From Sphaerolaimus hirsutus (lineage: Eukaryota > Nematoda > Chromadorea > Monhysterida > Sphaerolaimidae): a stretch of DNA of 64,000 nt. This document shows, piece after piece, positions 1-64,000 of this stretch. A program made the position numbers and the translations under genes. Within the stretch, counting starts at the first letter, position 1, and every line of letters starts with the position of its first letter. The stretch lies in assembly GCA_964036195.1 (NCBI GenBank), contig OZ038457.1:26360787-26424786 (forward strand), read 5' to 3'. Below the pieces are notes generated by a model. The model ran no database searches, was not told the DNA's origin, and saw only the letters and a list, made by a program, of their open reading frames with translations.

Positions 1-90
1 CCTGACCCGTGGAACCGAGAACCCGAACCGAATCTCCTATTCGAACTGGAACCGACACCCGTCACTTTTATCCGGAACCGAAAAAAATTT
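1..90. repeat. truncated arm of a GGAACCGA-motif repeat
   Basis: The window opens in a stretch that repeats variants of GAACCG and GAACCCG. It resembles the tandem-motif arms of the inverted-repeat elements further along. The other end lies outside the window, so boundaries and class cannot be fixed. From 91 to about 500 I see only AT-rich DNA. Confidence 0.35.
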
Positions 91-502
91 ATGACTTAGG
101 ACTCAGGTGATGGGCGTTTAGAAAAAAACCTTTAGAACATGAGTGCAAAACCTTTAGAACATGAGTTTACATGAGTTTTTTTTTTCTAAAATGACGTTTA
201 AATTTTTATAAATTATGCAAAATACGTTTTACATTTGCTAATGAAATTTTTAAATTTTGAATCCTTTGGTATAATTTTTGAATATTCAAATTTATATTTG
301 ATCAGTAACAAAAAAGTAAATACTTTCCAAATTTACTTGTCAAAAATGCCACATTTACTTATGCTATAATTAACTTCTCTAATCACTTACCACTTTTCTT
401 GTCATTTGTCCACCTGCATCTTGTAGGTAGAATGTACTCGGAAGCTATGCTAAATGCCAAAAATTAGGCCACTGAAAAATGTGTCAGACTAATCAAATCC
501 AG

Positions 503-1384
503 CCCAAGGTGTCGAATTTAATTTGACAAAGGTTTCCGAGGCAGCCAAGGTGCAGCAAAGTGTGAAAAAGTCACAAAGAACAAAAGAAATTTCACAGGCT
601 GATTTAAAGGCCATTGGTCCACCAGAATTGTCAGTAATAACTTGTGATCTAGAGAAAGTTTCTGTGGTTGATGGAGTTATTGGCAGTCCGCCAGATTTCA
701 AAGAAACTATTGCAATTATTGTCCAAAAACAACCTAGTCCAAAGAAATCACCAAAAGATATTAAAGTTGACAAAATGGAATTGTGCGAAGCAACGATAAG
801 TTGTGATTTTGCAAAAGCACCCAGTTTTGAGGAAAATAACAAATCCTTCCATCAGTGGAGTAAAAAAGTGAATGTCAATGTTGAGAAAATTAGCAAAGAG
901 CTTGATCCACAATTGGAAAATGCAGAAAATCAGATCAAAGAAATTGAAAAACAGAAACAGCCCAGCAAATTGAGAGAGCCAAAAGTTGGCAAGAAGCCAA
1001 AAGCAATGCCAGAATCTGTGATAGATTTCACAATCACATTGGAAAGGCCCCAAGAATATGAATCAGTCACGAAGAATATTGCAGATTGGCATGATCAAAT
1101 CAATGTTAATGTCAGCAAAAATGCTGGCAAAAAGGCACCAAAAAGTTCATCGAAACTGCCAAAACCTGTCAAAATGGCTCCCACAAAGCAAGAAAAAAGC
1201 CCCTCACCTCCCAGCAAAATTCCTGTTGGAAAACTTGGAATTAAGGGGAAAAAGGAAGTATCTGCAAATATGGATTGTACATTATCCAGACCTCCTGCAA
1301 ATTCAGAGGTTGAAATAAATATGAAAAAGTGGCAAGGAAATGAAATTGTTGATGTGCAGAAACCAATGGATTCAAGTGGAAAAA
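503..1384 (+). CDS. large repetitive exon of the ankyrin-tail-like gene
   Basis: The frame is open from 493 to 1422. AG at 501-502 is the proposed acceptor, and the AAAA/GTGGTG junction after 1384 gives the phase needed by the next exon. The protein repeats a unit of the form acidic-D-F/L, PP or P, then K..W....NVNVxK. Examples are around 800-890 (WSKKVNVNVEK), 1021-1120 (WHDQINVNVSK) and 1266-1360 (WQGNEIVDVQK), with a weaker copy near 640-730. Spacers are rich in K, P and S. No enzymatic motif is visible. The donor is weak, so the 3' boundary is less certain than the reading frame. Confidence 0.55.
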
Positions 1385-4300
1385 GTGGTGGTTGGTTCAT
1401 TTTTGCTTCCTTCTGCTTATGATTTTGTTACTGGCTTAGCGTGATGGAAAAGCACCAGGAAAAATCCTGCCAAGCACCGAACCATGGCTTGGATGACTCG
1501 CTCAAGAATAAAGCACTAGCATATAACAACAATGGCACAGAAATGGGGTACCAACCAACTGCCAATGGCAACTTGACACTCTGCGATAGCAGGGTGCCAC
1601 CAGACCCCAGAGATAATTTGTGCTCGTTATTACCATCAGCTTTTTGCATAATTTTGCCATTTTGCCATTTCCAAAAGTGGTGCCAAGTGCCAGTGCTCAA
1701 ATTCTAAATGCATCATCCCTTGTGTGATTCCATCACAAGACTCATTGTGTTTAGCTGTTGCATGCTACATAGTTTAGCTTTTTGATCTTTTACATTCCAT
1801 TTTCTCACTGTCTGTCTACTCACTTTTCGTTCCTTACTAACCCACAAACACAAAAATAATTTTGTTTTTGTTTTCATTTTCGTGACCACTAATATTTTAT
1901 CAAATCTAAATAAAATACAAGCAGTAGATAAATTGTAATCACAATAAATGTCTTCATTTTTTTCACTTCAGAACCCGATTCAATGGATAAAGCTGACAAT
2001 ATTGCACAGGAGTAATTTTTCATATAAATATGATGCTTTTTGATAAAGGTATTTTCTTTATTGCACCCATATTGGGCCAGTTCCTTTCCTGGTACAATGT
2101 CATTTAAAGTGTAAAATTTAAGACAAATATATCAAGTGTAATGAAAATGTAAAGTGCCCAGTTACAGTTTTTTTTCTGGAACGTGACAAAATTACATGGC
2201 AAAATTATACTCACTTACCTTCAATTTTTACCATTTTCTATGACATTTTGCCAGGGCGTTACTCAGACTGGCTCCTGGAGCCCTTGCACCCTGTGAAGGT
2301 GAAGTCAAGTGTCAAATGTAATTTGACAATTTGACAAACATGACATTTGACCTTAACTTTACAGGGTGAGAGGCTGCGCTGTCCCTGATGGTATTTTTCA
2401 TTTATGTGAAACTGTCCTTCCAGGCTTCCACTACCTTTTTTATGCTGTATTTCTTCAATTAATTTATGATTCATGATTTGAAAATAACACTACACCCATA
2501 ATAGAAAGACACCACAGTATAAAATTGCACCATAGAATGTTAGAATAGCACCTGTAAATTTTAAAAAAGTATCATGCTCACTAGAAGAAATATGGTTATT
2601 GCTTTTTATCTCTCTGTTTGATCTACCCAGCTGCCAGCTGTTTGAGTCATTTTTGGAATTAAGGTATCTACCGCTTATCCTCAAATAGGACTGGTTACAA
2701 TTCCATAAGTGGAGAAGCAAAAAGACAACTTAAAGTGAAAAGTAATTTGAGAAGAAGTGAGTAAAGAGTCGAGAGAAAAGTCAAATATAAGTGCAAGTGA
2801 AGAGATAAGTCAAAGTCAATTTAGTCAAGTGACAGCTCAAATGGAATACGAAACAAATAAATAAATGAAATTGGGGGGAAAAAACACTAAAAATGAGGGA
2901 AATCTGTGGAACAGTTCACAATTTCTGCTCATATCTCCACTTGCCATTTGTCTCTTAACTTTCCACTTATAAATTGCCCATTGGAAACTCACTTACCTAA
3001 ACATAAGTTCACTTTTCTCGTTTTACTTCTCCACTTTCGGAATAACCCGGGAGTGTTTTTCATCAGATCATTCCTACCCATCTCAAAGGGGGAGTTATTT
3101 GAAGGGGGGGGGGGGGGGTTACCTTACGTTTACAACACGGGGTTTATTAGGGGGAACTTGTTTGCGGATTTGCGGTACTTTATTTACTTAAATACTGTAG
3201 CTGTAGGTGTTATCAAAAGTATAAATAGGTATTTGGTTGTCTATGTTTTCAAACTTTCAATGGCCAGTCAACATTCCGGTCATTTTTACAAAAATAACGT
3301 CTAGTCTTCCATGATTCTGTTATAGGTATCTAACATTTTTTTGCCGTTTAACATATTTATGTTGCAGAAAAGTGGGGTGCGATTTTTTATGTACCAATTT
3401 ACCGTATTTCCTTGAAATACACCCAGGGGGTTAATTTTTGCAGAGTGGGAATTTTGAGGGGTGGGTATTTCGAGGGGGGGGGCTTATTCGAGGGAGGGGG
3501 GTTATTATTTCGCCAGAAATTTTCGAAAAGGGTAGTAGTAAAGAATGGACTTTTACACACCCATAACTGGTAATAAACGTGACATAACGGTATATATTTA
3601 CACATATCAACATAGTTTGGTACACATACTTGTCTATGTGTAGCTGTGATGCAAATATACATCAATAAATACATCATGTACCATGATGTATTTTATTCCA
3701 GACGGGTGGTATTTTGAGGGGTGGGGTATTTTGTCCTCAGCTCAAAAACACCTGGGAGGGGTATTTCGAGTGGGGGTTAATTCAAGAGGAGGTATTTCGA
3801 GGAAATACGTATGATTTTCAGTGATACTCGTGAATGTTGTCAATTTTTTAAGCTGGAAGTACCGTCATTTTGAAACTAGGTAATTTTTACTATCGTATTT
3901 AGGTATAGGTATATCACAACACTTATGTTAAGGTTATGCGAAAGGGTTAGGTAGGTAATATATTGTTATTAAGAATTTTCAAATTTACAATTTTCGATGT
4001 CTGATCGATGTCATAGGTTCAATTTGAATTTTGTTTCTACCGAGCTTTTCACGCTTTTTTAAATTAGAAATCTGCTTGCTAAATACTTTCTATCTAATAA
4101 AATAATGATAAAAATTGCTACTGCTAATTAACTTTCTGGTGAAATTTGACTTGACATAAAAAACAGCATATTTTGATGTGATAAATGTTCTAAAATGTGT
4201 GTGCGGTGTGTGATACAATTTTACCCCTGAAATATGCATGATATTCAAATTAATGGGCACTGGGAATCGATAGAAATTTCTATTTACCGTAATGACCGCA

Positions 4301-6331
4301 CTATAAAAAGCGCTTTTAAAAAAACAACACCTTAAGCCGGATTTACAGCATAACGATCAATAGGAGGTGATGCGACAAATTCAACGTCACCGAAAAATTA
4401 GTTTTTTTCATTTTTTTCAAGTTTTTAATCAAAATTCACGTTGGATAATCAATATTTTGCAAAAATTTATTATGTGCGAGATGTGAAACTCGAATTTGAA
4501 CGAAAAACGTTCGATGAAAAATGGTCCGCCGTCAAACCAATTTCACGGTGAGGCCTTAAAATCAATTTGTCGATGGCCATTGCATGCAATGACTGCCGAC
4601 AAATTGATTTTAGGGCATCACCGCAAAATTGGTTTGACGGCGGACCATTTTGCATCGAACGTTTTTCGTTCAAATTCGAGTTTCACATCTCGCGCATAAT
4701 AAATTTTTGCAAAATATTGATGATCAAACATGAATTTTTAATTAAAAACTTGAAAAATGAAAATAACTAATTTTTCGGTGACGTTGAATTTGTCGCATCA
4801 CCTCCTATTGATCGTTATGCTGTAAATCCAGCTTTATCGTATTTTCAAAATTTCAGCAGGAGGAAACATAGAGGAAAGAATAAATCTTTATGTGGTATTT
4901 ATATGTGTACGGCGTACGCTTCAACGCGATTTTTTGGACTAACAATTTCCTTCTGAAAAGTTTTCTAGCACTTTAGAAAACATGTGAAAGCTGCTGGAAC
5001 AGTTGAAATTTTTAAAATGCGGTTGAAAAAGTGTGGGTTATATTTACCAGGAGCCAAATCCAATTACCTAGAATGTAAGACGCCAGTGAGCCTTACGTTC
5101 TGCTATGAATTTGGGGCATGATCCCTATCGACCTTACATACACTAGATTTCTACTGAAATTTCAATTTTTTTTTGAAAACTCATAAATCAGTTGAACGCT
5201 TTTGAGTTGACCACAATGAGGTGAGCAGTATACAAGAGCCTTTTAACTTACAAACGGATACTTATGGCCCAGAAAGTTATGTCCCAGTTTTGTGGACATA
5301 TTCCGGACAGTTATGGAGTGAATGAGAACTGTCCGGAATATGTCCACAAAACTGGGACATAACTTTCTGGGCCATAAGTATCCGTTTGTAAGTTAAAAAG
5401 CTCTTGTATACTGCTGAGGTGTCAACTACTGTTGATCGCCACTTAGAATCACTCATTCCAATGAACTCAAATGCGTTTAAAGATGAGTTCTCAAAGTTTT
5501 CCAAATTTGTTAGTAAACTAGTGTATGTAGGCACATTCAAAGGCAATCATGAAACCAAATTTTGAACTCATACTTACAGTGTCAACTGAAAAGGAACAGG
5601 AATCAGTAGAGCAAGGGTATTATGATGAACATGGACACATGGTTATAGCAAAGAAAATTACAAAGATTGTTACGAAAACAAGGACTACTATTGAGGGGTC
5701 AGGTGTGTTTTTGAAAGGTGTTCTGCTAACTTGAGTAATTTATTGTAAACCAATTATCCGGGGTCCACTCCCGAATAAACTCTGTATACTCGGCGTACAT
5801 GATACTCTGCCGTCGCACTGATTTATGTCTCGTGTTGGAAGCGTGCCAATGATTGTTAAGTCATGCGATTTCCGTAAACAGATGAAAAAATTCATCGATG
5901 TGAATATGTTAATGAATAACATTATAACAACAATCAATTTTGTCTTTTTATGAAACTCGCACGCGCTAACCATCGTTGGCACACTTCCAGCGGGAACCAC
6001 GCGTGTAGGGTGTAAAGTAACCGGAGTATAACATGTCAAATTTCATGCAAAGTGTTGAGTGTCGTGTAAAATTGTCAAATGTCAAACAAAGTGTCAAAAC
6101 TTATGTCCTGAAAATGTAGAGTGTTAGATGTCGTGTAAAATGCCCTGCAAATGGCAGACTCGTTTTCCATTTTCAAGGGCATTGTGCATGACTTTAAGCA
6201 CTTTACAGGATATTTTACTGAGTGAAATACACCATTTTCTTTCTCCAGATGAGCCACCAAAAATCGAGGAATCCGTGCAAACAGTGGAATCAGTTATCAA
6301 CCAGCCGAAATGCCGCGAATCAATGTCGTGA
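503..6331 (+). CDS. 3' end of a repetitive, ankyrin-tail-like gene (partial; proposed exons 503-1384, 5580-5702, 6249-6331)
   Basis: Three plus-strand segments join in compatible phase. A long exon ends in phase 1 at 1384. The second exon (5580-5702) starts with two codon bases and ends in phase 1. The last exon (6249-6331) starts with two bases and ends at TGA. The long exon encodes a Lys/Pro-rich, low-complexity chain with four or five imperfect repeats. The second encodes a segment with the motif DEHGHMVIAKKITK, which I recall as similar to the C-terminal tails of ankyrins (membrane-cytoskeleton adaptors). That assignment is an inference from a short motif; other giant cytoskeletal proteins remain possible. 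The 5' part is outside the window. The intron 1385-5579 is filled by inverted-repeat elements. The polypeptide would be cytoplasmic: no signal peptide or membrane segment is seen. Confidence 0.5.
1423..2250. other. intronic or unassigned stretch
   Basis: No gene is recognised. A plus-strand open frame at 1441-1707 contains many Asn, Pro and Gln codons and matches no family I know. No convincing splice sites flank it. The rest is AT-rich. Confidence 0.4.
2255..2385. mobile_element. short MITE of the GTCAAATG-arm family
   Basis: An inverted pair ACCCTGTGAAGG...CTTTACAGGGTG encloses alternating GTCAAATG and CATTTGAC motifs. It has the same ends and arm motif as the better-preserved copies at 14991-15182 and 35284-35522. 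Confidence 0.5.
2710..3040. mobile_element. inverted-repeat element with AGTGA/TCACTT arms
   Basis: The left arm repeats AAGTGA/AAGTCAA-type motifs after GGAGAAGCAAAAAG. The right arm repeats the reverse complement (TCACTT, CCACTT) before CTTCTCCACTTTC. The centre is unique. Ends are approximate and no target duplication was recognised. Confidence 0.45.
3402..3812. mobile_element. CCGTATTTCC-type MITE with GGGGTATTTCGAGG arms
   Basis: It starts TACCGTATTTCC and ends GGAAATACGT. Inside each end are runs of GGGGGTATTTCGAGG-like units. The family recurs at 9, 12, 20.8, 22.4, 29.2 and 40.2 kb. Empty sites at 22.4 and 29.2 kb show a TA duplication. A fragment of a related G-rich element lies at 3075-3180. 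Confidence 0.7.
4333..4836. mobile_element. foldback element, TAAGCCGGATTTACAGC ends
   Basis: The element is palindromic almost end to end. Its arms start TTAAGCCGGATTTACAGC and end GCTGTAAATCCAGCTTTA, and they stay complementary to a short centre near 4580. Open frames on both strands are the same sequence read twice and are not genes. Related ends occur at 6569-7004 and 30842-31380. Confidence 0.75.
5133..5531. mobile_element. CACTAGTTT-family inverted-repeat element with a nested hairpin
   Basis: Left end CATACACTAGATTTC and right end GAGTTCTC...AAACTAGTGTATG match the CACACTAGTTT family seen at 23.6, 34.3, 54.6, 57.2 and 60.0 kb. A separate near-perfect hairpin sits in its middle. Confidence 0.6.
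5225..5415. repeat. near-perfect hairpin, arms of about 87 bp
   Basis: Bases 5225-5311 and 5328-5415 are reverse complements with about one indel, separated by a 16-bp loop. The ORFs crossing it are products of the palindrome. Confidence 0.8.
5580..5702 (+). CDS. penultimate exon, ankyrin-tail-like motif
   Basis: It is bounded by a TTACAG acceptor and a TCAG/GTGTGT donor. It encodes STEKEQESVEQGYYDEHGH followed by MVIAKKITKIVTKTRTTIEG. The charged DEHGH-KK-TK pattern is the reason for suggesting an ankyrin-type tail. It lies about 50 bp downstream of a CACTAGTTT-type element. Confidence 0.55.
5785..6030. mobile_element. TATACTCGGCG-type element
   Basis: It starts TATACTCGGCGTACATGATA and ends near CCGGAGTATA. 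A close relative lies at 16485-16745, and others occur near 43890, 44786, 55440 and 62140. It lies in the last intron of the ankyrin-tail-like gene, next to a short GTCAAATG-type element at about 6030-6215. Confidence 0.5.
6249..6331 (+). CDS. terminal exon of the ankyrin-tail-like gene
   Basis: A TTCTCCAG acceptor precedes two codon bases that complete an Asp codon begun in the previous exon. The frame reads DEPPKIEESVQTVESVINQ and reaches TGA at 6329-6331. Exact phase agreement across the intron is the main evidence. Confidence 0.55.
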
Positions 6332-6568
6332 AATGAGATACGGAATCATTTCTTAACACCGCTGCCTCACAGATAACTTTTATGTTTTACTGTACAGTGT
6401 CATTTTTAATTTTTGGGGAGATGTATGGATGTTGGATGGCAAAGCATGTTTTTTTTATTTAAACTCTCTAATTTTCAACCAAAATTTTGGAAGCTCATTA
6501 ATCAGCTTTGAATGTATTTGGCTGTACTGGATTGAGGTGTGGTTCAACTAGAGTTGACTGGTATTAAG

Positions 6569-7004
6569 CCGGAATTACAGCTCAGCGGCGTTTGACGTGA
6601 AATAATGACGTCGTAAAATTGATTACATCAAAATAGACATAGGTAAAGCGTTGAAATTTCAGAATTTGATAGTTCTAGTAATTGTGTGTAATGTCCTAAA
6701 AAAATTAAGAAAATAATGATTATTGAATAAGTTATTTATTTTACGTCAAAATTTACACATTCTACATCAACATTTCACGTCAAACATTCTACATCACCAA
6801 AAAATTTTGACACTTAATTTTGACACACGAAACTACTTAAATAATGATTATTTGGTAAAAAATTTTTTGGGACATTGCACACAATTACTAGAACTATCTA
6901 ATTCTGAAATTTCAATGCTGTACCTATGTCTATTTTGATGTAATCAATGTTACGACGTCATGATTTCACGTCAAACGCCGCTTGAGCTGTAATTCCGGCT
7001 TTAT
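6569..7004. mobile_element. foldback-type element, AAGCCGGAATTACAGC ends
   Basis: It begins TTAAGCCGGAATTACAGCTC and ends GAGCTGTAATTCCGGCTTTA. Arms contain repeated ACGTCAAA/TTTCACGTC motifs. It is downstream of the stop at 6331. I see nothing else between 6332 and 6568. Confidence 0.65.
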
Positions 7005-7314
7005 GAATAAATCATTACAGTTGACCCAAATAGGTACACAGTTCAAGATGATTTCTGAGTTTTCGCACTTTTGGTATTCTGAGTTTCTGATCGGCGACAA
7101 TTTGCTGAAAAATGAATATTGTTATTCCTATTATGTGAACAATAGTGGGTTAGGTACTCACCTTTGAAGTCCTTTCCTTGTAATCTTTTGAGTTTTTTAT
7201 ACTTTTCAGTCAATTACGATTTACGAACAAATGTTTAGTATTCAAGTTTCCTTTTTGAATTACATTTGCTGTGACCCTGGTAATTTTCTGTCCAAATTAT
7301 TTATTTATTTTTAC

Positions 7315-7431
7315 CCAGGAATTTCTTCTGCATAATACTGCAGCCAGTCTGCAGGTGTTTTCTCTCTGTTTAATGTTTTCTTAAGAATTGTCTTGAGTCT
7401 ATTTTTCTCCATGAACTTATTAAATTTCCAC
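7315..7431 (-). CDS. candidate orphan exon, Lys-rich
   Basis: On the minus strand a CTTTTGTCTAG acceptor is followed by 38 open codons (KFNKFMEKNRLKTILKKTLN, then REKTPADWLQYYAEEIP) and a GG/GTAAAA donor. It is coding-like and outside recognised repeats, but no family is recognised. It could belong to the intracellular loop of the ion channel upstream. However, its phase does not fit directly after the last channel exon found, so another exon would be needed. Confidence 0.3.
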
Positions 7432-7500
7432 CTAGACAAAAGATTGGCCAACTTTGTTATACCTAATAACACATTTTGAAAGCATAGGATTTGTTACGGT

Positions 7501-8261
7501 TAGTGATGGAATGGCGCCATGGCGCTGGAGCCATTTAAGGGCGCCATAGGGCGTCGCGCCATGGCGCCATTGGCGCTTGGCGCCCTTTTTCCGTGGCGCC
7601 CTTGGCACCTGGCGCTCTGCCCTAAAAGAGCGCCAAAATGGCACCGTCCGGGTTTCTAGATCAGTGATGCGTAAACGTGAAAAATTGTTGTGTGTGTCCA
7701 CTGATGATTCGAATTTCGCTAAAAAAATGGACGAAGTGATGCGAGTGGGATTATAATCTTTCGTCCAACGTTCATCAGACGTAAATATCTGACGGATCAG
7801 AAACTGACAATGACGAACCGTTGAACTTGCAAATGTGTAAATCAACGGATTCAAATCGTCATAAATTTGTTTTCGTCCATTTGTAGAAAACTCCCCTGGA
7901 AAAATCTATTTGAGTGAATGCATTCTTTGAATGACTATTTTCATTGTGTTTCAATTGAATGTCATTTATGAGTATGATGCTATGCAAAAAATATCGTTAC
8001 TAGTATCGTTTTTGGTGATTACATCCTGGGGAACGTGAATAAGGAAGTGAATGTGTGCACCACAGTGTTGGAGAAACATTTTTAGCACACACAGGGTATT
8101 GTACGCAGCTATTTATCTTGGCGCCCTTGGCGCCTGGCGCCCTATGTTTAAAATGGCGCCCTTGGCGCTTGGCGCCCTCTTTCCGTGGTGCCATTGGCGC
8201 CTGGCGACCACTTTTCGAATGGCACCATGGCGCCCTTTTTTCTGGCGCTTTTCCATCACTA
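7501..8261. mobile_element. hAT-type MITE, GGCGCC arms
   Basis: Ends TAGTGATGGAATGGCGCC and its complement are flanked by a degraded 8-bp duplication (GTTACGGT / ATTACGAT). Both arms are arrays of GGCGCC, TTGGCGC and CATGGCGCC. The centre (about 7640-8100) is unrelated DNA without a gene. Confidence 0.75.
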
Positions 8262-8529
8262 ATTACGATCGATCGAAATGTAGATGTTATCAATTGTATA
8301 TTTTTGAAAAGTCCACCATATGAATAACCCGCAATACGATGAATGTTCACTCCATGGGAATTAAGGCATATAAATGACTTTTCTGCAAGAAAATTCAATG
8401 TTTGAATATTGCCTTTGGGAAGAAACATGGTTATCAGCTAGGTGAATAAATGCGACTGTTTTTTAAGTAAAGACATGATAAACTTTTCTTAAAATCTGGA
8501 ATTCATTTTTAGTTATTGTGAAATGCAAC

Positions 8530-10150
8530 TAGCATTCAAAAAATAACCCGTGATTTATATTTTCGAAAATCACAATAAATATAAATAACCCGTGATTTAT
8601 ATATATTTATATTTTTTCCAAATTCTGAGTGATATATTTATATATATTTTTTAAATTTGAAAAAAAATCACTGAGAAAATCACTCATACTTGATACATTG
8701 TGGTGCAATGATTGCGCTTTATGACTAAAACATGCAATCTGTGCAAAAGAAATTTGCAGGGATTTTCTCCAGAAACTCTCTCTGTTCATGTAGAGCATTA
8801 TTGGGTTAAAATTGTATTTGAAGCAGGTAAATAATGTTAGCCTACACACACTAGTTTTCACCTTGACTTTTTTGAAAACTGAAATAGCCAAAAATGGTGA
8901 CATGTTTCCATCAAGTTTTCCACTACTGAATGCTAACTACCATATTTCCTCAAAATACCCCCCTCAAAATACCCCCTGTTGAGAAATACCCCCTCAAAAT
9001 GGGTACTATGAACTTATAACCCCCCTTGAAATACCCCACCCCAATTTACTGAATAGAGAACATAATGCAGTTTGTGATCCGGGAAACGCAGAACACATGT
9101 TAAAAACAATAACTGTGTGATGTTGGAACTGGTTATATACTGTCTACATACATATATAAGTCCATAGTGTTATGAATGGCAGTTTTTGGTGAATTTTTCA
9201 ACGTTTGTGTACATTTCAAACAACAATTTAGTAATGGGATTTGACAAATTTCTGGCAAAATGATAACCCCCCCCCCTCGAAATACCCCCCTCGTTTGACC
9301 CCCCTCAAAATTTCCACTCTGAAAAAATTAACCCCCAGGGGGTAATTTGAGGAAATACAGTATGTTCAGTTTTCACAAATGGCATGAATTTTGGTGGGGT
9401 GGTGTTGGCAAATCACTAGTTTGATCACAACTCAAACTCAAATGATGGCAAATGGTGACATCACTATCAATTAGTTTTCATTTTGTATGTGACAAAAATG
9501 TAAACTGTCTTAGTAACTTTTTTTATGTCATCCTGCTATGGTTATGTTTTAGGTATTAAGCATCTCTCTATCTTTTAACATACTTTTCTGAAAAAAAACA
9601 TGACTTTAAATAAAAAAATACCAATTTGATGTGATCAAAATTTTTCTACAGTGATTGCAAGCTCAGTTTCATCACCAATGAATCAGTGCAAGCACATCAC
9701 CAATGAAAAAGTGCTGAGCATGAGCACCTATTTGGTCAAACGTGCCACAACCAGGCGCTATAATTTGAGAGCTAAATATTTGCAGTGCAAAATATTTTTG
9801 AAGTTTTCATTGAGGTTGAACTGAAGGTTGAATTTTTCTGTGATATTTGCTTGATGTTTTCACTTGTAAAATACTGTATAAATGAATACTGCTTGTGGGA
9901 TGATAAAAAAGTACTGTGGTATCTTAGAGTACATTTTTTGTGCTTGCAAATGGTAAATAAAGCCCAGAATATTGCTTGAAATTGAAATAAAGTGCAAGTG
10001 ATTTTTTGAGATTTTTTTTGAGCTTAGAGTTATTTTTTCAGTAATTTAATTATATTTTCTGGAGACCTAGAGTGATTTATATTTTTTCCAATATTGGAGT
10101 GATATATTTATATATATTTTCGAAAAAATTGGTGATTTTTTCGAATGCTA
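8530..10150. mobile_element. hAT-type element, TAGCATTC ends, with nested insertions
   Basis: Ends TAGCATTC and GAATGCTA are flanked by AATGCAAC on both sides. Arms repeat GTGATTTATATTTTT-like units. Inside lie a CACACTAGTTTTC fragment near 8840 and a complete CCGTATTTCC-type MITE (about 8941-9362). No transposase frame is visible. Confidence 0.7.
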
Positions 10151-10375
10151 AATGCAACTGAAACGAAGGCACCACAAAAAATTGGACTTGGCTTAAAACT
10201 TTGATGATGATGTCACATGATTTTACATTTTTTAAACACCTGGCTTAAACACAAATTTTAGTTAGTGCATGGCCGTAAACTTAAATTTGTGTCAGTCTTT
10301 TTAAAAGAATGGCGTTACTTCATGAAATTTCTCAGAATTCCTTGCTTAATAGGCAATGACAAAAAATGGAGGTGT

Positions 10376-11350
10376 GGAGGCGTCTGAACGGTGAAACATC
10401 GTGAAGTGTCTTCACACTGACAGGTACTGACGCTTCACGACACTCGCATCACGAAAATATGTGTGAAGACACTTCACGTATTTTTATATGGGCTGGCAAA
10501 CACATGTATTGGCGAATCGCGTGGCGAGAACTCGGCCGTAAAGTAAACCCGGCCGTAAAGTAAACCCGGCCGTAAAGTAAACCCGGCCGTAAAGTAAACC
10601 CGGCGGTAAAGTAAATCCGGCCGTAAGGCATAGTTGTACAAACGTATTTACATTTACTCGATAAATACGTTCTTCTCGAGGGCTGCGTAAATGCGTTTAC
10701 GTTTCCTCCCAAAAAAATACCGGTACTCACTTACTCGCATACATTTTGAAAGTACGCGAGTACAGAAAACGTGATTGAGAACATTTTTTGAGTGCATAAC
10801 AAGCAAAAAATCACTCACATGAATATAAACGGCTGAAAAAATAGCGTAAAATAACAGCGGAAATTATAGAATCTGCGATGGGTAGGGATAGCGACGTTTC
10901 TTGCTTTCACCTATACTCATTTTTACGTTTTCCTAGGTACAAAATCGAAAAATTTCTCACTTTTACGCTTTTCCTGAGTATTTACAGATATTTACGTTTA
11001 CTCACCTTTTACACAACGTAAAAGTAGACAAATTTTACTTTACGTTTTCTGTACTCAGGTGTCACTAAAAATTAAATAGGTACTTTACGTTTACTTTGAA
11101 AAAAGTTCAGTACTTTTAACGACTCTGCCGTAATGATGCCCGGCCGAAAGTAGCATCCTCTACTTTACGGCCGGGTTTACTTGACGGCCGGACTATCCCC
11201 GAATGGCGTGCGGGCGTTGTGAAGTGTCCTCCACAATTTTGGAAGCGTGTGAAGCTAGGTGAAGCGTCTGGAAGAAACTTCATTGAGAATATCGTGATGC
11301 TTGTGGATGTGTGTGGAAGCACGCCGCTTCACGTGCATCCAGTCCGCCAC
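10376..11350. repeat. GAAGTGTCTTCAC-motif repeat interrupted by another element
   Basis: Left (10376-10500) and right (11209-11350) segments share GTGAAGTGTCTTCACAC-like motifs in opposite orientation. They bracket the GGCCGTAAAG element. A related copy is nested at about 15910-15995. From 11350 to 11840 I see no gene and no clear element. Confidence 0.45.
10522..11200. mobile_element. hAT-type MITE, GGCCGTAAAGTAAACCC arms
   Basis: Tandem GGCCGTAAAGTAAACCC units run inward from the left, and the complement runs in from the right. Flanks GAATCGCG and GAATGGCG form an 8-bp duplication with one mismatch. The interior carries ACGTAAA-motif sequence (about 10640-11130). The relative at 25436-25859 has an intact GTTTAAAC duplication. 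Confidence 0.7.
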
Positions 11351-12068
11351 CCGCCCCGACACATCACACACCCATTTTTTTATGTGAATTCTGAAAATAT
11401 CACCAAATGACACAATTTCATACAAAAAAAACCTGTAGTTTCTGGAACAAATCAGTTCACGGAGTCAAATCGCAATCAACTTCAATCGATTCTATACAAC
11501 TTATTTCTCGATTCGATATTTATCATCCAAAATGCGACATTAAAAAATGCAAAGCTGGCTGGGAAAAGCTTGCAAGCCCACTCATCGATTTTATCACCTA
11601 AACTGGTGCCGTGTGATATTTCAGTTGACGGAGTTTCGCAGGTTTTTCTGTAGTCGAAGAGTTGACATAAATTCAGAAGTTGCAGCAGTTGACCTGAGTT
11701 AACTGTTGGGTAGAAATGGGAATGATTGTGCGGGAAAAGTAATCGGGCACAAACAAAGTGACGGGAACTAGTCGTCCCCTACTTGACGCAGACCGCGTAA
11801 AATGTCAAACGTGTCAAAGTGTCAATATTTTTGTCTTTGCCGCCATTTTTTTCATACTCGATTACTGAGTAAATACATTTACGTTTCCTCTGAAAAAAGT
11901 AACAGTACTCGCTTTTACGTTTACTTTATGAAAGTACTTGAGTACAGAAAACGTATTTCAGATAGTCTTTTGTGTAGATTTTTTAAAGGTGTAGAAGGGG
12001 AAAAACGGAGGAAATACGCTAAAATCAGGGAAAATAGTCCAAACTGGGTGTATAAGCACATATACCTA

Positions 12069-13587
12069 TACCGTATTACCTCGAAATACCCCCATGGGGG
12101 TTTATTATTTCGCCTGCAAAATTTGAGGGGGGGTTTATTCGAGGGTTTTTTTATTATTTCGTCAGAAATTTTCATAAGGATCGTAGTAAATAGTAGGCAT
12201 TTGCGTACCCAAAATAGGTAATAAATGTGTCCAAACAGGATATATTTGGACATAAAAACGTAGATAGCTACACAAACTAGTCTATGTGTAGCTGCAATGC
12301 AAATTAACAGTAATACACTACCGTGCAGAATAGTTGAGACTTTTCACACATAGAGAAACAGTAGGCCTAGGGTCCACTGCACTTTTTTGCTTCCCAATAT
12401 CTTGTCCCTTGCCCAATTTTGATGCTGTTTGAGTATGTTGGGGTTTGATGCTGGGGCTACAACAAAAATTTTTTGTTTGCTCAAATAAACCCCCAGGCCC
12501 AAGATAAGGGAGGTCTATAAAAAGATGGTCAATAAATATACAAAAAATTGGCAATCTGGATGAGTGTATTTGAAGCTTAATAACTCAATCATTTCTGGGC
12601 TGATTTGAATCATTCAACACTTCAAATGATCGGGACAACCTGCAGATTCTATTTTTGTGGTCTGTTTAGTGATGTCTAAATTCCGTATGTCAATTTGACC
12701 CAGTTTTTAAACATGAAAAAAAATTTGTTTTTAACATGCTATCATATACTTTAGACAACGAGGATTCATTTAAAACAGAAATGAGTTCAATATCTCTTTC
12801 CAATCAAAAGTAATGGCACTTACAAACTTCCATCTCCATTCCATCCAAAATAATTGCACATTAATCATTCACAGTTGGGCCAACTTTTCTCCCTAATAGA
12901 GCAAGGCAAAAACCTCAAATTTACACACCAAATAGCCCCACCCAGTACTATGCCTACCCCCATTTCAGAGTTGCTGGCAATGGATGCAAAACTGCAGCAA
13001 AAATAAATTAATGCCACATTTCCATATATGCATCGCCATATGCTGTTCATGCTTAGAATGTTTCTTGCTGCACACAGAGCTCAGCGATGCAGGCAAGCAG
13101 GTGCCATGGTGAAAATTTTGTTAAAATCTGAACATAGGAGGTGGATATAGACTTTAAAGTGAGATACTGGGTGGCTACTGCCCAAAACCAGAAAAGTCTC
13201 AACTATTCTGAAACATGAACAAACTGAGTTAATATGTTTGTACACTAGGAATATATGCAGATTTGAACTTAAGGGGCGGTCATCCTGGGCACGTGTAGTC
13301 AACCCCCCAGGGTACCCATGTATAGTATCCAAATGTTTTGCATATCAACCATTTCGAAATTCTGGCAACATTAATCACGCAGCACAAAAAGTCTCAACTA
13401 TTCTGCACGGTAGTGTATACATCATGAACATTGCGTACATGACGTATTTATTATGTACATGACGTACATCATTCCGAAGGGGGGGTATTTCGAGGGGGGG
13501 TTTATTATTTCCCCAGCCCATTTTGAGGGGGGGGGTTAATTCGAGGGGGGGTTAATTCAAGGGGGGATTATTCGAGGTAATACGGTA
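12069..13587. mobile_element. CCGTATTACC-type MITE, split by a Tc1/mariner-like element
   Basis: It starts TACCGTATTACCTCG and ends CGAGGTAATACGGTA, with GGGGGG-TTTATT arms. Removing 12316-13415 leaves a MITE of the usual size for this family. Confidence 0.7.
12316..13415. mobile_element. non-autonomous Tc1/mariner-like element, 1.1 kb
   Basis: Perfect ends CACTACCGTGCAGAATAGTT and its complement are flanked by TA on both sides. A TA duplication and CA-starting ends fit the Tc1/mariner superfamily. No DDE/D transposase frame is visible, so it would need an enzyme supplied in trans. Confidence 0.75.
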
Positions 13588-13800
13588 GCTAAAATTGCTG
13601 AAAATTGGTGTTTCAAGGTGAAAATTGGGCCGATATTTGTCAAAAATACTCACTTTTACGTTTTCCGGCGATAAAAGTACCTTAGTTTACTCACGTTACT
13701 CAAGAGTAAAACTTTAAGTTTAAAACAATACTTTACATTTACGTATACTTTGAGAAAAGTTGGGTACTTTCAACAACTGTGCAATAAACACAAGACTCAC

Positions 13801-13947
13801 CCTTAGACTTCAACATGGCATAATATGAGGCGAACCAGAGATCGACCAAACTGCCAGTGGTGAGGAACACGAGCGCCCAGAACACGAAGGCGATGCAAGT
13901 GACCACCCACACGTCGAACGCTCGCAGATATGACGCTCGCGGCAGAC
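13801..13947 (-). CDS. channel exon 7 (TM3)
   Basis: The acceptor GCACGCAG is in phase 1, completing a Gly codon. It encodes LPRASYLRAFDVWVVTCIAF (the LP.VSY.KA.DVW signature entering TM3), then a Ser/Tyr/Lys start of the intracellular loop. The GTGAGT donor leaves phase 1. The next exon was not found. Confidence 0.9.
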
Positions 13948-16900
13948 CTGCGTGCAACCATCGGGGGTCCCATTTTAGGGGGTCACTGGGGTGGTCCCTT
14001 TCTGCTGCCTGTTCGTTTGCCCATTTGGATGCTCAGCGACTACGTTCGGGTTTCAGGTGGGGGCTATGGCCATAGAACACGAGTGCCCTAACCACTAGAC
14101 TATAGAGGTGGCTGAGCTCTTCACTATTAGGGGCTGACATGCTGCACAGGCAATGCCCTTAACAATACATTGCCGATCTGGACGATTTACTCGATCTGGA
14201 GCTCAAAAACTCATCCATTTCTGGCATGATTTGGACCGTGCAACACAAAATGACTGGCACAACCTTACCCTTATATTAAATATTCTTTGGGTCGTATTTA
14301 CCCTAAATCCTCGAATAAGACCCCAGGGGAGTTATTTTTTCGTCAGACGTTTTGGAGGGGGGAGTTATTCAAGGGGGGGAGTTATTCGAGGGGGGGAGTT
14401 ATTATTTCCTCAGGAAACTTGGACTTAATTCATTGTATGGATGCAGCATGTAAACTCGTGTAATTCAGGTATTTCACTGTCCAACAACAACAAAACAATG
14501 TGTATACACTGCATACACATTATTATCTGCTGTCGCTACTATTCTTCTATAGTTTTGTATTGTATCCTTTTCATCAGAAGTAGGAGTTATTTAAGAGGGG
14601 GGAGTTATTCAAGGGGGGAGTTATTTTTTCCTCACCCCGCTAGCAGGGGGGACTTATTCAAGGGGGGGAGTTATTCGAGGGGGGGGGTCTTATTCGAGGA
14701 TTTGCGGTAGCTATGTCTGCATTCTTCATGCCCATTTTACCCGTTTTTCCAGCATGACATTTTTAAGCCGTGCTATCAAATAGTTTGGAGAAAAATAATT
14801 CATATACTGGCGAAATTAGTTCAATATGTTGTTCCAATCAAAACTTATAGCAATTTTAACTTCCGCATTCCAGCTATGCAATTTTTTAAATAACCACATG
14901 AAGAACGAAACATGCAACTTCAAAACTCCACATCTCGCTCATTTCCCCGCCGATTTTCGTCAAAGGGCACATAAAACGACCTGGGGGCAGTCCCAAGCGT
15001 AAAGTGTAAAGTGTAAAGTAAAGTGTCAAATGTAAAGTCAAACGCAAACTATTGTGTCAATCAAAACAAAAAAGAAAAGATTTTATTACTGAACTTTGCA
15101 TGACAATTGACATTTGACTTTGCATTTGACTTTACATTTGACACTTTACTTTACACTTTACAGGGCTTGGGACTGCCGCCAGAATAACATCGACTTCTAT
15201 TGTCTTCTTGAAGTGGACGCCTCGATTAGAATGTAAGGCGCGCAATTTCACGAGCTTACTATCGGAACTGGCGCCCTACAATGCGCCCTACACAATAAAT
15301 CGCCGTGGAAATATGCGCAGACACTAACCAAAGCTGGCCACATTGCCAAAGACGAACACGAGCGATGAAACGGTCATCACGCCCAGTGAAACTCTGGCTT
15401 TCACGGCCGTGGTGGGGAAGAAAAAGCCCATCCACGACATGAACACGCACAGCGTCGACGGGGCGAATGCCTGAACGGTTTTTGATGGAAGTTTTTTTTT
15501 GTTTTTTGTTTTTCTTTTATTTAATGTTTTTAGACATTTTACAATGGCATCTACGACGCACAATTTGAAGAAAAAAACAATACTTTTTTACTTTCTCATC
15601 ATTCGGTGCAGATTAAAAACCGTATACCATTTTATTATGAAAAATAACCTGCAGCAAATAGAATCCCAGCATTCTTTTAAATCTCATTTTCACAACTAAA
15701 TTATCCCAGAGTCCGGCTGTATATTCCAATTCAACGGTGGCCATTTGATAGCCGATTAATGTGAATTCAGGAATTCTATAACTGCTCAAATTTCGGATAA
15801 ATCTGACTGGTTGCGGTTGGCGCCAGGCGGCACTCACAAACCCGGTAAATGGCCTGTAAAATGTCACGACTCATGAAAGTGTCTAAAGTCATGTGAAATG
15901 CCCCGGAAATGGGGATTGGTGGAAGCACGGTTAACCATCATGAAGTGCCTTCACGCTGACACTTCCCAGTGCTTCACCAAGAATGTTCTTCCACAAACAT
16001 TACAAAAAGTTGCATGCAAATGCGTGCTGTTAATGCTCAACATGCATGTAAATATTTGTGATGTGAGAGCATTTTACTTGACTTTTGACACTGCATGACA
16101 TTTGAAATTTTGCAGTGCATTTTACAGGGTCTGGGACTGCCACCAGGAAACTCTGATTTTTGATTGGTCATATGAATAACTTTCCAGTGATAAATCACAT
16201 TCTTGTACATCCATTGGGAAACGGTGTAGGTCTATTTGACAAGGACCTTTTACCTGAACGATTTTGGATGGAGATTTTATTTAAACTTGTTGTTTTATAC
16301 ACCGATGACTGCATGCTTTGCATTTTTCTGAAGGAAACAGTTCACAATGACGATATCGTTAATAAAATTAAAAACTGTTCTTAAAAAAACGTTACAGTTT
16401 TGTCGATTGTACACGCCTCCGCCTTTTTCTTTTTGAGCCTGTCCTGCTGGCGCGTTATCGACTAAGACATAAGTAATTTTGGACGCATATACTTGGCGGA
16501 CATGATACTCTGCCCTCGCATTGATTTATGTCTCGTGTTGGAAGCATGCCAATGATTATTTAATCATGCGATTTCCGTAAAAAGATGTAAAAATTCATTG
16601 TGTGAATATGTTAATGAATAACATAATAACTGCAATCAATTTTGTCATCTTTTTATGAAACTTGCACGCGTTTCATAAAACGCACTATCGTTGGCACACA
16701 TCCAGCGGGAACCTAGCGGGCAAGGTGTACAGTAACCGGAGTATACTTTGCAGTGCACATCCCGCCAAAATATACACCCAACAAAAAAAACACCAACGAA
16801 CCCTAACTCTCAACTGAGTCCACACTCTGCCATCCTCATACAAAACGCCCAGCACATTCGGAGTGGGCGAACTGTGGATTCGAGTTTCATAACTATTCAC

Positions 16901-19558
16901 CACGCAAACATTTGGTGTCCACAGCAATCTGTCGATCACTTTATGTGACAGTGAAATATTGGTCCTTTGGCATGGTGCCAAGTGAGTGTAACGTAGACGT
17001 CTGTCCATCCATTCGGTGGATATCCACGCGTCAACTACAAAGAATCCACTTTCCATTGATATGCTGGGGATGTCCTGAGGGATTTCGACGACATTAGAAT
17101 TCCTCCCCTTGAATAGGGATGGCCAGCGCTATTTTTCAAGCGCTTTTTTTTAAAAAAACGCCGCTTTTTTTAAAAAAAAAGCGCAAGGGTCCCAGCGCTT
17201 TTTTTTAAAAAAAAGCGCTGGCAAAAAATTTTGTACCTATGCACTAGGTATTTTGCAATTTTTTCGCGCGCGAGCGCGCAATACCGCATGCAAATTGCCA
17301 TTGGTGGTTGTTTTCATTGGTATTGTGGCATTTTTAGTGCCATTGCTTCTATTACTGCATGGTATCATGTAATAATAAGTTGTGATATGTCAGTCAAGTA
17401 TAGAATACCCGGCCAATGTGCTTCAACACACTTTTCTACAGTGTGAAACATCGGTGTCATGTATTAGCCTTCTCTTATAGCCATATTTAAGAAGTATCCC
17501 ATGCTTAACTTCACTAGAAGTCACGAAACATTCACAAACGGCGATATACATTACAAGTCAACATAAAATTGGATTTTTTTCAGCAGAAATCAGGATTTTT
17601 AATGCTATCTCATGATTACACAGCCATTCTATGACTATATATCATCACAAGTACTACCACTTGTCTGATATACCTGTATATATTGGCTCAGAACCATATT
17701 TGGGAGCTTTTTAGGTAATGTCTTGACATTTTTTGAAAAAAAGCGAAAAAGCGCGTTTTTTTTAAAAAAAGCGCTTTTTTTAAAAAAAGCGGGGTCGTTA
17801 AAAAAAAGCGCTTTTTTCCATCCCTACCCTTGAATAATCACCCTCAAGATAGTCTGATGAAAAGCTTTTTCCCCTTGGAATTATTCAAACAAATACAGTA
17901 TGTACATGATACATTTAGGAAATTTGTGCTTCTGAAAGTACTTGTAACTAGGGTGTCAAAAAAAAATTTTTACGGAAAACGGAAACGGAAAATAATTTCA
18001 GCGGCCAGAAAACGGAACTGAAAACAGAAAAAAATTTGCACTTGGCGGAAAACGGAAGCGGAAACAGGAAAAAAAGTTCAGTGGCCGGAAAACGGTAAAA
18101 GGGGCCGGAAAAACGGAAACAGAAAAATGGAATTTGCATGGAAATGGAAAAAATTGCTGAAATTTTGCCAACAAAACGATAAAATTCGCTGAAATTTTGC
18201 TGGAAACAGTTTTGCTGGAAATTGACAATCTGCATGACTGTTTACCAGTTTGGCTGGAACATAAAACAGAAAGTTGAGCCAGAAAAGGGTAAAATTAGGC
18301 GGAAAGCAGAAAATTGAGGTGGAAAACGGAAAAAAAGCGGAAAAAACTAGAATTTGAGCTGGAAAATGGAAAAAAAGCAGAAAAACTGAAAATTTAACTG
18401 GAAAACGGAAAATGAGCCGGAAAAACGGAAACGGAAAAAAAGGTGGCTGGAAAACGGAACAGAAAATGGAAAAAAAATTTCAGCGGCCGGAAAACGGAAA
18501 AAATTTGCCTGCGGAAAACGGAAATTTGACACCCTACTTGTAACCTAGTTTCCTTCAGAATCACCAAAAAAAATTGTGCAATTTTTGCATTTCCCTTTTA
18601 GACAGAGGCCCAAATTTTCACGAAAATAACATTGACAAACCTGTATAGTCAATTCAACTTGAACATCTACGGGCTGCAAGTGGTCATTCATCGGTACCAC
18701 AGCGGAATCATAATTGTCTTTGCTCAACAAAATGCTCAATAATTTCGCTGTGGATATATCCATGCAGTCTTTTTTGTTCTCATCCAATTCTGGTGGCAAT
18801 GAAACTTTGTTGACACTTTTGTTCTCGTTGGCACCGTGCCAAGGATACAAACTAGTTGACTGGGTGGATGTGTTTATTGATGGCTGTGTGAGAGGTGTGT
18901 TTTTGGGGTATCTTGTTGTAGGGTTGGGAATTTAAAAATATCAAGATCTGGGTATCGGGTATTCAACATTTTCACACCAGGGGCAGTCACGTACTGTGTT
19001 GAGTGTTAAGTCAAGTGTCAAATGTCATGTAAATTGTCAATTACAATCAAAAAGATTTTATTACTGCACCTTGATTCGTGATGTAAACAGCGCCATGGCG
19101 CTTCTAAATACAGGTATAAAAAATACTTTTAATATCTTGCATAACATTTGACACTTTGTTATAGTTTACAGGGTGCGAGACTATCACCACGTACAAAAGC
19201 CCTGTGGTTTCGCAGGGTAGATAGCTGAAGTTTGTTATATTGGAAGGGGTTCCCAGGGGAATTCTCTCCAAGAAAACACGATTGCACCCACCTGCGAACT
19301 TCTATGACTTTTCGGCGGTCTAGTAATTTCCTTCCAATCAATCCAATCAAATCTGGGCGGGTTCCATTCTTCTTTTTCAGGCGGCCGCACATAATTTTCC
19401 TTCAATGAATTCTCGCTTGATTTTTCGGGAAAATTTTTCGCCGGCATAAAATTGTCGTCAGGAGAAATTTGGTATGGGATAAAATTTCCGGCATCCGCGG
19501 GAGATGTGTGATTCAGCATTTCGTGTAGCAGAACGAAAAATACGGAAGATGGAGCCAT
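13801..19558 (-). CDS. Cys-loop ligand-gated ion channel subunit, anion-channel type (exons 1-7; TM4 not located)
   Basis: Seven minus-strand exons join in phase: 19558-19292, 18859-18641, 17074-16808, 16253-16126, 15853-15649, 15470-15329, 13947-13801. In order they encode a possible signal region, a ligand-binding domain with a canonical Cys-loop (CQIDLHRFPMDVQEC, 13 residues between cysteines), then TM1, TM2 and TM3. Family members are pentameric plasma-membrane receptors for GABA, glycine, glutamate, histamine or protons. The TM2 entry KARVSLGVMT aligns with the PAR motif of anion channels, so chloride selectivity is likely. The second cysteine pair of glycine/GluCl receptors is absent, which favours a GABA-receptor or pH-gated-like class. 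The ligand cannot be inferred. Exon 7 ends in phase 1, and the M3-M4 loop and TM4 should lie below 13800. Intron 4 coincides with a MITE. Confidence 0.85.
13970..14140 (-). repeat. possible tRNA-derived SINE fragment
   Basis: On the minus strand TAGTCTAGTGGTTAGGGCAC resembles the A-box region of tRNA-Glu/Asp-type genes. A clear B box is missing and no cloverleaf closes. It is more likely a tRNA-derived repeat in channel intron 6 than a functional tRNA. Confidence 0.35.
14299..14709. mobile_element. CCTAAATCCTCG-type MITE, GGGGAGTTATTCGAGG arms
   Basis: It starts TACCCTAAATCCTCGAATAA and ends TTCGAGGATTTGCGGTA, with TA at both ends. It is nearly identical to 58080-58499. Relatives lie at 19907-20388, 31509-31905 and 44211-44546. 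Glycine/serine-rich ORFs here are array translations. Confidence 0.75.
14991..15182. mobile_element. MITE, CTGGNGGCAGTCCC ends, GTCAAATG/GTAAAGTG arms
   Basis: Ends CTGGGGGCAGTCCCAAGC and GCTTGGGACTGCCGCCAG are perfect inverted repeats apart from one base. The arms are GTAAAGTGTCAAATG-like arrays. It lies in channel intron 6. Confidence 0.8.
15329..15470 (-). CDS. channel exon 6 (TM1-TM2)
   Basis: The exon encodes FAPSTLCVFMSWMGFFF (TM1) and KARVSLGVMTVSSLVFVFGN (TM2). The acceptor TTCAG is in phase 0 and the donor G/GTTAGT in phase 1. The residue before the conserved Ala-Arg is Lys rather than the usual Pro. Confidence 0.9.
15649..15853 (-). CDS. channel exon 5 (pre-TM1 strands)
   Basis: The CATTTTACAG acceptor lies in the other terminal repeat of the same MITE. 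An alternative acceptor at 15833 keeps the same frame. The exon encodes IPEFTLIGYQMATVELEYTA and MRFKRMLGFYLLQ, matching the LP.F.L.G and FxRxxGYYLIQ blocks before TM1. The donor CAG/GTTATT leaves phase 0. Confidence 0.85.
15824..16146. mobile_element. MITE coinciding with channel intron 4
   Basis: Plus-strand left end CAGGCGGCACTCACAAACCC (decayed) and right end GGGTCTGGGACTGCCACCAG are the terminal repeats of the CTGGNGGCAGTCCC family, with CTGTAAAATG / CATTTTACAG just inside. Coding sequence of exons 4 and 5 abuts both ends. A GAAGTG-motif insert sits inside (about 15910-15995). Confidence 0.75.
16126..16253 (-). CDS. channel exon 4 (Cys-loop)
   Basis: The TTCAG acceptor gives VKGPCQIDLHRFPMDVQECD, then LSLESYSYDQSKIR, the diagnostic Cys-loop. 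Three donors give consistent products: after 16126 (GTAAAA, preferred), after 16144 (GTGGCA) and after 16152 (GTTTCC). The first two lie inside a MITE terminal repeat. With the preferred donor, about 8 residues of the exon end come from the MITE. Confidence 0.8.
16485..16745. mobile_element. TATACTTGGCGG-type element in channel intron 3
   Basis: It is closely similar to 5785-6030 in the same orientation, ending CCGGAGTATAC. No coding potential. Confidence 0.55.
16808..17074 (-). CDS. channel exon 3 (ligand-binding beta strands)
   Basis: The exon encodes DIPSISMESGFFVVDAWIST, EWMDRRLRY and LLWTPNVCVVNSYETRIHSS, then LYEDGRVWTQLR. These match the W.D.RL, .LW.PD..F.N and .DG.V..S.R blocks of Cys-loop receptors. 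It is phase 0 at both ends (89 codons). The acceptor at 17076-17075 was chosen over upstream AGs because it fits phase and alignment. Confidence 0.85.
17114..17826. mobile_element. hAT-type MITE, AAAGCGCTTTTTTT arms
   Basis: Ends TAGGGATGG and CCATCCCTA are flanked by CCCTTGAA on both sides (17106-17113 and 17827-17834). Arms are GCGCTTTTTTTTAAAAAAA units. The core contains GCACTAGGTATTTTGCAA and a GCGCGCGAGCGCGCAA palindrome, both shared with 47734-48435 and 55552-55968. Confidence 0.85.
17949..18536. mobile_element. hAT-type MITE, GGAAAACGGAAACGG arms
   Basis: Ends TAGGGTGTCAAA and TTTGACACCCTA are flanked by CTTGTAAC on both sides. The arms are long irregular arrays of GGAAAACGG, and the Phe/Pro-rich ORFs on the minus strand are translations of them. 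It lies in channel intron 2. Confidence 0.85.
18641..18859 (-). CDS. channel exon 2 (start of ligand-binding domain)
   Basis: The exon runs from a CCCAG acceptor to a CAG/GTTTGT donor, phase 0 at both ends (73 codons). The C-terminal part, ISTAKLLSILLS through LQPVDVQVELTIQ, aligns with the L..LL..Y......P..VDV.V family pattern. Confidence 0.8.
18975..19192. mobile_element. GTCAAATG-arm MITE in channel intron 1
   Basis: Ends ACCAGGGGCAGTCACG and GGTGCGAGACTATCACCACG are decayed versions of the CTGGNGGCAGTCCC repeat. Inside are GTGTCAAATGTCATG motifs and a short CGCCATGGCGC palindrome. Confidence 0.6.
19292..19558 (-). CDS. channel exon 1 (start codon, N-terminal region)
   Basis: ATG at 19558 begins MAPSSVFFVLLHEMLNHTSP, a short hydrophobic stretch that may be a signal peptide, followed by a hydrophilic Pro/Glu/Asn-rich segment. 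The CAG/GTGGGT donor leaves phase 0, matching exon 2. The start is the first ATG of the open frame; no promoter was recognised. Confidence 0.5.
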
Positions 19559-19906
19559 ATGTGGGAGGAATTCCTGAAAAAAATGTGATTTTTAGCGAGT
19601 GCATTCTCTGTCATGTTAATAAAATCGAGATAGTTCCAAAAAGGAAAAAAACTGACGAAAAAATAACTCCACTGGGGACTAATTCGAGGATATACAGTAC
19701 TTACATACCTAAATGCATAAGTTCATGAAGCTGGCCGTTCGTTTCGGCTTGGCAACGGCACAACAAGTTTGCATAAAATTGGTTACATTGCATCCTTCTA
19801 CTAGCATTTAAAAACTGAAAAAATTTTCATCTTAATGAGATCCCTTTTACATAAATATTTTCATGTGGGTTACGAGAAACTTTAAGTGTATTTTTCGTCT
19901 TTAAAT

Positions 19907-20388
19907 TACCGTATATCCTCGATAAGTTCCCCGGTGAGTGATTTTTTCGTCATAAGTTTTTTGAGGGGGGAGTTATTTGAGAGGGGGGAGTTATTCGAGG
20001 CTGCAGTTATTTTTTGTCAGTATTTCCAGTAGAATGTATGATAAATTTATTGCACAAATGGGGTAAATTTGGTATAAAAACACATAAATGACTTGTAGGA
20101 ATACAAAATTCATAATTCAAGCAGTGAAACCAATGTTAGTGAACTGTAGCTGCAAGATATTACATATAGGTATTTACATATTAAATACATAAAACGTTTT
20201 TTGTATATGTGAAATGTTATGAAATGTTTCTACTCATCAAAGTGGGGGAGTTATTCGAGGGGGGAGTTGTTTTTTCCTCACACTCACAAGAGGGGGGACT
20301 TAATCGAGAGGGGGAGTTATTCAAAAGGGGGAGTTATTCGAGAGGGGGAGTTATTCGAGAAGGGGGACTTATTACAGGATATACGGTA
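19907..20388. mobile_element. CCGTATATCCTCG-type MITE
   Basis: It starts TACCGTATATCCTCGATAAG and ends AGGATATACGGTA, with GGGGGAGTTATTCGAG arms. From 20389 to 20758, and between 19559 and 19906, I see no gene. Confidence 0.7.
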
Positions 20389-20758
20389 CATCAGCGATAC
20401 TTGTGGATTTTCTATACATCGACTTGATTCAAATCTATGGAGGCATTTTTTTCGCAGAATATTTTAATGGTGAAATCATATTCAAAAACAGATTTCAGCA
20501 GAAATATTGTTACAAAAAAAAGTATTTCAAATAATGTGCGGAAAAGTTTATATTCGCCTAACCCTATTGGCAGGCATGGGCTCAATCGAATTTAGGGAGA
20601 CTTTATGCACGCACATAAACAGAATCGTGAAAATGCGCGCTGGAAAGTGGAAATGCGCCGCAAAGTTGCGGAAATGTGGGAACTGGCAATGTTGCATGCG
20701 ATTTTGACTTATTTCCTGTATGATTTCACTTGCGTCATTGTGCGACACTAAATATACC

Positions 20759-21181
20759 TACCGTATTTCCTCGAAATACCCCCAGGGGGTTTATTTTTTC
20801 AGAGTGAGAATTTTGATGGGGTATTTCGAGCGGGGGGGGGGGGTAATTCGGGGGGGGGGGGTTATTATTTCGCCAGAAAATTTTTGAACTCCCGGTACTC
20901 ATAATGTACGCAGGCGTAGAAAAACGTAAAACGTAAAACAATCATTGTTTTTAACGTGTGTTATGCATTGCATGGATCATGAACCGCAGCTTTTGTCATT
21001 GACGTTCTATTTACACGCAATTGGGGGGGGGGGTATTTCGAGGGTGGGGTTTATTAATTCATAGTGCCCATTTTGAGGGGGGTATTTCAAGGGAGGGGTT
21101 CATTAATTCATAGTGCCCATTTTGAGAGGGGTATTTCAAGGGGGGGGGGGGTTTCGAGGGGGGGGGGGGGGGTATTTCGTG
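20759..21181. mobile_element. CCGTATTTCC-type MITE, right end lost
   Basis: The left end TACCGTATTTCCTCGAAATA is intact. The right side is an array of GGGGGGTATTTCGAGGG that stops at GTATTTCGTGAC without the terminal repeat. It ends about 80 bp before the duplicated region. Confidence 0.6.
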
Positions 21182-22431
21182 ACTTCAAAGACGTGCCATT
21201 TAAATGCAGGTGCCCTTCTATTGCAGGAGCCCTTCTATTGGAGGTATGCCGTATCGCAAAAAGTGGAGTCGTCGAGCGCATATGCAGAGCGCACAATTGG
21301 TTTGTGATCTCCGCTGTGATTTCAGTGTCGTGAATTGGCTTCACGCAGGCGCAGTCGCAAGACTTCACTACGCCTCACGAAGAGCCCGTGCCAATCCGAC
21401 ATTCAAGAGGCGGTTTCACATGCATCAAAATTTAGTAGAAAAAACTTGCAAGCTCAAAAGTACTCCAAAAAAGTTTGAAATTTTAAGGCATTTGAAAGAA
21501 AACCCCTTCAAAAGTTAAACACTTTTTCCTTAAGCATTGCCCTCGTTATGTTTGCTTTCACATTCATGAAACGCCGTGAGTTGTTGTGAGATAATCACTT
21601 CACGGAACTTCACCATACCCCGCACGCAACTATTTTTGTATGTGATAGTGAAATACAATGTATTTATCATGTGGCAAAATTTACCTAAAAACTTTTTTCA
21701 GACGGATATGGTAGATTTCAATGTACTATAGTTAATGGCTTTTTCTGTCGCAAATGAAAGGATCAAATATTACTGAACGAAGTAAAAATGAACCTAGACT
21801 AGAGCAAACATGCATTTTGTCACAATGCGCTGAGAGCTTCCAATGAGCTTAAGCAGTAATGCGGTAAAATTTCACATGAAAACGTCAGGAATTGAAAACG
21901 TCAGGTGAATATGAAAGTGAAATTTATATTTATTACGTTTGCTAGATTACATTACATTTGAAATACATTGGCTAATTATTGAGCTCAAATGACTAAAACA
22001 GTTAAAATGCCCCCCCCCCCCCCCTGAATTCAACGCTTCAAAGATGAGAAGAAGCCCCCTTGAATGGCGATTTAGACAATTCATAGGCGCCTGGCCAACA
22101 GTTTCCGAATGGCACCTATTTCTGGCACATTGCCATCACTACTTTGACACCTAACACTTCCCTTGTCGCTATGTGAAAATGAAATGAAAATAACAGAAAC
22201 TAAACACAGTCATGCCCGTCGAACAAACGGAACAGTGATTTCACATTCATTTCCTGTTTAATTAAATACTTGACTTACTTTCCGCATCTGAGGGGCCAAA
22301 TTCACAATCAGCATGTGGGCCAGTGACAAGAAAAGTAGTTTTAAGCTGAATTTGGTGACTAGTAAATGGTTAGCTATCCATACATGTACTCGTCATACGC
22401 ATTTACTTGTCACTTGGACTACCAATTGATA

Positions 22432-22826
22432 TACCGTATTACCTCGAATTATCCCCCCTTGAATTTACCCCCCCCCCCCTCAAAATGGGCTGGGGAAATC
22501 ATAAACCCCCCCTCGAAATACCCCCCCCCCCTCTGGAATGATGTACATCATGTATGCAATGTAAATACATGATGTATTTATTACTACTTATTTGCATCGC
22601 AGCTACCCTTATACGCTCATTTGTGTACACATGTACATCTATAGCCCCAATATGACCTATTTTCTCACATTTATTACCGTTTTTGTGTAAGAAAAGGCGT
22701 ATTCTCTAGTATGAATTTCACGAAAATTTCTGGGGAAATAATAAAACCCCCCCTCGAATTAACCCCCCTCAAATTTTGCTGGCGAAATAATAAACCCCCA
22801 TGGGGGTATTTCGAGGTAATACGGTA
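22432..22826. mobile_element. CCGTATTACC-type MITE, copy-1 specific
   Basis: It starts TACCGTATTACCTCG and ends CGAGGTAATACGGTA. The corresponding copy-2 position near 33522 reads straight through with one TA. Confidence 0.85.
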
Positions 22827-22914
22827 TCACTTATATCTGGCGGACATCACACACACTTAGTATGGAACGTACCATAACCCATCTGAAAATTGAACCTAAA
22901 ATTATAGTTTTTCA

Positions 22915-23125
22915 TCACAATACTCATTTTTACGTTTTCACCTCGAAAATACTCATTTTTACGTTTTCTCTGGAAAAAAGTAGTTTACTTACCTTTTACG
23001 CAGTGTAAAAGTAAAAATAAAATACTTTACGTTTTCTGTACGCATGTGTGACGTGTGAGTAAAAAAAAATACTTTACGTTTACGTTTACTTTCAAATGAG
23101 TTCGGTACTTTCAACAACTCTGCTC
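22915..23125. repeat. TTTACGTTT-motif array (copy 1; counterpart 33635-33835)
   Basis: Repeated TTTTACGTTTTC and ACTTTACGTTTACG motifs end in ACTTTCAACAACTCTG. This is the same family as the shell at 11855-13785. It is present in both copies, so it predates their split. Confidence 0.55.
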
Positions 23126-23573
23126 GAAACACGCAACAATAGAAAGTAGCGCCACAAAGGAGAATTTTTGACGTGTAGCTTAAGATAACTCGACTTCGCA
23201 CACCACGAGTTAGAAAACGATATAAAAATACGAGTTGTATGGGAAATGTGGTTGGAAAGTGAAATCAAATTCATGTGAGCTAACGGTTGAGTGGATTCAG
23301 CTCATCAAGGGGAGTAGCTGCAGCGGGCGCCATTTCCGCGAGTTTACAAAAAATGGATAGTGACCAGTAAAGTTGTGTGTTAAGTTAACCTTTCTAGTGG
23401 TAAGTAAAAATGTTGTGAATTTAATACACTTGCCACTTTTAAGTTCACTTGTTACTCGCATCGCTACCTTTACCTATCAATAACGATGCCAAAAACCAGG
23501 AAAGAAATATGATAAACGTTTGAATTTGTCAAGTGTTTTTTTCATGTTCCAAAAAATGTGTGACATTGGCCCT

Positions 23574-23766
23574 GCGCACACTAGTTTTCACACAAAATTT
23601 CGAAAACTCATAAATGAGCTTTGAACGTGTTTGAGTTTCCATAATGCGTCATTTTTGATCTCCGTCAACTGTGGTTGACGGCCATCTCATCGTAGAAAAC
23701 TCAAATGCGTTCTAAGCTGATTTGTGAGTTTTCGAAATGTCATGCAAAAACTAGTGTGCGTAGGAT
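23574..23766. mobile_element. CACACTAGTTTTC element (copy 1; counterpart 34278-34473)
   Basis: GCGCACACTAGTTTTCAC at one end and AAAACTAGTGTGCGTAGG at the other enclose complementary arms that include AACTCATAAATGAGC and CAAATGCGTTCTAAGCTGAT. It is present at the same position in both copies. Confidence 0.75.
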
Positions 23767-24411
23767 ACCAGCTTTGAATACCACATACAAGCTTTGAATA
23801 GCGTTTCTGCACTATATTCATGGATTTTCCACCAAAAAATACCGGAAAAATTCGAATACACATTCCGAATTTTCAATTCTATCTAGAGAATTTTTTTGAA
23901 GTATTTTTTTTCTAGAACCGGACTCAAAATTCAAAATGTCCAAAAATGAGAACGTTCAAATTTTTTTTTGAATTTCTGTTTGTCATCGTTAGCTGTCACT
24001 TAACTTTTTTTCCAATAGTCAATTTCTGACATCTGAAAGGTTACTCACCACTTGACACAGATATTTATTTGATGTGCGCGATTTCTACCTAAATTCCAAT
24101 TTACCTAAGTCCGAACGATCAAAATATTTGTGATCGTTCGGACTTAGGTAAACGGAGGTTCACATAGTGGTAAGTTTATAACTGCTGCCACCTCTAAAGT
24201 AAATATCAGTTCCGAATAGAGATAACATGGGAACGGGAAGTGTACTCGCGGAATTGGCACCTGGGTATAGCTTTATTCTATTGTTCATTTCATGTACACG
24301 CATGGATATTTATGAACTACGTACCGTAAATCCTCGAATAGTCCCCCTGCGGTATTATATTTTTGTGAAATTTGTTAATTGGGGAGGGGGATAATTATGG
24401 GGCAGGCCTGA

Positions 24412-24594
24412 TACGCACATTTGCCCGTTTTTTTCACTTGACACATTTTCAAGTGATTTTCAGATATGAGTGAAGTGAAAAAAGTTCACTAACGTCATTG
24501 CGCAGCGTTTTTCACTTCACTCATATCTGAAAATCACTTAGAAAAGTGTCAAGTGAAAAAAACGGGCAAATGTGCGTAACGGGCAGGTGTGCGT
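24412..24594. repeat. long hairpin, arms of about 80 bp (copy 1; counterpart 35115-35281)
   Basis: ACGCACATTTGCCCG...TCACTTGACAC is mirrored by GTGTCAAGTGA...CGGGCAAATGTGCG around a short centre. The centre itself differs in orientation between the copies (TTCACTAACGTCATTGCGCA versus its reverse complement). That fits inversion of the loop between the arms. Confidence 0.7.
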
Positions 24595-25435
24595 ATCAGT
24601 GCACCCCCGTAATTATGTCCTCACACGGCTAATAGGGGGGAGACTACGCAAGGGGGACTAATCAAGGATATACGGCAACGTATTTATGCACTGTCTGTTT
24701 TTATGACTACATGGCTTTGTGACATGTCAGACAGACAGTTATTAAAAACCTTTACGTTCACCTTTAGAAGTTAGGTTCACCCTGAGAGTGAATGCTTTAG
24801 TCGTATGTTTATTTATACGGATAAATTTTTTTTGCACACCTATCTTCATTCAGTGAATATTTGTAGTACTTGACATTCAATGTTGAAGTCATATACACCA
24901 GCAAAGCGTTCTTGAAATGAGCAGAAATAATGGTTAGAAAATTGATAACTTTGAAAAAGCGGAATTATGTTATTTAAAGCTTACCTATATGCAACTCACT
25001 AGAAGTAAAGACCAGCGATAGAAAACAAAGTTTCTGGACCTTTTTTGTCAAACTGTAGTAAATATTTAGGAAAATAATAAATGAAAACGCACATGAAGTA
25101 TAGGTAAGCAAATGTAGCTACGTAAATACATATTGTATTTCCAAGCCATTAGAGCATTAAATCGCAGCCAAAATTGTTTTATGAGAATAGAAAATTCGAA
25201 AACGATTTCACTTGAAAATAACATTTGAAAAAGTAGCTACAGAAAAATTGAGAAAAAAATTACAAAAGTTCCAAAAAATATTATCGTTGTATTCCACGAA
25301 AAACAGCAACTACACGAAAATAGAAAAACAAGCACGCATTTTCCACCAATGTCGCTTCCACAGAGGTAATCACCGCCAGTCCTAAACAGTATCGCTTTGA
25401 AATTCAAAAGGCTAGCCTTACTCAAGAGTTTAAAC

Positions 25436-25859
25436 GGGGATGGTCCGGCCGTAAAGTAAACCCGGCCGTAAAGTAGAGGGTGCTACTTTAGGCCGGGCAT
25501 CATTACGGTAGAGTTGTTCAAAGTACTGAACTTGTTTCAAAGTAAACGTAAACGTCAAGTATTTTATTTTTAGTCACACCCGAGTACAGAAAATGTAAAG
25601 TAAAATTTTTTTACTTTTATGCTGCGTAAAAGGTGAGTAAACGTAAATATCTGTAAATACTCGTTTTCTGTACTCGCGTACTTTCAAAAAGTACGCGAGT
25701 AACTGAGTACCGGTATTTTTTCGGGAGGAGACGTAAACGTATTTATGCAGCACTCGAGTAAACGTATTTATCGAGTAAACGTAAATACGTTTGTACAACT
25801 ATGCATTACGGCCGGATTTACTTTACGGACGGGTTTACTTTACGGCCGAGATCTCGCCA
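25436..25859. mobile_element. hAT-type MITE, GGCCGTAAAGTAAACCC arms, copy-1 specific
   Basis: It is flanked by GTTTAAAC on both sides. Copy 2 has a single TTAAAC at this position (near 36240). It has the same ends and arms as 10522-11200, with TTTACGTTT arrays inside. Confidence 0.85.
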
Positions 25860-25957
25860 GTTTAAACAGTGATAGTATAGCACCAGAGAAATGGCCGCAT
25901 GGACACCACCAGTCGGTGCCAATCCCAGACACTGCAAAATGAACAATGTCATGCAAG

Positions 25958-26688
25958 TAGGGTGGCAGAATTTACCGTACCGTACCGTACCGTACCGCAT
26001 TTTTGGGAAATTTACCATACCGTACCGTTTACCGCACTTTTATAAATTTACCGTACCGTACCGCGTACCACATTTTCCAAAATTTACCGTACCGTACCGT
26101 GTACCGCACTCATTTACCGCAGAAAATGCGGTAAATTTTACCCAATTTTACCTTAAATATGCCAATTTATTGATGACAAATAATGTAGTGTTTTGAAATT
26201 TTGGCGCGCAAGCGCACAAATTTCACAACACTGTTTTCCTAATTTGAAGCCGTTTCATTTCAACATGCTCTTAAAGTGTAAATTTCACTTACTTTGAGCA
26301 ATTTTTCACCCACTTTTAGCAATTTTTCTTCATTTTCTTCCTTCTACTCCTTGAATAAACCAATATATTGAGCCCCTACATAGTGGGTAATGTAATTGTA
26401 TGTCATCATACTGTTATTGTGTTCTTAAGTCCATTTATCAAATTGTGTCATTGAATTTGGTGTCAATTTATAAAGTAAAAGTTGTCTGTAGTCCGGCATT
26501 GATACATTTCTGACAATCGGAAATTTACTGTACGTACCGTACCATACCACATACCGCACTTTTCAGATTTACCGTACCGTACCGTTTACCGCAAAATTGA
26601 AGATTTACCGTACCGTACCATTTACCGCAAAATGGAAAATTTACCGTACCGTACGGTTTACCGCAAGGCCGTACCGTCTGCCACCCTA
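25958..26688. mobile_element. hAT-type MITE, ACCGTACCGT arms, copy-1 allele
   Basis: Ends TAGGGTGGCAG and CTGCCACCCTA are flanked by CATGCAAG and (C)GATGCAAG. Arms are runs of ACCGT. The core includes TTTTGGCGCGCAAGCGCACA, shared with other families. Copy 2 has a different element at the same target. Confidence 0.9.
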
Positions 26689-27279
26689 CGATGCAAGGTG
26701 TCAAAAGTCATAGAAAATGCCCTGAAAAACGTCAAAAGTCGTGTAAAATGCCCTGTAAAATATCAAATGTCATACAGTGTCACAAGTTGCGTAGGTAAAA
26801 TTGTAATGTAGATGTCAATTATTATTTTTATTAATTGGTCATTTGACATTTTTCACATGATTTTCAACACTTTGTATGGCATTGGACATTTTTCACAACA
26901 TTCCACAGGACGTTTGACTTAGACTCAACATTTGAAATTTTATAGGGTCTGAAAAAAGTTCTTTAACCTAGTCCAGAATATAGTCCATGACTTTGGCGCC
27001 AGCGCCATGGCTCCATTCCGAACGCCATGCGGACCTATAGAAGAGTTTATGGCGCGTACAGAGATAAAGGAAGATAATAGACCAATTGGCAAGGCGGCAG
27101 CAAGGGCACCGCCGGAAGTGTTGCGCGCCCATGCGTGTACTGGCTCCGTCCCAAAAGTAGTGGGACACTGAGCAAATCAGCAAGTGCACTGGTGACAATG
27201 AAAGCGAAGCAAACTGAGGGCATTGCACACACTAGTTCACTAACACTAGTATACTCAAAATTGAGTTTACATAGATCAG

Positions 27280-28172
27280 GTGCCGGTTCCGCAAGTGGAC
27301 AAGTTAAGAGTTAAAAGTTAAGAGTTGAGTAAAATGACAAATGGCGAGTTAAGAGTAAAGTTAAAGTTTAAGAGAAAAGTTAAAGTTTAAGAGAAAAGTT
27401 AAAATTGAAGGGTTGAGTTAAAGGTTGAGTTAAATGTTAAGAGTTGAGTTAAAGGTTAAAAGTTGAGTTAAGAGTTAAGAGTTGAGTTAAGAGTTGAGTT
27501 AAGAGTTGAGTTAAGAGTTGAGTTAAGAGTTGAGTTAAGAGTTCAGTTAACAGTTGAGTGAGGAGTTGAGTTAAGAGTTGAGTTAAGAGTTGAGTTAAGA
27601 GTTGAGTTAAGAGTTGAGTTAAGAGTTGAGTTAAGAGTTGAGTTAAGAGTTGAGAGTTAAGAGACAAGTGGAAAATGATGGTAAAAAATATAAAAATGTG
27701 AAATTGGTATCGATACGGCTGTTAGCTGGCATGGTGCCAATGTTGTATGAACGTCATTTGAAAATAATGTATCCAAAAAAATTATCGCTAAAAAACAAAA
27801 AAATCGCAGACCATTGTTTCAAATCCAACACTCTCAATATCCAAATTCATTTTTTAAATTTTTTTATTATTTTTTATTACATTTTCCCCCATTTGTCTTT
27901 TAAATCAACTTTTAACTCACCTTTTAACCTTTCACTCAACTCTTAACTCAACTTTTAACTTTTAACTCAACTCTTAACATTTAACTCAACCTTTAACTCA
28001 ACTCTCAACATTTAACTCAACTCTTAACATTTAACTCAACTCTTAAATTTTAACTTTTCTCTTAAACTTTAACTTTTCTCTTAAACTTTAACTTTACTCT
28101 TAACTCGCCATTTGTCATTTTACTCAAGTCTTAACTTTTAACTCTCAACTTGTCCACTTGCGGAACTGGCCC
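27280..28172. mobile_element. inverted-repeat element, TTAACTCAACTC arms, copy-1 specific
   Basis: Ends GTGCCGGTTCCGCAAGTGG and CCACTTGCGGAACTGGCCC are flanked by CAG. Copy 2 has the uninterrupted site GATCAGCTCTG (near 37395). The left arm has about 20 tandem GAGTTGAGTTAA units and the right arm has the reverse complement. The LLTQLLTQ ORF at 27449-27667 is an array translation. Confidence 0.9.
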
Positions 28173-28730
28173 CAGCTCTGAACACATTTGAATTGAATTT
28201 GAATATTTGACAACTGGACATTAAATAGTAAACTCAAAATGAAACTCAAAAGTGTTCCAAGCTTATGAGTATCAAATTTTGAGTTAACCAGCTCTAGTAA
28301 ACTAGAATGTGCAGTGATTGTAAGTGAATTGCTAGATGAAAATACTTAACACTTATTTACTTGGCACCTGAATTACAACTTGACATTTTTATTGTCATTT
28401 GTTCATTGCTTGGAATGAAAATGTCAGACTGAATAAATTCAACTGTGAAATGAATTGCATGTCTGTCCAAATTTGAATTTAAAACAGAATTGTACCTAGG
28501 TGAACATTTGTATAGTGAAAGGTCTACTGAGCTTACAACTGAAAATCATATCAACAGGTCTGTAATTCAACAAAGAAAAACCTATAAATTTAGAGTAGTT
28601 GCAGTGAATGAAGAGATTAGAAAAGTGGACAGTTGAAAGTGAGAAACCACTTCATCTCAGTCAGTGCCAACATTTACCACTTTTATGTTACTTATCAGTA
28701 AATTTGAATAAAAGTATCTACTACTTGCAG

Positions 28731-28796
28731 GACCAAAACGTCCACTGTACCATTTATTTTAGAACAAACCAAGCATTTACGTGAAATGCGTACACG
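28731..28796 (+). CDS. exon B of an unidentified gene (copy 1)
   Basis: A CTACTTGCAG acceptor and an ACACG/GTGACC donor bracket 66 bases reading TKTSTVPFILEQTKHLREMR and TR. It enters after two codon bases and ends leaving two (CG), which exon C completes to Arg. It is identical in copy 2. No family is recognised. Confidence 0.45.
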
Positions 28797-29193
28797 GTGA
28801 CCCGAATGTGTACATAAATCCCCCTGCGTATGTAAAAACAGCAAAGATGCCAAAGATGCGTTGCGATGCATAAAATGAACCAGTGTGGGGGGCACTAAAA
28901 TTGCAAATGCGCATTAGATAACAGTATTCAAAGAGTCCCCATTTTAAGGGTTGGGGATATGGTAATGGATGGTATTAATTCAATTTTTGGGATTGATTAT
29001 CTAAACTGATGTTTAAAAATCAGAGGGTCATTTTCCTTAGAAAAAAGTCAAACTATTTAGCTGCGTTTCCAGATTATTTTTGAACACGATGACAAACACT
29101 ACGCGCTGAAAACAGTAGGAATTGATGTTTGTGGGCACACAAATCATTACATTTGAATTTTACAAAAAGCATATCTAAATTCATTCTTCAATC

Positions 29194-29556
29194 TACCGTA
29201 TTTCCTCGAAATACCCCCCCCCGGGGGTGATTGTTTCATAGTGGTCCCGAGAGGGGGGGGGGTATTTCTAGGGGGGGGGGGTTATTATTTCGCCAGAAAT
29301 TTTTTCAAATCCTAGTACAAAATCGTCGTTTGTGATGTACACTGGGGTAGAAAAATGCATCAATAATTGACATGTATAGACTCCTGTAGACTAATAGTAG
29401 TACGTAAATTGTATAAACACCGTTCTAACGTGATTCCGACATTGTTTTAACGTGTGTTCTGCACTACGCAGAACACAAACTGCAGTATTTGTCATGTACG
29501 TTCTCTTTACACTCAATCTGGGGGGGGGCGGGGGGGTATTACGAGGAAATACGGTA
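29194..29556. mobile_element. CCGTATTTCC-type MITE, copy-1 specific
   Basis: It starts TACCGTATTTCCTCGAAATA and ends GAGGAAATACGGTA. Copy 2 reads CAATCTAGGTAAAACG without interruption (near 38400), so the duplication is exactly TA. Confidence 0.9.
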
Positions 29557-30064
29557 AGTAAAACGTAAATACATTTAAAACCATTCATGTATGGCGAAAT
29601 GAAAAAATCACATGTGCAGGAAGTGAAACCAAACGGTTCACCAACCCAAAGAACAAACAAACAACGATCCTCAAATACAGGGACAGGGACAACACAGGAT
29701 CGTTTTTTAAGCCATTTTTACTTGGGCTAAAATCGATTTTAAGGTATCATAAAATCTTTCAGAAATATGTAATGTCTAACTTGACAAATTATTGATTTTG
29801 ATAAGTTGGAGATTTTTTATCACTTCGTTGACATGGCTGGGTTCAGTTCAAGGAGGGGTGGATATCCGAGAAGTTATATCAGGTAATTTTTACCCCTTTT
29901 TCACGTACAGCAACGCAGAACTAAAATTCACAATGTTTTGAAATTTGACAACAATGACAGAAAAAGTACGGTCATACGGTAACTAGAAAGTAAACGAAAA
30001 CCTATGAATTCAATTAAGTAAATGGAATGCAGTCGGTTAGATTTTCAATTTACATTCAAATCAG

Positions 30065-30183
30065 CGCCAAAACGTTTCTATTAAACGCAGAAACTGCGCA
30101 AACTTTCCAGGAGATCACTTTACTGGCGATAATTTCCTGCTCGCAAGCTGAGTGTATTCTGAAATTGGCAATTTTCGTTGCTT
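30065..30183 (+). CDS. exon C of an unidentified gene (copy 1)
   Basis: A TTCAAATCAG acceptor is followed by AKTFLLNAETAQTFQEITLL, then AIISCSQAECILKLAIFVA. The proposed GCTT/GTACCC donor sits at a MITE edge and is uncertain. All four substitutions seen against copy 2 fall at third codon positions of this frame. The antisense frame shares those third positions, so strand rests on the exon B junction. Confidence 0.45.
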
Positions 30184-30184
30184 G

Positions 30185-30620
30185 TACCCCCGCGGGGGTG
30201 CAGGTGGATAGTAACCCCCCCCCCCCCCCCAAAGGACGTAACCCCCCTTCACGGGATGAGACCTAAAAAGTCCCGGAAAATGCAACTTTTCCTACATATT
30301 TTTCGATGTTTCTAAAAAATTTTGCGCGCAAGCGCGCAATTTCTTCCCCATGCATTGTATTTTCAGCGGATCGGTCCCTGTAAACAAATATCCTTCAAAA
30401 TGAACACATTTTTGCAACTTTCGCTGTATATCTATGAATATTTACATAACATATAAAGCGGTTCCTGGCGCTGGCGCCAACGCCAATAGCGCCATGGCGT
30501 GGCGCCTTTGTAGGGCGCTAGCGCCAAAACGCCTTACCGTCCCTATATAGGGAAACATTTTACGGGGGGGGGGGCTGACCCCCCCCCCCCGTTCGCCGGC
30601 CCAAAGAAGAACAATTTTCT
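30185..30620. mobile_element. hAT-type element fragment with GGCGCC module (copy 1; counterpart 39036-39490)
   Basis: It contains TTTTGCGCGCAAGCGCGCAA, a GGCGCCAACGCCAATAGCGC module and a C/G-run end. Copy 2 also keeps the terminal CCTGGATACGTCCCTG. It is related to the complete elements at 46454-46853 and 62278-62696. It is present in both copies, so it is older than their split. Confidence 0.65.
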
Positions 30621-30841
30621 GGGGTGGCTAAAATAATTGGAAAACAGCAAAAAAGTAAATATATAAGCAGGTATATAGCCAAAAAAGCAGGAAATATGCA
30701 ATAAGGTACATGATAATGAAGGTGAAAAAATAAAAATTAGTTGTTTTGAACGAAAATTGGTGTTCAAAAATCGCTTCAGGTATTTAGGTAGACAGCTGAG
30801 CGATTTCGGTTCAGGTGTGAGTAGGTTCAATTTTTGCCTCG

Positions 30842-31380
30842 TAAGGCCGGAATTAGAGCTCAGCGTCGATTCGACGTGAAATGATGACGTGAAATGTTTT
30901 CGTGAAATTAATTACACGAGTGTGGATCATGCTACGGGTCTACAATTTTCTAAGGATAATATATGAATCAATACCTTAATCGTGTCCAATACTGAGTGTT
31001 ATCAGCCACAACTAGAGCGAATTGAAAAATTCAATTTTTATCATTTCACGTCATCATCATTTCACGTCACAGTGTCAGGGAACAACTTGACATTTCACGT
31101 CAGACTAGTGCAAGCAGCAGTCTGACGTGAAATGTCAAGTTGTTCCCTGACACTGTGACGTGAAATGATGATGACGTGAAATGATAAAAATTGAATTTTT
31201 AAATTCGCTCTAGTTGTGGCTGATAACACTCAGTATTGGACACGATTAAGGTATTGATTCATATATTATCCTTAGAAAATTGTAGACCCGTAGCATGATC
31301 CACACTCGTGTAATTAATTTCACGAAAACATTTCACGTCATCATTTCACGTCGAATCGACGCTGAGCTCTAATTCCCGCT
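30842..31380. mobile_element. foldback element of about 540 bp, copy-1 specific
   Basis: Two arms of about 260 bp are almost perfectly complementary around GACTAGTGCAAGCAGCAGTC. Ends are AAGGCCGGAATTAGAGCTCA and TGAGCTCTAATTCCCGCT. Copy 2 lacks it (CCTCGGAATAGATAC near 39738). Arms contain repeated ATTTCACGTCA motifs. Confidence 0.85.
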
Positions 31381-31508
31381 GAATAGATACATAGCTGGAG
31401 CGTTTGTTTTTATTGGGGGGGGCCCTCCTACATGTTCCCTCTTTCGATGGAAATAAATAGATTGCATTGCAGTTGCAAGGATTTAGGATTAGGTAGAATT
31501 AAGTATGA

Positions 31509-31905
31509 TACCGCAAATCCTCGAATAAGACCCCCCCCTCGAATAACTCCCCCCCCTTGAATAACTCCCCCCTGTTGGCGAGCTGAGGAAAAAATAACTT
31601 CCCCCCTCGAATAACTCCCCCCTCTTGAATAACTTCCCCCACTGGATGAAAACAATAGTATACAAAAACACAAAATAATATTAGCCTACAGCAGCGACAG
31701 CAGATACATGATGTGTATGCAGTGTATACACATCTTTTTATTGTTCTTGTACAGTTAAATACCTGAATTACATGAGTTTACAGACAGCACCCATGTAACA
31801 AGTTTTCTGAGGAAAAAATAACCCCCCCCCTCGAATAACTCCCCCCCTCCAAAACGTCTGACGAAAAAATAACTCCCCTGGGGTCTTATTCGAGGATTTG
31901 CGGTA
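31509..31905. mobile_element. CCGCAAATCCTCG-type MITE, copy-1 specific
   Basis: It starts TACCGCAAATCCTCGAATAA and ends TTCGAGGATTTGCGGTA. The copy-2 site reads GTATGATACATTTAAATAC, an exact TA empty site (near 39870). Confidence 0.9.
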
Positions 31906-31974
31906 CATTTAAATACAGAATGTACACCGCTACTTTTATATAGCTCTAAATTTATATGGAACGATTCTGCGCAA

Positions 31975-32165
31975 AAACACAGCCAAGTGCACGTACAAGT
32001 GACAACTGGCAAGAAAAGTGAATGTGGTAAGTCAAGTGACAAGTAAATTGATCAAGGAAAATACTTGCCACTTATGATTTTACCTGTCGCTTGACTTACC
32101 ATTATGACATAAGTTACCACTTTTCTTGTCACATGCCTACTTGGCAAATGGCCCCAGGTGGCAGT
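31975..32165. mobile_element. AAGTGACAAGTAAA-arm element (copy 1; counterpart 39960-40142)
   Basis: The arms contain AAGTGACAA / TTGTCACTT motifs in opposite orientation around TTACTTGCCACTTATGA. It is present in both copies at the far end of the duplicated region. Confidence 0.5.
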
Positions 32166-32173
32166 CCCACACT

Positions 32174-32373
32174 NNNNNNNNNNNNNNNNNNNNNNNNNNN
32201 NNNNNNNNNNNNNNNNNNNNNNNNNNNNNNNNNNNNNNNNNNNNNNNNNNNNNNNNNNNNNNNNNNNNNNNNNNNNNNNNNNNNNNNNNNNNNNNNNNNN
32301 NNNNNNNNNNNNNNNNNNNNNNNNNNNNNNNNNNNNNNNNNNNNNNNNNNNNNNNNNNNNNNNNNNNNNNNNN
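32174..32373. other. assembly gap, 200 N
   Basis: A run of exactly 200 N, a typical scaffolding placeholder. The two copies of the duplicated region end and begin exactly at its edges. ORFs with long X runs here are artefacts. Confidence 0.99.
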
Positions 32374-35283
32374 AAGTGGAGTCGTCGAGCGCACAATTGG
32401 TTTGTGATCTCCGCTGTTATTTCAGTGTCGTGAATTGGCTTCACGCAGGCGCAGTCGCAAGACTTCACTACGCCTCACGAAGAGCCCGTGCCATCCGACA
32501 TTCAAGAGGCGGTTTCACATGCATCAAAATTTAGTAGAAAAACTTGCAAGTTCAAAAAGTACTCCAAAAAAGTTTGAAATTTTAAGGCATTTGAAAGAAA
32601 ACCCCTTCAAAAGTTAAGCACTTTTTCCTTAAGCATTGCCCTCGTTATGTTTGCTTTCACATTCATGAAACGCCGTGAGTTGGTGTGAGATTACAACTTC
32701 ACGGAACTTCACCATACCCCGCACGCAACTATTTTTGTCTGTGATAGTGAAATACAATGTATTTATCATGTGGCAAAATTTACCTAAAAACTTTTTTCAG
32801 ACAGATATGGTAGATTTCAATGTACTATAGTTAATGGCTTTTTCTGTCGCAAATGAAAGGATCAAATATTACTGAACGAAGTAAAAATGAACCTAGACTA
32901 GAGCAAACATGCATTTTGTCACAATGCGCTGAGAGCTTCCAATGAGCTTAAACAGTAATGCGGTAAAATTTCACATGAAAGAAATTGGAAACGTCAGGTG
33001 AATATGAAAGTGAAATTTACATTTATTACATTTGCTAGATTACATTACATTCGAAATACATTGGCTAATTATTGAGCTCAAATGACTAAAACAGTTAAAA
33101 TGCCCCCCCCCCCTGAATTCAACGCTTCAAAGATGAGAAGAAGCCCCCTTGAATGGCGATCTAGACAATTCATAGGCGCCTGGCCAACAGTTTCCGAATG
33201 GCACCTATTTCTGGCACATTTCCATCACTACTTTGACACCTAACACTTCCCTTGTCGCTATGTGAAAATGAAATGAAAAAAAAACAGAAACTAAACACAG
33301 TCATGCCCGTCGAACAAACGGAACAGTGATTTCACATTCATTTCCTGTTTAATTAAATACTTGACTTACTTTCAGCATCTGAGGGGCCAAATTCACAATC
33401 AGCATGTGGGCCAGTGACAAGGAAAGTGGTTTTAAGCTGAATTTGGTGAATAGTAAATGGTTAGCTATCCATACATTTACTCGTCATACGCATTTACTTG
33501 TCACTTGGACTACCAATTGATTTATCACTTATATCTGGCGGACATCACACACACTTAGTATGGAACGTACCATAACCCATCTGAAAATTGAACCTAAAAT
33601 TATAGTTTTTCATCACAATATTTTTCATCACAATACTCATTTTTACCTTTTCACCTAGAAAAATACTCATTTTTACGTTTTTTCTGGAAAAAAGTAGTTT
33701 ACTTACCTTTTACGCAGTGTAAAAGTAAAAACCAAATACTTTACGTTTTCTGTACGCATGTGTGAGTAAAAAAATACTTTACGTTTACGTTTACTTTCAA
33801 ATGAGTCCGGTACTTTGAACAACTCTGCTAGAAACACGCAACAATGGAAAGTAGCGCCACAAAGGAGAATTTTTGACGTGTAGCTTAAGATAACTCGACT
33901 TCGCACACCCCGAGTTAAAAAACGATATAAAAATACGAGTTGTATGGGAAATGTGGTTCGAAAGTGAAATCAAATTCATGTGAGATAACGGTTGAGTTGA
34001 TTCAGCTCATCAAGGAGAGTAACTGCAGCGGGCGCCAATTCCGCGAGTTTACAAAAAATGGATAATGACCAGTAAAGTTGTGTGTTAAGTTAACCTTTCT
34101 AGTGGTAAGTAAAAATATGTTCTGAATTTAATACACTTGCCACTTTTAAGTTCACTTGTCACTCGCATCGCTACCTTTACCTATCAATACGATGCCAAAA
34201 ACCAGGAAAGAAATGTGATAAACGTTTGAATTTGTCAAGTGTTTTTTTCATGTTCCAAAAAATGTGTGACATTGGCCCTGCGCACACTAGTTTTCACACG
34301 AAATTTCGAAAACTCATAAATGAGCTTTGAAATTGTTTGAGTTTTCCACAATGCGTCATTTTTGATCTCTGTCAACTGTAGTTGACGGCCATCTCATCGT
34401 AGAAAACTCAAATGCGTTCTAAGCTGATTTGTGAGTTTTCGAAATGTCGTGCGAAAACTAGTGTGCGTAGGATACCAGCTTTGAATACCACATACATGCT
34501 TTGAATAGCGTTTCTGCACTATATTCATGGATTTTCCACCGAAAAATACCGGAAAAATTCGAATACACGTTCCGAATTTTCAATTTTATCTAGAGAATTT
34601 TTTTGAAGGATTTTTTTTCTAGAACCAAACTCAAAATTCAAAATGTCCAAAAATGAGAACGTTCAATTTTTTTTTTGAATTTCTGTTGGTCATCGTTAGC
34701 TGTCACTTAACTTTTTTTTCCAATTGTCAATTTCTGACATCTGAAAGGTTACTCACCACTTGACACAGATATTTATTTGATGTGGTCGATTTCTACCTAA
34801 ATCCCCGTTTACCTAAGTCCGAACGTTCAAAATATTTGTGATCGTTAGGACTTAGGTAAACGGAGGTTCACAAAGTGGTAAGTTTATAACTGCTGCCACC
34901 TCTAAAGTATCAGTTCCGAATAGAGATAACATGGGAACGGGAAGTGTACTCGCGGAATTGGCACCTGGGTATAGCTTCATTCTATTGTTCATTTCAAGTA
35001 CACGCATGGATATTTATGAACATGTACCGTAAATCCTTGAATAGTCCCCCTGCGGAATTATATTTTTGTGAAATTTGTTAATTGGGGAGGGGGATAATTA
35101 TGGGGCAGGCCTGATACGCACATTTGCCCGTTTTTTTCACTTGACACTTTTTAAGTGATTTTCAGATATGAGTGAAGTGAACAACGCTGCGCAATGACAT
35201 TAGTGAACTTTTTTCACTTCACTCATCTGAAAATCACTTAAAAAAGTGTCAAGTGAAAAAAACGGGCAAATGTGCGTAACGGG

Positions 35284-35522
35284 CTGGGGGCAGTCCCAAG
35301 CCCTGTAAAGTGTCAAGTAAAGTGTCAAATGTAAAGTCAAATGCAAAGTAAAGTGTCAATCAAAGCAAAAAAGAAAATATTTGATTACTGAACTTTGCAT
35401 GACAATTGACCGTTTACTTTGCATTTGAATTAACATTTGACACTTTACTTTGCATCTGACTTTACATTTGACACTTTACTTTACACTTTACAGGGCTTGG
35501 GACTGCCACCAGATGTCCGTAT
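35284..35522. mobile_element. MITE, CTGGGGGCAGTCCCAAGC ends, copy-2 specific
   Basis: The inverted ends enclose GTAAAGTGTCAAATG arrays. Copy 1 lacks it at 24585 (CGGGCAGGTGTGCGTATCAG). It is the same family as the channel-intron MITE. Confidence 0.85.
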
Positions 35523-36332
35523 CAGTGCACCCCCGTAATTATGTCCTCACACGGCTAATAGGGGGGAGACTACGCAAGGGGGACTAATCGAGGATATACG
35601 GCAACGTATTTATGCACTGTCTGTTTTTATGACTACATGGCTTTGTGACATGTCAGACAGACAGTTATACAAAAACCTTTACGTTCACTTTTAGAAGTTA
35701 GGTTCACCCTGAGAGTGAATGCTATAGTCGTATGTTTATTTATACGGATAAATTTTTTTGAGAAAAGCGGAATTATGTAATTTAAGGCTTACCTATACGC
35801 AACTCACTAGAAGTAAAGACCAGCGATAGAAAACAAAGTTTCTGGACCTTTTTTTGTCAAACTGTAGAAAATATTTCGGAAAATAATAAATGAAAATGCA
35901 CATGAAGTATAGGTAAGCAAATGTAGCTACGTAAATACCTATTGTATTTCCAAGCCATTAGAGCATAAAATCGCTGCCAAAATTGTTTTATGAGAATAGA
36001 AAATTCGAAAACGATTTCACTTGAAAATAACATTTGAAAAAGTAGCTACAGAAAAATTGAGAAAAAAATCACAAAAGTTCCAAAATATAATATCGTTGTA
36101 TTCCACGAGAAACAGCAACTACACGAAAATAGAAAGGAGAAAAACAAGCACGCATTTTCCACCAATGTCGCTTCCACATAGGTAATCACCGCCAGTCCTA
36201 AACAGTATCGCTTTGAAATTCAAAAGGCTAGCCTTACTCTTAAACATAGTGATAGTATAGCACCAAAGAAATGGTGGCATGCACCAGACGGTGCCAATCC
36301 CAGACCCTGCAAAATGAACTATGTCATGCAAG

Positions 36333-36828
36333 TAGTGTTCAAACGGGATCCCGATCCCGGATCCCGTGAAATTCCGGGATTTACCAGTCCCGATCCCGAT
36401 CCCGAAACCCCAATCCTGATCCCAATTCCGAAATCCAAAAATACTTATCCCCATCCCGATCCCGATCCCGAGAAACTCCCAAGTCCGGGATCCCGATCCC
36501 GGAAAAATTAGTGGAAATAATAAAAAGTGAAAAAATGACGTTTTTGCATGCAAAAAAGTGGATGCAAACCCCCAGTGTCCATTTTATGTCAATTTTCTGG
36601 CATCCAACAGTTTTTGAGACCTTTATGAACAACTTTGAATGCCAGAAAAATGGGCAAAATCTCTATCCCTAGAACCCAATCCCGATCCCAGAAAAATGCC
36701 AATCCCAATCCCGTGACCCCAATCCCGGCCAAACCCGATCCCGATCCCGAAATCTCAAAAAACCAATCCCGATCCCGAAACCCCAATCCCGATCCCAATC
36801 CCGAAAAGTCAATCTCGTTTGAACCCTA
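36333..36828. mobile_element. hAT-type MITE, GATCCC arms, copy-2 allele
   Basis: Ends TAGTGTTCAAACGGG and CCCGTTTGAACCCTA are flanked by CATGCAAG on both sides. The core contains TGACGTTTTTGCATGCAAAA, shared with 41428-42048 and 62837-63217. It occupies the same target as 25958-26688. Confidence 0.9.
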
Positions 36829-37933
36829 CATGCAAGGTGTCAAAAGTCATAGAAAATGCCCTGAAAAACGTCAAAAGCTGTGTAAAATGCCCTGTAAAAT
36901 ATCAAATGTCATACAGTGTCACAAGTTGCGTAGGTAAAATTGTTATGTAGATGTCAATTATTATTTTCATTGATTGGTCATTTGACATTTTTCACATGTT
37001 TTTTGACACTCTGTATGGCATTGGACACTTTTCAAAACATTCCGCAGGACTTTTGACTCAGACTTAACATTTGACATTTTATAGGGTCTGAAAAAAGTTC
37101 TTTCACCTAGTCCAGAATATAGTCCACGACTTTGGCACCAGCGCCATGGCTCCATTCCGAACGCCATGCGGACTATAGAAGAGTTTATGGCGCGTACAGA
37201 GATAAAGGAAGATAATAGACCAATTGGCAGGGCGGCAGCAAGGGCACCGCCGGAAGTGTTGCGCGCCCATGCGTGTACTGGGTCCGTCCCAAAAGTAGTG
37301 GGACACTGAGCAAATCAGCAAGTGCACTGGTGACTATGAAAGCAAAGCAAACTGAGGGCACTGCACACACTAGTAAACTCAAAATTGAGTTTACATAGAT
37401 CAGCTCTGAACACATTTGAATTGAATTTGAATCTTTGACAACTGGACATAAAATAGTAAACTCAAAATGAACCTCAAAAGTGTTCCAAGCTTGAGTATCA
37501 AGTTTTGAGCTGTGCAGTGATTGTAAGTGAATTGCTAGATGGAAATACTTAACACTTATTTACTTGGCACCTGAATTACAACTTGACATTTTTATTGTCA
37601 TTTGTTCATTGCTTGGAATGAAAATGTCAGACTGAATAAATTCAACTGTGAAATGAATTGCATGTCTGTCCAAATTTGAATTTAAAACATAATTGTACCT
37701 AGGTGAAAATTTGTATAGTGAAAGGTCTACTGAGCTTACAACTGAAAATCATATCAACAGGTCTGTAATTCAACAAAGAAAAACCTATAAATTTAGAGTA
37801 GTTGCAGTGAATGAAGAGATTAGAAAAGTGGACAGTTGAAAGTGAGAAACCACTTCATCTCAGTCAGTGCCAACATTTACCACTTTTATGTTACTTATCA
37901 GTAAATTTGAATAAAAGCATCTACTACTTGCAG

Positions 37934-37999
37934 GACCAAAACGTCCACTGTACCATTTATTTTAGAACAAACCAAGCATTTACGTGAAATGCGTACACG
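37934..37999 (+). CDS. exon B of an unidentified gene (copy 2)
   Basis: Identical in sequence and splice signals to 28731-28796. The intron to exon C is shorter here because a MITE is missing. Confidence 0.45.
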
Positions 38000-38915
38000 G
38001 TGACCCGAATGTGTACATAAATGCCCCTGCGTATGTAAAAACAGCAAAGATGCCAAAGATGCGTTGCGATGCATAAAATGAACCAGTGTGGGGGGCACTC
38101 AAATTGCAAATGCGCATTAGATAACAGTATTCAAAGGGTCCCCATTTTAAGGGTTGGGGATATGGTAATGGATGGTACTAATTTAATTTTTGGGATTAAT
38201 TATCTAAACTGATGTTTAAAAACCAGAGGGTCATTTTCCTTAGAAAAAAAGTCAAACTATTTAGCTGCGTTTCCAGATTATTTTTGAACACGATGACAAA
38301 CACTACGCGCTGAAAACAGTAGGAATTGATGTTTGTGGGCACACTAATCATTACATTTGAATTTTACAATGAAAAAGCATATCTACATTTATTCTTCAAT
38401 CTAGGTAAAACGTAAATAAAAACCATTCATGTATGGCGAAATGAAAAAAAACCACATGTGCGGGAAAGTGAAACCAAACGGTTCACCAAACCAAAACAAA
38501 CAAACAAACAACAATCCTAAAATACAGGGACAGGGACAACCCAGGGACGTTTTTTAAACCATTTTTACTTGGGCGAAAATCGATTTTGGGGTATCATAAA
38601 ATCTTTCAGAAATATCTAATGTCTAACTTAAAAAATTCTTGATTTTGATAAGTTGGAGATTTTTTATCACTTCGTTGACATGGCTGGGTTCACTTTAAGG
38701 AGGGGTGGATATCCGAGAAGTTATAAATATCAGGTAATTTTTACCCTTTTTTCACGTATAGCAACGCAGAACCAAAATTCACAATGTTTTGAAATTCGAC
38801 AACAATGAACGAAAAAGTGCGGTCATACGGTAACTAGAAAGTAAACGAAAACCTATGAATTCAATTAAGTAAATGGAATGCAGTCGGTTAGATTTTCAAT
38901 TTACATTCAAATCAG

Positions 38916-39034
38916 CGCTAAAACGTTTCTATTAAACGCAGAAACTGCGCAAACTTTCCAGGAGATCACTTTACTGGCAATAATTTCCTGCTCGCAAGCA
39001 GAATGTATTCTGAAATTGGCAATTTTCGTTGCTT
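38916..39034 (+). CDS. exon C of an unidentified gene (copy 2)
   Basis: Same length as 30065-30183 with no indels. The protein is unchanged despite four base differences. Neighbouring non-coding DNA shows both indels and substitutions. Confidence 0.45.
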
Positions 39035-40227
39035 GTACCCCCGCGGGGGTGCAGCTGGATAGTAACCCCCCCCCCCCCAAAGGACGTAACCCCCCTTCTC
39101 GGGATGAGACCTAAAAAGTCCTGGAAAATGCAACTTTTCCTACATATTTTTCGATGTTTCTACAAAATTTTGCGCGCAAGCGCGCAATTTCTTCCCCATG
39201 CATTGTATTTTCAGCGGATCGGTCCCTGTAAACAAATATCCTTCAAAATGAACACATTTTTGCACAAAATGAACTTTCGCTGTATATCTATGAATATTTA
39301 CATAACATATAAAGCGGTTCCTGGCGCTGGCGCCAACGCCAATAGCGCCATGGCGTGGCGCCTTTGTAGGGCGCTAGCGCCAAAACGCCTTACCGTCCCT
39401 ATATAGCCCCCCCCCGCGTTCGCCAGCCCCGGTAAACAAGCAGCCCCCCCGCTCAAAAATCCTGGATACGTCCCTGACCCCCCCCCCACATGGATAGAAA
39501 GGTGAACCATTTTCTGGGGTGACTCGGTAAAATAATTGGAAAACAGCAAAAAAGTAAATATAAAAGCAGGTATATAGCCAAAACAGCAGGAAATATGCAA
39601 TAAGTTACATGATAATGAAGGTGAAAAAATAAAATTTAGTTGTTTTGAACGAAAATTGGTGTTCAAAAATAGCTTCAGGTATTTAGGTAGACAGCTGAGC
39701 GATTTCGGTTCAGGTGTGAGTAGGTTCAATTTTTGCCTCGGAATAGATACATAGCTGGAGCGTTTGTGTTTACTTGGGGGGACCCCTCCTACATGTTCCC
39801 TCTTTCGATGGAAATGAATAGATTGCATTGCAGTTGCAAGGATTTAGGATTAGGTAGAATTAAGTATGATACATTTAAATACAGAATGTACACCGCTACT
39901 TTTATAAAGCTCTAAAATTATATAGAACGATTCTGCGCAAAAACACGCATAACACACAGCCAAGTGCACGTACAAGTGACAACTGGCAAGAAAAGTGGAT
40001 GTGGTAAGTCAAGTGACAAGTAAATTGATCAATTAAAACACTTGCCACTTATGATTTTACCTGTCGCTTGACTTACCACTTATGACATAAGTTACCACTT
40101 CTTTTGTCACATGCCCACTTGGGAAATGGCCCAGGTGGAAGTTCCGCACTATAAGTGTAAAGTCACGAGTCAAATGTCATGTAATATGTCATACATATTT
40201 GTCAAATGTCATGTAATATGTCATACA

Positions 40228-40681
40228 TACCGTATTTCCTCGAAATACCCCCGGGGGGTTTATTGTTTCAGAGTGAGAATTTTGAGGGGGGGTTAAACGA
40301 GGGGGGGGTATTTCGAGGGGGGGGTTTATTATTTCGCCAGAAATTTTTTGAAATCCCAGTACTAAAATGTAGTCTGAAACGTACGCAGACGTCGAAAAAT
40401 GCAACAAAAATCGCCATTTATAAGATTCTAAAGACATTTATAAGTGTGTAGACGTACAAACACTGTTCTCACATAACAGAGTCATCGTTTTTAACGTGTA
40501 TTCTGCATTGTCGGGATGACAAACCACAGCCTTTGTCATTTACGTTCTCTATACACTAAATTTGGGGGGGGGGGTATTTCGAGGGGGGGGGTTTATAAGT
40601 TCATAGTGTCCGTTTTGAGGGGGGGTATTTCGAGGGGGGGGGGTATTTCGAGGGGGGGGGGTATTTCGAGGAAATACGGTA
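40228..40681. mobile_element. CCGTATTTCC-type MITE nested in the previous element
   Basis: It starts TACCGTATTTCCTCGAAATA and ends CGAGGAAATACGGTA. The right arm has several tandem GGGGGGGTATTTCGAGG units. Confidence 0.8.
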
Positions 40682-40745
40682 TTTGTCAAATGTCATGCAA
40701 AATGTCAAATTCAGTAATAATTTTACTTCAGTAATAAAACTTCTT

Positions 40746-40751
40746 TTTATT
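40746..40751 (-). promoter_or_regulatory. candidate poly(A) signal for RFT1
   Basis: AATAAA on the minus strand, about 117 bases after the RFT1 stop. It lies in the right arm of the MITE 40155-40825. It is a short motif in AT-rich DNA, so moderate evidence only. Confidence 0.4.
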
Positions 40752-40867
40752 AATTGTTAATTGACATGTTGCATGCCATTTGAGACTTTACTTTACACTT
40801 TACTAGATCAAGGACTGCCCCCAGTTCAAACAATGGAATGTGGCACAAAATTATACGTATACCAAAA

Positions 40868-41186
40868 TCACTCCCTTTTCGAATGCCAAACAAATCGTTC
40901 TGCAAAAATTACCATCTCAAAATCAGTGGTAAAAACAACTACTAAAGTGGCACCTAAAAATACTATCCCCACACAAAAATGTGCCAGTGTCATGAAAACT
41001 CCATCACAGCAGAAAATCAAGTTTGACAATGTTGTGAAAATAAACGCAAATATAAGTGAGCCACCAGTGTAAATGTTGGGTATAAGTTGATTTATTGCAT
41101 TCGGTTGCGGTACAGTGTGCTCCGTTTCCGATGTGTTTGCTTCGTGATTTTTATGAGATTCCAAGAAATTCGTGATGTGTTTCAGG
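40868..41186 (-). CDS. RFT1: RFT1 terminal exon 11
   Basis: It begins SLKHITNFLESHKNHEANTS, a variable loop, then two membrane segments ending LAHFCVGIVFLGATLVVVF. This aligns with the human C-terminus LAHIAVGAFCLGATLGTAF. TGA stop at 40868-40870. Confidence 0.93.
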
Positions 41187-44100
41187 CTGTGAATGATGGA
41201 GGGCAAAGTTTTATTGTTGAATTATGTTTTTTTTGCTATGTGTAGAAAATTCTACACATAGTTGTGGTTCTGCCAAGGATCAAAATAAGTCTAAAGTTGC
41301 ATTTTGAAGTTGACCAGATGAATATCCGGCTGGAATTTGAATGCAACATTGATTGATGACACTTGTCAGAAAACATGATGCCAATTCCGCAAGCGGACAA
41401 ACAAGTGACAAGAAAACAAGTGGTAAGTAGGGTTCAAACGGGATTGACTTTTCGGGATCGGGATCGGGATCGGGATTCACTTTTTGAGATTTCGGGATCG
41501 GGATCGGGATCGGGATTGGGGTTTCGGGATCGGGATCGGGATCGGGATTGGTTTTTTGAGATTTCGGGATCGGGATCGGGATCGGGATTGGCCGGGATTG
41601 GGGTCACGGGATCGGGATCGGGATTGGGATAGGCATTTTTCCGGGATCGGGATTGGGTTCTAGGGATAGAGATTTCGGCCATTTTTCTGGCATTCACAGT
41701 TGTTCATAAAGGTCTCAAAACACTGTTGGATGTCAGAAAAGTGGCATAAAATTGACGCTGGGGGTTTGCATCCACTTTTTTGCATGCAAAAACGTCATTA
41801 TTTCACTTTTTATAATTTCCACTAATTTTTCCGGGATCGGGATCCCGTACTTGGGAGTATCTCGGGATCGGGATCGGGATTTGAAAATTTTCGGGATCGG
41901 GATCGGGATCGGGATTGGTATTTTTGAGATTTCGGGATCGGGATCGGGATCGGGATTGGGGTTTCGGGATCGGGATCGGGATCGGGACTGGTAAATCCCG
42001 GAATTTCACGGGATCCGGGATCGGGATCGGGATCCCGTTTGAACCCTAGTGGTAAGTACGTAATTAAATTCAAAAATAAACGTTTTAAGTGATAGGTAAA
42101 TTTAAATATTAGAAATTTTTTAAATTTACCTGTCACTTGGTGCCACTCCAAGAGCCTGTAAAATGTCATGCAAAGTGTCAAAAGTTATGTAAAATGCCGC
42201 AGAAAATGGCAAACAATGTTTACGTACATTACTTTTGAAACCTAGCATGACATTTGATATTTATACGGCTTTTTGCAGGGTCTGGGAATACACTGAAATA
42301 TACGAAACGCGATTCTATTTACACATACCACTTTTCCTGTCACTTTACAACTTGAAGTGGATTTGGCCTCAGAAAATAAAACTACAAATAAAATGATAAA
42401 CAATAAAGCAATAAAAATATAAAAACTTAAGCAACTTACCTATACACAACTCTGAGCAACATATTGATGCCATTTGCTAAAACAAAGCCCACTGGGCCGA
42501 GCCAAAGTGACAGTACGGTGTGGCCCATTAAATGCACCACACCCAATATTATAAGTGCTTTTTGGTGCTTGCCAACCTGCGGAACGTGATTTTAGTGGTG
42601 ACAACAATAACTTTTTACAATTTTTATTCGAAGCAGAGTTGTTAAAAGTGTTTTGAAAGGGTATTGTGGACATAAAGAACTTTCCAATGTACTCAGGGGT
42701 TTTGTAGATTTGGACCCCCGCGGGGGTCTCCTCGATATGACAAATCGCTTCTCCGGAGGGATAGATAGCTGAAAAAAAAATTTTTCTGGGGAGGGGGGCT
42801 GGGAGGGGGGTTTGGGGGGAGGGAGTTCGCGGGGGTTCTATATATAGGGTTTTCCGCGGTATAGAAGGAAGAAAAGGGGAAAAATAGCTAAAACTAGGTG
42901 AAAAATGGCTAAAAATAAGTATATAAGCACATATATAGCCAAAATAGGCGTTAATTAACATGAACTAGCGATTTTGGAGGCGAAAAACTATAAAAAGGTA
43001 CGAAAATTAGCGATTTTGAGCGAAAATTGGCCAATAATTTTCAAATAGCTCCAGATAGATAGATAGCTGGACGATTGGGGTGGGGGGGGGGGGTTTAGGG
43101 GATAGTAGCCAAAAAATTTGCCCCCGGGATAGGTAGATAGCTGAGCGGGCCTCCGTAATAGATAGCGGGTAACCCCCCCCCCCTACTAAAACCCCTGAAT
43201 GTACTCATTGCCAATGGTTACTCGGGAAAACGTAGTTTTTTGTACTTAACAAATAAAAATTACATTACTTTTCATGATGTCTACCAAATAAACAAAAAAT
43301 ACTATTGCCACTATTTTTTTAAGCTGGTCAATCGAATCAGTATAAAAGGGATTTTCTGTACTATGATGTTCAGAAAAGTTAACGTAAGACCTACCGTAGT
43401 ATTTTTGAAAGGAAACGCAAACTTTTTTTATGGGTATTATATTCGAGTACACGTACTCTTTGAATAAACGTAAATTCCTCAAACCTATAATGTAAATACC
43501 TCAACCAACGTAAATAGCTGGCTTTAAAAAACATTGCATACCTGTCTTCTTGTCATACTCGCAGTGGCGAAACATTCTGTAATACCATTCAAAGCTAACA
43601 ACAAAACATACACGCAGTACGTTCTCAGAATGGAACACCCTGTAAAGTAGCGCATATTTAGCAGAGATTAAAACATAAGACAGGAGAAAACATGATTGAT
43701 TAACTGAGTGATAGCAATTGACTAGTGACAGAAAACAGGTGATGTAAACGCCTTGCTTTAAAAACATTGTCTGTTTTTTCAATATGATTTTATTTTTTTG
43801 TATTTTCTCTAAAAAACACAGAAAAAAGTTTGATTTCTTGCAGTTATAAAATAAAAAGCATACCCGTTCACTACGGTAGATTATAAATAAATATACTCGG
43901 CAGACCGCAAAGTATGCGCCCAAAATTATTTATGTCTTGGTCGATAACGCGCGAGCTGGATACTTATGTATGCACTTTCACAAAAATAAAAATATTTTAA
44001 AAAAGAAAAAGGCGGAGTCGCGTACAAACGAGGAATGTTTTTTTCTGAAAGGTTTTTTTCTTTTTTGCTGGAATTATTTTTATTAATTAATTATGACGTC

Positions 44101-47100
44101 ACGATGGAGTGTTTCCTTCAGAAAAATGCATAGCATACATCAATTCAAATTCAATGTAACATTTTTAATTTATGTCAGTGCAGTTTACTTCCATATTTAA
44201 TGTTTTTTAATACCGCAAATCCTTGAATAAGACCCCCTCGAATAACTCCCCCCTCTTGAATAACACCCCCTCTAGATGAAAACGATACAACATAAAAATA
44301 CACAAAATTATTAGTCTAGAGCAGCGACAGCAGATACATTAAATATGTGTATGCAGTGTGTACACATATTTTTATTGTTGTTGGACAGTTAAATACCTGA
44401 ATTACATGAGTTTACAGTCTGCACCCATACAATGAATTAAGTCCAAGTTTTACGAGGGAAAAAAAACTCCCCTCGAATAACTCCCCCCTCCAAAACGTCT
44501 GAGGAAAAAATAACTCCCCTGGGGTCTTAATTGAGGATTTAGGGTACTTTGTTTTGGGCGTGGGTCGGTGCCCAAGTAAAACCGGTGCCCAAGTACGCCC
44601 GGTGCCCAAGTACGCCCGGTGCCCAAGTAAAGTGCCAATACTTGTGCACTTTACTTGTGCACCGGGTGGCTGTTTACTTGGGCAACACGTGGGCAACACT
44701 TGTGCATTACATAAATATGAACTTCAGTGCACAGGCATATTTTAGTTACATTTGTGGATTTATTTTGTAGCATTTTGTTGTGTGTATACTCGGCGGATCA
44801 TAATTTGATGAATAAAATCTTGTAAATAATTTCGTAATTAATTATTCCATAGCAAAAACGAAATATTATGATGAAAAATTGTCAATTTTGATTCATTATT
44901 CAGATGTGTTATGGTAGGTTTCCATACTAAATGTAATGTCCGCCGAGTATACCTAATTCATGACGCTCCACACACAGCGATTTTTAAAGTAAGTTTCGGG
45001 GTATGTTGTATGAGAATAGCAATGCTGGGCGGGTATGTGATCTGCACCGCTCCCATCGCTACCATGCGCTCTCGCCCCCCTATCGCTCCCATACTTGTGC
45101 ACCAGGCAGGGAGCTTGCACCTGCCCGGTGCCCAAGTAAACATCCGCCCGGTGCCCATGGACGGACACTTTACTTGGGCACCGGGCGTACTTGGGCACCG
45201 GAAATTATACTTGGGCACCGGGCGTACTTGGGCACCGGTTTTACTTGCGCGCCGGCTCAGCGCCCTTTGTTTTCACTTTTATGTGAAACGAAAACACAGA
45301 AAATAAAACCCGATTCTGTGTATTAAAAACGAAGTTTAGTTATATGTAACTCACCCTGTCTAGTTGCGAGGGCAGTGCCCCCATACAATCTCAGCACCAA
45401 AAATGCATATGAACTACCGAATGTGACCACTGTCACACCCAAAATTGAAGTGCACCTGTGAGATGAGAAATATTGAGAATATTTTCTTTTTGCAGCGAAA
45501 GTAGTTTTGGAAGCCAATGTTGCCAAGGGTCAATTCCAGAAATTTGTTCAGTGGCAAGTTGAAACGAGAGTTGTAAGTAGCTTAAGTGAAATGAAACTTA
45601 AGTGAATGAAAAAGTAACTTAAGTGAAATTTCTTGCCACAATTTTTCTAACAACTCGTCTTGTTTGAAAATTACCCAACTCAATTCGCAAAAAAGCACCA
45701 GGGTCCAGTCTCGCACCCTGTAAAATGTAATGCAAAATACCACACATATTTGCCAAACGTCGTGTAAAACGCTACTAAAAAAATGTAAAAATACAACATG
45801 TTACCGGACGTTTGGTGTTTTACAGGACATTTTACAAAATTATAAGATTTCTTACAATGTGCGGAACATACAACGTGAGACCATAACCGGAAAAATCCAA
45901 AGAAAAATTCACCTCAACAATCCATATAGCACACTGACGGCGGTGGTCAACTTTCTCTGATTTTGCTCCCTCGCCGATTTTCCTCTTTCGATAGTCTTTG
46001 AAAAGTATACGTGTGCAGATTCCTCCAGGGGCGCCAACAAAATTCTGGCAATTAAACTGCCAATGCGGTCGATTGTGTCGAAAATACCTGCGCGGATTGT
46101 AATTTTTCTACAATATTTAGAAGAATGCGTGAGCTACCGCGGTGAAACTGTTTGTCTGTTGTTGTTGTTGTTGTTTGTTTTGTGTTTGTGTGTGTTTTTT
46201 TTTTTGGGGGGGGGGGTCCGCGGGGGTTCGATACACGCTGCGTAACATTTGCAGAAACACAAATACAGGGAAAAAAATTCCTCAAAACATGAAAAAAAAG
46301 GAAAAAAATTGTTGTCATATTTTTTTGTAAAACACCGCCTTACCTTGTTCAGCAAATGTGACCACATCAAGAAATGTCATCACATAACCAGCGCCATCGG
46401 TCAGCACTTGCTTCACCTGTGCAAACACTAGAATGGTTAAAATAAGTATTGGACAGGGCCGTATCCAGGGGGGTGAGCCCGGGGCGAGACCAGAAATTGA
46501 CCGGAAAATTCGACTTTTTCAACATCAGCGTAAAATTTTTTCACCTTCTTCAGCGCATTCTTCACCAGACATAAGGTATTATCATCTGATTTGCTCCATG
46601 TGGCCGCAAATCGTTGTAAATACACTCAATGTTGCTGTTTTGTATGTATATTTACATACATATACAGCATTCCATGGCGCTGATGCCAATGCTAATGGCG
46701 CCATGGCGTGGCGCCTACTAATGGCGCCAGCGCCATGGCGCCATTCCGCCACTATGTAGCTAACATTTTAGGGGGGGGGGCTGAGCCCCCCCCCCCTCGC
46801 CGGCCTCCGTAAACAAGCAGCCCCACCCGCTAAATATACTGGATACGTCCGTGCTATTGGAATGTACTTTGAAAAGGTAATTTCGGCTGAATAATCTTTT
46901 TCTCACTGATCACTGGGCACTCAATTGATCAGTTTTAAAATAAATGTGAAAATAGATTATTTATATAAAAAACAATCAAACACAAAATAAATAACAAAAA
47001 ACCCACGGCGGAGTGCTTGAAAAACTCCCACACGACCGACAACTTGTCACTGTCAACTGTAAAATGCCCCACGGTGGGCAGCAGTTCACCAAAATGTTCC

Positions 47101-50100
47101 ATAGGTTCTGAACTGTCCTCTTTACGTGCAGAAACAACACAGTGCCGCCACAAACGAAGGTAAAACAGCACTGTGTAGCATATAGATGAGAATAACTGCG
47201 TAGGGGCGGGGATTTTTGTGGGGGGGGATAAATTAGGTAATCATATTTGAGTACTCAAATATTTATGACCTATTCTTATATAATTTTGGACCAGTTAGAA
47301 TTAATACTTATGTGTGATATATAAACAAATACAAGATCGGCGTGAAGTATAAGTGTATACAATAATGATATACTGTATACAGTTTACATTCGTCGTGATA
47401 ATATGGTGTGTACGGCCATTCCAGAGAATTCGTCCTATATTATCGACAGCAAAAGTAAAAAATATCCAGTGAAAAACACAACCAGTAAATCAACCCAAGG
47501 ATCTGAATATACCTGTGCATAAGCGAAAGCCATGAGCGCACTGGCGTTGTCTTGGGGCCACAAAGTGACCAGTGCGGCGACCACGACTCGCTGCAGCAGC
47601 ACGTGCATGCCTTGCGTGAATGCCTGCAAACGGTTACACTTAGGCGGCGTTTACACGGATTTTCTGTGACGACAAAAAAATGCAATTTTTCAACTGTTCT
47701 TGTGGAATCAACGTGAAATATAACATGTGTGATTAGGGTTGGAAAAAAAACGTTTTTTTTTAACTCGATGTTTTTTTTAAAAAAAACAACGTTTTTTTTA
47801 AAAAAACAACGTTTTTTTTAATAAAAAACGTTTTTTTTTAAAAGCTCCCAGATATGACCTTGTGTCAACATATATAGGTATATCAGACAGTGGCAATACT
47901 CTGTGATGTTATATATGACCATATAATGTCTGTGGAGCCATGGGATAGCATTATAAGTGGTGATTTGTGTCAAAAATATCCATTTTTCGTCAACATATCG
48001 TTTGTATATCGCCTTATAGTCGAATGTTCGTGACTTCAGGTAAAGTTTGGCACGGAATAGTGATCAAACAAGGTTATAAAACGAGGTTGTTACTTTGGGA
48101 GTGAAGTTACACACTGTGGAGGTACATGGAAGCACATTACCTCAATATTATATACTACAGCAACATATGACGGCTTATTAACCCATGGTAGCACATAGAA
48201 ATGGATACTTTGATACTAAAAATGCCACAAAACCAATTAAAACAACCGCCAATGTCAATTTGTGTGTGAAATTGCGCGCTTGCGCGCAAAATTTTTGCAA
48301 AATACCTAGTGCTTAGTACTAAAAATTTCGGTCGATGTTTTTTTAAAAAAAAAACATTTGGGACGTCATGTTTTTTTTAAAAAAAAACGTTTTTTTTTAA
48401 TAAAAAACGTTTTAAAAAAACATCGGCCAACCCTATGTGTGATACCTCAATTGATCATGATTGTGCCAGCTTCACTGCCTGGGGTAAAAATCAAATTCCA
48501 TGATTTCCCTAATCAGGCACACTAGATCACAATTTTTGCATGTTGTCGTAGGTTTGTCAGAGGGTTTGTTCTACGCGACCACGCTAGCAAGGCCGCGTAG
48601 AACAAACCCTCCGACAACAAGAAAAATACATTATCTACTGTGCATTATTGCGTAATCTATAAATATTAATTTTTGTTCCATGTAATGGGGTCGATCAAAT
48701 AATGATCAATTGAGGCGTCCGATCTATCTACTTATTGGTTTTCATCCCAAAATATGGTTAACAAAATCACAATTTTTGTTGTCAAAAAGAATCCGTGTAA
48801 ACACCGCCTTAAGTTTTATTTTTTGATTGAATCGTTTACCACGATTATATGGAAGATGACCTGGATGACTCAAGGTAGGCAAAGTTACCCTGTAAAGTGC
48901 CAAACGAATGCAAAATGTCTTACGAATGTGTTAATGTCATGCAAAGTGTCAAAAGTTCAGTGCAGGCTGGCCGCGAGTTTTCCGCGCGTGAAAAACACCG
49001 CGCTCATTTGAGCGCGCGGAAACGATTTTGGTTCCGCGCGTAGAGTATATTCCTATGCGCGCGCATTAGGTTTACAGGAAAAACTAGCACAGAGCTACGC
49101 GTCAACGCGCGCGTTTATACAGAGGTCAAATGATGCAGCGCGCGGAAAACGTGTTTTTTTTTCACGGTAGCAAACACTCTGCGCGCTCGCCAAAATGGTT
49201 CCGCGCAAAGATAAAAATATTTACGTGCTCGTGTGCTCGCAGTTTGCTTCTGGTGAAAGCCGGAGCTGGGCAATTATGTCATTTTTGCTCCGGCAGTTTG
49301 CATTAATTAAAGTGTTATGGTGGCCAATTAATGCACGCCAATTAAAGTGTTATTAATGCAGGTCAATTAAAGTGTTATGGCATCATGCGATTTGGCACCG
49401 CAATTATCTAATTAATTGCCAGCTGCCACAAGAATAACTTAATTGTTGTCACTATTACATGATTATGGGGGGGAGGGTGGTAATTATCTCATTATTGTGT
49501 ACACAAGTACTTGTAATTGCATGTGAATTGCTCAGAAACGCAAGCTGTTAATCCACTAACATATTTACACTTAAATGATGCAATTGCCCCCCCCACATGC
49601 TAGTTGACATCACAAATTCATGTCAACTGAATCAGTTAGAATGTCAACAAAATGCTCTATCACATATACTGTAAATTGTAAAAATTTTATTGTATATCCA
49701 AAGCCCATCTGAATAACGAATTAAAAATTAAACAGTTTTTCCATCACAATATTTGGTTTTTACTATGGAATAATTAATTACAAAATTTATCACAACTTTT
49801 AATCCATCAAATTTTGGTAGGATTCTGTGCAAAGTATGCGCTCCACCCGGTATAGGCGATTTTATTCAACAGGCTATTTGCAACAGAACATAATCCATTT
49901 GACACTGCGGTCCTGCCTGTTTGAATTACAGGGTGGCCCTGTGACTGTATGAATTTTCATAGACTTCCGATTTCGTATACCAAAAAGTGGATACCTATGT
50001 TGACAAAATTGTTGCAATAAGTCTTTATATTTCTCAGATGTAGTCTTCAAAAGTAGTTTCATGGATGAATTTTTCACCACACAAAAATAGTATTGTGATT

Positions 50101-53100
50101 ATGAGTAAACACACAGTATTTATTTTGAAGAAAAATGCATTTTTGGGCCACCAAGTGCACAGAACAATGACACATTGATTTATCCCATTTTTGAAAATGT
50201 GAAAATGTATGTTTTAAGTGGGCCAACTGGTAATGGCTTTGGGGTGGCTATCAAAAATGTCTCTCTTAGATGCCAAACATTGTACAAGATGACCCACTTA
50301 TCTTTCAAATTCATGTTTTTTTTTGTAAAAATTTGTTTTTTTTTGATAGACCCAGTAAAATGCAAGAGGTCACTTTTATGTTTAACAGAGAAAAATATTT
50401 TACTCACGTTTACTCAGAAGTAAAAGTAAATCATTTTCACATAACAATTTATGTACTCAGGGGTAGGTAAAAATACTTTACGTTTACATAAAATTTGAAA
50501 AAAGCTCAGTACTTTTAACAACTCTGTTTACATTGAAGCATAGGAGCATGCAAAATTGCTCTTACCAGGCTGCACACTGCCTAAGCAATATTTATTTTCC
50601 TTAAATTGAGTGTTGTTGGTTCAACGATGCAACACTGCAATTCAAATATTTGGCCACCATGTATGCAGAAGCGGGCCCCTCAAAGTCAAGGCTTAGTTTT
50701 AAATAACAAGGGCGAAGGGAGATAACATAAAAAATCTATATTTGTTTATTTATACAGGGTGGCCCACGTCAGGTGCACGGTTTCAATTGGAACCCAACAT
50801 CAATTTTAAATGAAAACTGCTCAAATTTGGTATGGAGGTAGATAAATGATAAATTCTTTTATTCAGATGGGAAATGGTAGATTTCATTTTAAGGTGTATT
50901 GTCACTGGAGTATTTCTAAGTTATATACTAAGTATATAAATATTGATGGTATAAACCTTGTTCTAACGTGACTCGGTCATTGTTTTAACATGTGTTCATC
51001 ATTCCACAGAACAAAAAATGAAGGTTTTGATATTTATGTTCTTTTTACACTCAATTTGGGGGGGGGGGTTCGACAGGGGTCTACTAGGAAATTCGTAGTG
51101 GTAATTTTGAGTGGGGTGCTTTGAAAACGTACCCAGTTCTACATATTCTATGAAAAAAAGTGCTCGCTTTTGCAATTTACTCGGAAAAATTTTGTACTCG
51201 CATTTACGCGTACATATGAGTAAAAAAAGTATTTTACGTTTTCTATACTTTATGATGAGTAAAACAAAAATACTTTACGTTTACATATACTTTTAAAAAA
51301 GTTCAGTAATTCTAACAACTCTGATTTTCTGTGCGCGCGGAAAAATATCCGTTTCCGCGCGTTTGATGCAGTTGACCAAAACCCGGTGTTTTTTTCTGTG
51401 CGCGGAAATTCTTTTTTTCCACACGCAGCCAATTGTATTAATGATTTATGCGAGCGCACAGACATGTTAAGGTCGCGTGCTACGCGCTCGCAACAAATTT
51501 TTCTCGCGCAGTTGCCTTTCCGAATGTGCGTGTGTGCTCGTCAGGTGACCTCTGTAGTAGCCATAAACAAAAATTTACGCGCTTGTGTGCTCGTTTGGCA
51601 ACTTTTTACGTGCTTGTGCGCGGAAACCTACGCGCGGAACCCTCGCAACCAGCCTGGTTCAGTGCCGGTAATAAAATCTTTTGTTTTTTTAAATTTTGAT
51701 TGACACTTGACTTTGCACTTTACAGGGTGCGGGACTGCCACCAGGTGTTAGTCCTGTACTTGTCACATGGCACGCCATGTCTATGATACGGTAACGGTAT
51801 TATGAATTATTCTACCTTACGGTTGCTCCCCAGGCCCCCAGGGAATAGCTCTATGTCAAAAAGGAAATTGCATTGCAATTTTACAGGATACAGAACGGGA
51901 CCCGGGGCGTTTTACGAAAGTTTTCACCTATATTGACGCAAAAAGCGCCATGGCGATTTTAAGGAGCGCCAGTGGCGCCAGAGACAAATGGCGCTAAGCG
52001 CTAAACACCCCATATCATTTTTCGCCCTGCCGCTTTTACATTATTTACCACCCACTTCACTTCAAATAAATAACACAAACGTTTTTTTTACCAAAAACTC
52101 ACCACAAATTTGACTAGATAAAAGTGCTGAGCGACAATCCACAAAGGTTCAGATAAAACCTCGATTAAAGCTGATAACACAAAATAATAAACCGCCGTTC
52201 CATAACAAGATGACAATTCATCATTTTCTGGTCGCGATAATAGAAATAACCAAATAGCGGTGAGAAATGTGGCGATTACAAGCGACAGGGGCACACTGGA
52301 AAATGTGAAAATTGGCAATTATTGAATGTTGCGTGAATTTATGCTTCGCGTATACTTACGTCTTATATTCGAATTTCGTTCGTAGTCATTTCATTATATT
52401 CATTTCAAGCGAAACAGAAACAAAAGACAAAAGGTTTTGGAACAGTGCCAACTTTCTGTTGCGCATTTCACTTGGTGAGACAGTAACTAACGATGGCGTG
52501 CGCGGTTCATCGGCGCTGCAGACACTAATTTACTGCCAGTAAACTGAACATTCAGTCAACTCATAAATCAACTATGAATAGCATTTCAGTTCACTGGAAT
52601 TAGGTATTCGTCAACTACATAATGAAAATAACTCATTCCATTAAACTCAAATGCGTTCAACGCTGATCTATGAGTAATTAATTTTTTAAATCTAATTGGT
52701 CTGTCTCATTCGGCAGAGTTGTAAATAATAGCAATGATCCAATCGCGTCTAAATGTAGGGTTCGGACGATATGACTTTTCGATATCGATATTCAAAAATG
52801 GTCGATATTCGATATTTTTTCAAAATTTTCGATATCGATATTAAATACGAAAAAACACTCGATATCCGATACGATATATCGTCCGAACCCTATCTAAATG
52901 ACACCGATTTTTGTAATTTTCAGTTCCAATAAACCAACCAAAGCCATAGCAAATTGATCAAACTTTGTCGCCGCTGCGGCACTTCCATGTTGGCCGCGTC
53001 ATCGGCGGATAAGCAAGCTTTGCGAAATGGCTCCCGCACCAGGAAAAGTATAGTTGTGTAGAGCAGAGTGAGTCTGCGATGGGACAACATTTTGATCATT

Positions 53101-54416
53101 ATCAATTGAATACACAAATCAATTGACAAGGCGTCAATTAATTTGATTGTAGTTGTAAATTGAATTGATAATTCAAAGTGGGTCAAAATCACTTTTACAA
53201 TCACATGTACAAAAAATTTTGATGATCGAAATTTGGACGAATTTACATATAATCACCATTTTGGCACACTGCCAATAAAAATCAGTTGATATTTACAGGT
53301 CTCTTGAATGTTAACCGTCCGGGTGTTGGATACATGACGAATCGCTCCTCCGTAGGGATATATAGCTGAAATATATTTTGTGGGGTGGGGGTGGGTGGTG
53401 GCTCACGGCGTTCAATATGTAGGCTTTTTCAAGGAGTAGAAAGGCAGAAAAGCTGGGAAATAGATAAAATCGTTTGAATTAGGTACATCACCATATGAAG
53501 GGTGTGCTTCTAAAAGTACCGTTCTACAAATTTTTCAAATTTGAGTTAGGACCATTTTTGGTGTCCCCATAAAAACGCGCTCCAAAAAAATTTATAATAT
53601 GTGGGGGGTGCGAAATTCGATTGTGATATATGGGGGGTCGAAAAATGCAAAAAATAGCAAAATACAGTTAATGTAATTTAAAAAGTATCGATCTACAAGC
53701 TTTTTCAGATTTTGTATCTTTAAAATTACTGATCTACAACTTTTTTTCAAAATTGTACTTTTAAGGGTACCGATATGCACAATATTTTTTGTGCTTCTAA
53801 AACAAATGATGTCAGATTGCCACTTTTCAGCGCAAAAACTCATTTTGTGCTTTTTTATTATGGGTAAAAGTGCCGATCTACATCTATCTGATTTTGTGCT
53901 TTTAAAGGTACCGATCTTCATGTGCTACACAAATTGTACCATTAAAAGTACTGATCTACAAGGAGGCAATTCACTACATTTTATATAGCTAGTAACACAA
54001 GTGTTACCCAAAGACTATACCATGCATAACAATAACCGACAATATACCCAAAGTACCCATACCCAATACTCATGTGTGAGAATTGCATACTCAAACTTTG
54101 CATGCAATTATCTCAAAATCGATTTTTTAGATCGGTACTTTTAGAAGCACACCCTTAATATACATGCACTTCCTGAGCGAAAACTGCAATTCCTAACAAA
54201 ATCATAATGGCCAGCAACGACCACAAAGTAAGCATCTAACCTCACATTGGCCAATCCCAACACTTCCACTTGTACAACTCTAAGCAGGTACAAATTAATG
54301 GCAAATGACCCAAATCGGCCCATCAGTTGATAAGCAAAATTGTGCGCGAACGCTGTAGCCAAACGTTTCGGACTGTGCCCGTCGGTCAGCTCGCTGTCCA
54401 CGTCGGAGGAAGACAT
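40868..54416 (-). CDS. RFT1: RFT1 homologue, ER multi-pass protein of N-glycan precursor assembly (11 exons, complete)
   Basis: Exons: 54416-54241, 53073-52939, 52295-52103, 47623-47513, 47195-47007, 46416-46344, 46087-45913, 45455-45355, 43639-43542, 42576-42440, 41186-40868. They total 1707 bases, giving 568 residues plus stop, close to the 541 of human RFT1. Every junction keeps frame. The whole length aligns with RFT1, for example ANVRLTLLYTTILFLVREPF near the N-terminus, GYVMTFLDVVTFAEQG in the middle and CVYVLLLALNGITECF later. RFT1 is a polytopic ER membrane protein needed for dolichol-linked Man5GlcNAc2 to reach the lumen; whether it is the flippase itself is debated. Introns hold many MITEs, the longest being intron 3 at 4.5 kb. 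ABCF3 lies upstream on the same strand. Confidence 0.97.
41428..42048. mobile_element. hAT-type MITE, GGGATC arms, RFT1 intron 10
   Basis: Ends TAGGGTTCAAACGGG and CCCGTTTGAACCCTA are flanked by GTGGTAAG on both sides. Arms are perfect GGGATC tandem runs. The core holds TGCATGCAAAAACGTCA. RDRDRD/PDPDPD ORFs are array translations. Confidence 0.92.
42440..42576 (-). CDS. RFT1: RFT1 exon 10
   Basis: It encodes SLWLGPVGFVLANGINMLLR, matching human WCGSVGFILANCFNMGIRI. Donor AG/GTAAGT. Confidence 0.94.
42694..43197. mobile_element. hAT-type MITE, CAGGGGTTTTGTAG ends, RFT1 intron 9
   Basis: It is flanked by AATGTACT on both sides. The right end is CTACTAAAACCCCTG. It includes a GACCCCCGCGGGGGTC palindrome near 42714 and repeated ATAGATAGCTG motifs. 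Confidence 0.85.
43230..43520. repeat. TTTACGTT-motif sequence, RFT1 intron 9
   Basis: It contains AACGTAAGACC, AACGTAAATTCC and CGAGTACACGTACTC motifs of the 11855-13785 family, in decayed form. No ends are recognisable. Confidence 0.35.
43542..43639 (-). CDS. RFT1: RFT1 exon 9
   Basis: It encodes LRTYCVYVLLLALNGITECF, nearly identical in pattern to human [27 protein letters not shown] acceptor, CAG/GTATGC donor. Confidence 0.95.
44211..44546. mobile_element. CCGCAAATCC-type MITE, RFT1 intron 8
   Basis: It starts TACCGCAAATCCTTGAATAA and ends TTGAGGATTTAGGGTA, with CTCGAATAACTCCCCCC arms. It directly abuts the next element. Confidence 0.75.
44556..45265. mobile_element. hAT-type MITE, GGTGCCCAAGTA arms, RFT1 intron 8
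   Basis: It is flanked by TTTGTTTT on both sides. Ends are GGGCGTGGGTCGG and CCGGCTCAGCGCCC. Both arms repeat CGGTGCCCAAGTA. A TATACTCGGCGGA inverted-repeat element (44786-44953) is nested inside. Confidence 0.85.
45355..45455 (-). CDS. RFT1: RFT1 exon 8
   Basis: It encodes SILGVTVVTFGSSYAFLVLR and LYGGTALATRQ, matching the human LALDIYGG region. Donor G/GTGAGT. Confidence 0.92.
45696..45895. mobile_element. decayed GTCAAATG/GTAAAATG MITE, RFT1 intron 7
   Basis: CAGTCTCGCACCCTGTAAAA on the left and ACGTGAGACC on the right, with CATTTTAC motifs between. Ends are degraded, and the right end lies about 18 bp from exon 7. Confidence 0.45.
45913..46087 (-). CDS. RFT1: RFT1 exon 7
   Basis: It encodes GSLIARILLAPLEESAHVYF and SKTIERGKSAREQNQR, matching the human SLVARLIFQPIEESFYIFF region. 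Phase 1 in, phase 2 out. Confidence 0.93.
46344..46416 (-). CDS. RFT1: RFT1 exon 6
   Basis: A short exon encoding VKQVLTDGAGYVMTFLDVVT and FAEQ, the conserved LKQILTEGERYVMTF block. It ends one base into a Gly codon. Confidence 0.93.
46454..46853. mobile_element. hAT-type MITE, CAGGGCCGTATCCAGG ends, RFT1 intron 5
   Basis: It is flanked by GTATTGGA / CTATTGGA (one mismatch). The right end is CTGGATACGTCCGTG. It contains a GGCGCC module (46670-46755). It starts about 38 bp from exon 6. Confidence 0.85.
47007..47195 (-). CDS. RFT1: RFT1 exon 5
   Basis: It begins LFSSICYTVLFYLRLWRHC after a CTACGCAG acceptor. It continues through a variable hydrophilic loop to VVWEFFKHSA, aligning with human TWSFFKQS. 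Donor GCC/GTGGGT, phase 0. Confidence 0.9.
47513..47623 (-). CDS. RFT1: RFT1 exon 4
   Basis: 37 codons, phase 0 at both ends, encoding VLLQRVVVAALVTLWPQDNA, a membrane segment. GTTTGCAG acceptor, CAG/GTATAT donor. Confidence 0.9.
47734..48435. mobile_element. hAT-type MITE, ACGTTTTTTTT arms, RFT1 intron 3
   Basis: Ends TAGGGTTGG and CCAACCCTA are flanked by TGTGTGAT on both sides. The core, read on the minus strand, has GCACTAGGTATTTTGCAA and TTTTGCGCGCAAGCGCGCAA, homologous to the core of 17114-17826. Confidence 0.9.
48540..48625. repeat. imperfect hairpin
   Basis: TTGTCGTAGG-TTTGTCAGAGGGTTTGTTCTACGCG is mirrored by CGCGTAGAACAAACCCTCCGACAAC around CCACGCTAGCAAGG. Its class is unknown. Confidence 0.5.
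48963..51656. mobile_element. hAT-type element, CGCGCGGAA arms, 2.7 kb, RFT1 intron 3
   Basis: Ends CAGGCTGGCCGCGAG and CTCGCAACCAGCCTG are flanked by GTTCAGTG on both sides. Arms (about 48970-49230 and 51330-51650) are CGCGCGGAAAC-like motifs. The interior is AT-rich with TTTACGTTT fragments and no recognisable transposase. It is inserted into a GTCAAATG-arm MITE whose halves are at 48889-48962 and 51657-51745. Confidence 0.85.
51925..52035. repeat. GGCGCC-module fragment
   Basis: AGCGCCATGGCG and GCGCCAGTGGCGCCAG motifs like those of 7501-8261. No ends are recognised. Confidence 0.4.
52103..52295 (-). CDS. RFT1: RFT1 exon 3
   Basis: It encodes VPLSLVIATFLTAIWLFLLS and VLSALIEVLSEPLWIVAQHF, corresponding to the human GLSAVVELLGEPFWVLAQ region. 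It ends GTG/GTGAGT, phase 0. Confidence 0.93.
52756..52892. mobile_element. hAT-type MITE, TCGATATTCGATATC arms, 137 bp
   Basis: Ends TAGGGTTCGGACGATAT and ATATCGTCCGAACCCTA are flanked by TCTAAATG on both sides. The body is almost entirely CGATAT units. It lies in RFT1 intron 2. Confidence 0.92.
52939..53073 (-). CDS. RFT1: RFT1 exon 2
   Basis: It encodes LTLLYTTILFLVREPFRKAC, one of the most conserved RFT1 stretches. The CATCGCAG acceptor is in phase, and the donor TG/GTTGGT matches exon 3. Confidence 0.93.
53498..54156. mobile_element. inverted-repeat element, GTACCGATCTACA arms
   Basis: Ends AAGGGTGTGCTTCTAAAAGT and ACTTTTAGAAGCACACCCTT are perfect. Inside are repeated AAAGTACCGATCTACA motifs. 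No clear target duplication was found. It lies in RFT1 intron 1, about 85 bp from exon 1. Confidence 0.75.
54241..54416 (-). CDS. RFT1: RFT1 exon 1
   Basis: ATG at 54416 starts MSSSDVDSELTDGHSPKRLA, a hydrophilic N-terminus slightly longer than in the human protein. The first membrane segment follows. The donor AG/GTTAGA leaves two bases of an Arg codon. Confidence 0.93.
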
Positions 54417-54630
54417 GGTGGACTTTCAGACTTCTGGTATTGATTTGATTTTTTCAACTGTGCAGAGTTAATGAGAAAATAATTCCAAAAGTGCATGTAA
54501 AATGTGCATGTAAAAAGTAAAATAAAGTATTTAGAAAGTCAGCATTGATGCTACGCGAAGTATTTAGTTGACAGCGGAAAACTACAAGGCTGATGAATCA
54601 GTTTTATTACATTTAGTTTACCGCAATGTG

Positions 54631-54872
54631 CCCACACACACTAGTTTTCACCGTGACTTCGTGAGAAAACTGAAATTTTTTCAAATGCAAATTAATGAAC
54701 ACGGTTGAATAATTCTATTTAATTTCAATTTGAATTTAAATTAATGAAAGTTAAAATTTAAAAATTTGAAAAGAAAAACACATAAAGCATACAAAAAGAG
54801 TGGGCTGGATGTCGCCATGTGGCCATTTCAGTTTTCAGATCGGTCACGGTGAAAACTAGTGTGTGTAGGGCC
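54631..54872. mobile_element. CACACACTAGTTTTCACCGTG element, RFT1-ABCF3 intergenic
   Basis: Perfect inverted ends CACACACTAGTTTTCACCGT and complement. A near copy lies at 59955-60199. No gene is seen between 54417 and 56357. Confidence 0.8.
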
Positions 54873-55551
54873 AATGTATCAATTTTGATTTCCCTCAACA
54901 GTATACCTGATAAATTCCTCATTGCGGTAAATTCCATTTTGCTTAAAGCAGATACTTACATCAGCTTTGGAAATTTCGGCTGCGAACTAATAAAAAATGA
55001 AGCGTAGTACCATTTAGCTATGACGAAATAAGGGCATATAAATAGCACATAGGGGCATACGGCAACAATTTTTTGGGTTAAATAAAGTGTGTAGGTATAT
55101 CCAATTTTATCTTTATCAACTCTATCAATTCAGCCAAAAACCATAGAAATAAGTAAATATACACAGCCGAAGAATGTGGGACTGCATAAAAAAGCGGTCA
55201 CAAAATGTGAGAAGACTGTAGTTTGACTGCCAGCGGATCACATGAGGACAGAAAAGGATACAAATAAAAACCAACAAATAACCAAACTCTAACAATAGGG
55301 AATACGTACCACGTTATTAATAATTATCTGCAACAATTAACGGTAACAGATAGTAACGGTAACGGTAGCAGATACACAATTCTATTAATGACACCCCAAT
55401 TCAAAGCTCAATGATACATAAATACGGTACCTAAAGTTATAAACACTCTGCGGACCGCATGGTATGCATTTCTTTGAACGACACACTCCATCATGACGTC
55501 ATGGTTAATAAAAAAATTGTTCTAAAAAAGATTTCAGGAAAACACATTGGT

Positions 55552-55968
55552 TTAGGGTTGGCCGATGTTTTTTTTAAACGTTTTATTTATAAAAAACGTT
55601 GTTGTTTTAAACACGAGGTCCGAAACGGTTTTTTTTTAAAACATCGGCCGAAATTTTTAGTACTAAGCACTAGGTATTTTGCAAAATTTTTGCACGCAAG
55701 CGCGCAACTTCACACACAAATAGACATTGGTGGTCGACAAAACATGGACATTTTTGACACAAATCACCACTTATAATGCTATCCCATGGCTCCACAGCCA
55801 TTATATGATCATGTATAACATCACAGAGTATTGTCACTTTCTGATATACCTATATATGTTGACCAGGAACATATATGGGAGCTTTAAAAAAACGTTTTTT
55901 TTAAATAAAAAGAACGTTTTTTTTATTAAAAAACATGGCGTTAAAAAAACGTTTTTTTTCCAACCCTC
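55552..55968. mobile_element. hAT-type MITE, ACGTTTTTTTT arms, RFT1-ABCF3 intergenic
   Basis: Ends TAGGGTTGG and CCAACCCTC, core with GCACTAGGTATTTTGCAA and TTATAATGCTATCCCATGGC. Same family as 47734-48435. The target duplication is no longer clear. Confidence 0.8.
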
Positions 55969-56324
55969 GGCACGTTTTTCTTTTTTTGTGAAAGAGTAAA
56001 GTATGGTGTTGGTGTGTTGGTGCGTAAGACATAATTAAATATGTCCGGACACATACGTTGCGGTCCACCGCGTTTAGATAGACAAAATAGATTCTAAATA
56101 GACAAAATACATACGGCCAACCAGATTTTTGGGCAGCTGATTTAGGCATTTCTGCCCGCAGACCAGAAACCGTGTCGGTGCCACTTGAACCAACGCCCCA
56201 TAAACTGAAAACTTACTTTTTCAAACTGGAAACCGTATTTCTTCTCATATTTACATAAATAGAACGGCGCCCTTCTATTTTTCGTCAATTTTTTTCGTTT
56301 TCAGTTTACTGAGCACACAAAATT

Positions 56325-56330
56325 TTTATT
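56325..56330 (-). promoter_or_regulatory. candidate poly(A) signal for ABCF3
   Basis: AATAAA on the minus strand about 28 bases after the ABCF3 stop, in a T/A-rich tract with a second overlapping copy downstream. Confidence 0.4.
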
Positions 56331-56357
56331 TTTTATTTTCAATGTTTTTTTTTTGTT

Positions 56358-56510
56358 TCAAACGGCCGCCGCGAGCTGCTTCAATATCAACTTTTTATAT
56401 TCAGCCAGTCCGCCTTCGATTCTGCTGACAGTTTTATCTTTTACGAGCCACAATTCCTTGCAAACCAACTCAATCAATCGTTCGTCGTGGGAAACAAGCA
56501 CGACGCCGCC
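56358..56510 (-). CDS. ABCF3: ABCF3 terminal exon
   Basis: It encodes [40 protein letters not shown] and a short LKQLAAAV end, then TGA at 56358-56360. Human ABCF3 ends similarly after an EGGFDQYR block. Confidence 0.96.
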   Translation of the reverse strand, partial: GGVVLVSHDERLIELVCKELWLVKDKTVSRIEGGLAEYKKLILKQLAAAV

Positions 56511-59500
56511 CTGGAAAGCGGGGGAAATTCAGAGGGAATTTGGGCCGATTTTCGTATTCCTAACCGGAAAAATCTGCCTTAAACATATTTATTTTCGCCA
56601 GTAAAATTTGTTATTATCATTATTGAAGCAGGTAAACACTAAGTAAGTTTTTAGTGAATAGTAAGGCATTTTTTAAATAATTTTAGATGTCCGTCAACAG
56701 CAGTTGACGTATTCACCATTCAGGTAACTTAAATCAAATAAAGCTGATTCACCAGTTTCCGTTATTTTGGCGGTAAACTATTGTGCGTACAACCACTACA
56801 TCTGATAAATCTAAATACCATATGACTTACATGAAAAATTTCACATTGATCGATATCGATGTTCAACGTTCGATATCAAAAATGCTCGACACGAGGTCCA
56901 ATACATCAGTGTCGATATTCAATTTTGTTCTAGACTTTCGACATCGACATTCAACACCAAGAATGGTCGATACAATAGTACATTGAAGCAAAGCAAACTT
57001 AATGAACTTTATAACTCACGGGGAACTCATTGAGTGCCTTCCCTAAAGCTTCTACTGTGTCGATGTCCAAGTGGTTCGTGGGCTCGTCCATAATCAACAT
57101 ATTTGGCCTGGAAATTGGAATATTACATGATATCTGCATGTGTAGAAGGGTGTAGACGCTGCACACACTAGTTTACAGCCAGAAACTAAAAATTTAGTGA
57201 ACCTTGTCAACTTTTCTTTGTAAAGTCGTTAACTGAGGCGTCTAATTCTAAAAGTCGACAAGTCCACAAAATGTGATTTTGAGTAAATCGCATTTTAAGT
57301 TTCCGATCCAATTCCAGGCCCGTGGTTCATGTCCAATTTGGCTCTCTCATGCTTTTCATAAAGTTCCATATGTCGACAATAAAGTGTCAAATTTTTAGCC
57401 CCTGCTCTCAACGTATATGTGAAAAATGGGATGTCCATAAAATTCCATTCGGTCAGAGCAAAACTGTTTCGGGGAGGGAAATGGACTTGTCGCCTTCTTG
57501 CACGCGAGGACATTTTTGTTCCCGGGGAAGCCGAGGCTGCCTTATGGGAAAATTATGGACTCGTCTCCTTTTAGAAATCGGTTTCCATAGTGGACTTATC
57601 ACATTTCTTGCGTTTTTTCCCAACAAAAAAGGAAGCGGAGGATGGACTTGTCGCCTTTTAGCCCAAAACTAAGTGGACTTGTCGACTTTTTGCCCAAACT
57701 TTTTGCATTTTTCCCCAAAAATGTCAAAATTGGCACTTTGCCATACGGGCATGCGAGGTCAAAAAATTTGTGGAAATTGATGAAAAATGTGCAGAAGTAG
57801 CCCCAGATGACGTTTCCGGGCCTAACTCGAAATTTTCATATTTTGGACTTGTCGACTTTTAGAATTGGACGCCTCAACTGCAGTTTACGGAATGTAAAAA
57901 TAATAATTAAGGTATAGTCAAATGCGTTCAAGGCTGATTAATGAGTGAACTAAAGTTTGAAAATTTTATTTTTAAACTAGTGTGTGCAGAGACACATTAC
58001 GTCGAAAGCGGATCATCTGTAAGTCTTACGCTGAATTTGCAACCTATTTTCCTCCCTATCAATTATACATGATAGTGTATACCCTAAATCCTCGAATAAG
58101 ACCCCAGGGGAGTTATTTTTTCGTCAGACGTTTTCGAGGGGGGAGTTATTCAAGGGGGGGAGTTATTCGAGGGGGGGAGTTATTATTTCCTCAGGAAACT
58201 TGGACTTAATTCATTGTATGGATGCAGTATGTAAACTCGTTTAATTCAGGTATTTCACCGTCCAATAACAACAAAACAATGTGTATACACTGCATACACA
58301 TTATGTATCTGCTGTCACTGTCATAGGCTACTATTCTTTTATAGTTTTGCATTGTATCCTTTTTATCACAGGGAGGAGTTTTTGAGAGGGGGGAGTTATT
58401 CAAGGGGGGGAGTTATTTTTTCCTCACCCCGCCAGCAGGGGGGACTTATTCAAGGGGGGGAGTTATTCGAGGGGGGGTCTTATTCAAGGATTTGCGGTAT
58501 TTTACTCAATCACCATCTTCCAAAATTCACAGCAAAAATCTCACACTATACACAAGCTTAAAAAAGGTCAAAATCCACCCACAAACATTTGCATGGCTAG
58601 CAGCGTAAAAGCCAATCTACTTTTTTGGCCCCCGGACAAAGTCGACACAGCTCTGGTAGCTAAATCTGATGAGACGCCGAAACGACCGAGGCAAGAACGA
58701 TAGTGCTCCACTGTTTGACCTGCGAGCAAGGGTTCAGATAGAAAATGGGGTTCAAACGGGACCAGTTTTCGGGACCGGGACCAGAAATTTTTCAATGTCG
58801 GGACCGGGACCGGGACTGGGTGGTCGGGACCGGGACCAGTAATTTTTGAATGTCGGGACCGGGACTGGGGTGTCCGGACCGGGACTGGGATTGTCGGGAC
58901 CGGGACTGGGACTGGGTCGTTAGAAATGTGGCAGAAATCACCTCTTATAATGCTATACATAACATCACAAACTACTACCGCTTGTCTCGTATACCTATAT
59001 TTGTTGACTCGCAACTATATTTAGGAGTGTTGAACAAATTTTTTGTAGAAGGGATGGAAAAAACGACATTTTTTCCATCACTTATCATCGAAGTCGGGAC
59101 CACTGAAAAATTCCAGGACCGGGACCAGGATTTTTTGAATGTCGGGACCGGGACTGGTTTATCGGGACCGGGACCGGGACCACCCCAGTCCCGACTTTTT
59201 GCCGAACCGGGTACCGGGACCGCGGTCCCGTTTGAACCCTATTAGAAAATACAGTATACTTTCGAATTGACTACTATACTTTTTTAGTGATGTCGATATT
59301 TTCGGTACTTTTCGATATCGCAACGCGATATTTTTTCTGAAATTCGATATTCGATATAAATAGATATTCAATAGAGAAAAACGGTCGATATCCGGTATTC
59401 GATATGAAAAATATTCGATATTAGATTTTTCAAAATTTTCGGTATCGGTCTTTGGTATTCTGTGTGAAAAAGTCGATATCAGATACGATAAATATACCAC

Positions 59501-62500
59501 CTGATAAATCCCACTGCCTGCATATTTTCCGGTGAACGTAGTAAGTAGTGAAAAAGTAGTCAAAAATAGCTGAAAGTAAGCAATAAGGCACATGAATTAT
59601 TTTGAAGGTGAAAATTGACAAAAAGTCATGAAAACTATTTGAGCAAAAATTTGAGTTTTTGGGCAAAAATTGGGCAAAGTATTTCAAAACTCGCTACAAA
59701 TAGGTAGTTTGCTGGCCTTATTCGAATTGGGTTCGGGGGACAGTAGCCAAAGAATTGCCTCAAATAAAACAAAGCAACTGTTGTGTTTGAAATGTCAACT
59801 GAAAATGAAATAGCTTTTGAATGTCAATTTCCGTCAACTGAAAGAACTGTTTGACATGACAAAAAAGTCACAACCCCCCCCCCCCGCTCAAAAGCATAGA
59901 TAGATAGCTGAGGCGATTGGGGGGTTATTCCCCATTGCGACGCCTGGTTCCAATGGCCCTACACACACACTAGTTTTCACCGTGACTGATGTGAAAGCTG
60001 AAATGGCCACATGGCCACATCCAGCCTACTCTTATTGTATGCTATAGGTGTTTTAGTTTTCAAATTTTCAAAGCTTAACTTTCATTAATTTAAATTCTAA
60101 TTTAAATTAAATTAAATCATTCAACCATGTTCGTTAATTTGCATTTGCAAAAATTTCAGTTTTCACACGAAGTCACGGTGAAAACTAGTGTGTGTAGGCA
60201 CAATAAGCAGCCCTCACCAGGAAATCTCTTCGCAATCAATTCCAGCGGGCTAGTCTGCATATCCAATTGATCGACGTGATGCTGCGCAAAATATCCAATT
60301 TTGAGTCTTCTATGCGCATTTCGAAATCCTTGGCTCGGTTCCAAATTTCCCATCAATAATTTAAGCAAGGTAGATTTTCCGGCGCCGTTATCACCGACGA
60401 TGCAAACCCGACTGTCGGAATCGACATTGCAATCGGTTTGAGCGAAAATCGGTCTTGTTGTGGGGGTGTAGCTGAAATGGGGCGGAAAATGATTTATTTT
60501 ATTTACCCAGAAACTGCAAAATGTCAAATGCCATGCAAAGCGTCAAACATCATGTAAAAAACACTGGAAATGTCAAATGGAAATGGTGCACTGGTGGCAC
60601 TGGTGCTGGAAGTGAATTAGAAATTTCGTTGTCAACTGGTGCGCAGACAAGGGATTGAAGAACACGTTTTTTCAGCAATCCGGTTTAAAAAACCGTTTTA
60701 AAAATATGGGTTTAAGTGTTTTTTTCAAAACATTTACGTGGTAAAATTTTGGAGATTTATGTTAAGCCTAAAAGAAAAAAATGAACAAAAAACCTGTAAT
60801 TGACACTGTCCAGCTGCAAAACCGCGCCGCTCAATTTCTCAATGTCATTCGGAAATCTCAAAATGACTGCGGAATCTCGCTCAACGGCTTTCAATACTGG
60901 TCTGAAATATAAATGGCAATATTTTTGGATACAAGTTAACCTCTTTGAAATGAATTTTGTGAAAAATGGCGTAAAAGTGAGAACTTTGTATATACACACA
61001 AATAAGTACATATTGACAATTTTTCTGTAAACCCTACCTCGTCGTGAACAGAATTTACTGGGTCTGTACTGATTCTGGACGAACAGCTTCCGCAAAGTAC
61101 CATTCTTGAAGATATTCTTCCATAAGGTTGACAAGTGCACTTTACCGTGAAATCTACCATATTCCATCTGAATATTAAACCACAACTTCTATATTGTATT
61201 CAATCATCACTTTTCATGTCTTTCACTATCAGTAAATTTTGTGCAAAATTTGCCATGTGGGTCTTTTTTAACAAAAAATGGTAGATTTTCAGGAAAGCAG
61301 CGATCAGTTTTTAGAATGCTGATTAAAATGTCCAACCTGATAAAAAATTTCCGATGAGGATAAAAACTTTCTCCACCCCAATCAAGTCCCACAAAAACAA
61401 CAACACCAAACTAACAATCTTTCCAACATCTTTATTCTGCTCTGTACCAAACTGGCTCGTTTCGCGTTGAATCTGAATTTATCAATAAACGCCTGCGTGT
61501 GTTTTCTCAGTTCCATTTGAGCTTCATATTCCCGCTGTTGCTGTGATAATCGCTCATCTTTTGCTTTTTCGAAATTGTCATAGTCCCCTTTATATGCGTC
61601 GAGTCTATAAATTGATTAGGTTGGGTATAGGCAGTAGGGTTCAAACGGGATTGACTTTTCGGGATCGGGATCGGGATTCATTTTTTGAGATTTCGGGATC
61701 GGGATTGGGGTTTCGGGATCGGGACTGCTAAATCCCGGAATTTCACGGGATCCGGGATCGGGATCGGGATCCCGTTTGAACCCTATTAGGCAGGGGTTTA
61801 GTAGGGAGAAGCGGTTACCCCCAGGGTCTCCAATGGGGGAAGACCCCCTTCAAAACGACCAGTTATCTGTCTATCCCAAATTGATGGCTACAATCCGAAA
61901 AGCCCCCCCCCCCGTCTAAATCCTGGGGACCCCCGCATTTCAAGTATCTTAAGCGATTATTGAAATGTTACCCCAATTTTCGCACATAATCACTCATTAT
62001 CATACCTTTTCGCCCATTTTCACATTCAAAATCACTAGTTCGTGTGCGTTATTGGCAATTTTTAACTACCTTTAGCCTTTTTCGCCTTCTACGCTTTGAA
62101 AGACTATAAATTCATAGATGAATAATATACTCGATTTCTATACTCGGCGGATCGGAAAGTATGTGTCCAAAATCACTTATAGCTTAGTCGATAACGCCCC
62201 AGCAGGATCCTTATGTAGGCACTTTCACAAAAAAAAACACAAATAAAAAATAAAAGGCGTAGTCGGATACCTGGAACCAGGGACGTATCCAGGAGTTTTG
62301 AGCGGGGGGGGGGCTGCTTGTTTACGGGGGCCGGGGAACGGGGCAAATCACTAATTTTAAACGGGGTAAATTTTTCCCTATATAGGGACGGAAAGGCGTT
62401 TTGGCGCTAGCGCCATACAAAGGCGCCACGCCATGGCGCTATTGGCGTTGGCGCCAGCACCAGGAGCCGCTATATATGTATGTAAAAATGCATTATTTCT

Positions 62501-63949
62501 GAGGATATTGGTTCGCAGGGGCCGATCCGTTGAAAATACAATGCATGGGGAAGAAATTGCGCGCTAGCGCGCAAAATTTTTAAGAAACATCGGAAATTAT
62601 ATAGGAAAATATGCATTTTCCGGGACTTTTTGGGTCTCACCCCGGGAAGGGGGGGGGGCTGCAGCCCCCCCCGCCCCCCCCCTGGATACGTCCTTGCCTG
62701 GAACTATTCTTTTATCTTTTATTTGGTATAATTCAGCTCTTATTAAAGATGAGGTCATAGTGGAGTGTTTCAAAAAAATAATGAATATATCAATGTAAAC
62801 CCACACAGGGGTCCAAATCCACTAAGCCCTCAGACCTAGGGTTCAAACGGGATCCCGATCCCGAAAATTTTCAAATCCCGATCCCGAGAAACTCCAAACT
62901 CCGGGATCCCGATCCCGGAAAAATTAGTGGAAATTATCATAAGTGAAAAAATGACGTTTTTGCATGCAAAAATGTAAACGCAAACCCCCAGCGTTCATTT
63001 TATGCCACTTTTCTGGCATCCAACAGTGTTTTGAGACCTTTATGAACAACTGTGAATGCCAAAACATTGGCCAAATACTCTATCCCAATACCCCAATCCC
63101 GATCCCGAAAAAATGCCAATCCCGATCCCGATCCCGTGACCCCAATCCCGGCCAATCCCGATCCCGAAATCTCAAAAAACCAATCCCGACCCCGAAGTCA
63201 ATCCCGTTTGAACCCTACTCAGACCCCCGAAATGCATGGAACCCACCTGCCGCTGTGCATGTGCAGCATGTCTGTGCAGATCGTGTTCAAGAAGTTCCTG
63301 TCGTGAGACACGCACATTATTGTGTTCGGCCAGTTCTGAGTGCCATTTAGATTAAGCTTGATTGATGAATTTTGGTGGCGAGGTATTTAAACAAGCCCGA
63401 AGTTTATTTGAATTAGAATTTTTTTAACTTAAATTTGGCACATGCTTCGAACATTCCATCATTGAAATTATAAATCTAAGCAACTTGCTCCATAAAATGA
63501 ACTTTCCACGAACAATAAAAGTGAGAAATATTTTCCGCTGACAGTTCGGCATGCGGACAAGTCGTAAAGTTGCAGTAAGTCAAGTCATACTATACATGTA
63601 CACTGATCACTTAAAAGTTTACTTGTCACTTGACAGCTGTCTACTTACCGGAATTGGTCCAGAATGATGTGAAAATGTGTCATGCTGAAGTACCCATAAA
63701 GTAAAAAAATAAGAAACAGGCAAACCTGCAAGTGATTCTCCAGCCAATAGATGGCTTTCATATCCAACATGTTCGTGGGCTCGTCCAGCAACAGCAGATC
63801 GGGCCTACATTAGAGCAGGGCGGCGGTGGCAAAAGTCCACGCACACAGGGTGGTCCAATGTGAGTATACAAACCAGTGGAAATCAAACTGACTTGAGAAA
63901 AAGCGCCTGCGCCAGAGCCAGACGCATCCGCCAGCCGCCGGAAAATTCT
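56358..63949 (-). CDS. ABCF3: ABCF3 homologue, ABC-F family ATPase (last nine exons; 5' part outside window)
   Basis: Exons: 63949-63893, 63804-63726, 63335-63247, 61604-61416, 60901-60794, 60471-60218, 58719-58587, 57107-57020, 56510-56358, all in phase. They encode the end of the first ABC domain (signature [16 protein letters not shown], Walker [13 protein letters not shown], switch His in VSHDRNF) and the charged inter-domain linker. The complete second ABC domain follows (Walker [10 protein letters not shown]-loop YFAQHH, signature LSGGQKSR, Walker [12 protein letters not shown]-loop VSHDER). ABC-F proteins have no membrane segments; relatives such as yeast Gcn20 work in translation control with ribosomes and Gcn1. 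The C-terminus is short and Ala-rich. It is convergent with nothing and lies upstream of RFT1 on the same strand. Confidence 0.97.
57020..57107 (-). CDS. ABCF3: ABCF3 exon: second Walker B
   Basis: It encodes [20 protein letters not shown] and LGKALNEFP. Donor CCC/GTGAGT, phase 0. Confidence 0.96.
57160..57990. mobile_element. CACACTAGTTTAC element, ABCF3 intron before the Walker B exon
   Basis: TGCACACACTAGTTTACAGC at 57160 and AAACTAGTGTGTGCAG at about 57975 face each other. Between them an inner inverted pair begins AACTGAGGCGTCTAATTCTA and ends GAATTGGACGCCTCAACTG, with repeated GGACTTGTCGACTTTT-like motifs. Confidence 0.6.
58080..58499. mobile_element. CCTAAATCCTCG-type MITE, ABCF3 intron
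   Basis: Nearly identical to 14299-14709 over its length, so one of the youngest copies in the window. It starts TACCCTAAATCCTCG and ends AAGGATTTGCGGTA. It lies about 88 bp from exon 58587. Confidence 0.8.
58587..58719 (-). CDS. ABCF3: ABCF3 exon: second ABC signature
   Basis: It encodes [20 protein letters not shown] and [14 protein letters not shown]. The donor AT/GTTTGT leaves two bases of a Met codon. Confidence 0.95.
58746..59241. mobile_element. hAT-type MITE, GGGACCGGGACTGG arms, ABCF3 intron
   Basis: Ends TGGGGTTCAAACGGG and CCCGTTTGAACCCTA are flanked by ATAGAAAA / TTAGAAAA. The core includes TTATAATGCTATACATAACA and TATACCTATATTTGTTGAC, resembling the core of the ACGTTTTTTTT-arm elements. 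It is only 26 bp from exon 58719. Confidence 0.88.
59270..59505. repeat. TCGATAT-motif array fragment, ABCF3 intron
   Basis: Repeated TCGATATTCGATAT-like motifs of the 52756-52892 family, in both orientations but without recognisable ends. Another decayed fragment is at 56840-56975. Confidence 0.45.
59955..60199. mobile_element. CACACACTAGTTTTCACCGTG element, ABCF3 intron
   Basis: Ends CACACACTAGTTTTCACCGT and complement, near-copy of 54631-54872 in opposite orientation. It ends 19 bp from exon 60218-60471. Confidence 0.8.
60218..60471 (-). CDS. ABCF3: ABCF3 exon: second Walker A and Q-loop
   Basis: It encodes [20 protein letters not shown] (Walker A) and [20 protein letters not shown] (Q-loop). 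It ends one base into a Gly codon at a G/GTGAGG donor. A CACACTAG element ends 19 bp into the intron. Confidence 0.97.
60794..60901 (-). CDS. ABCF3: ABCF3 exon: linker to second ABC
   Basis: It encodes [20 protein letters not shown] and [15 protein letters not shown], aligning with human PELKPVDKESEVVMKFPDG. Phase 2 both sides. Confidence 0.93.
61416..61604 (-). CDS. ABCF3: ABCF3 exon: inter-ABC linker
   Basis: It encodes [32 protein letters not shown] and [18 protein letters not shown], the charged helical linker typical of ABC-F proteins. Confidence 0.95.
61635..61785. mobile_element. hAT-type MITE, GGGATC arms, 151 bp, ABCF3 intron
   Basis: Ends TAGGGTTCAAACGGG and CCCGTTTGAACCCTA are flanked by ATAGGCAG / TTAGGCAG. 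It has the same ends as 41428-42048 but lacks the core: an arms-only derivative. It lies 31 bp upstream of exon 61604. Confidence 0.9.
62278..62696. mobile_element. hAT-type MITE, CAGGGACGTATCCAGG ends, ABCF3 intron
   Basis: It is flanked by CCTGGAAC on both sides. It contains a GGCGCC/AGCGCCATGGCGC module (62395-62470) and a GCGCGCTAGCGCGCAA palindrome. The region 61790-61935 just downstream has C/G-run fragments of the 42694-43197 type. Confidence 0.88.
62837..63217. mobile_element. hAT-type MITE, GATCCC arms, ABCF3 intron
   Basis: Ends TAGGGTTCAAACGGG and CCCGTTTGAACCCTA are flanked by CTCAGACC on both sides. It has the same core (TGACGTTTTTGCATGCAAAA) as 36333-36828 and 41428-42048. Confidence 0.92.
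63247..63335 (-). CDS. ABCF3: ABCF3 exon: first H-loop
   Basis: It encodes [20 protein letters not shown] and LHMHSG, matching human [17 protein letters not shown]. Donor AG/GTGGGT. A MITE starts about 29 bp into the intron. Confidence 0.95.
63545..63665. mobile_element. AAGTGACAAGT-arm element, ABCF3 intron
   Basis: CAGTTCGGCATGCGGACAAG on the left and CTACTTACCGGAATTGGTCC on the right, with TAAGTCAAGTC and CTTGTCACTTGAC between. Related to 31975-32165 and to the ends of 27280-28172. Confidence 0.5.
63726..63804 (-). CDS. ABCF3: ABCF3 exon: first Walker B
   Basis: It encodes [20 protein letters not shown] then LENHLQ. Acceptor TGTAG, donor CAG/GTTTGC, phase 0 out. Confidence 0.95.
63893..63949 (-). 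CDS. ABCF3: ABCF3 exon: first ABC signature
   Basis: It encodes [22 protein letters not shown] in place of GGQ in the first signature is usual for this family. A TTTCAG acceptor shows another exon upstream, beyond the window. Confidence 0.93.
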
Positions 63950-64000
63950 CTGAAATTCAGGGCAGTTTGGTAAATATAACTATTTTGCAAAATTTATACT

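Follow-up and report, generated by a model that had tools for sequence, protein, structure and literature searches.

Two hAT-type elements at one 8-bp target on either side of an assembly gap in Sphaerolaimus hirsutus

How can two unrelated transposable elements come to lie at the same base of one sequence? The question is raised by a locus in the window, that is, the whole stretch of 64,000 nucleotides of Sphaerolaimus hirsutus DNA analyzed here, in which two copies of a region each carry a hAT-type non-autonomous element in the same surroundings. The element of the first copy is denoted E1 and that of the second E2. Their structure and target are described below, followed by the relationship between the two copies and by the routes through which a single target may become occupied twice.

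Two elements and their common target

E1 (25958-26688, no strand assigned) was read directly as an element of 731 bp with the ends TAGGGTGGCAGA...TCTGCCACCCTA, its 12-bp inverted ends being TAGGGTGGCAGA at both termini. E2 (36333-36828, likewise without strand) has a length of 496 bp and the ends TAGTGTTCAAAC...GTTTGAACCCTA, corresponding to the end pair TAGTGTTCAAAC / TAGGGTTCAAAC. In both elements the inverted ends are short and start in the TAG/CAG manner of the hAT superfamily. To the left of E1 lies CATGCAAG (25950-25957, plus strand) and to its right CGATGCAAG (26689-26697, plus strand), which is CATGCAAG with an extra G after the first C; the right-hand target GATGCAAG given in the preliminary description begins one base inside this duplication and is corrected here. 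E2 is enclosed by two perfect 8-bp copies of CATGCAAG (36325-36332 and 36829-36836, both plus strand). Direct reading therefore confirms the earlier observation that two hAT-type elements adjoin one 8-bp target. The surroundings are alike on both sides, as had been reported, with alignment identities of 86.5% over 104 columns on the left and 93.1% over 597 columns on the right. Arms and core are indeed unrelated, the best internal match between E1 and E2 having a non-significant E value of 0.53; what the two elements have in common is three bases at the 5' end and six at the 3' end.

The arms of E1 are rich in ACCGT repeat arrays (11 units on the left, 9 on the right) and those of E2 of GATCCC-rich arrays (10 and 5, respectively). 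It can be observed that within each element the arrays of the left and the right arm share one orientation, although the terminal 12 bases are inverted. Both elements are short, repeated and predicted to lack a transposase gene, as is characteristic of MITEs. In the frame listing of the window, no stop-to-stop frame of at least 130 aa overlaps E1, and a 154-aa minus-strand frame at 36119-36583 covers part of E2 together with its left flank. A scan for hAT-type ends, in which 9 of 12 end bases had to match and 8-bp duplications were allowed at most one mismatch, returned 11 pairs in the window, compared with a total of 9 over 20 Markov-simulated sequences of equal length. E2 is among these 11 pairs and E1 is missing because of the extra base in its right duplication. 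With the end criteria relaxed, scans of seven further places yielded nothing.

Both elements have relatives. Those of E2 in the window lie at 41428-42048, 61635-61785 and 62837-63217, and the terminal 12 bases of E2 equal those of all three at both ends, apart from one left-end base. The target duplication typical of hAT elements is perfect over 8 bp for E2 and for the relatives at 41428 and 62837, and agrees at 7 of 8 bases for that at 61635. For E1, the assembly was searched (348 Mb in 762 contigs), yielding at least 44 match rows, with 40 of 1927 first-look candidates scored. Twenty-eight E1-family places were read, comprising the window copy and 27 others, and at 24 of the latter the element is enclosed by perfect 8-bp duplications, each of them different. 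The remaining three are L027, with a duplication matching at 7 of 8 bases, L015, with none, and L008, without a readable left end. These 24 perfect duplications indicate that insertion of the whole element is the normal behavior of the E1 family, the copies of which look like ordinary cut-and-paste insertions. At one place, L021 (G000:C239:5485-7056), two E1-family copies stand head to tail, six bases apart, and at another, L020, an E1-family copy lies inside an arm of an E2-family element with its own 8-bp duplication.

Parts of both flanks of E1 and E2 recur in the window in three clear paralogues and a weak one near 15840, and the same dispersed repeat is carried by the E1-family places L003 and L023; the CATGCAAG target thus sits within an older dispersed repeat. 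The three clear paralogues are unoccupied. Those at 42125-42206 and 60490-60580, both on the plus strand, read CATGCAAA at the target and that at 16066-16160, on the minus strand, reads CATGCAGT; each contains CATGC once at the site and no element, and the 8-mers are not exactly CATGCAAG. Since these paralogues are unoccupied, E1 and E2 are taken to be insertions and not remnants, the empty sites being paralogous rather than allele-level ones.

Other features of the window may be summarized briefly. A Pfam search of 6 of the 22 listed frames revealed one domain, the ligand-binding domain of a neurotransmitter-gated ion channel (16685-17128, minus strand, E = 3.8e-13), which overlaps the edge of a hAT-type element starting at 17114. 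A lysine-rich open frame of 309 aa at 493-1419 gave no Pfam match and, in a protein search, no homologue at E = 0.001. The frame at 58568-59014 on the minus strand gave one weak hit, named ABC subfamily F protein 3 and covering 30% of the query at 62% identity, and the rest of it resembles a repeat array.

The assembly gap between the two copies

Between the two copies lies an assembly gap at 32174-32373, exactly 200 N in length and the sole run of N in the window. The contig tail to the left of it (21261-32173, plus strand; haplotype A, formerly "copy 1", with E1) and the contig head to the right (32374-40150, plus strand; haplotype B, formerly "copy 2", with E2) form a dovetail. The first base past the gap, 32374, matches 21261, with 20 identical bases followed by a 13-base difference (bases 21261-21286 were matched by eye against the right edge of the gap), while the last base ahead of the gap, 32173, aligns with 40150. 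The overlap, which measures 10.9 kb to the left of the gap and 7.8 kb to the right, thus reaches both gap edges, and contains 231 mismatches in 6917 gap-free columns (3.3%).

Besides E1 and E2, the haplotypes differ by one-sided insertions of at least 117 bp, seven in A only (22434-22824, 24833-24949, 25424-25861, 27280-28172, 29196-29554, approximately 30845-31378, and 31512-31903) and one in B only (35288-35509), as expected of polymorphic elements. The insertion at 25424-25861 lies directly to the left of E1, and its inverted relative, split into two pieces, is found at 10584-11201. Those at 22434-22824, 29196-29554 and 31512-31903 have inverted ends, two of them beginning with CCGTATT, are flanked by TA, and are mariner-like in look. 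The insertion at 30845-31378 is a near-perfect palindrome of 534 bp, 98% identical to its own reverse complement. In addition, the haplotypes differ between common flanks at 30551-30602 and 39407-39497, in a stretch with many runs of G or C.

Because the 200-N gap lies between the two copies and the overlap of the contig ends extends to both of its edges, they are very likely alleles, namely unmerged haplotypes, and not the product of a duplication. Of the "two copies" of the preliminary description, the alignable flanks therefore stand, and the gap, which was absent from that account, turns the copies into probable alleles. The gap with its overlapping contig ends is probably a false tandem duplication in the assembly. 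According to PMC9516828, false haplotype duplications whose copies are separated by a gap are a well-documented phenomenon; false duplications accounted for 4-16% of the sequence of three older assemblies and for 0.3-2.3% of that of their newer versions. The sign of a false heterotype duplication, a gap between the copies, is found here as 200 N with overlap to both edges. The same dovetail pattern would result from a true tandem duplication if the gap concealed its junction and E1 and E2 were inserted afterwards. Such an origin is nevertheless unlikely given the documented cases of gapped false duplication (PMC9516828), and the round figure of 200 N looks more like a default setting than a gap length that was measured. 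It should be noted that this is a separate axis, since a tandem duplication would be compatible with each of the readings of the elements considered below.

Independent insertion, replacement and sequential occupation

Two independent hAT-type insertions into one favored target, one per haplotype, provide the best reading of the locus, and a fairly probable one. One locus of a very heterozygous genome would appear twice in the assembly, the contig ends of the two haplotypes presumably having been left unmerged and scaffolded side by side across the 200-N gap. Transposases acting in trans would have moved the non-autonomous E1 and E2, which would then have inserted into CATGCAAG independently, one in each haplotype. 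Each insertion yielded an 8-bp duplication of its own, that of E1 with one extra base. Independent insertion is better supported than its rivals because of the fit of the target, the complete ends of each element's own kind, the unoccupied paralogues, and the absence of a chimera or a shared tract. Of the two readings offered in the preliminary description, it is therefore this one that gains, at the expense of the in-place replacement which had been stressed there.

The coincidence at one exact site becomes likelier because a palindromic target preference fits CATGCAAG. A symmetrized matrix built from 25 E1-family duplications, with L027 entered by its right-hand duplication, contains 1.80 bits, whereas none of 1000 random sets exceeded 0.82, and so a target preference of the E1 family exists. 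On leaving one site out at a time, 11 of the 25 sites fell in the top 5% and 19 in the top 20%. By this matrix, CATGCAAG lies in the top 0.84% of the 8-mers of the window, a rank reached in 42 of 1000 random 25-site sets. A second matrix was derived from nine other hAT-type sites in the window, a set that leaves out E2 and the pair 16113-18191, the latter dropped as a likely chance pair that stretches across two other elements; for 61635, with its duplications differing by one base, one reading was used and the other checked. This matrix places CATGCAAG in the top 0.11% (0.06%-0.36% on dropping one site), as high as which it was ranked by 24 of 2000 random nine-site sets. The unsymmetrized form places it only at 1.8-8.6%, and leaving one out gave a mixed outcome, with four sites within the top 7.3% and five between 19% and 63%. 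With all 34 sites pooled, CATGCAAG is in the top 0.31%. The support thus comes from E1-family and mixed hAT-type sites, the E2 family being represented by its three window relatives. CATGCAAG is a favored target, with a preference of modest strength and random-set controls that are moderately strong.

If E1 and E2 are taken as the one hAT-type insertion that each haplotype carries in about 7.3 kb, the chance of coincidence at the locus amounts to 1 in 7260 for uniform insertion and to approximately 1 in 1150 with a crude preference factor of 6.3. For genomes of 200-500 Mb, a range that includes the assembly analyzed here, 3.8-9.5 same-site pairs are expected under uniform insertion and 24-60 with preference, an expectation that is rough and partly circular because the density was taken from the same overlap. 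A search of many windows for oddities should meet such pairs. A pair of unrelated elements at the same base is unusual to see and is explicable by known mechanisms.

Set against the majority sequence of seven other copies of its subfamily, E1 has private differences at 12 of 399 sites of the unique core (3.0%). Each of those seven differs from the majority of its fellows at 4-9 core sites, and among the eight copies E1 shows the greatest divergence. An insertion at the time of the haplotype split would predict 6.7 sites when half the haplotype divergence is used (1.7%; P = 0.04), and 8.0 sites by the adjacent flanks (2.0%; P = 0.11). L008, for lack of a left end, and L015 were left out of the dating; in a tree of 27 copies, L015 groups near the E1 subfamily, and L026, which belongs to the other subfamilies, has a longer terminal branch than E1. 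The divergence of E1 is an upper bound on the age of its insertion because part of it can predate the insertion. An attempt to prove by subfamily dating that E1 was inserted after the split failed, the divergence of E1 exceeding half the haplotype divergence. E1 could therefore predate the split, an age which the divergence allows and which would not be expected had the insertions been independent events after the split. The result leans towards loss or replacement.

In-place replacement would mean that a resident element was excised or broken and that the gap was filled by copying a member of another family, with ends and duplication persisting while arms and core changed. It draws some support from the six bases common to the 3' ends and from E1 being perhaps as old as the haplotype split. 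However, the three and six common bases are of the kind found in other hAT-type elements of the window and, being so few, provide hardly any homology by which strand invasion could be guided. When a P element is excised, a part of its inverted repeat stays behind in the flanks; hAT elements are cut at their very boundary, so that no stub, and hence no end homology, is left there. Furthermore, E2 is complete to the ends of its own family on both sides, no significant tract of E1 is left in E2 or of E2 in E1, and end homology as in a P-like replacement was not found, with no internal match between the two elements below E = 0.5. On the same threshold, a chimera of E1 and E2 was rejected. Replacement has a precedent in P elements: of 192 StanEx insertions, 9 landed in a single site, where they replaced a KP element, two of the nine with small adjacent deletions (PMC6643891), and two precise P replacements were described among 34 roX1 insertions (PMC3887531). 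Gap filling has also been reported for animal hAT elements, which gain internal fillers by template switching, but the fillers described in PMC8277862 are internal, with breakpoints that lie near one another (at a median of 4.6% of the element size). No hAT-by-hAT replacement appeared among the titles and abstract openings of a literature search, which is no proof of its absence in print. With these points combined, replacement in place is improbable, and it is likewise improbable that a hAT element was swapped on one haplotype for an unrelated one that shares just 3-6 terminal bases and the target duplication with it, as a homology-poor replacement outside the P family.

The pre-split age allowed by the private divergence of E1 would also suit sequential occupation, in which a first element was inserted before the split and cleanly lost on one haplotype and a second remains in the same target. 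The loss would have occurred by precise excision, or by deletion between the 8-bp duplications once one of them had received the second element; after a first insertion, both copies of the duplication would keep the favored 8-mer. Against this, neither site contains the 8-mer three times or bears a clear footprint, one extra base being all that is seen, and an additional loss event is needed. Sequential occupation, by either route, is accordingly rather improbable. Excision followed by re-insertion with a footprint was considered and rejected, the extra base in the right duplication of E1 being the sole trace.

If the insertions are independent, as is preferred here, the locus represents a naturally replicated insertion. 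Coincidence of different families at an exact site would then appear realistic in element-rich, heterozygous genomes by way of a shared preference, and "same site" alone should then not be taken to prove that an insertion is of common descent. An unmerged overlap of haplotypes can, moreover, pose as a tandem duplication.

Comparison with known systems

The locus resembles the false heterotype duplications of PMC9516828 in that divergent near-copies lie on one scaffold with a gap between them. P-element replacement, as described in PMC6643891 and PMC3887531, resembles it in that two elements would be found at one base with one target. The difference is that those cases involved P elements on both sides, as donor and as resident, and were witnessed in crosses, whereas E1 and E2 share almost nothing and are known here from sequence.

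With regard to the target, hobo and hATx-6 display a weak preference across the 8-bp duplication (PMC3276498, PMC8721813), the overall bias of hATx-6 being called low by its authors (PMC8721813). Compared with the hATx-6 pattern, CATGCAAG agrees in having A at positions 6 and 7, a pyrimidine at 3 and 5 and a purine at 4 and 6, and departs from the moderate biases at bases 1, 3 and 8 (G, C and C; PMC8721813). At positions 1 and 8 the E1-family matrix differs from hATx-6, favoring C at the former and G at the latter. The published pattern is found at 2.1% of the positions in the window and, among the nine other hAT-type sites, at one.

Finally, E1 and E2 differ from hAT MITEs in that their arms are direct rather than inverted, and in nothing of substance otherwise. 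They agree with them in the 8-bp duplications, the short inverted ends starting with TAG, the sub-terminal arrays and a length below 1 kb, and E1 does so also in its many copies in the genome.
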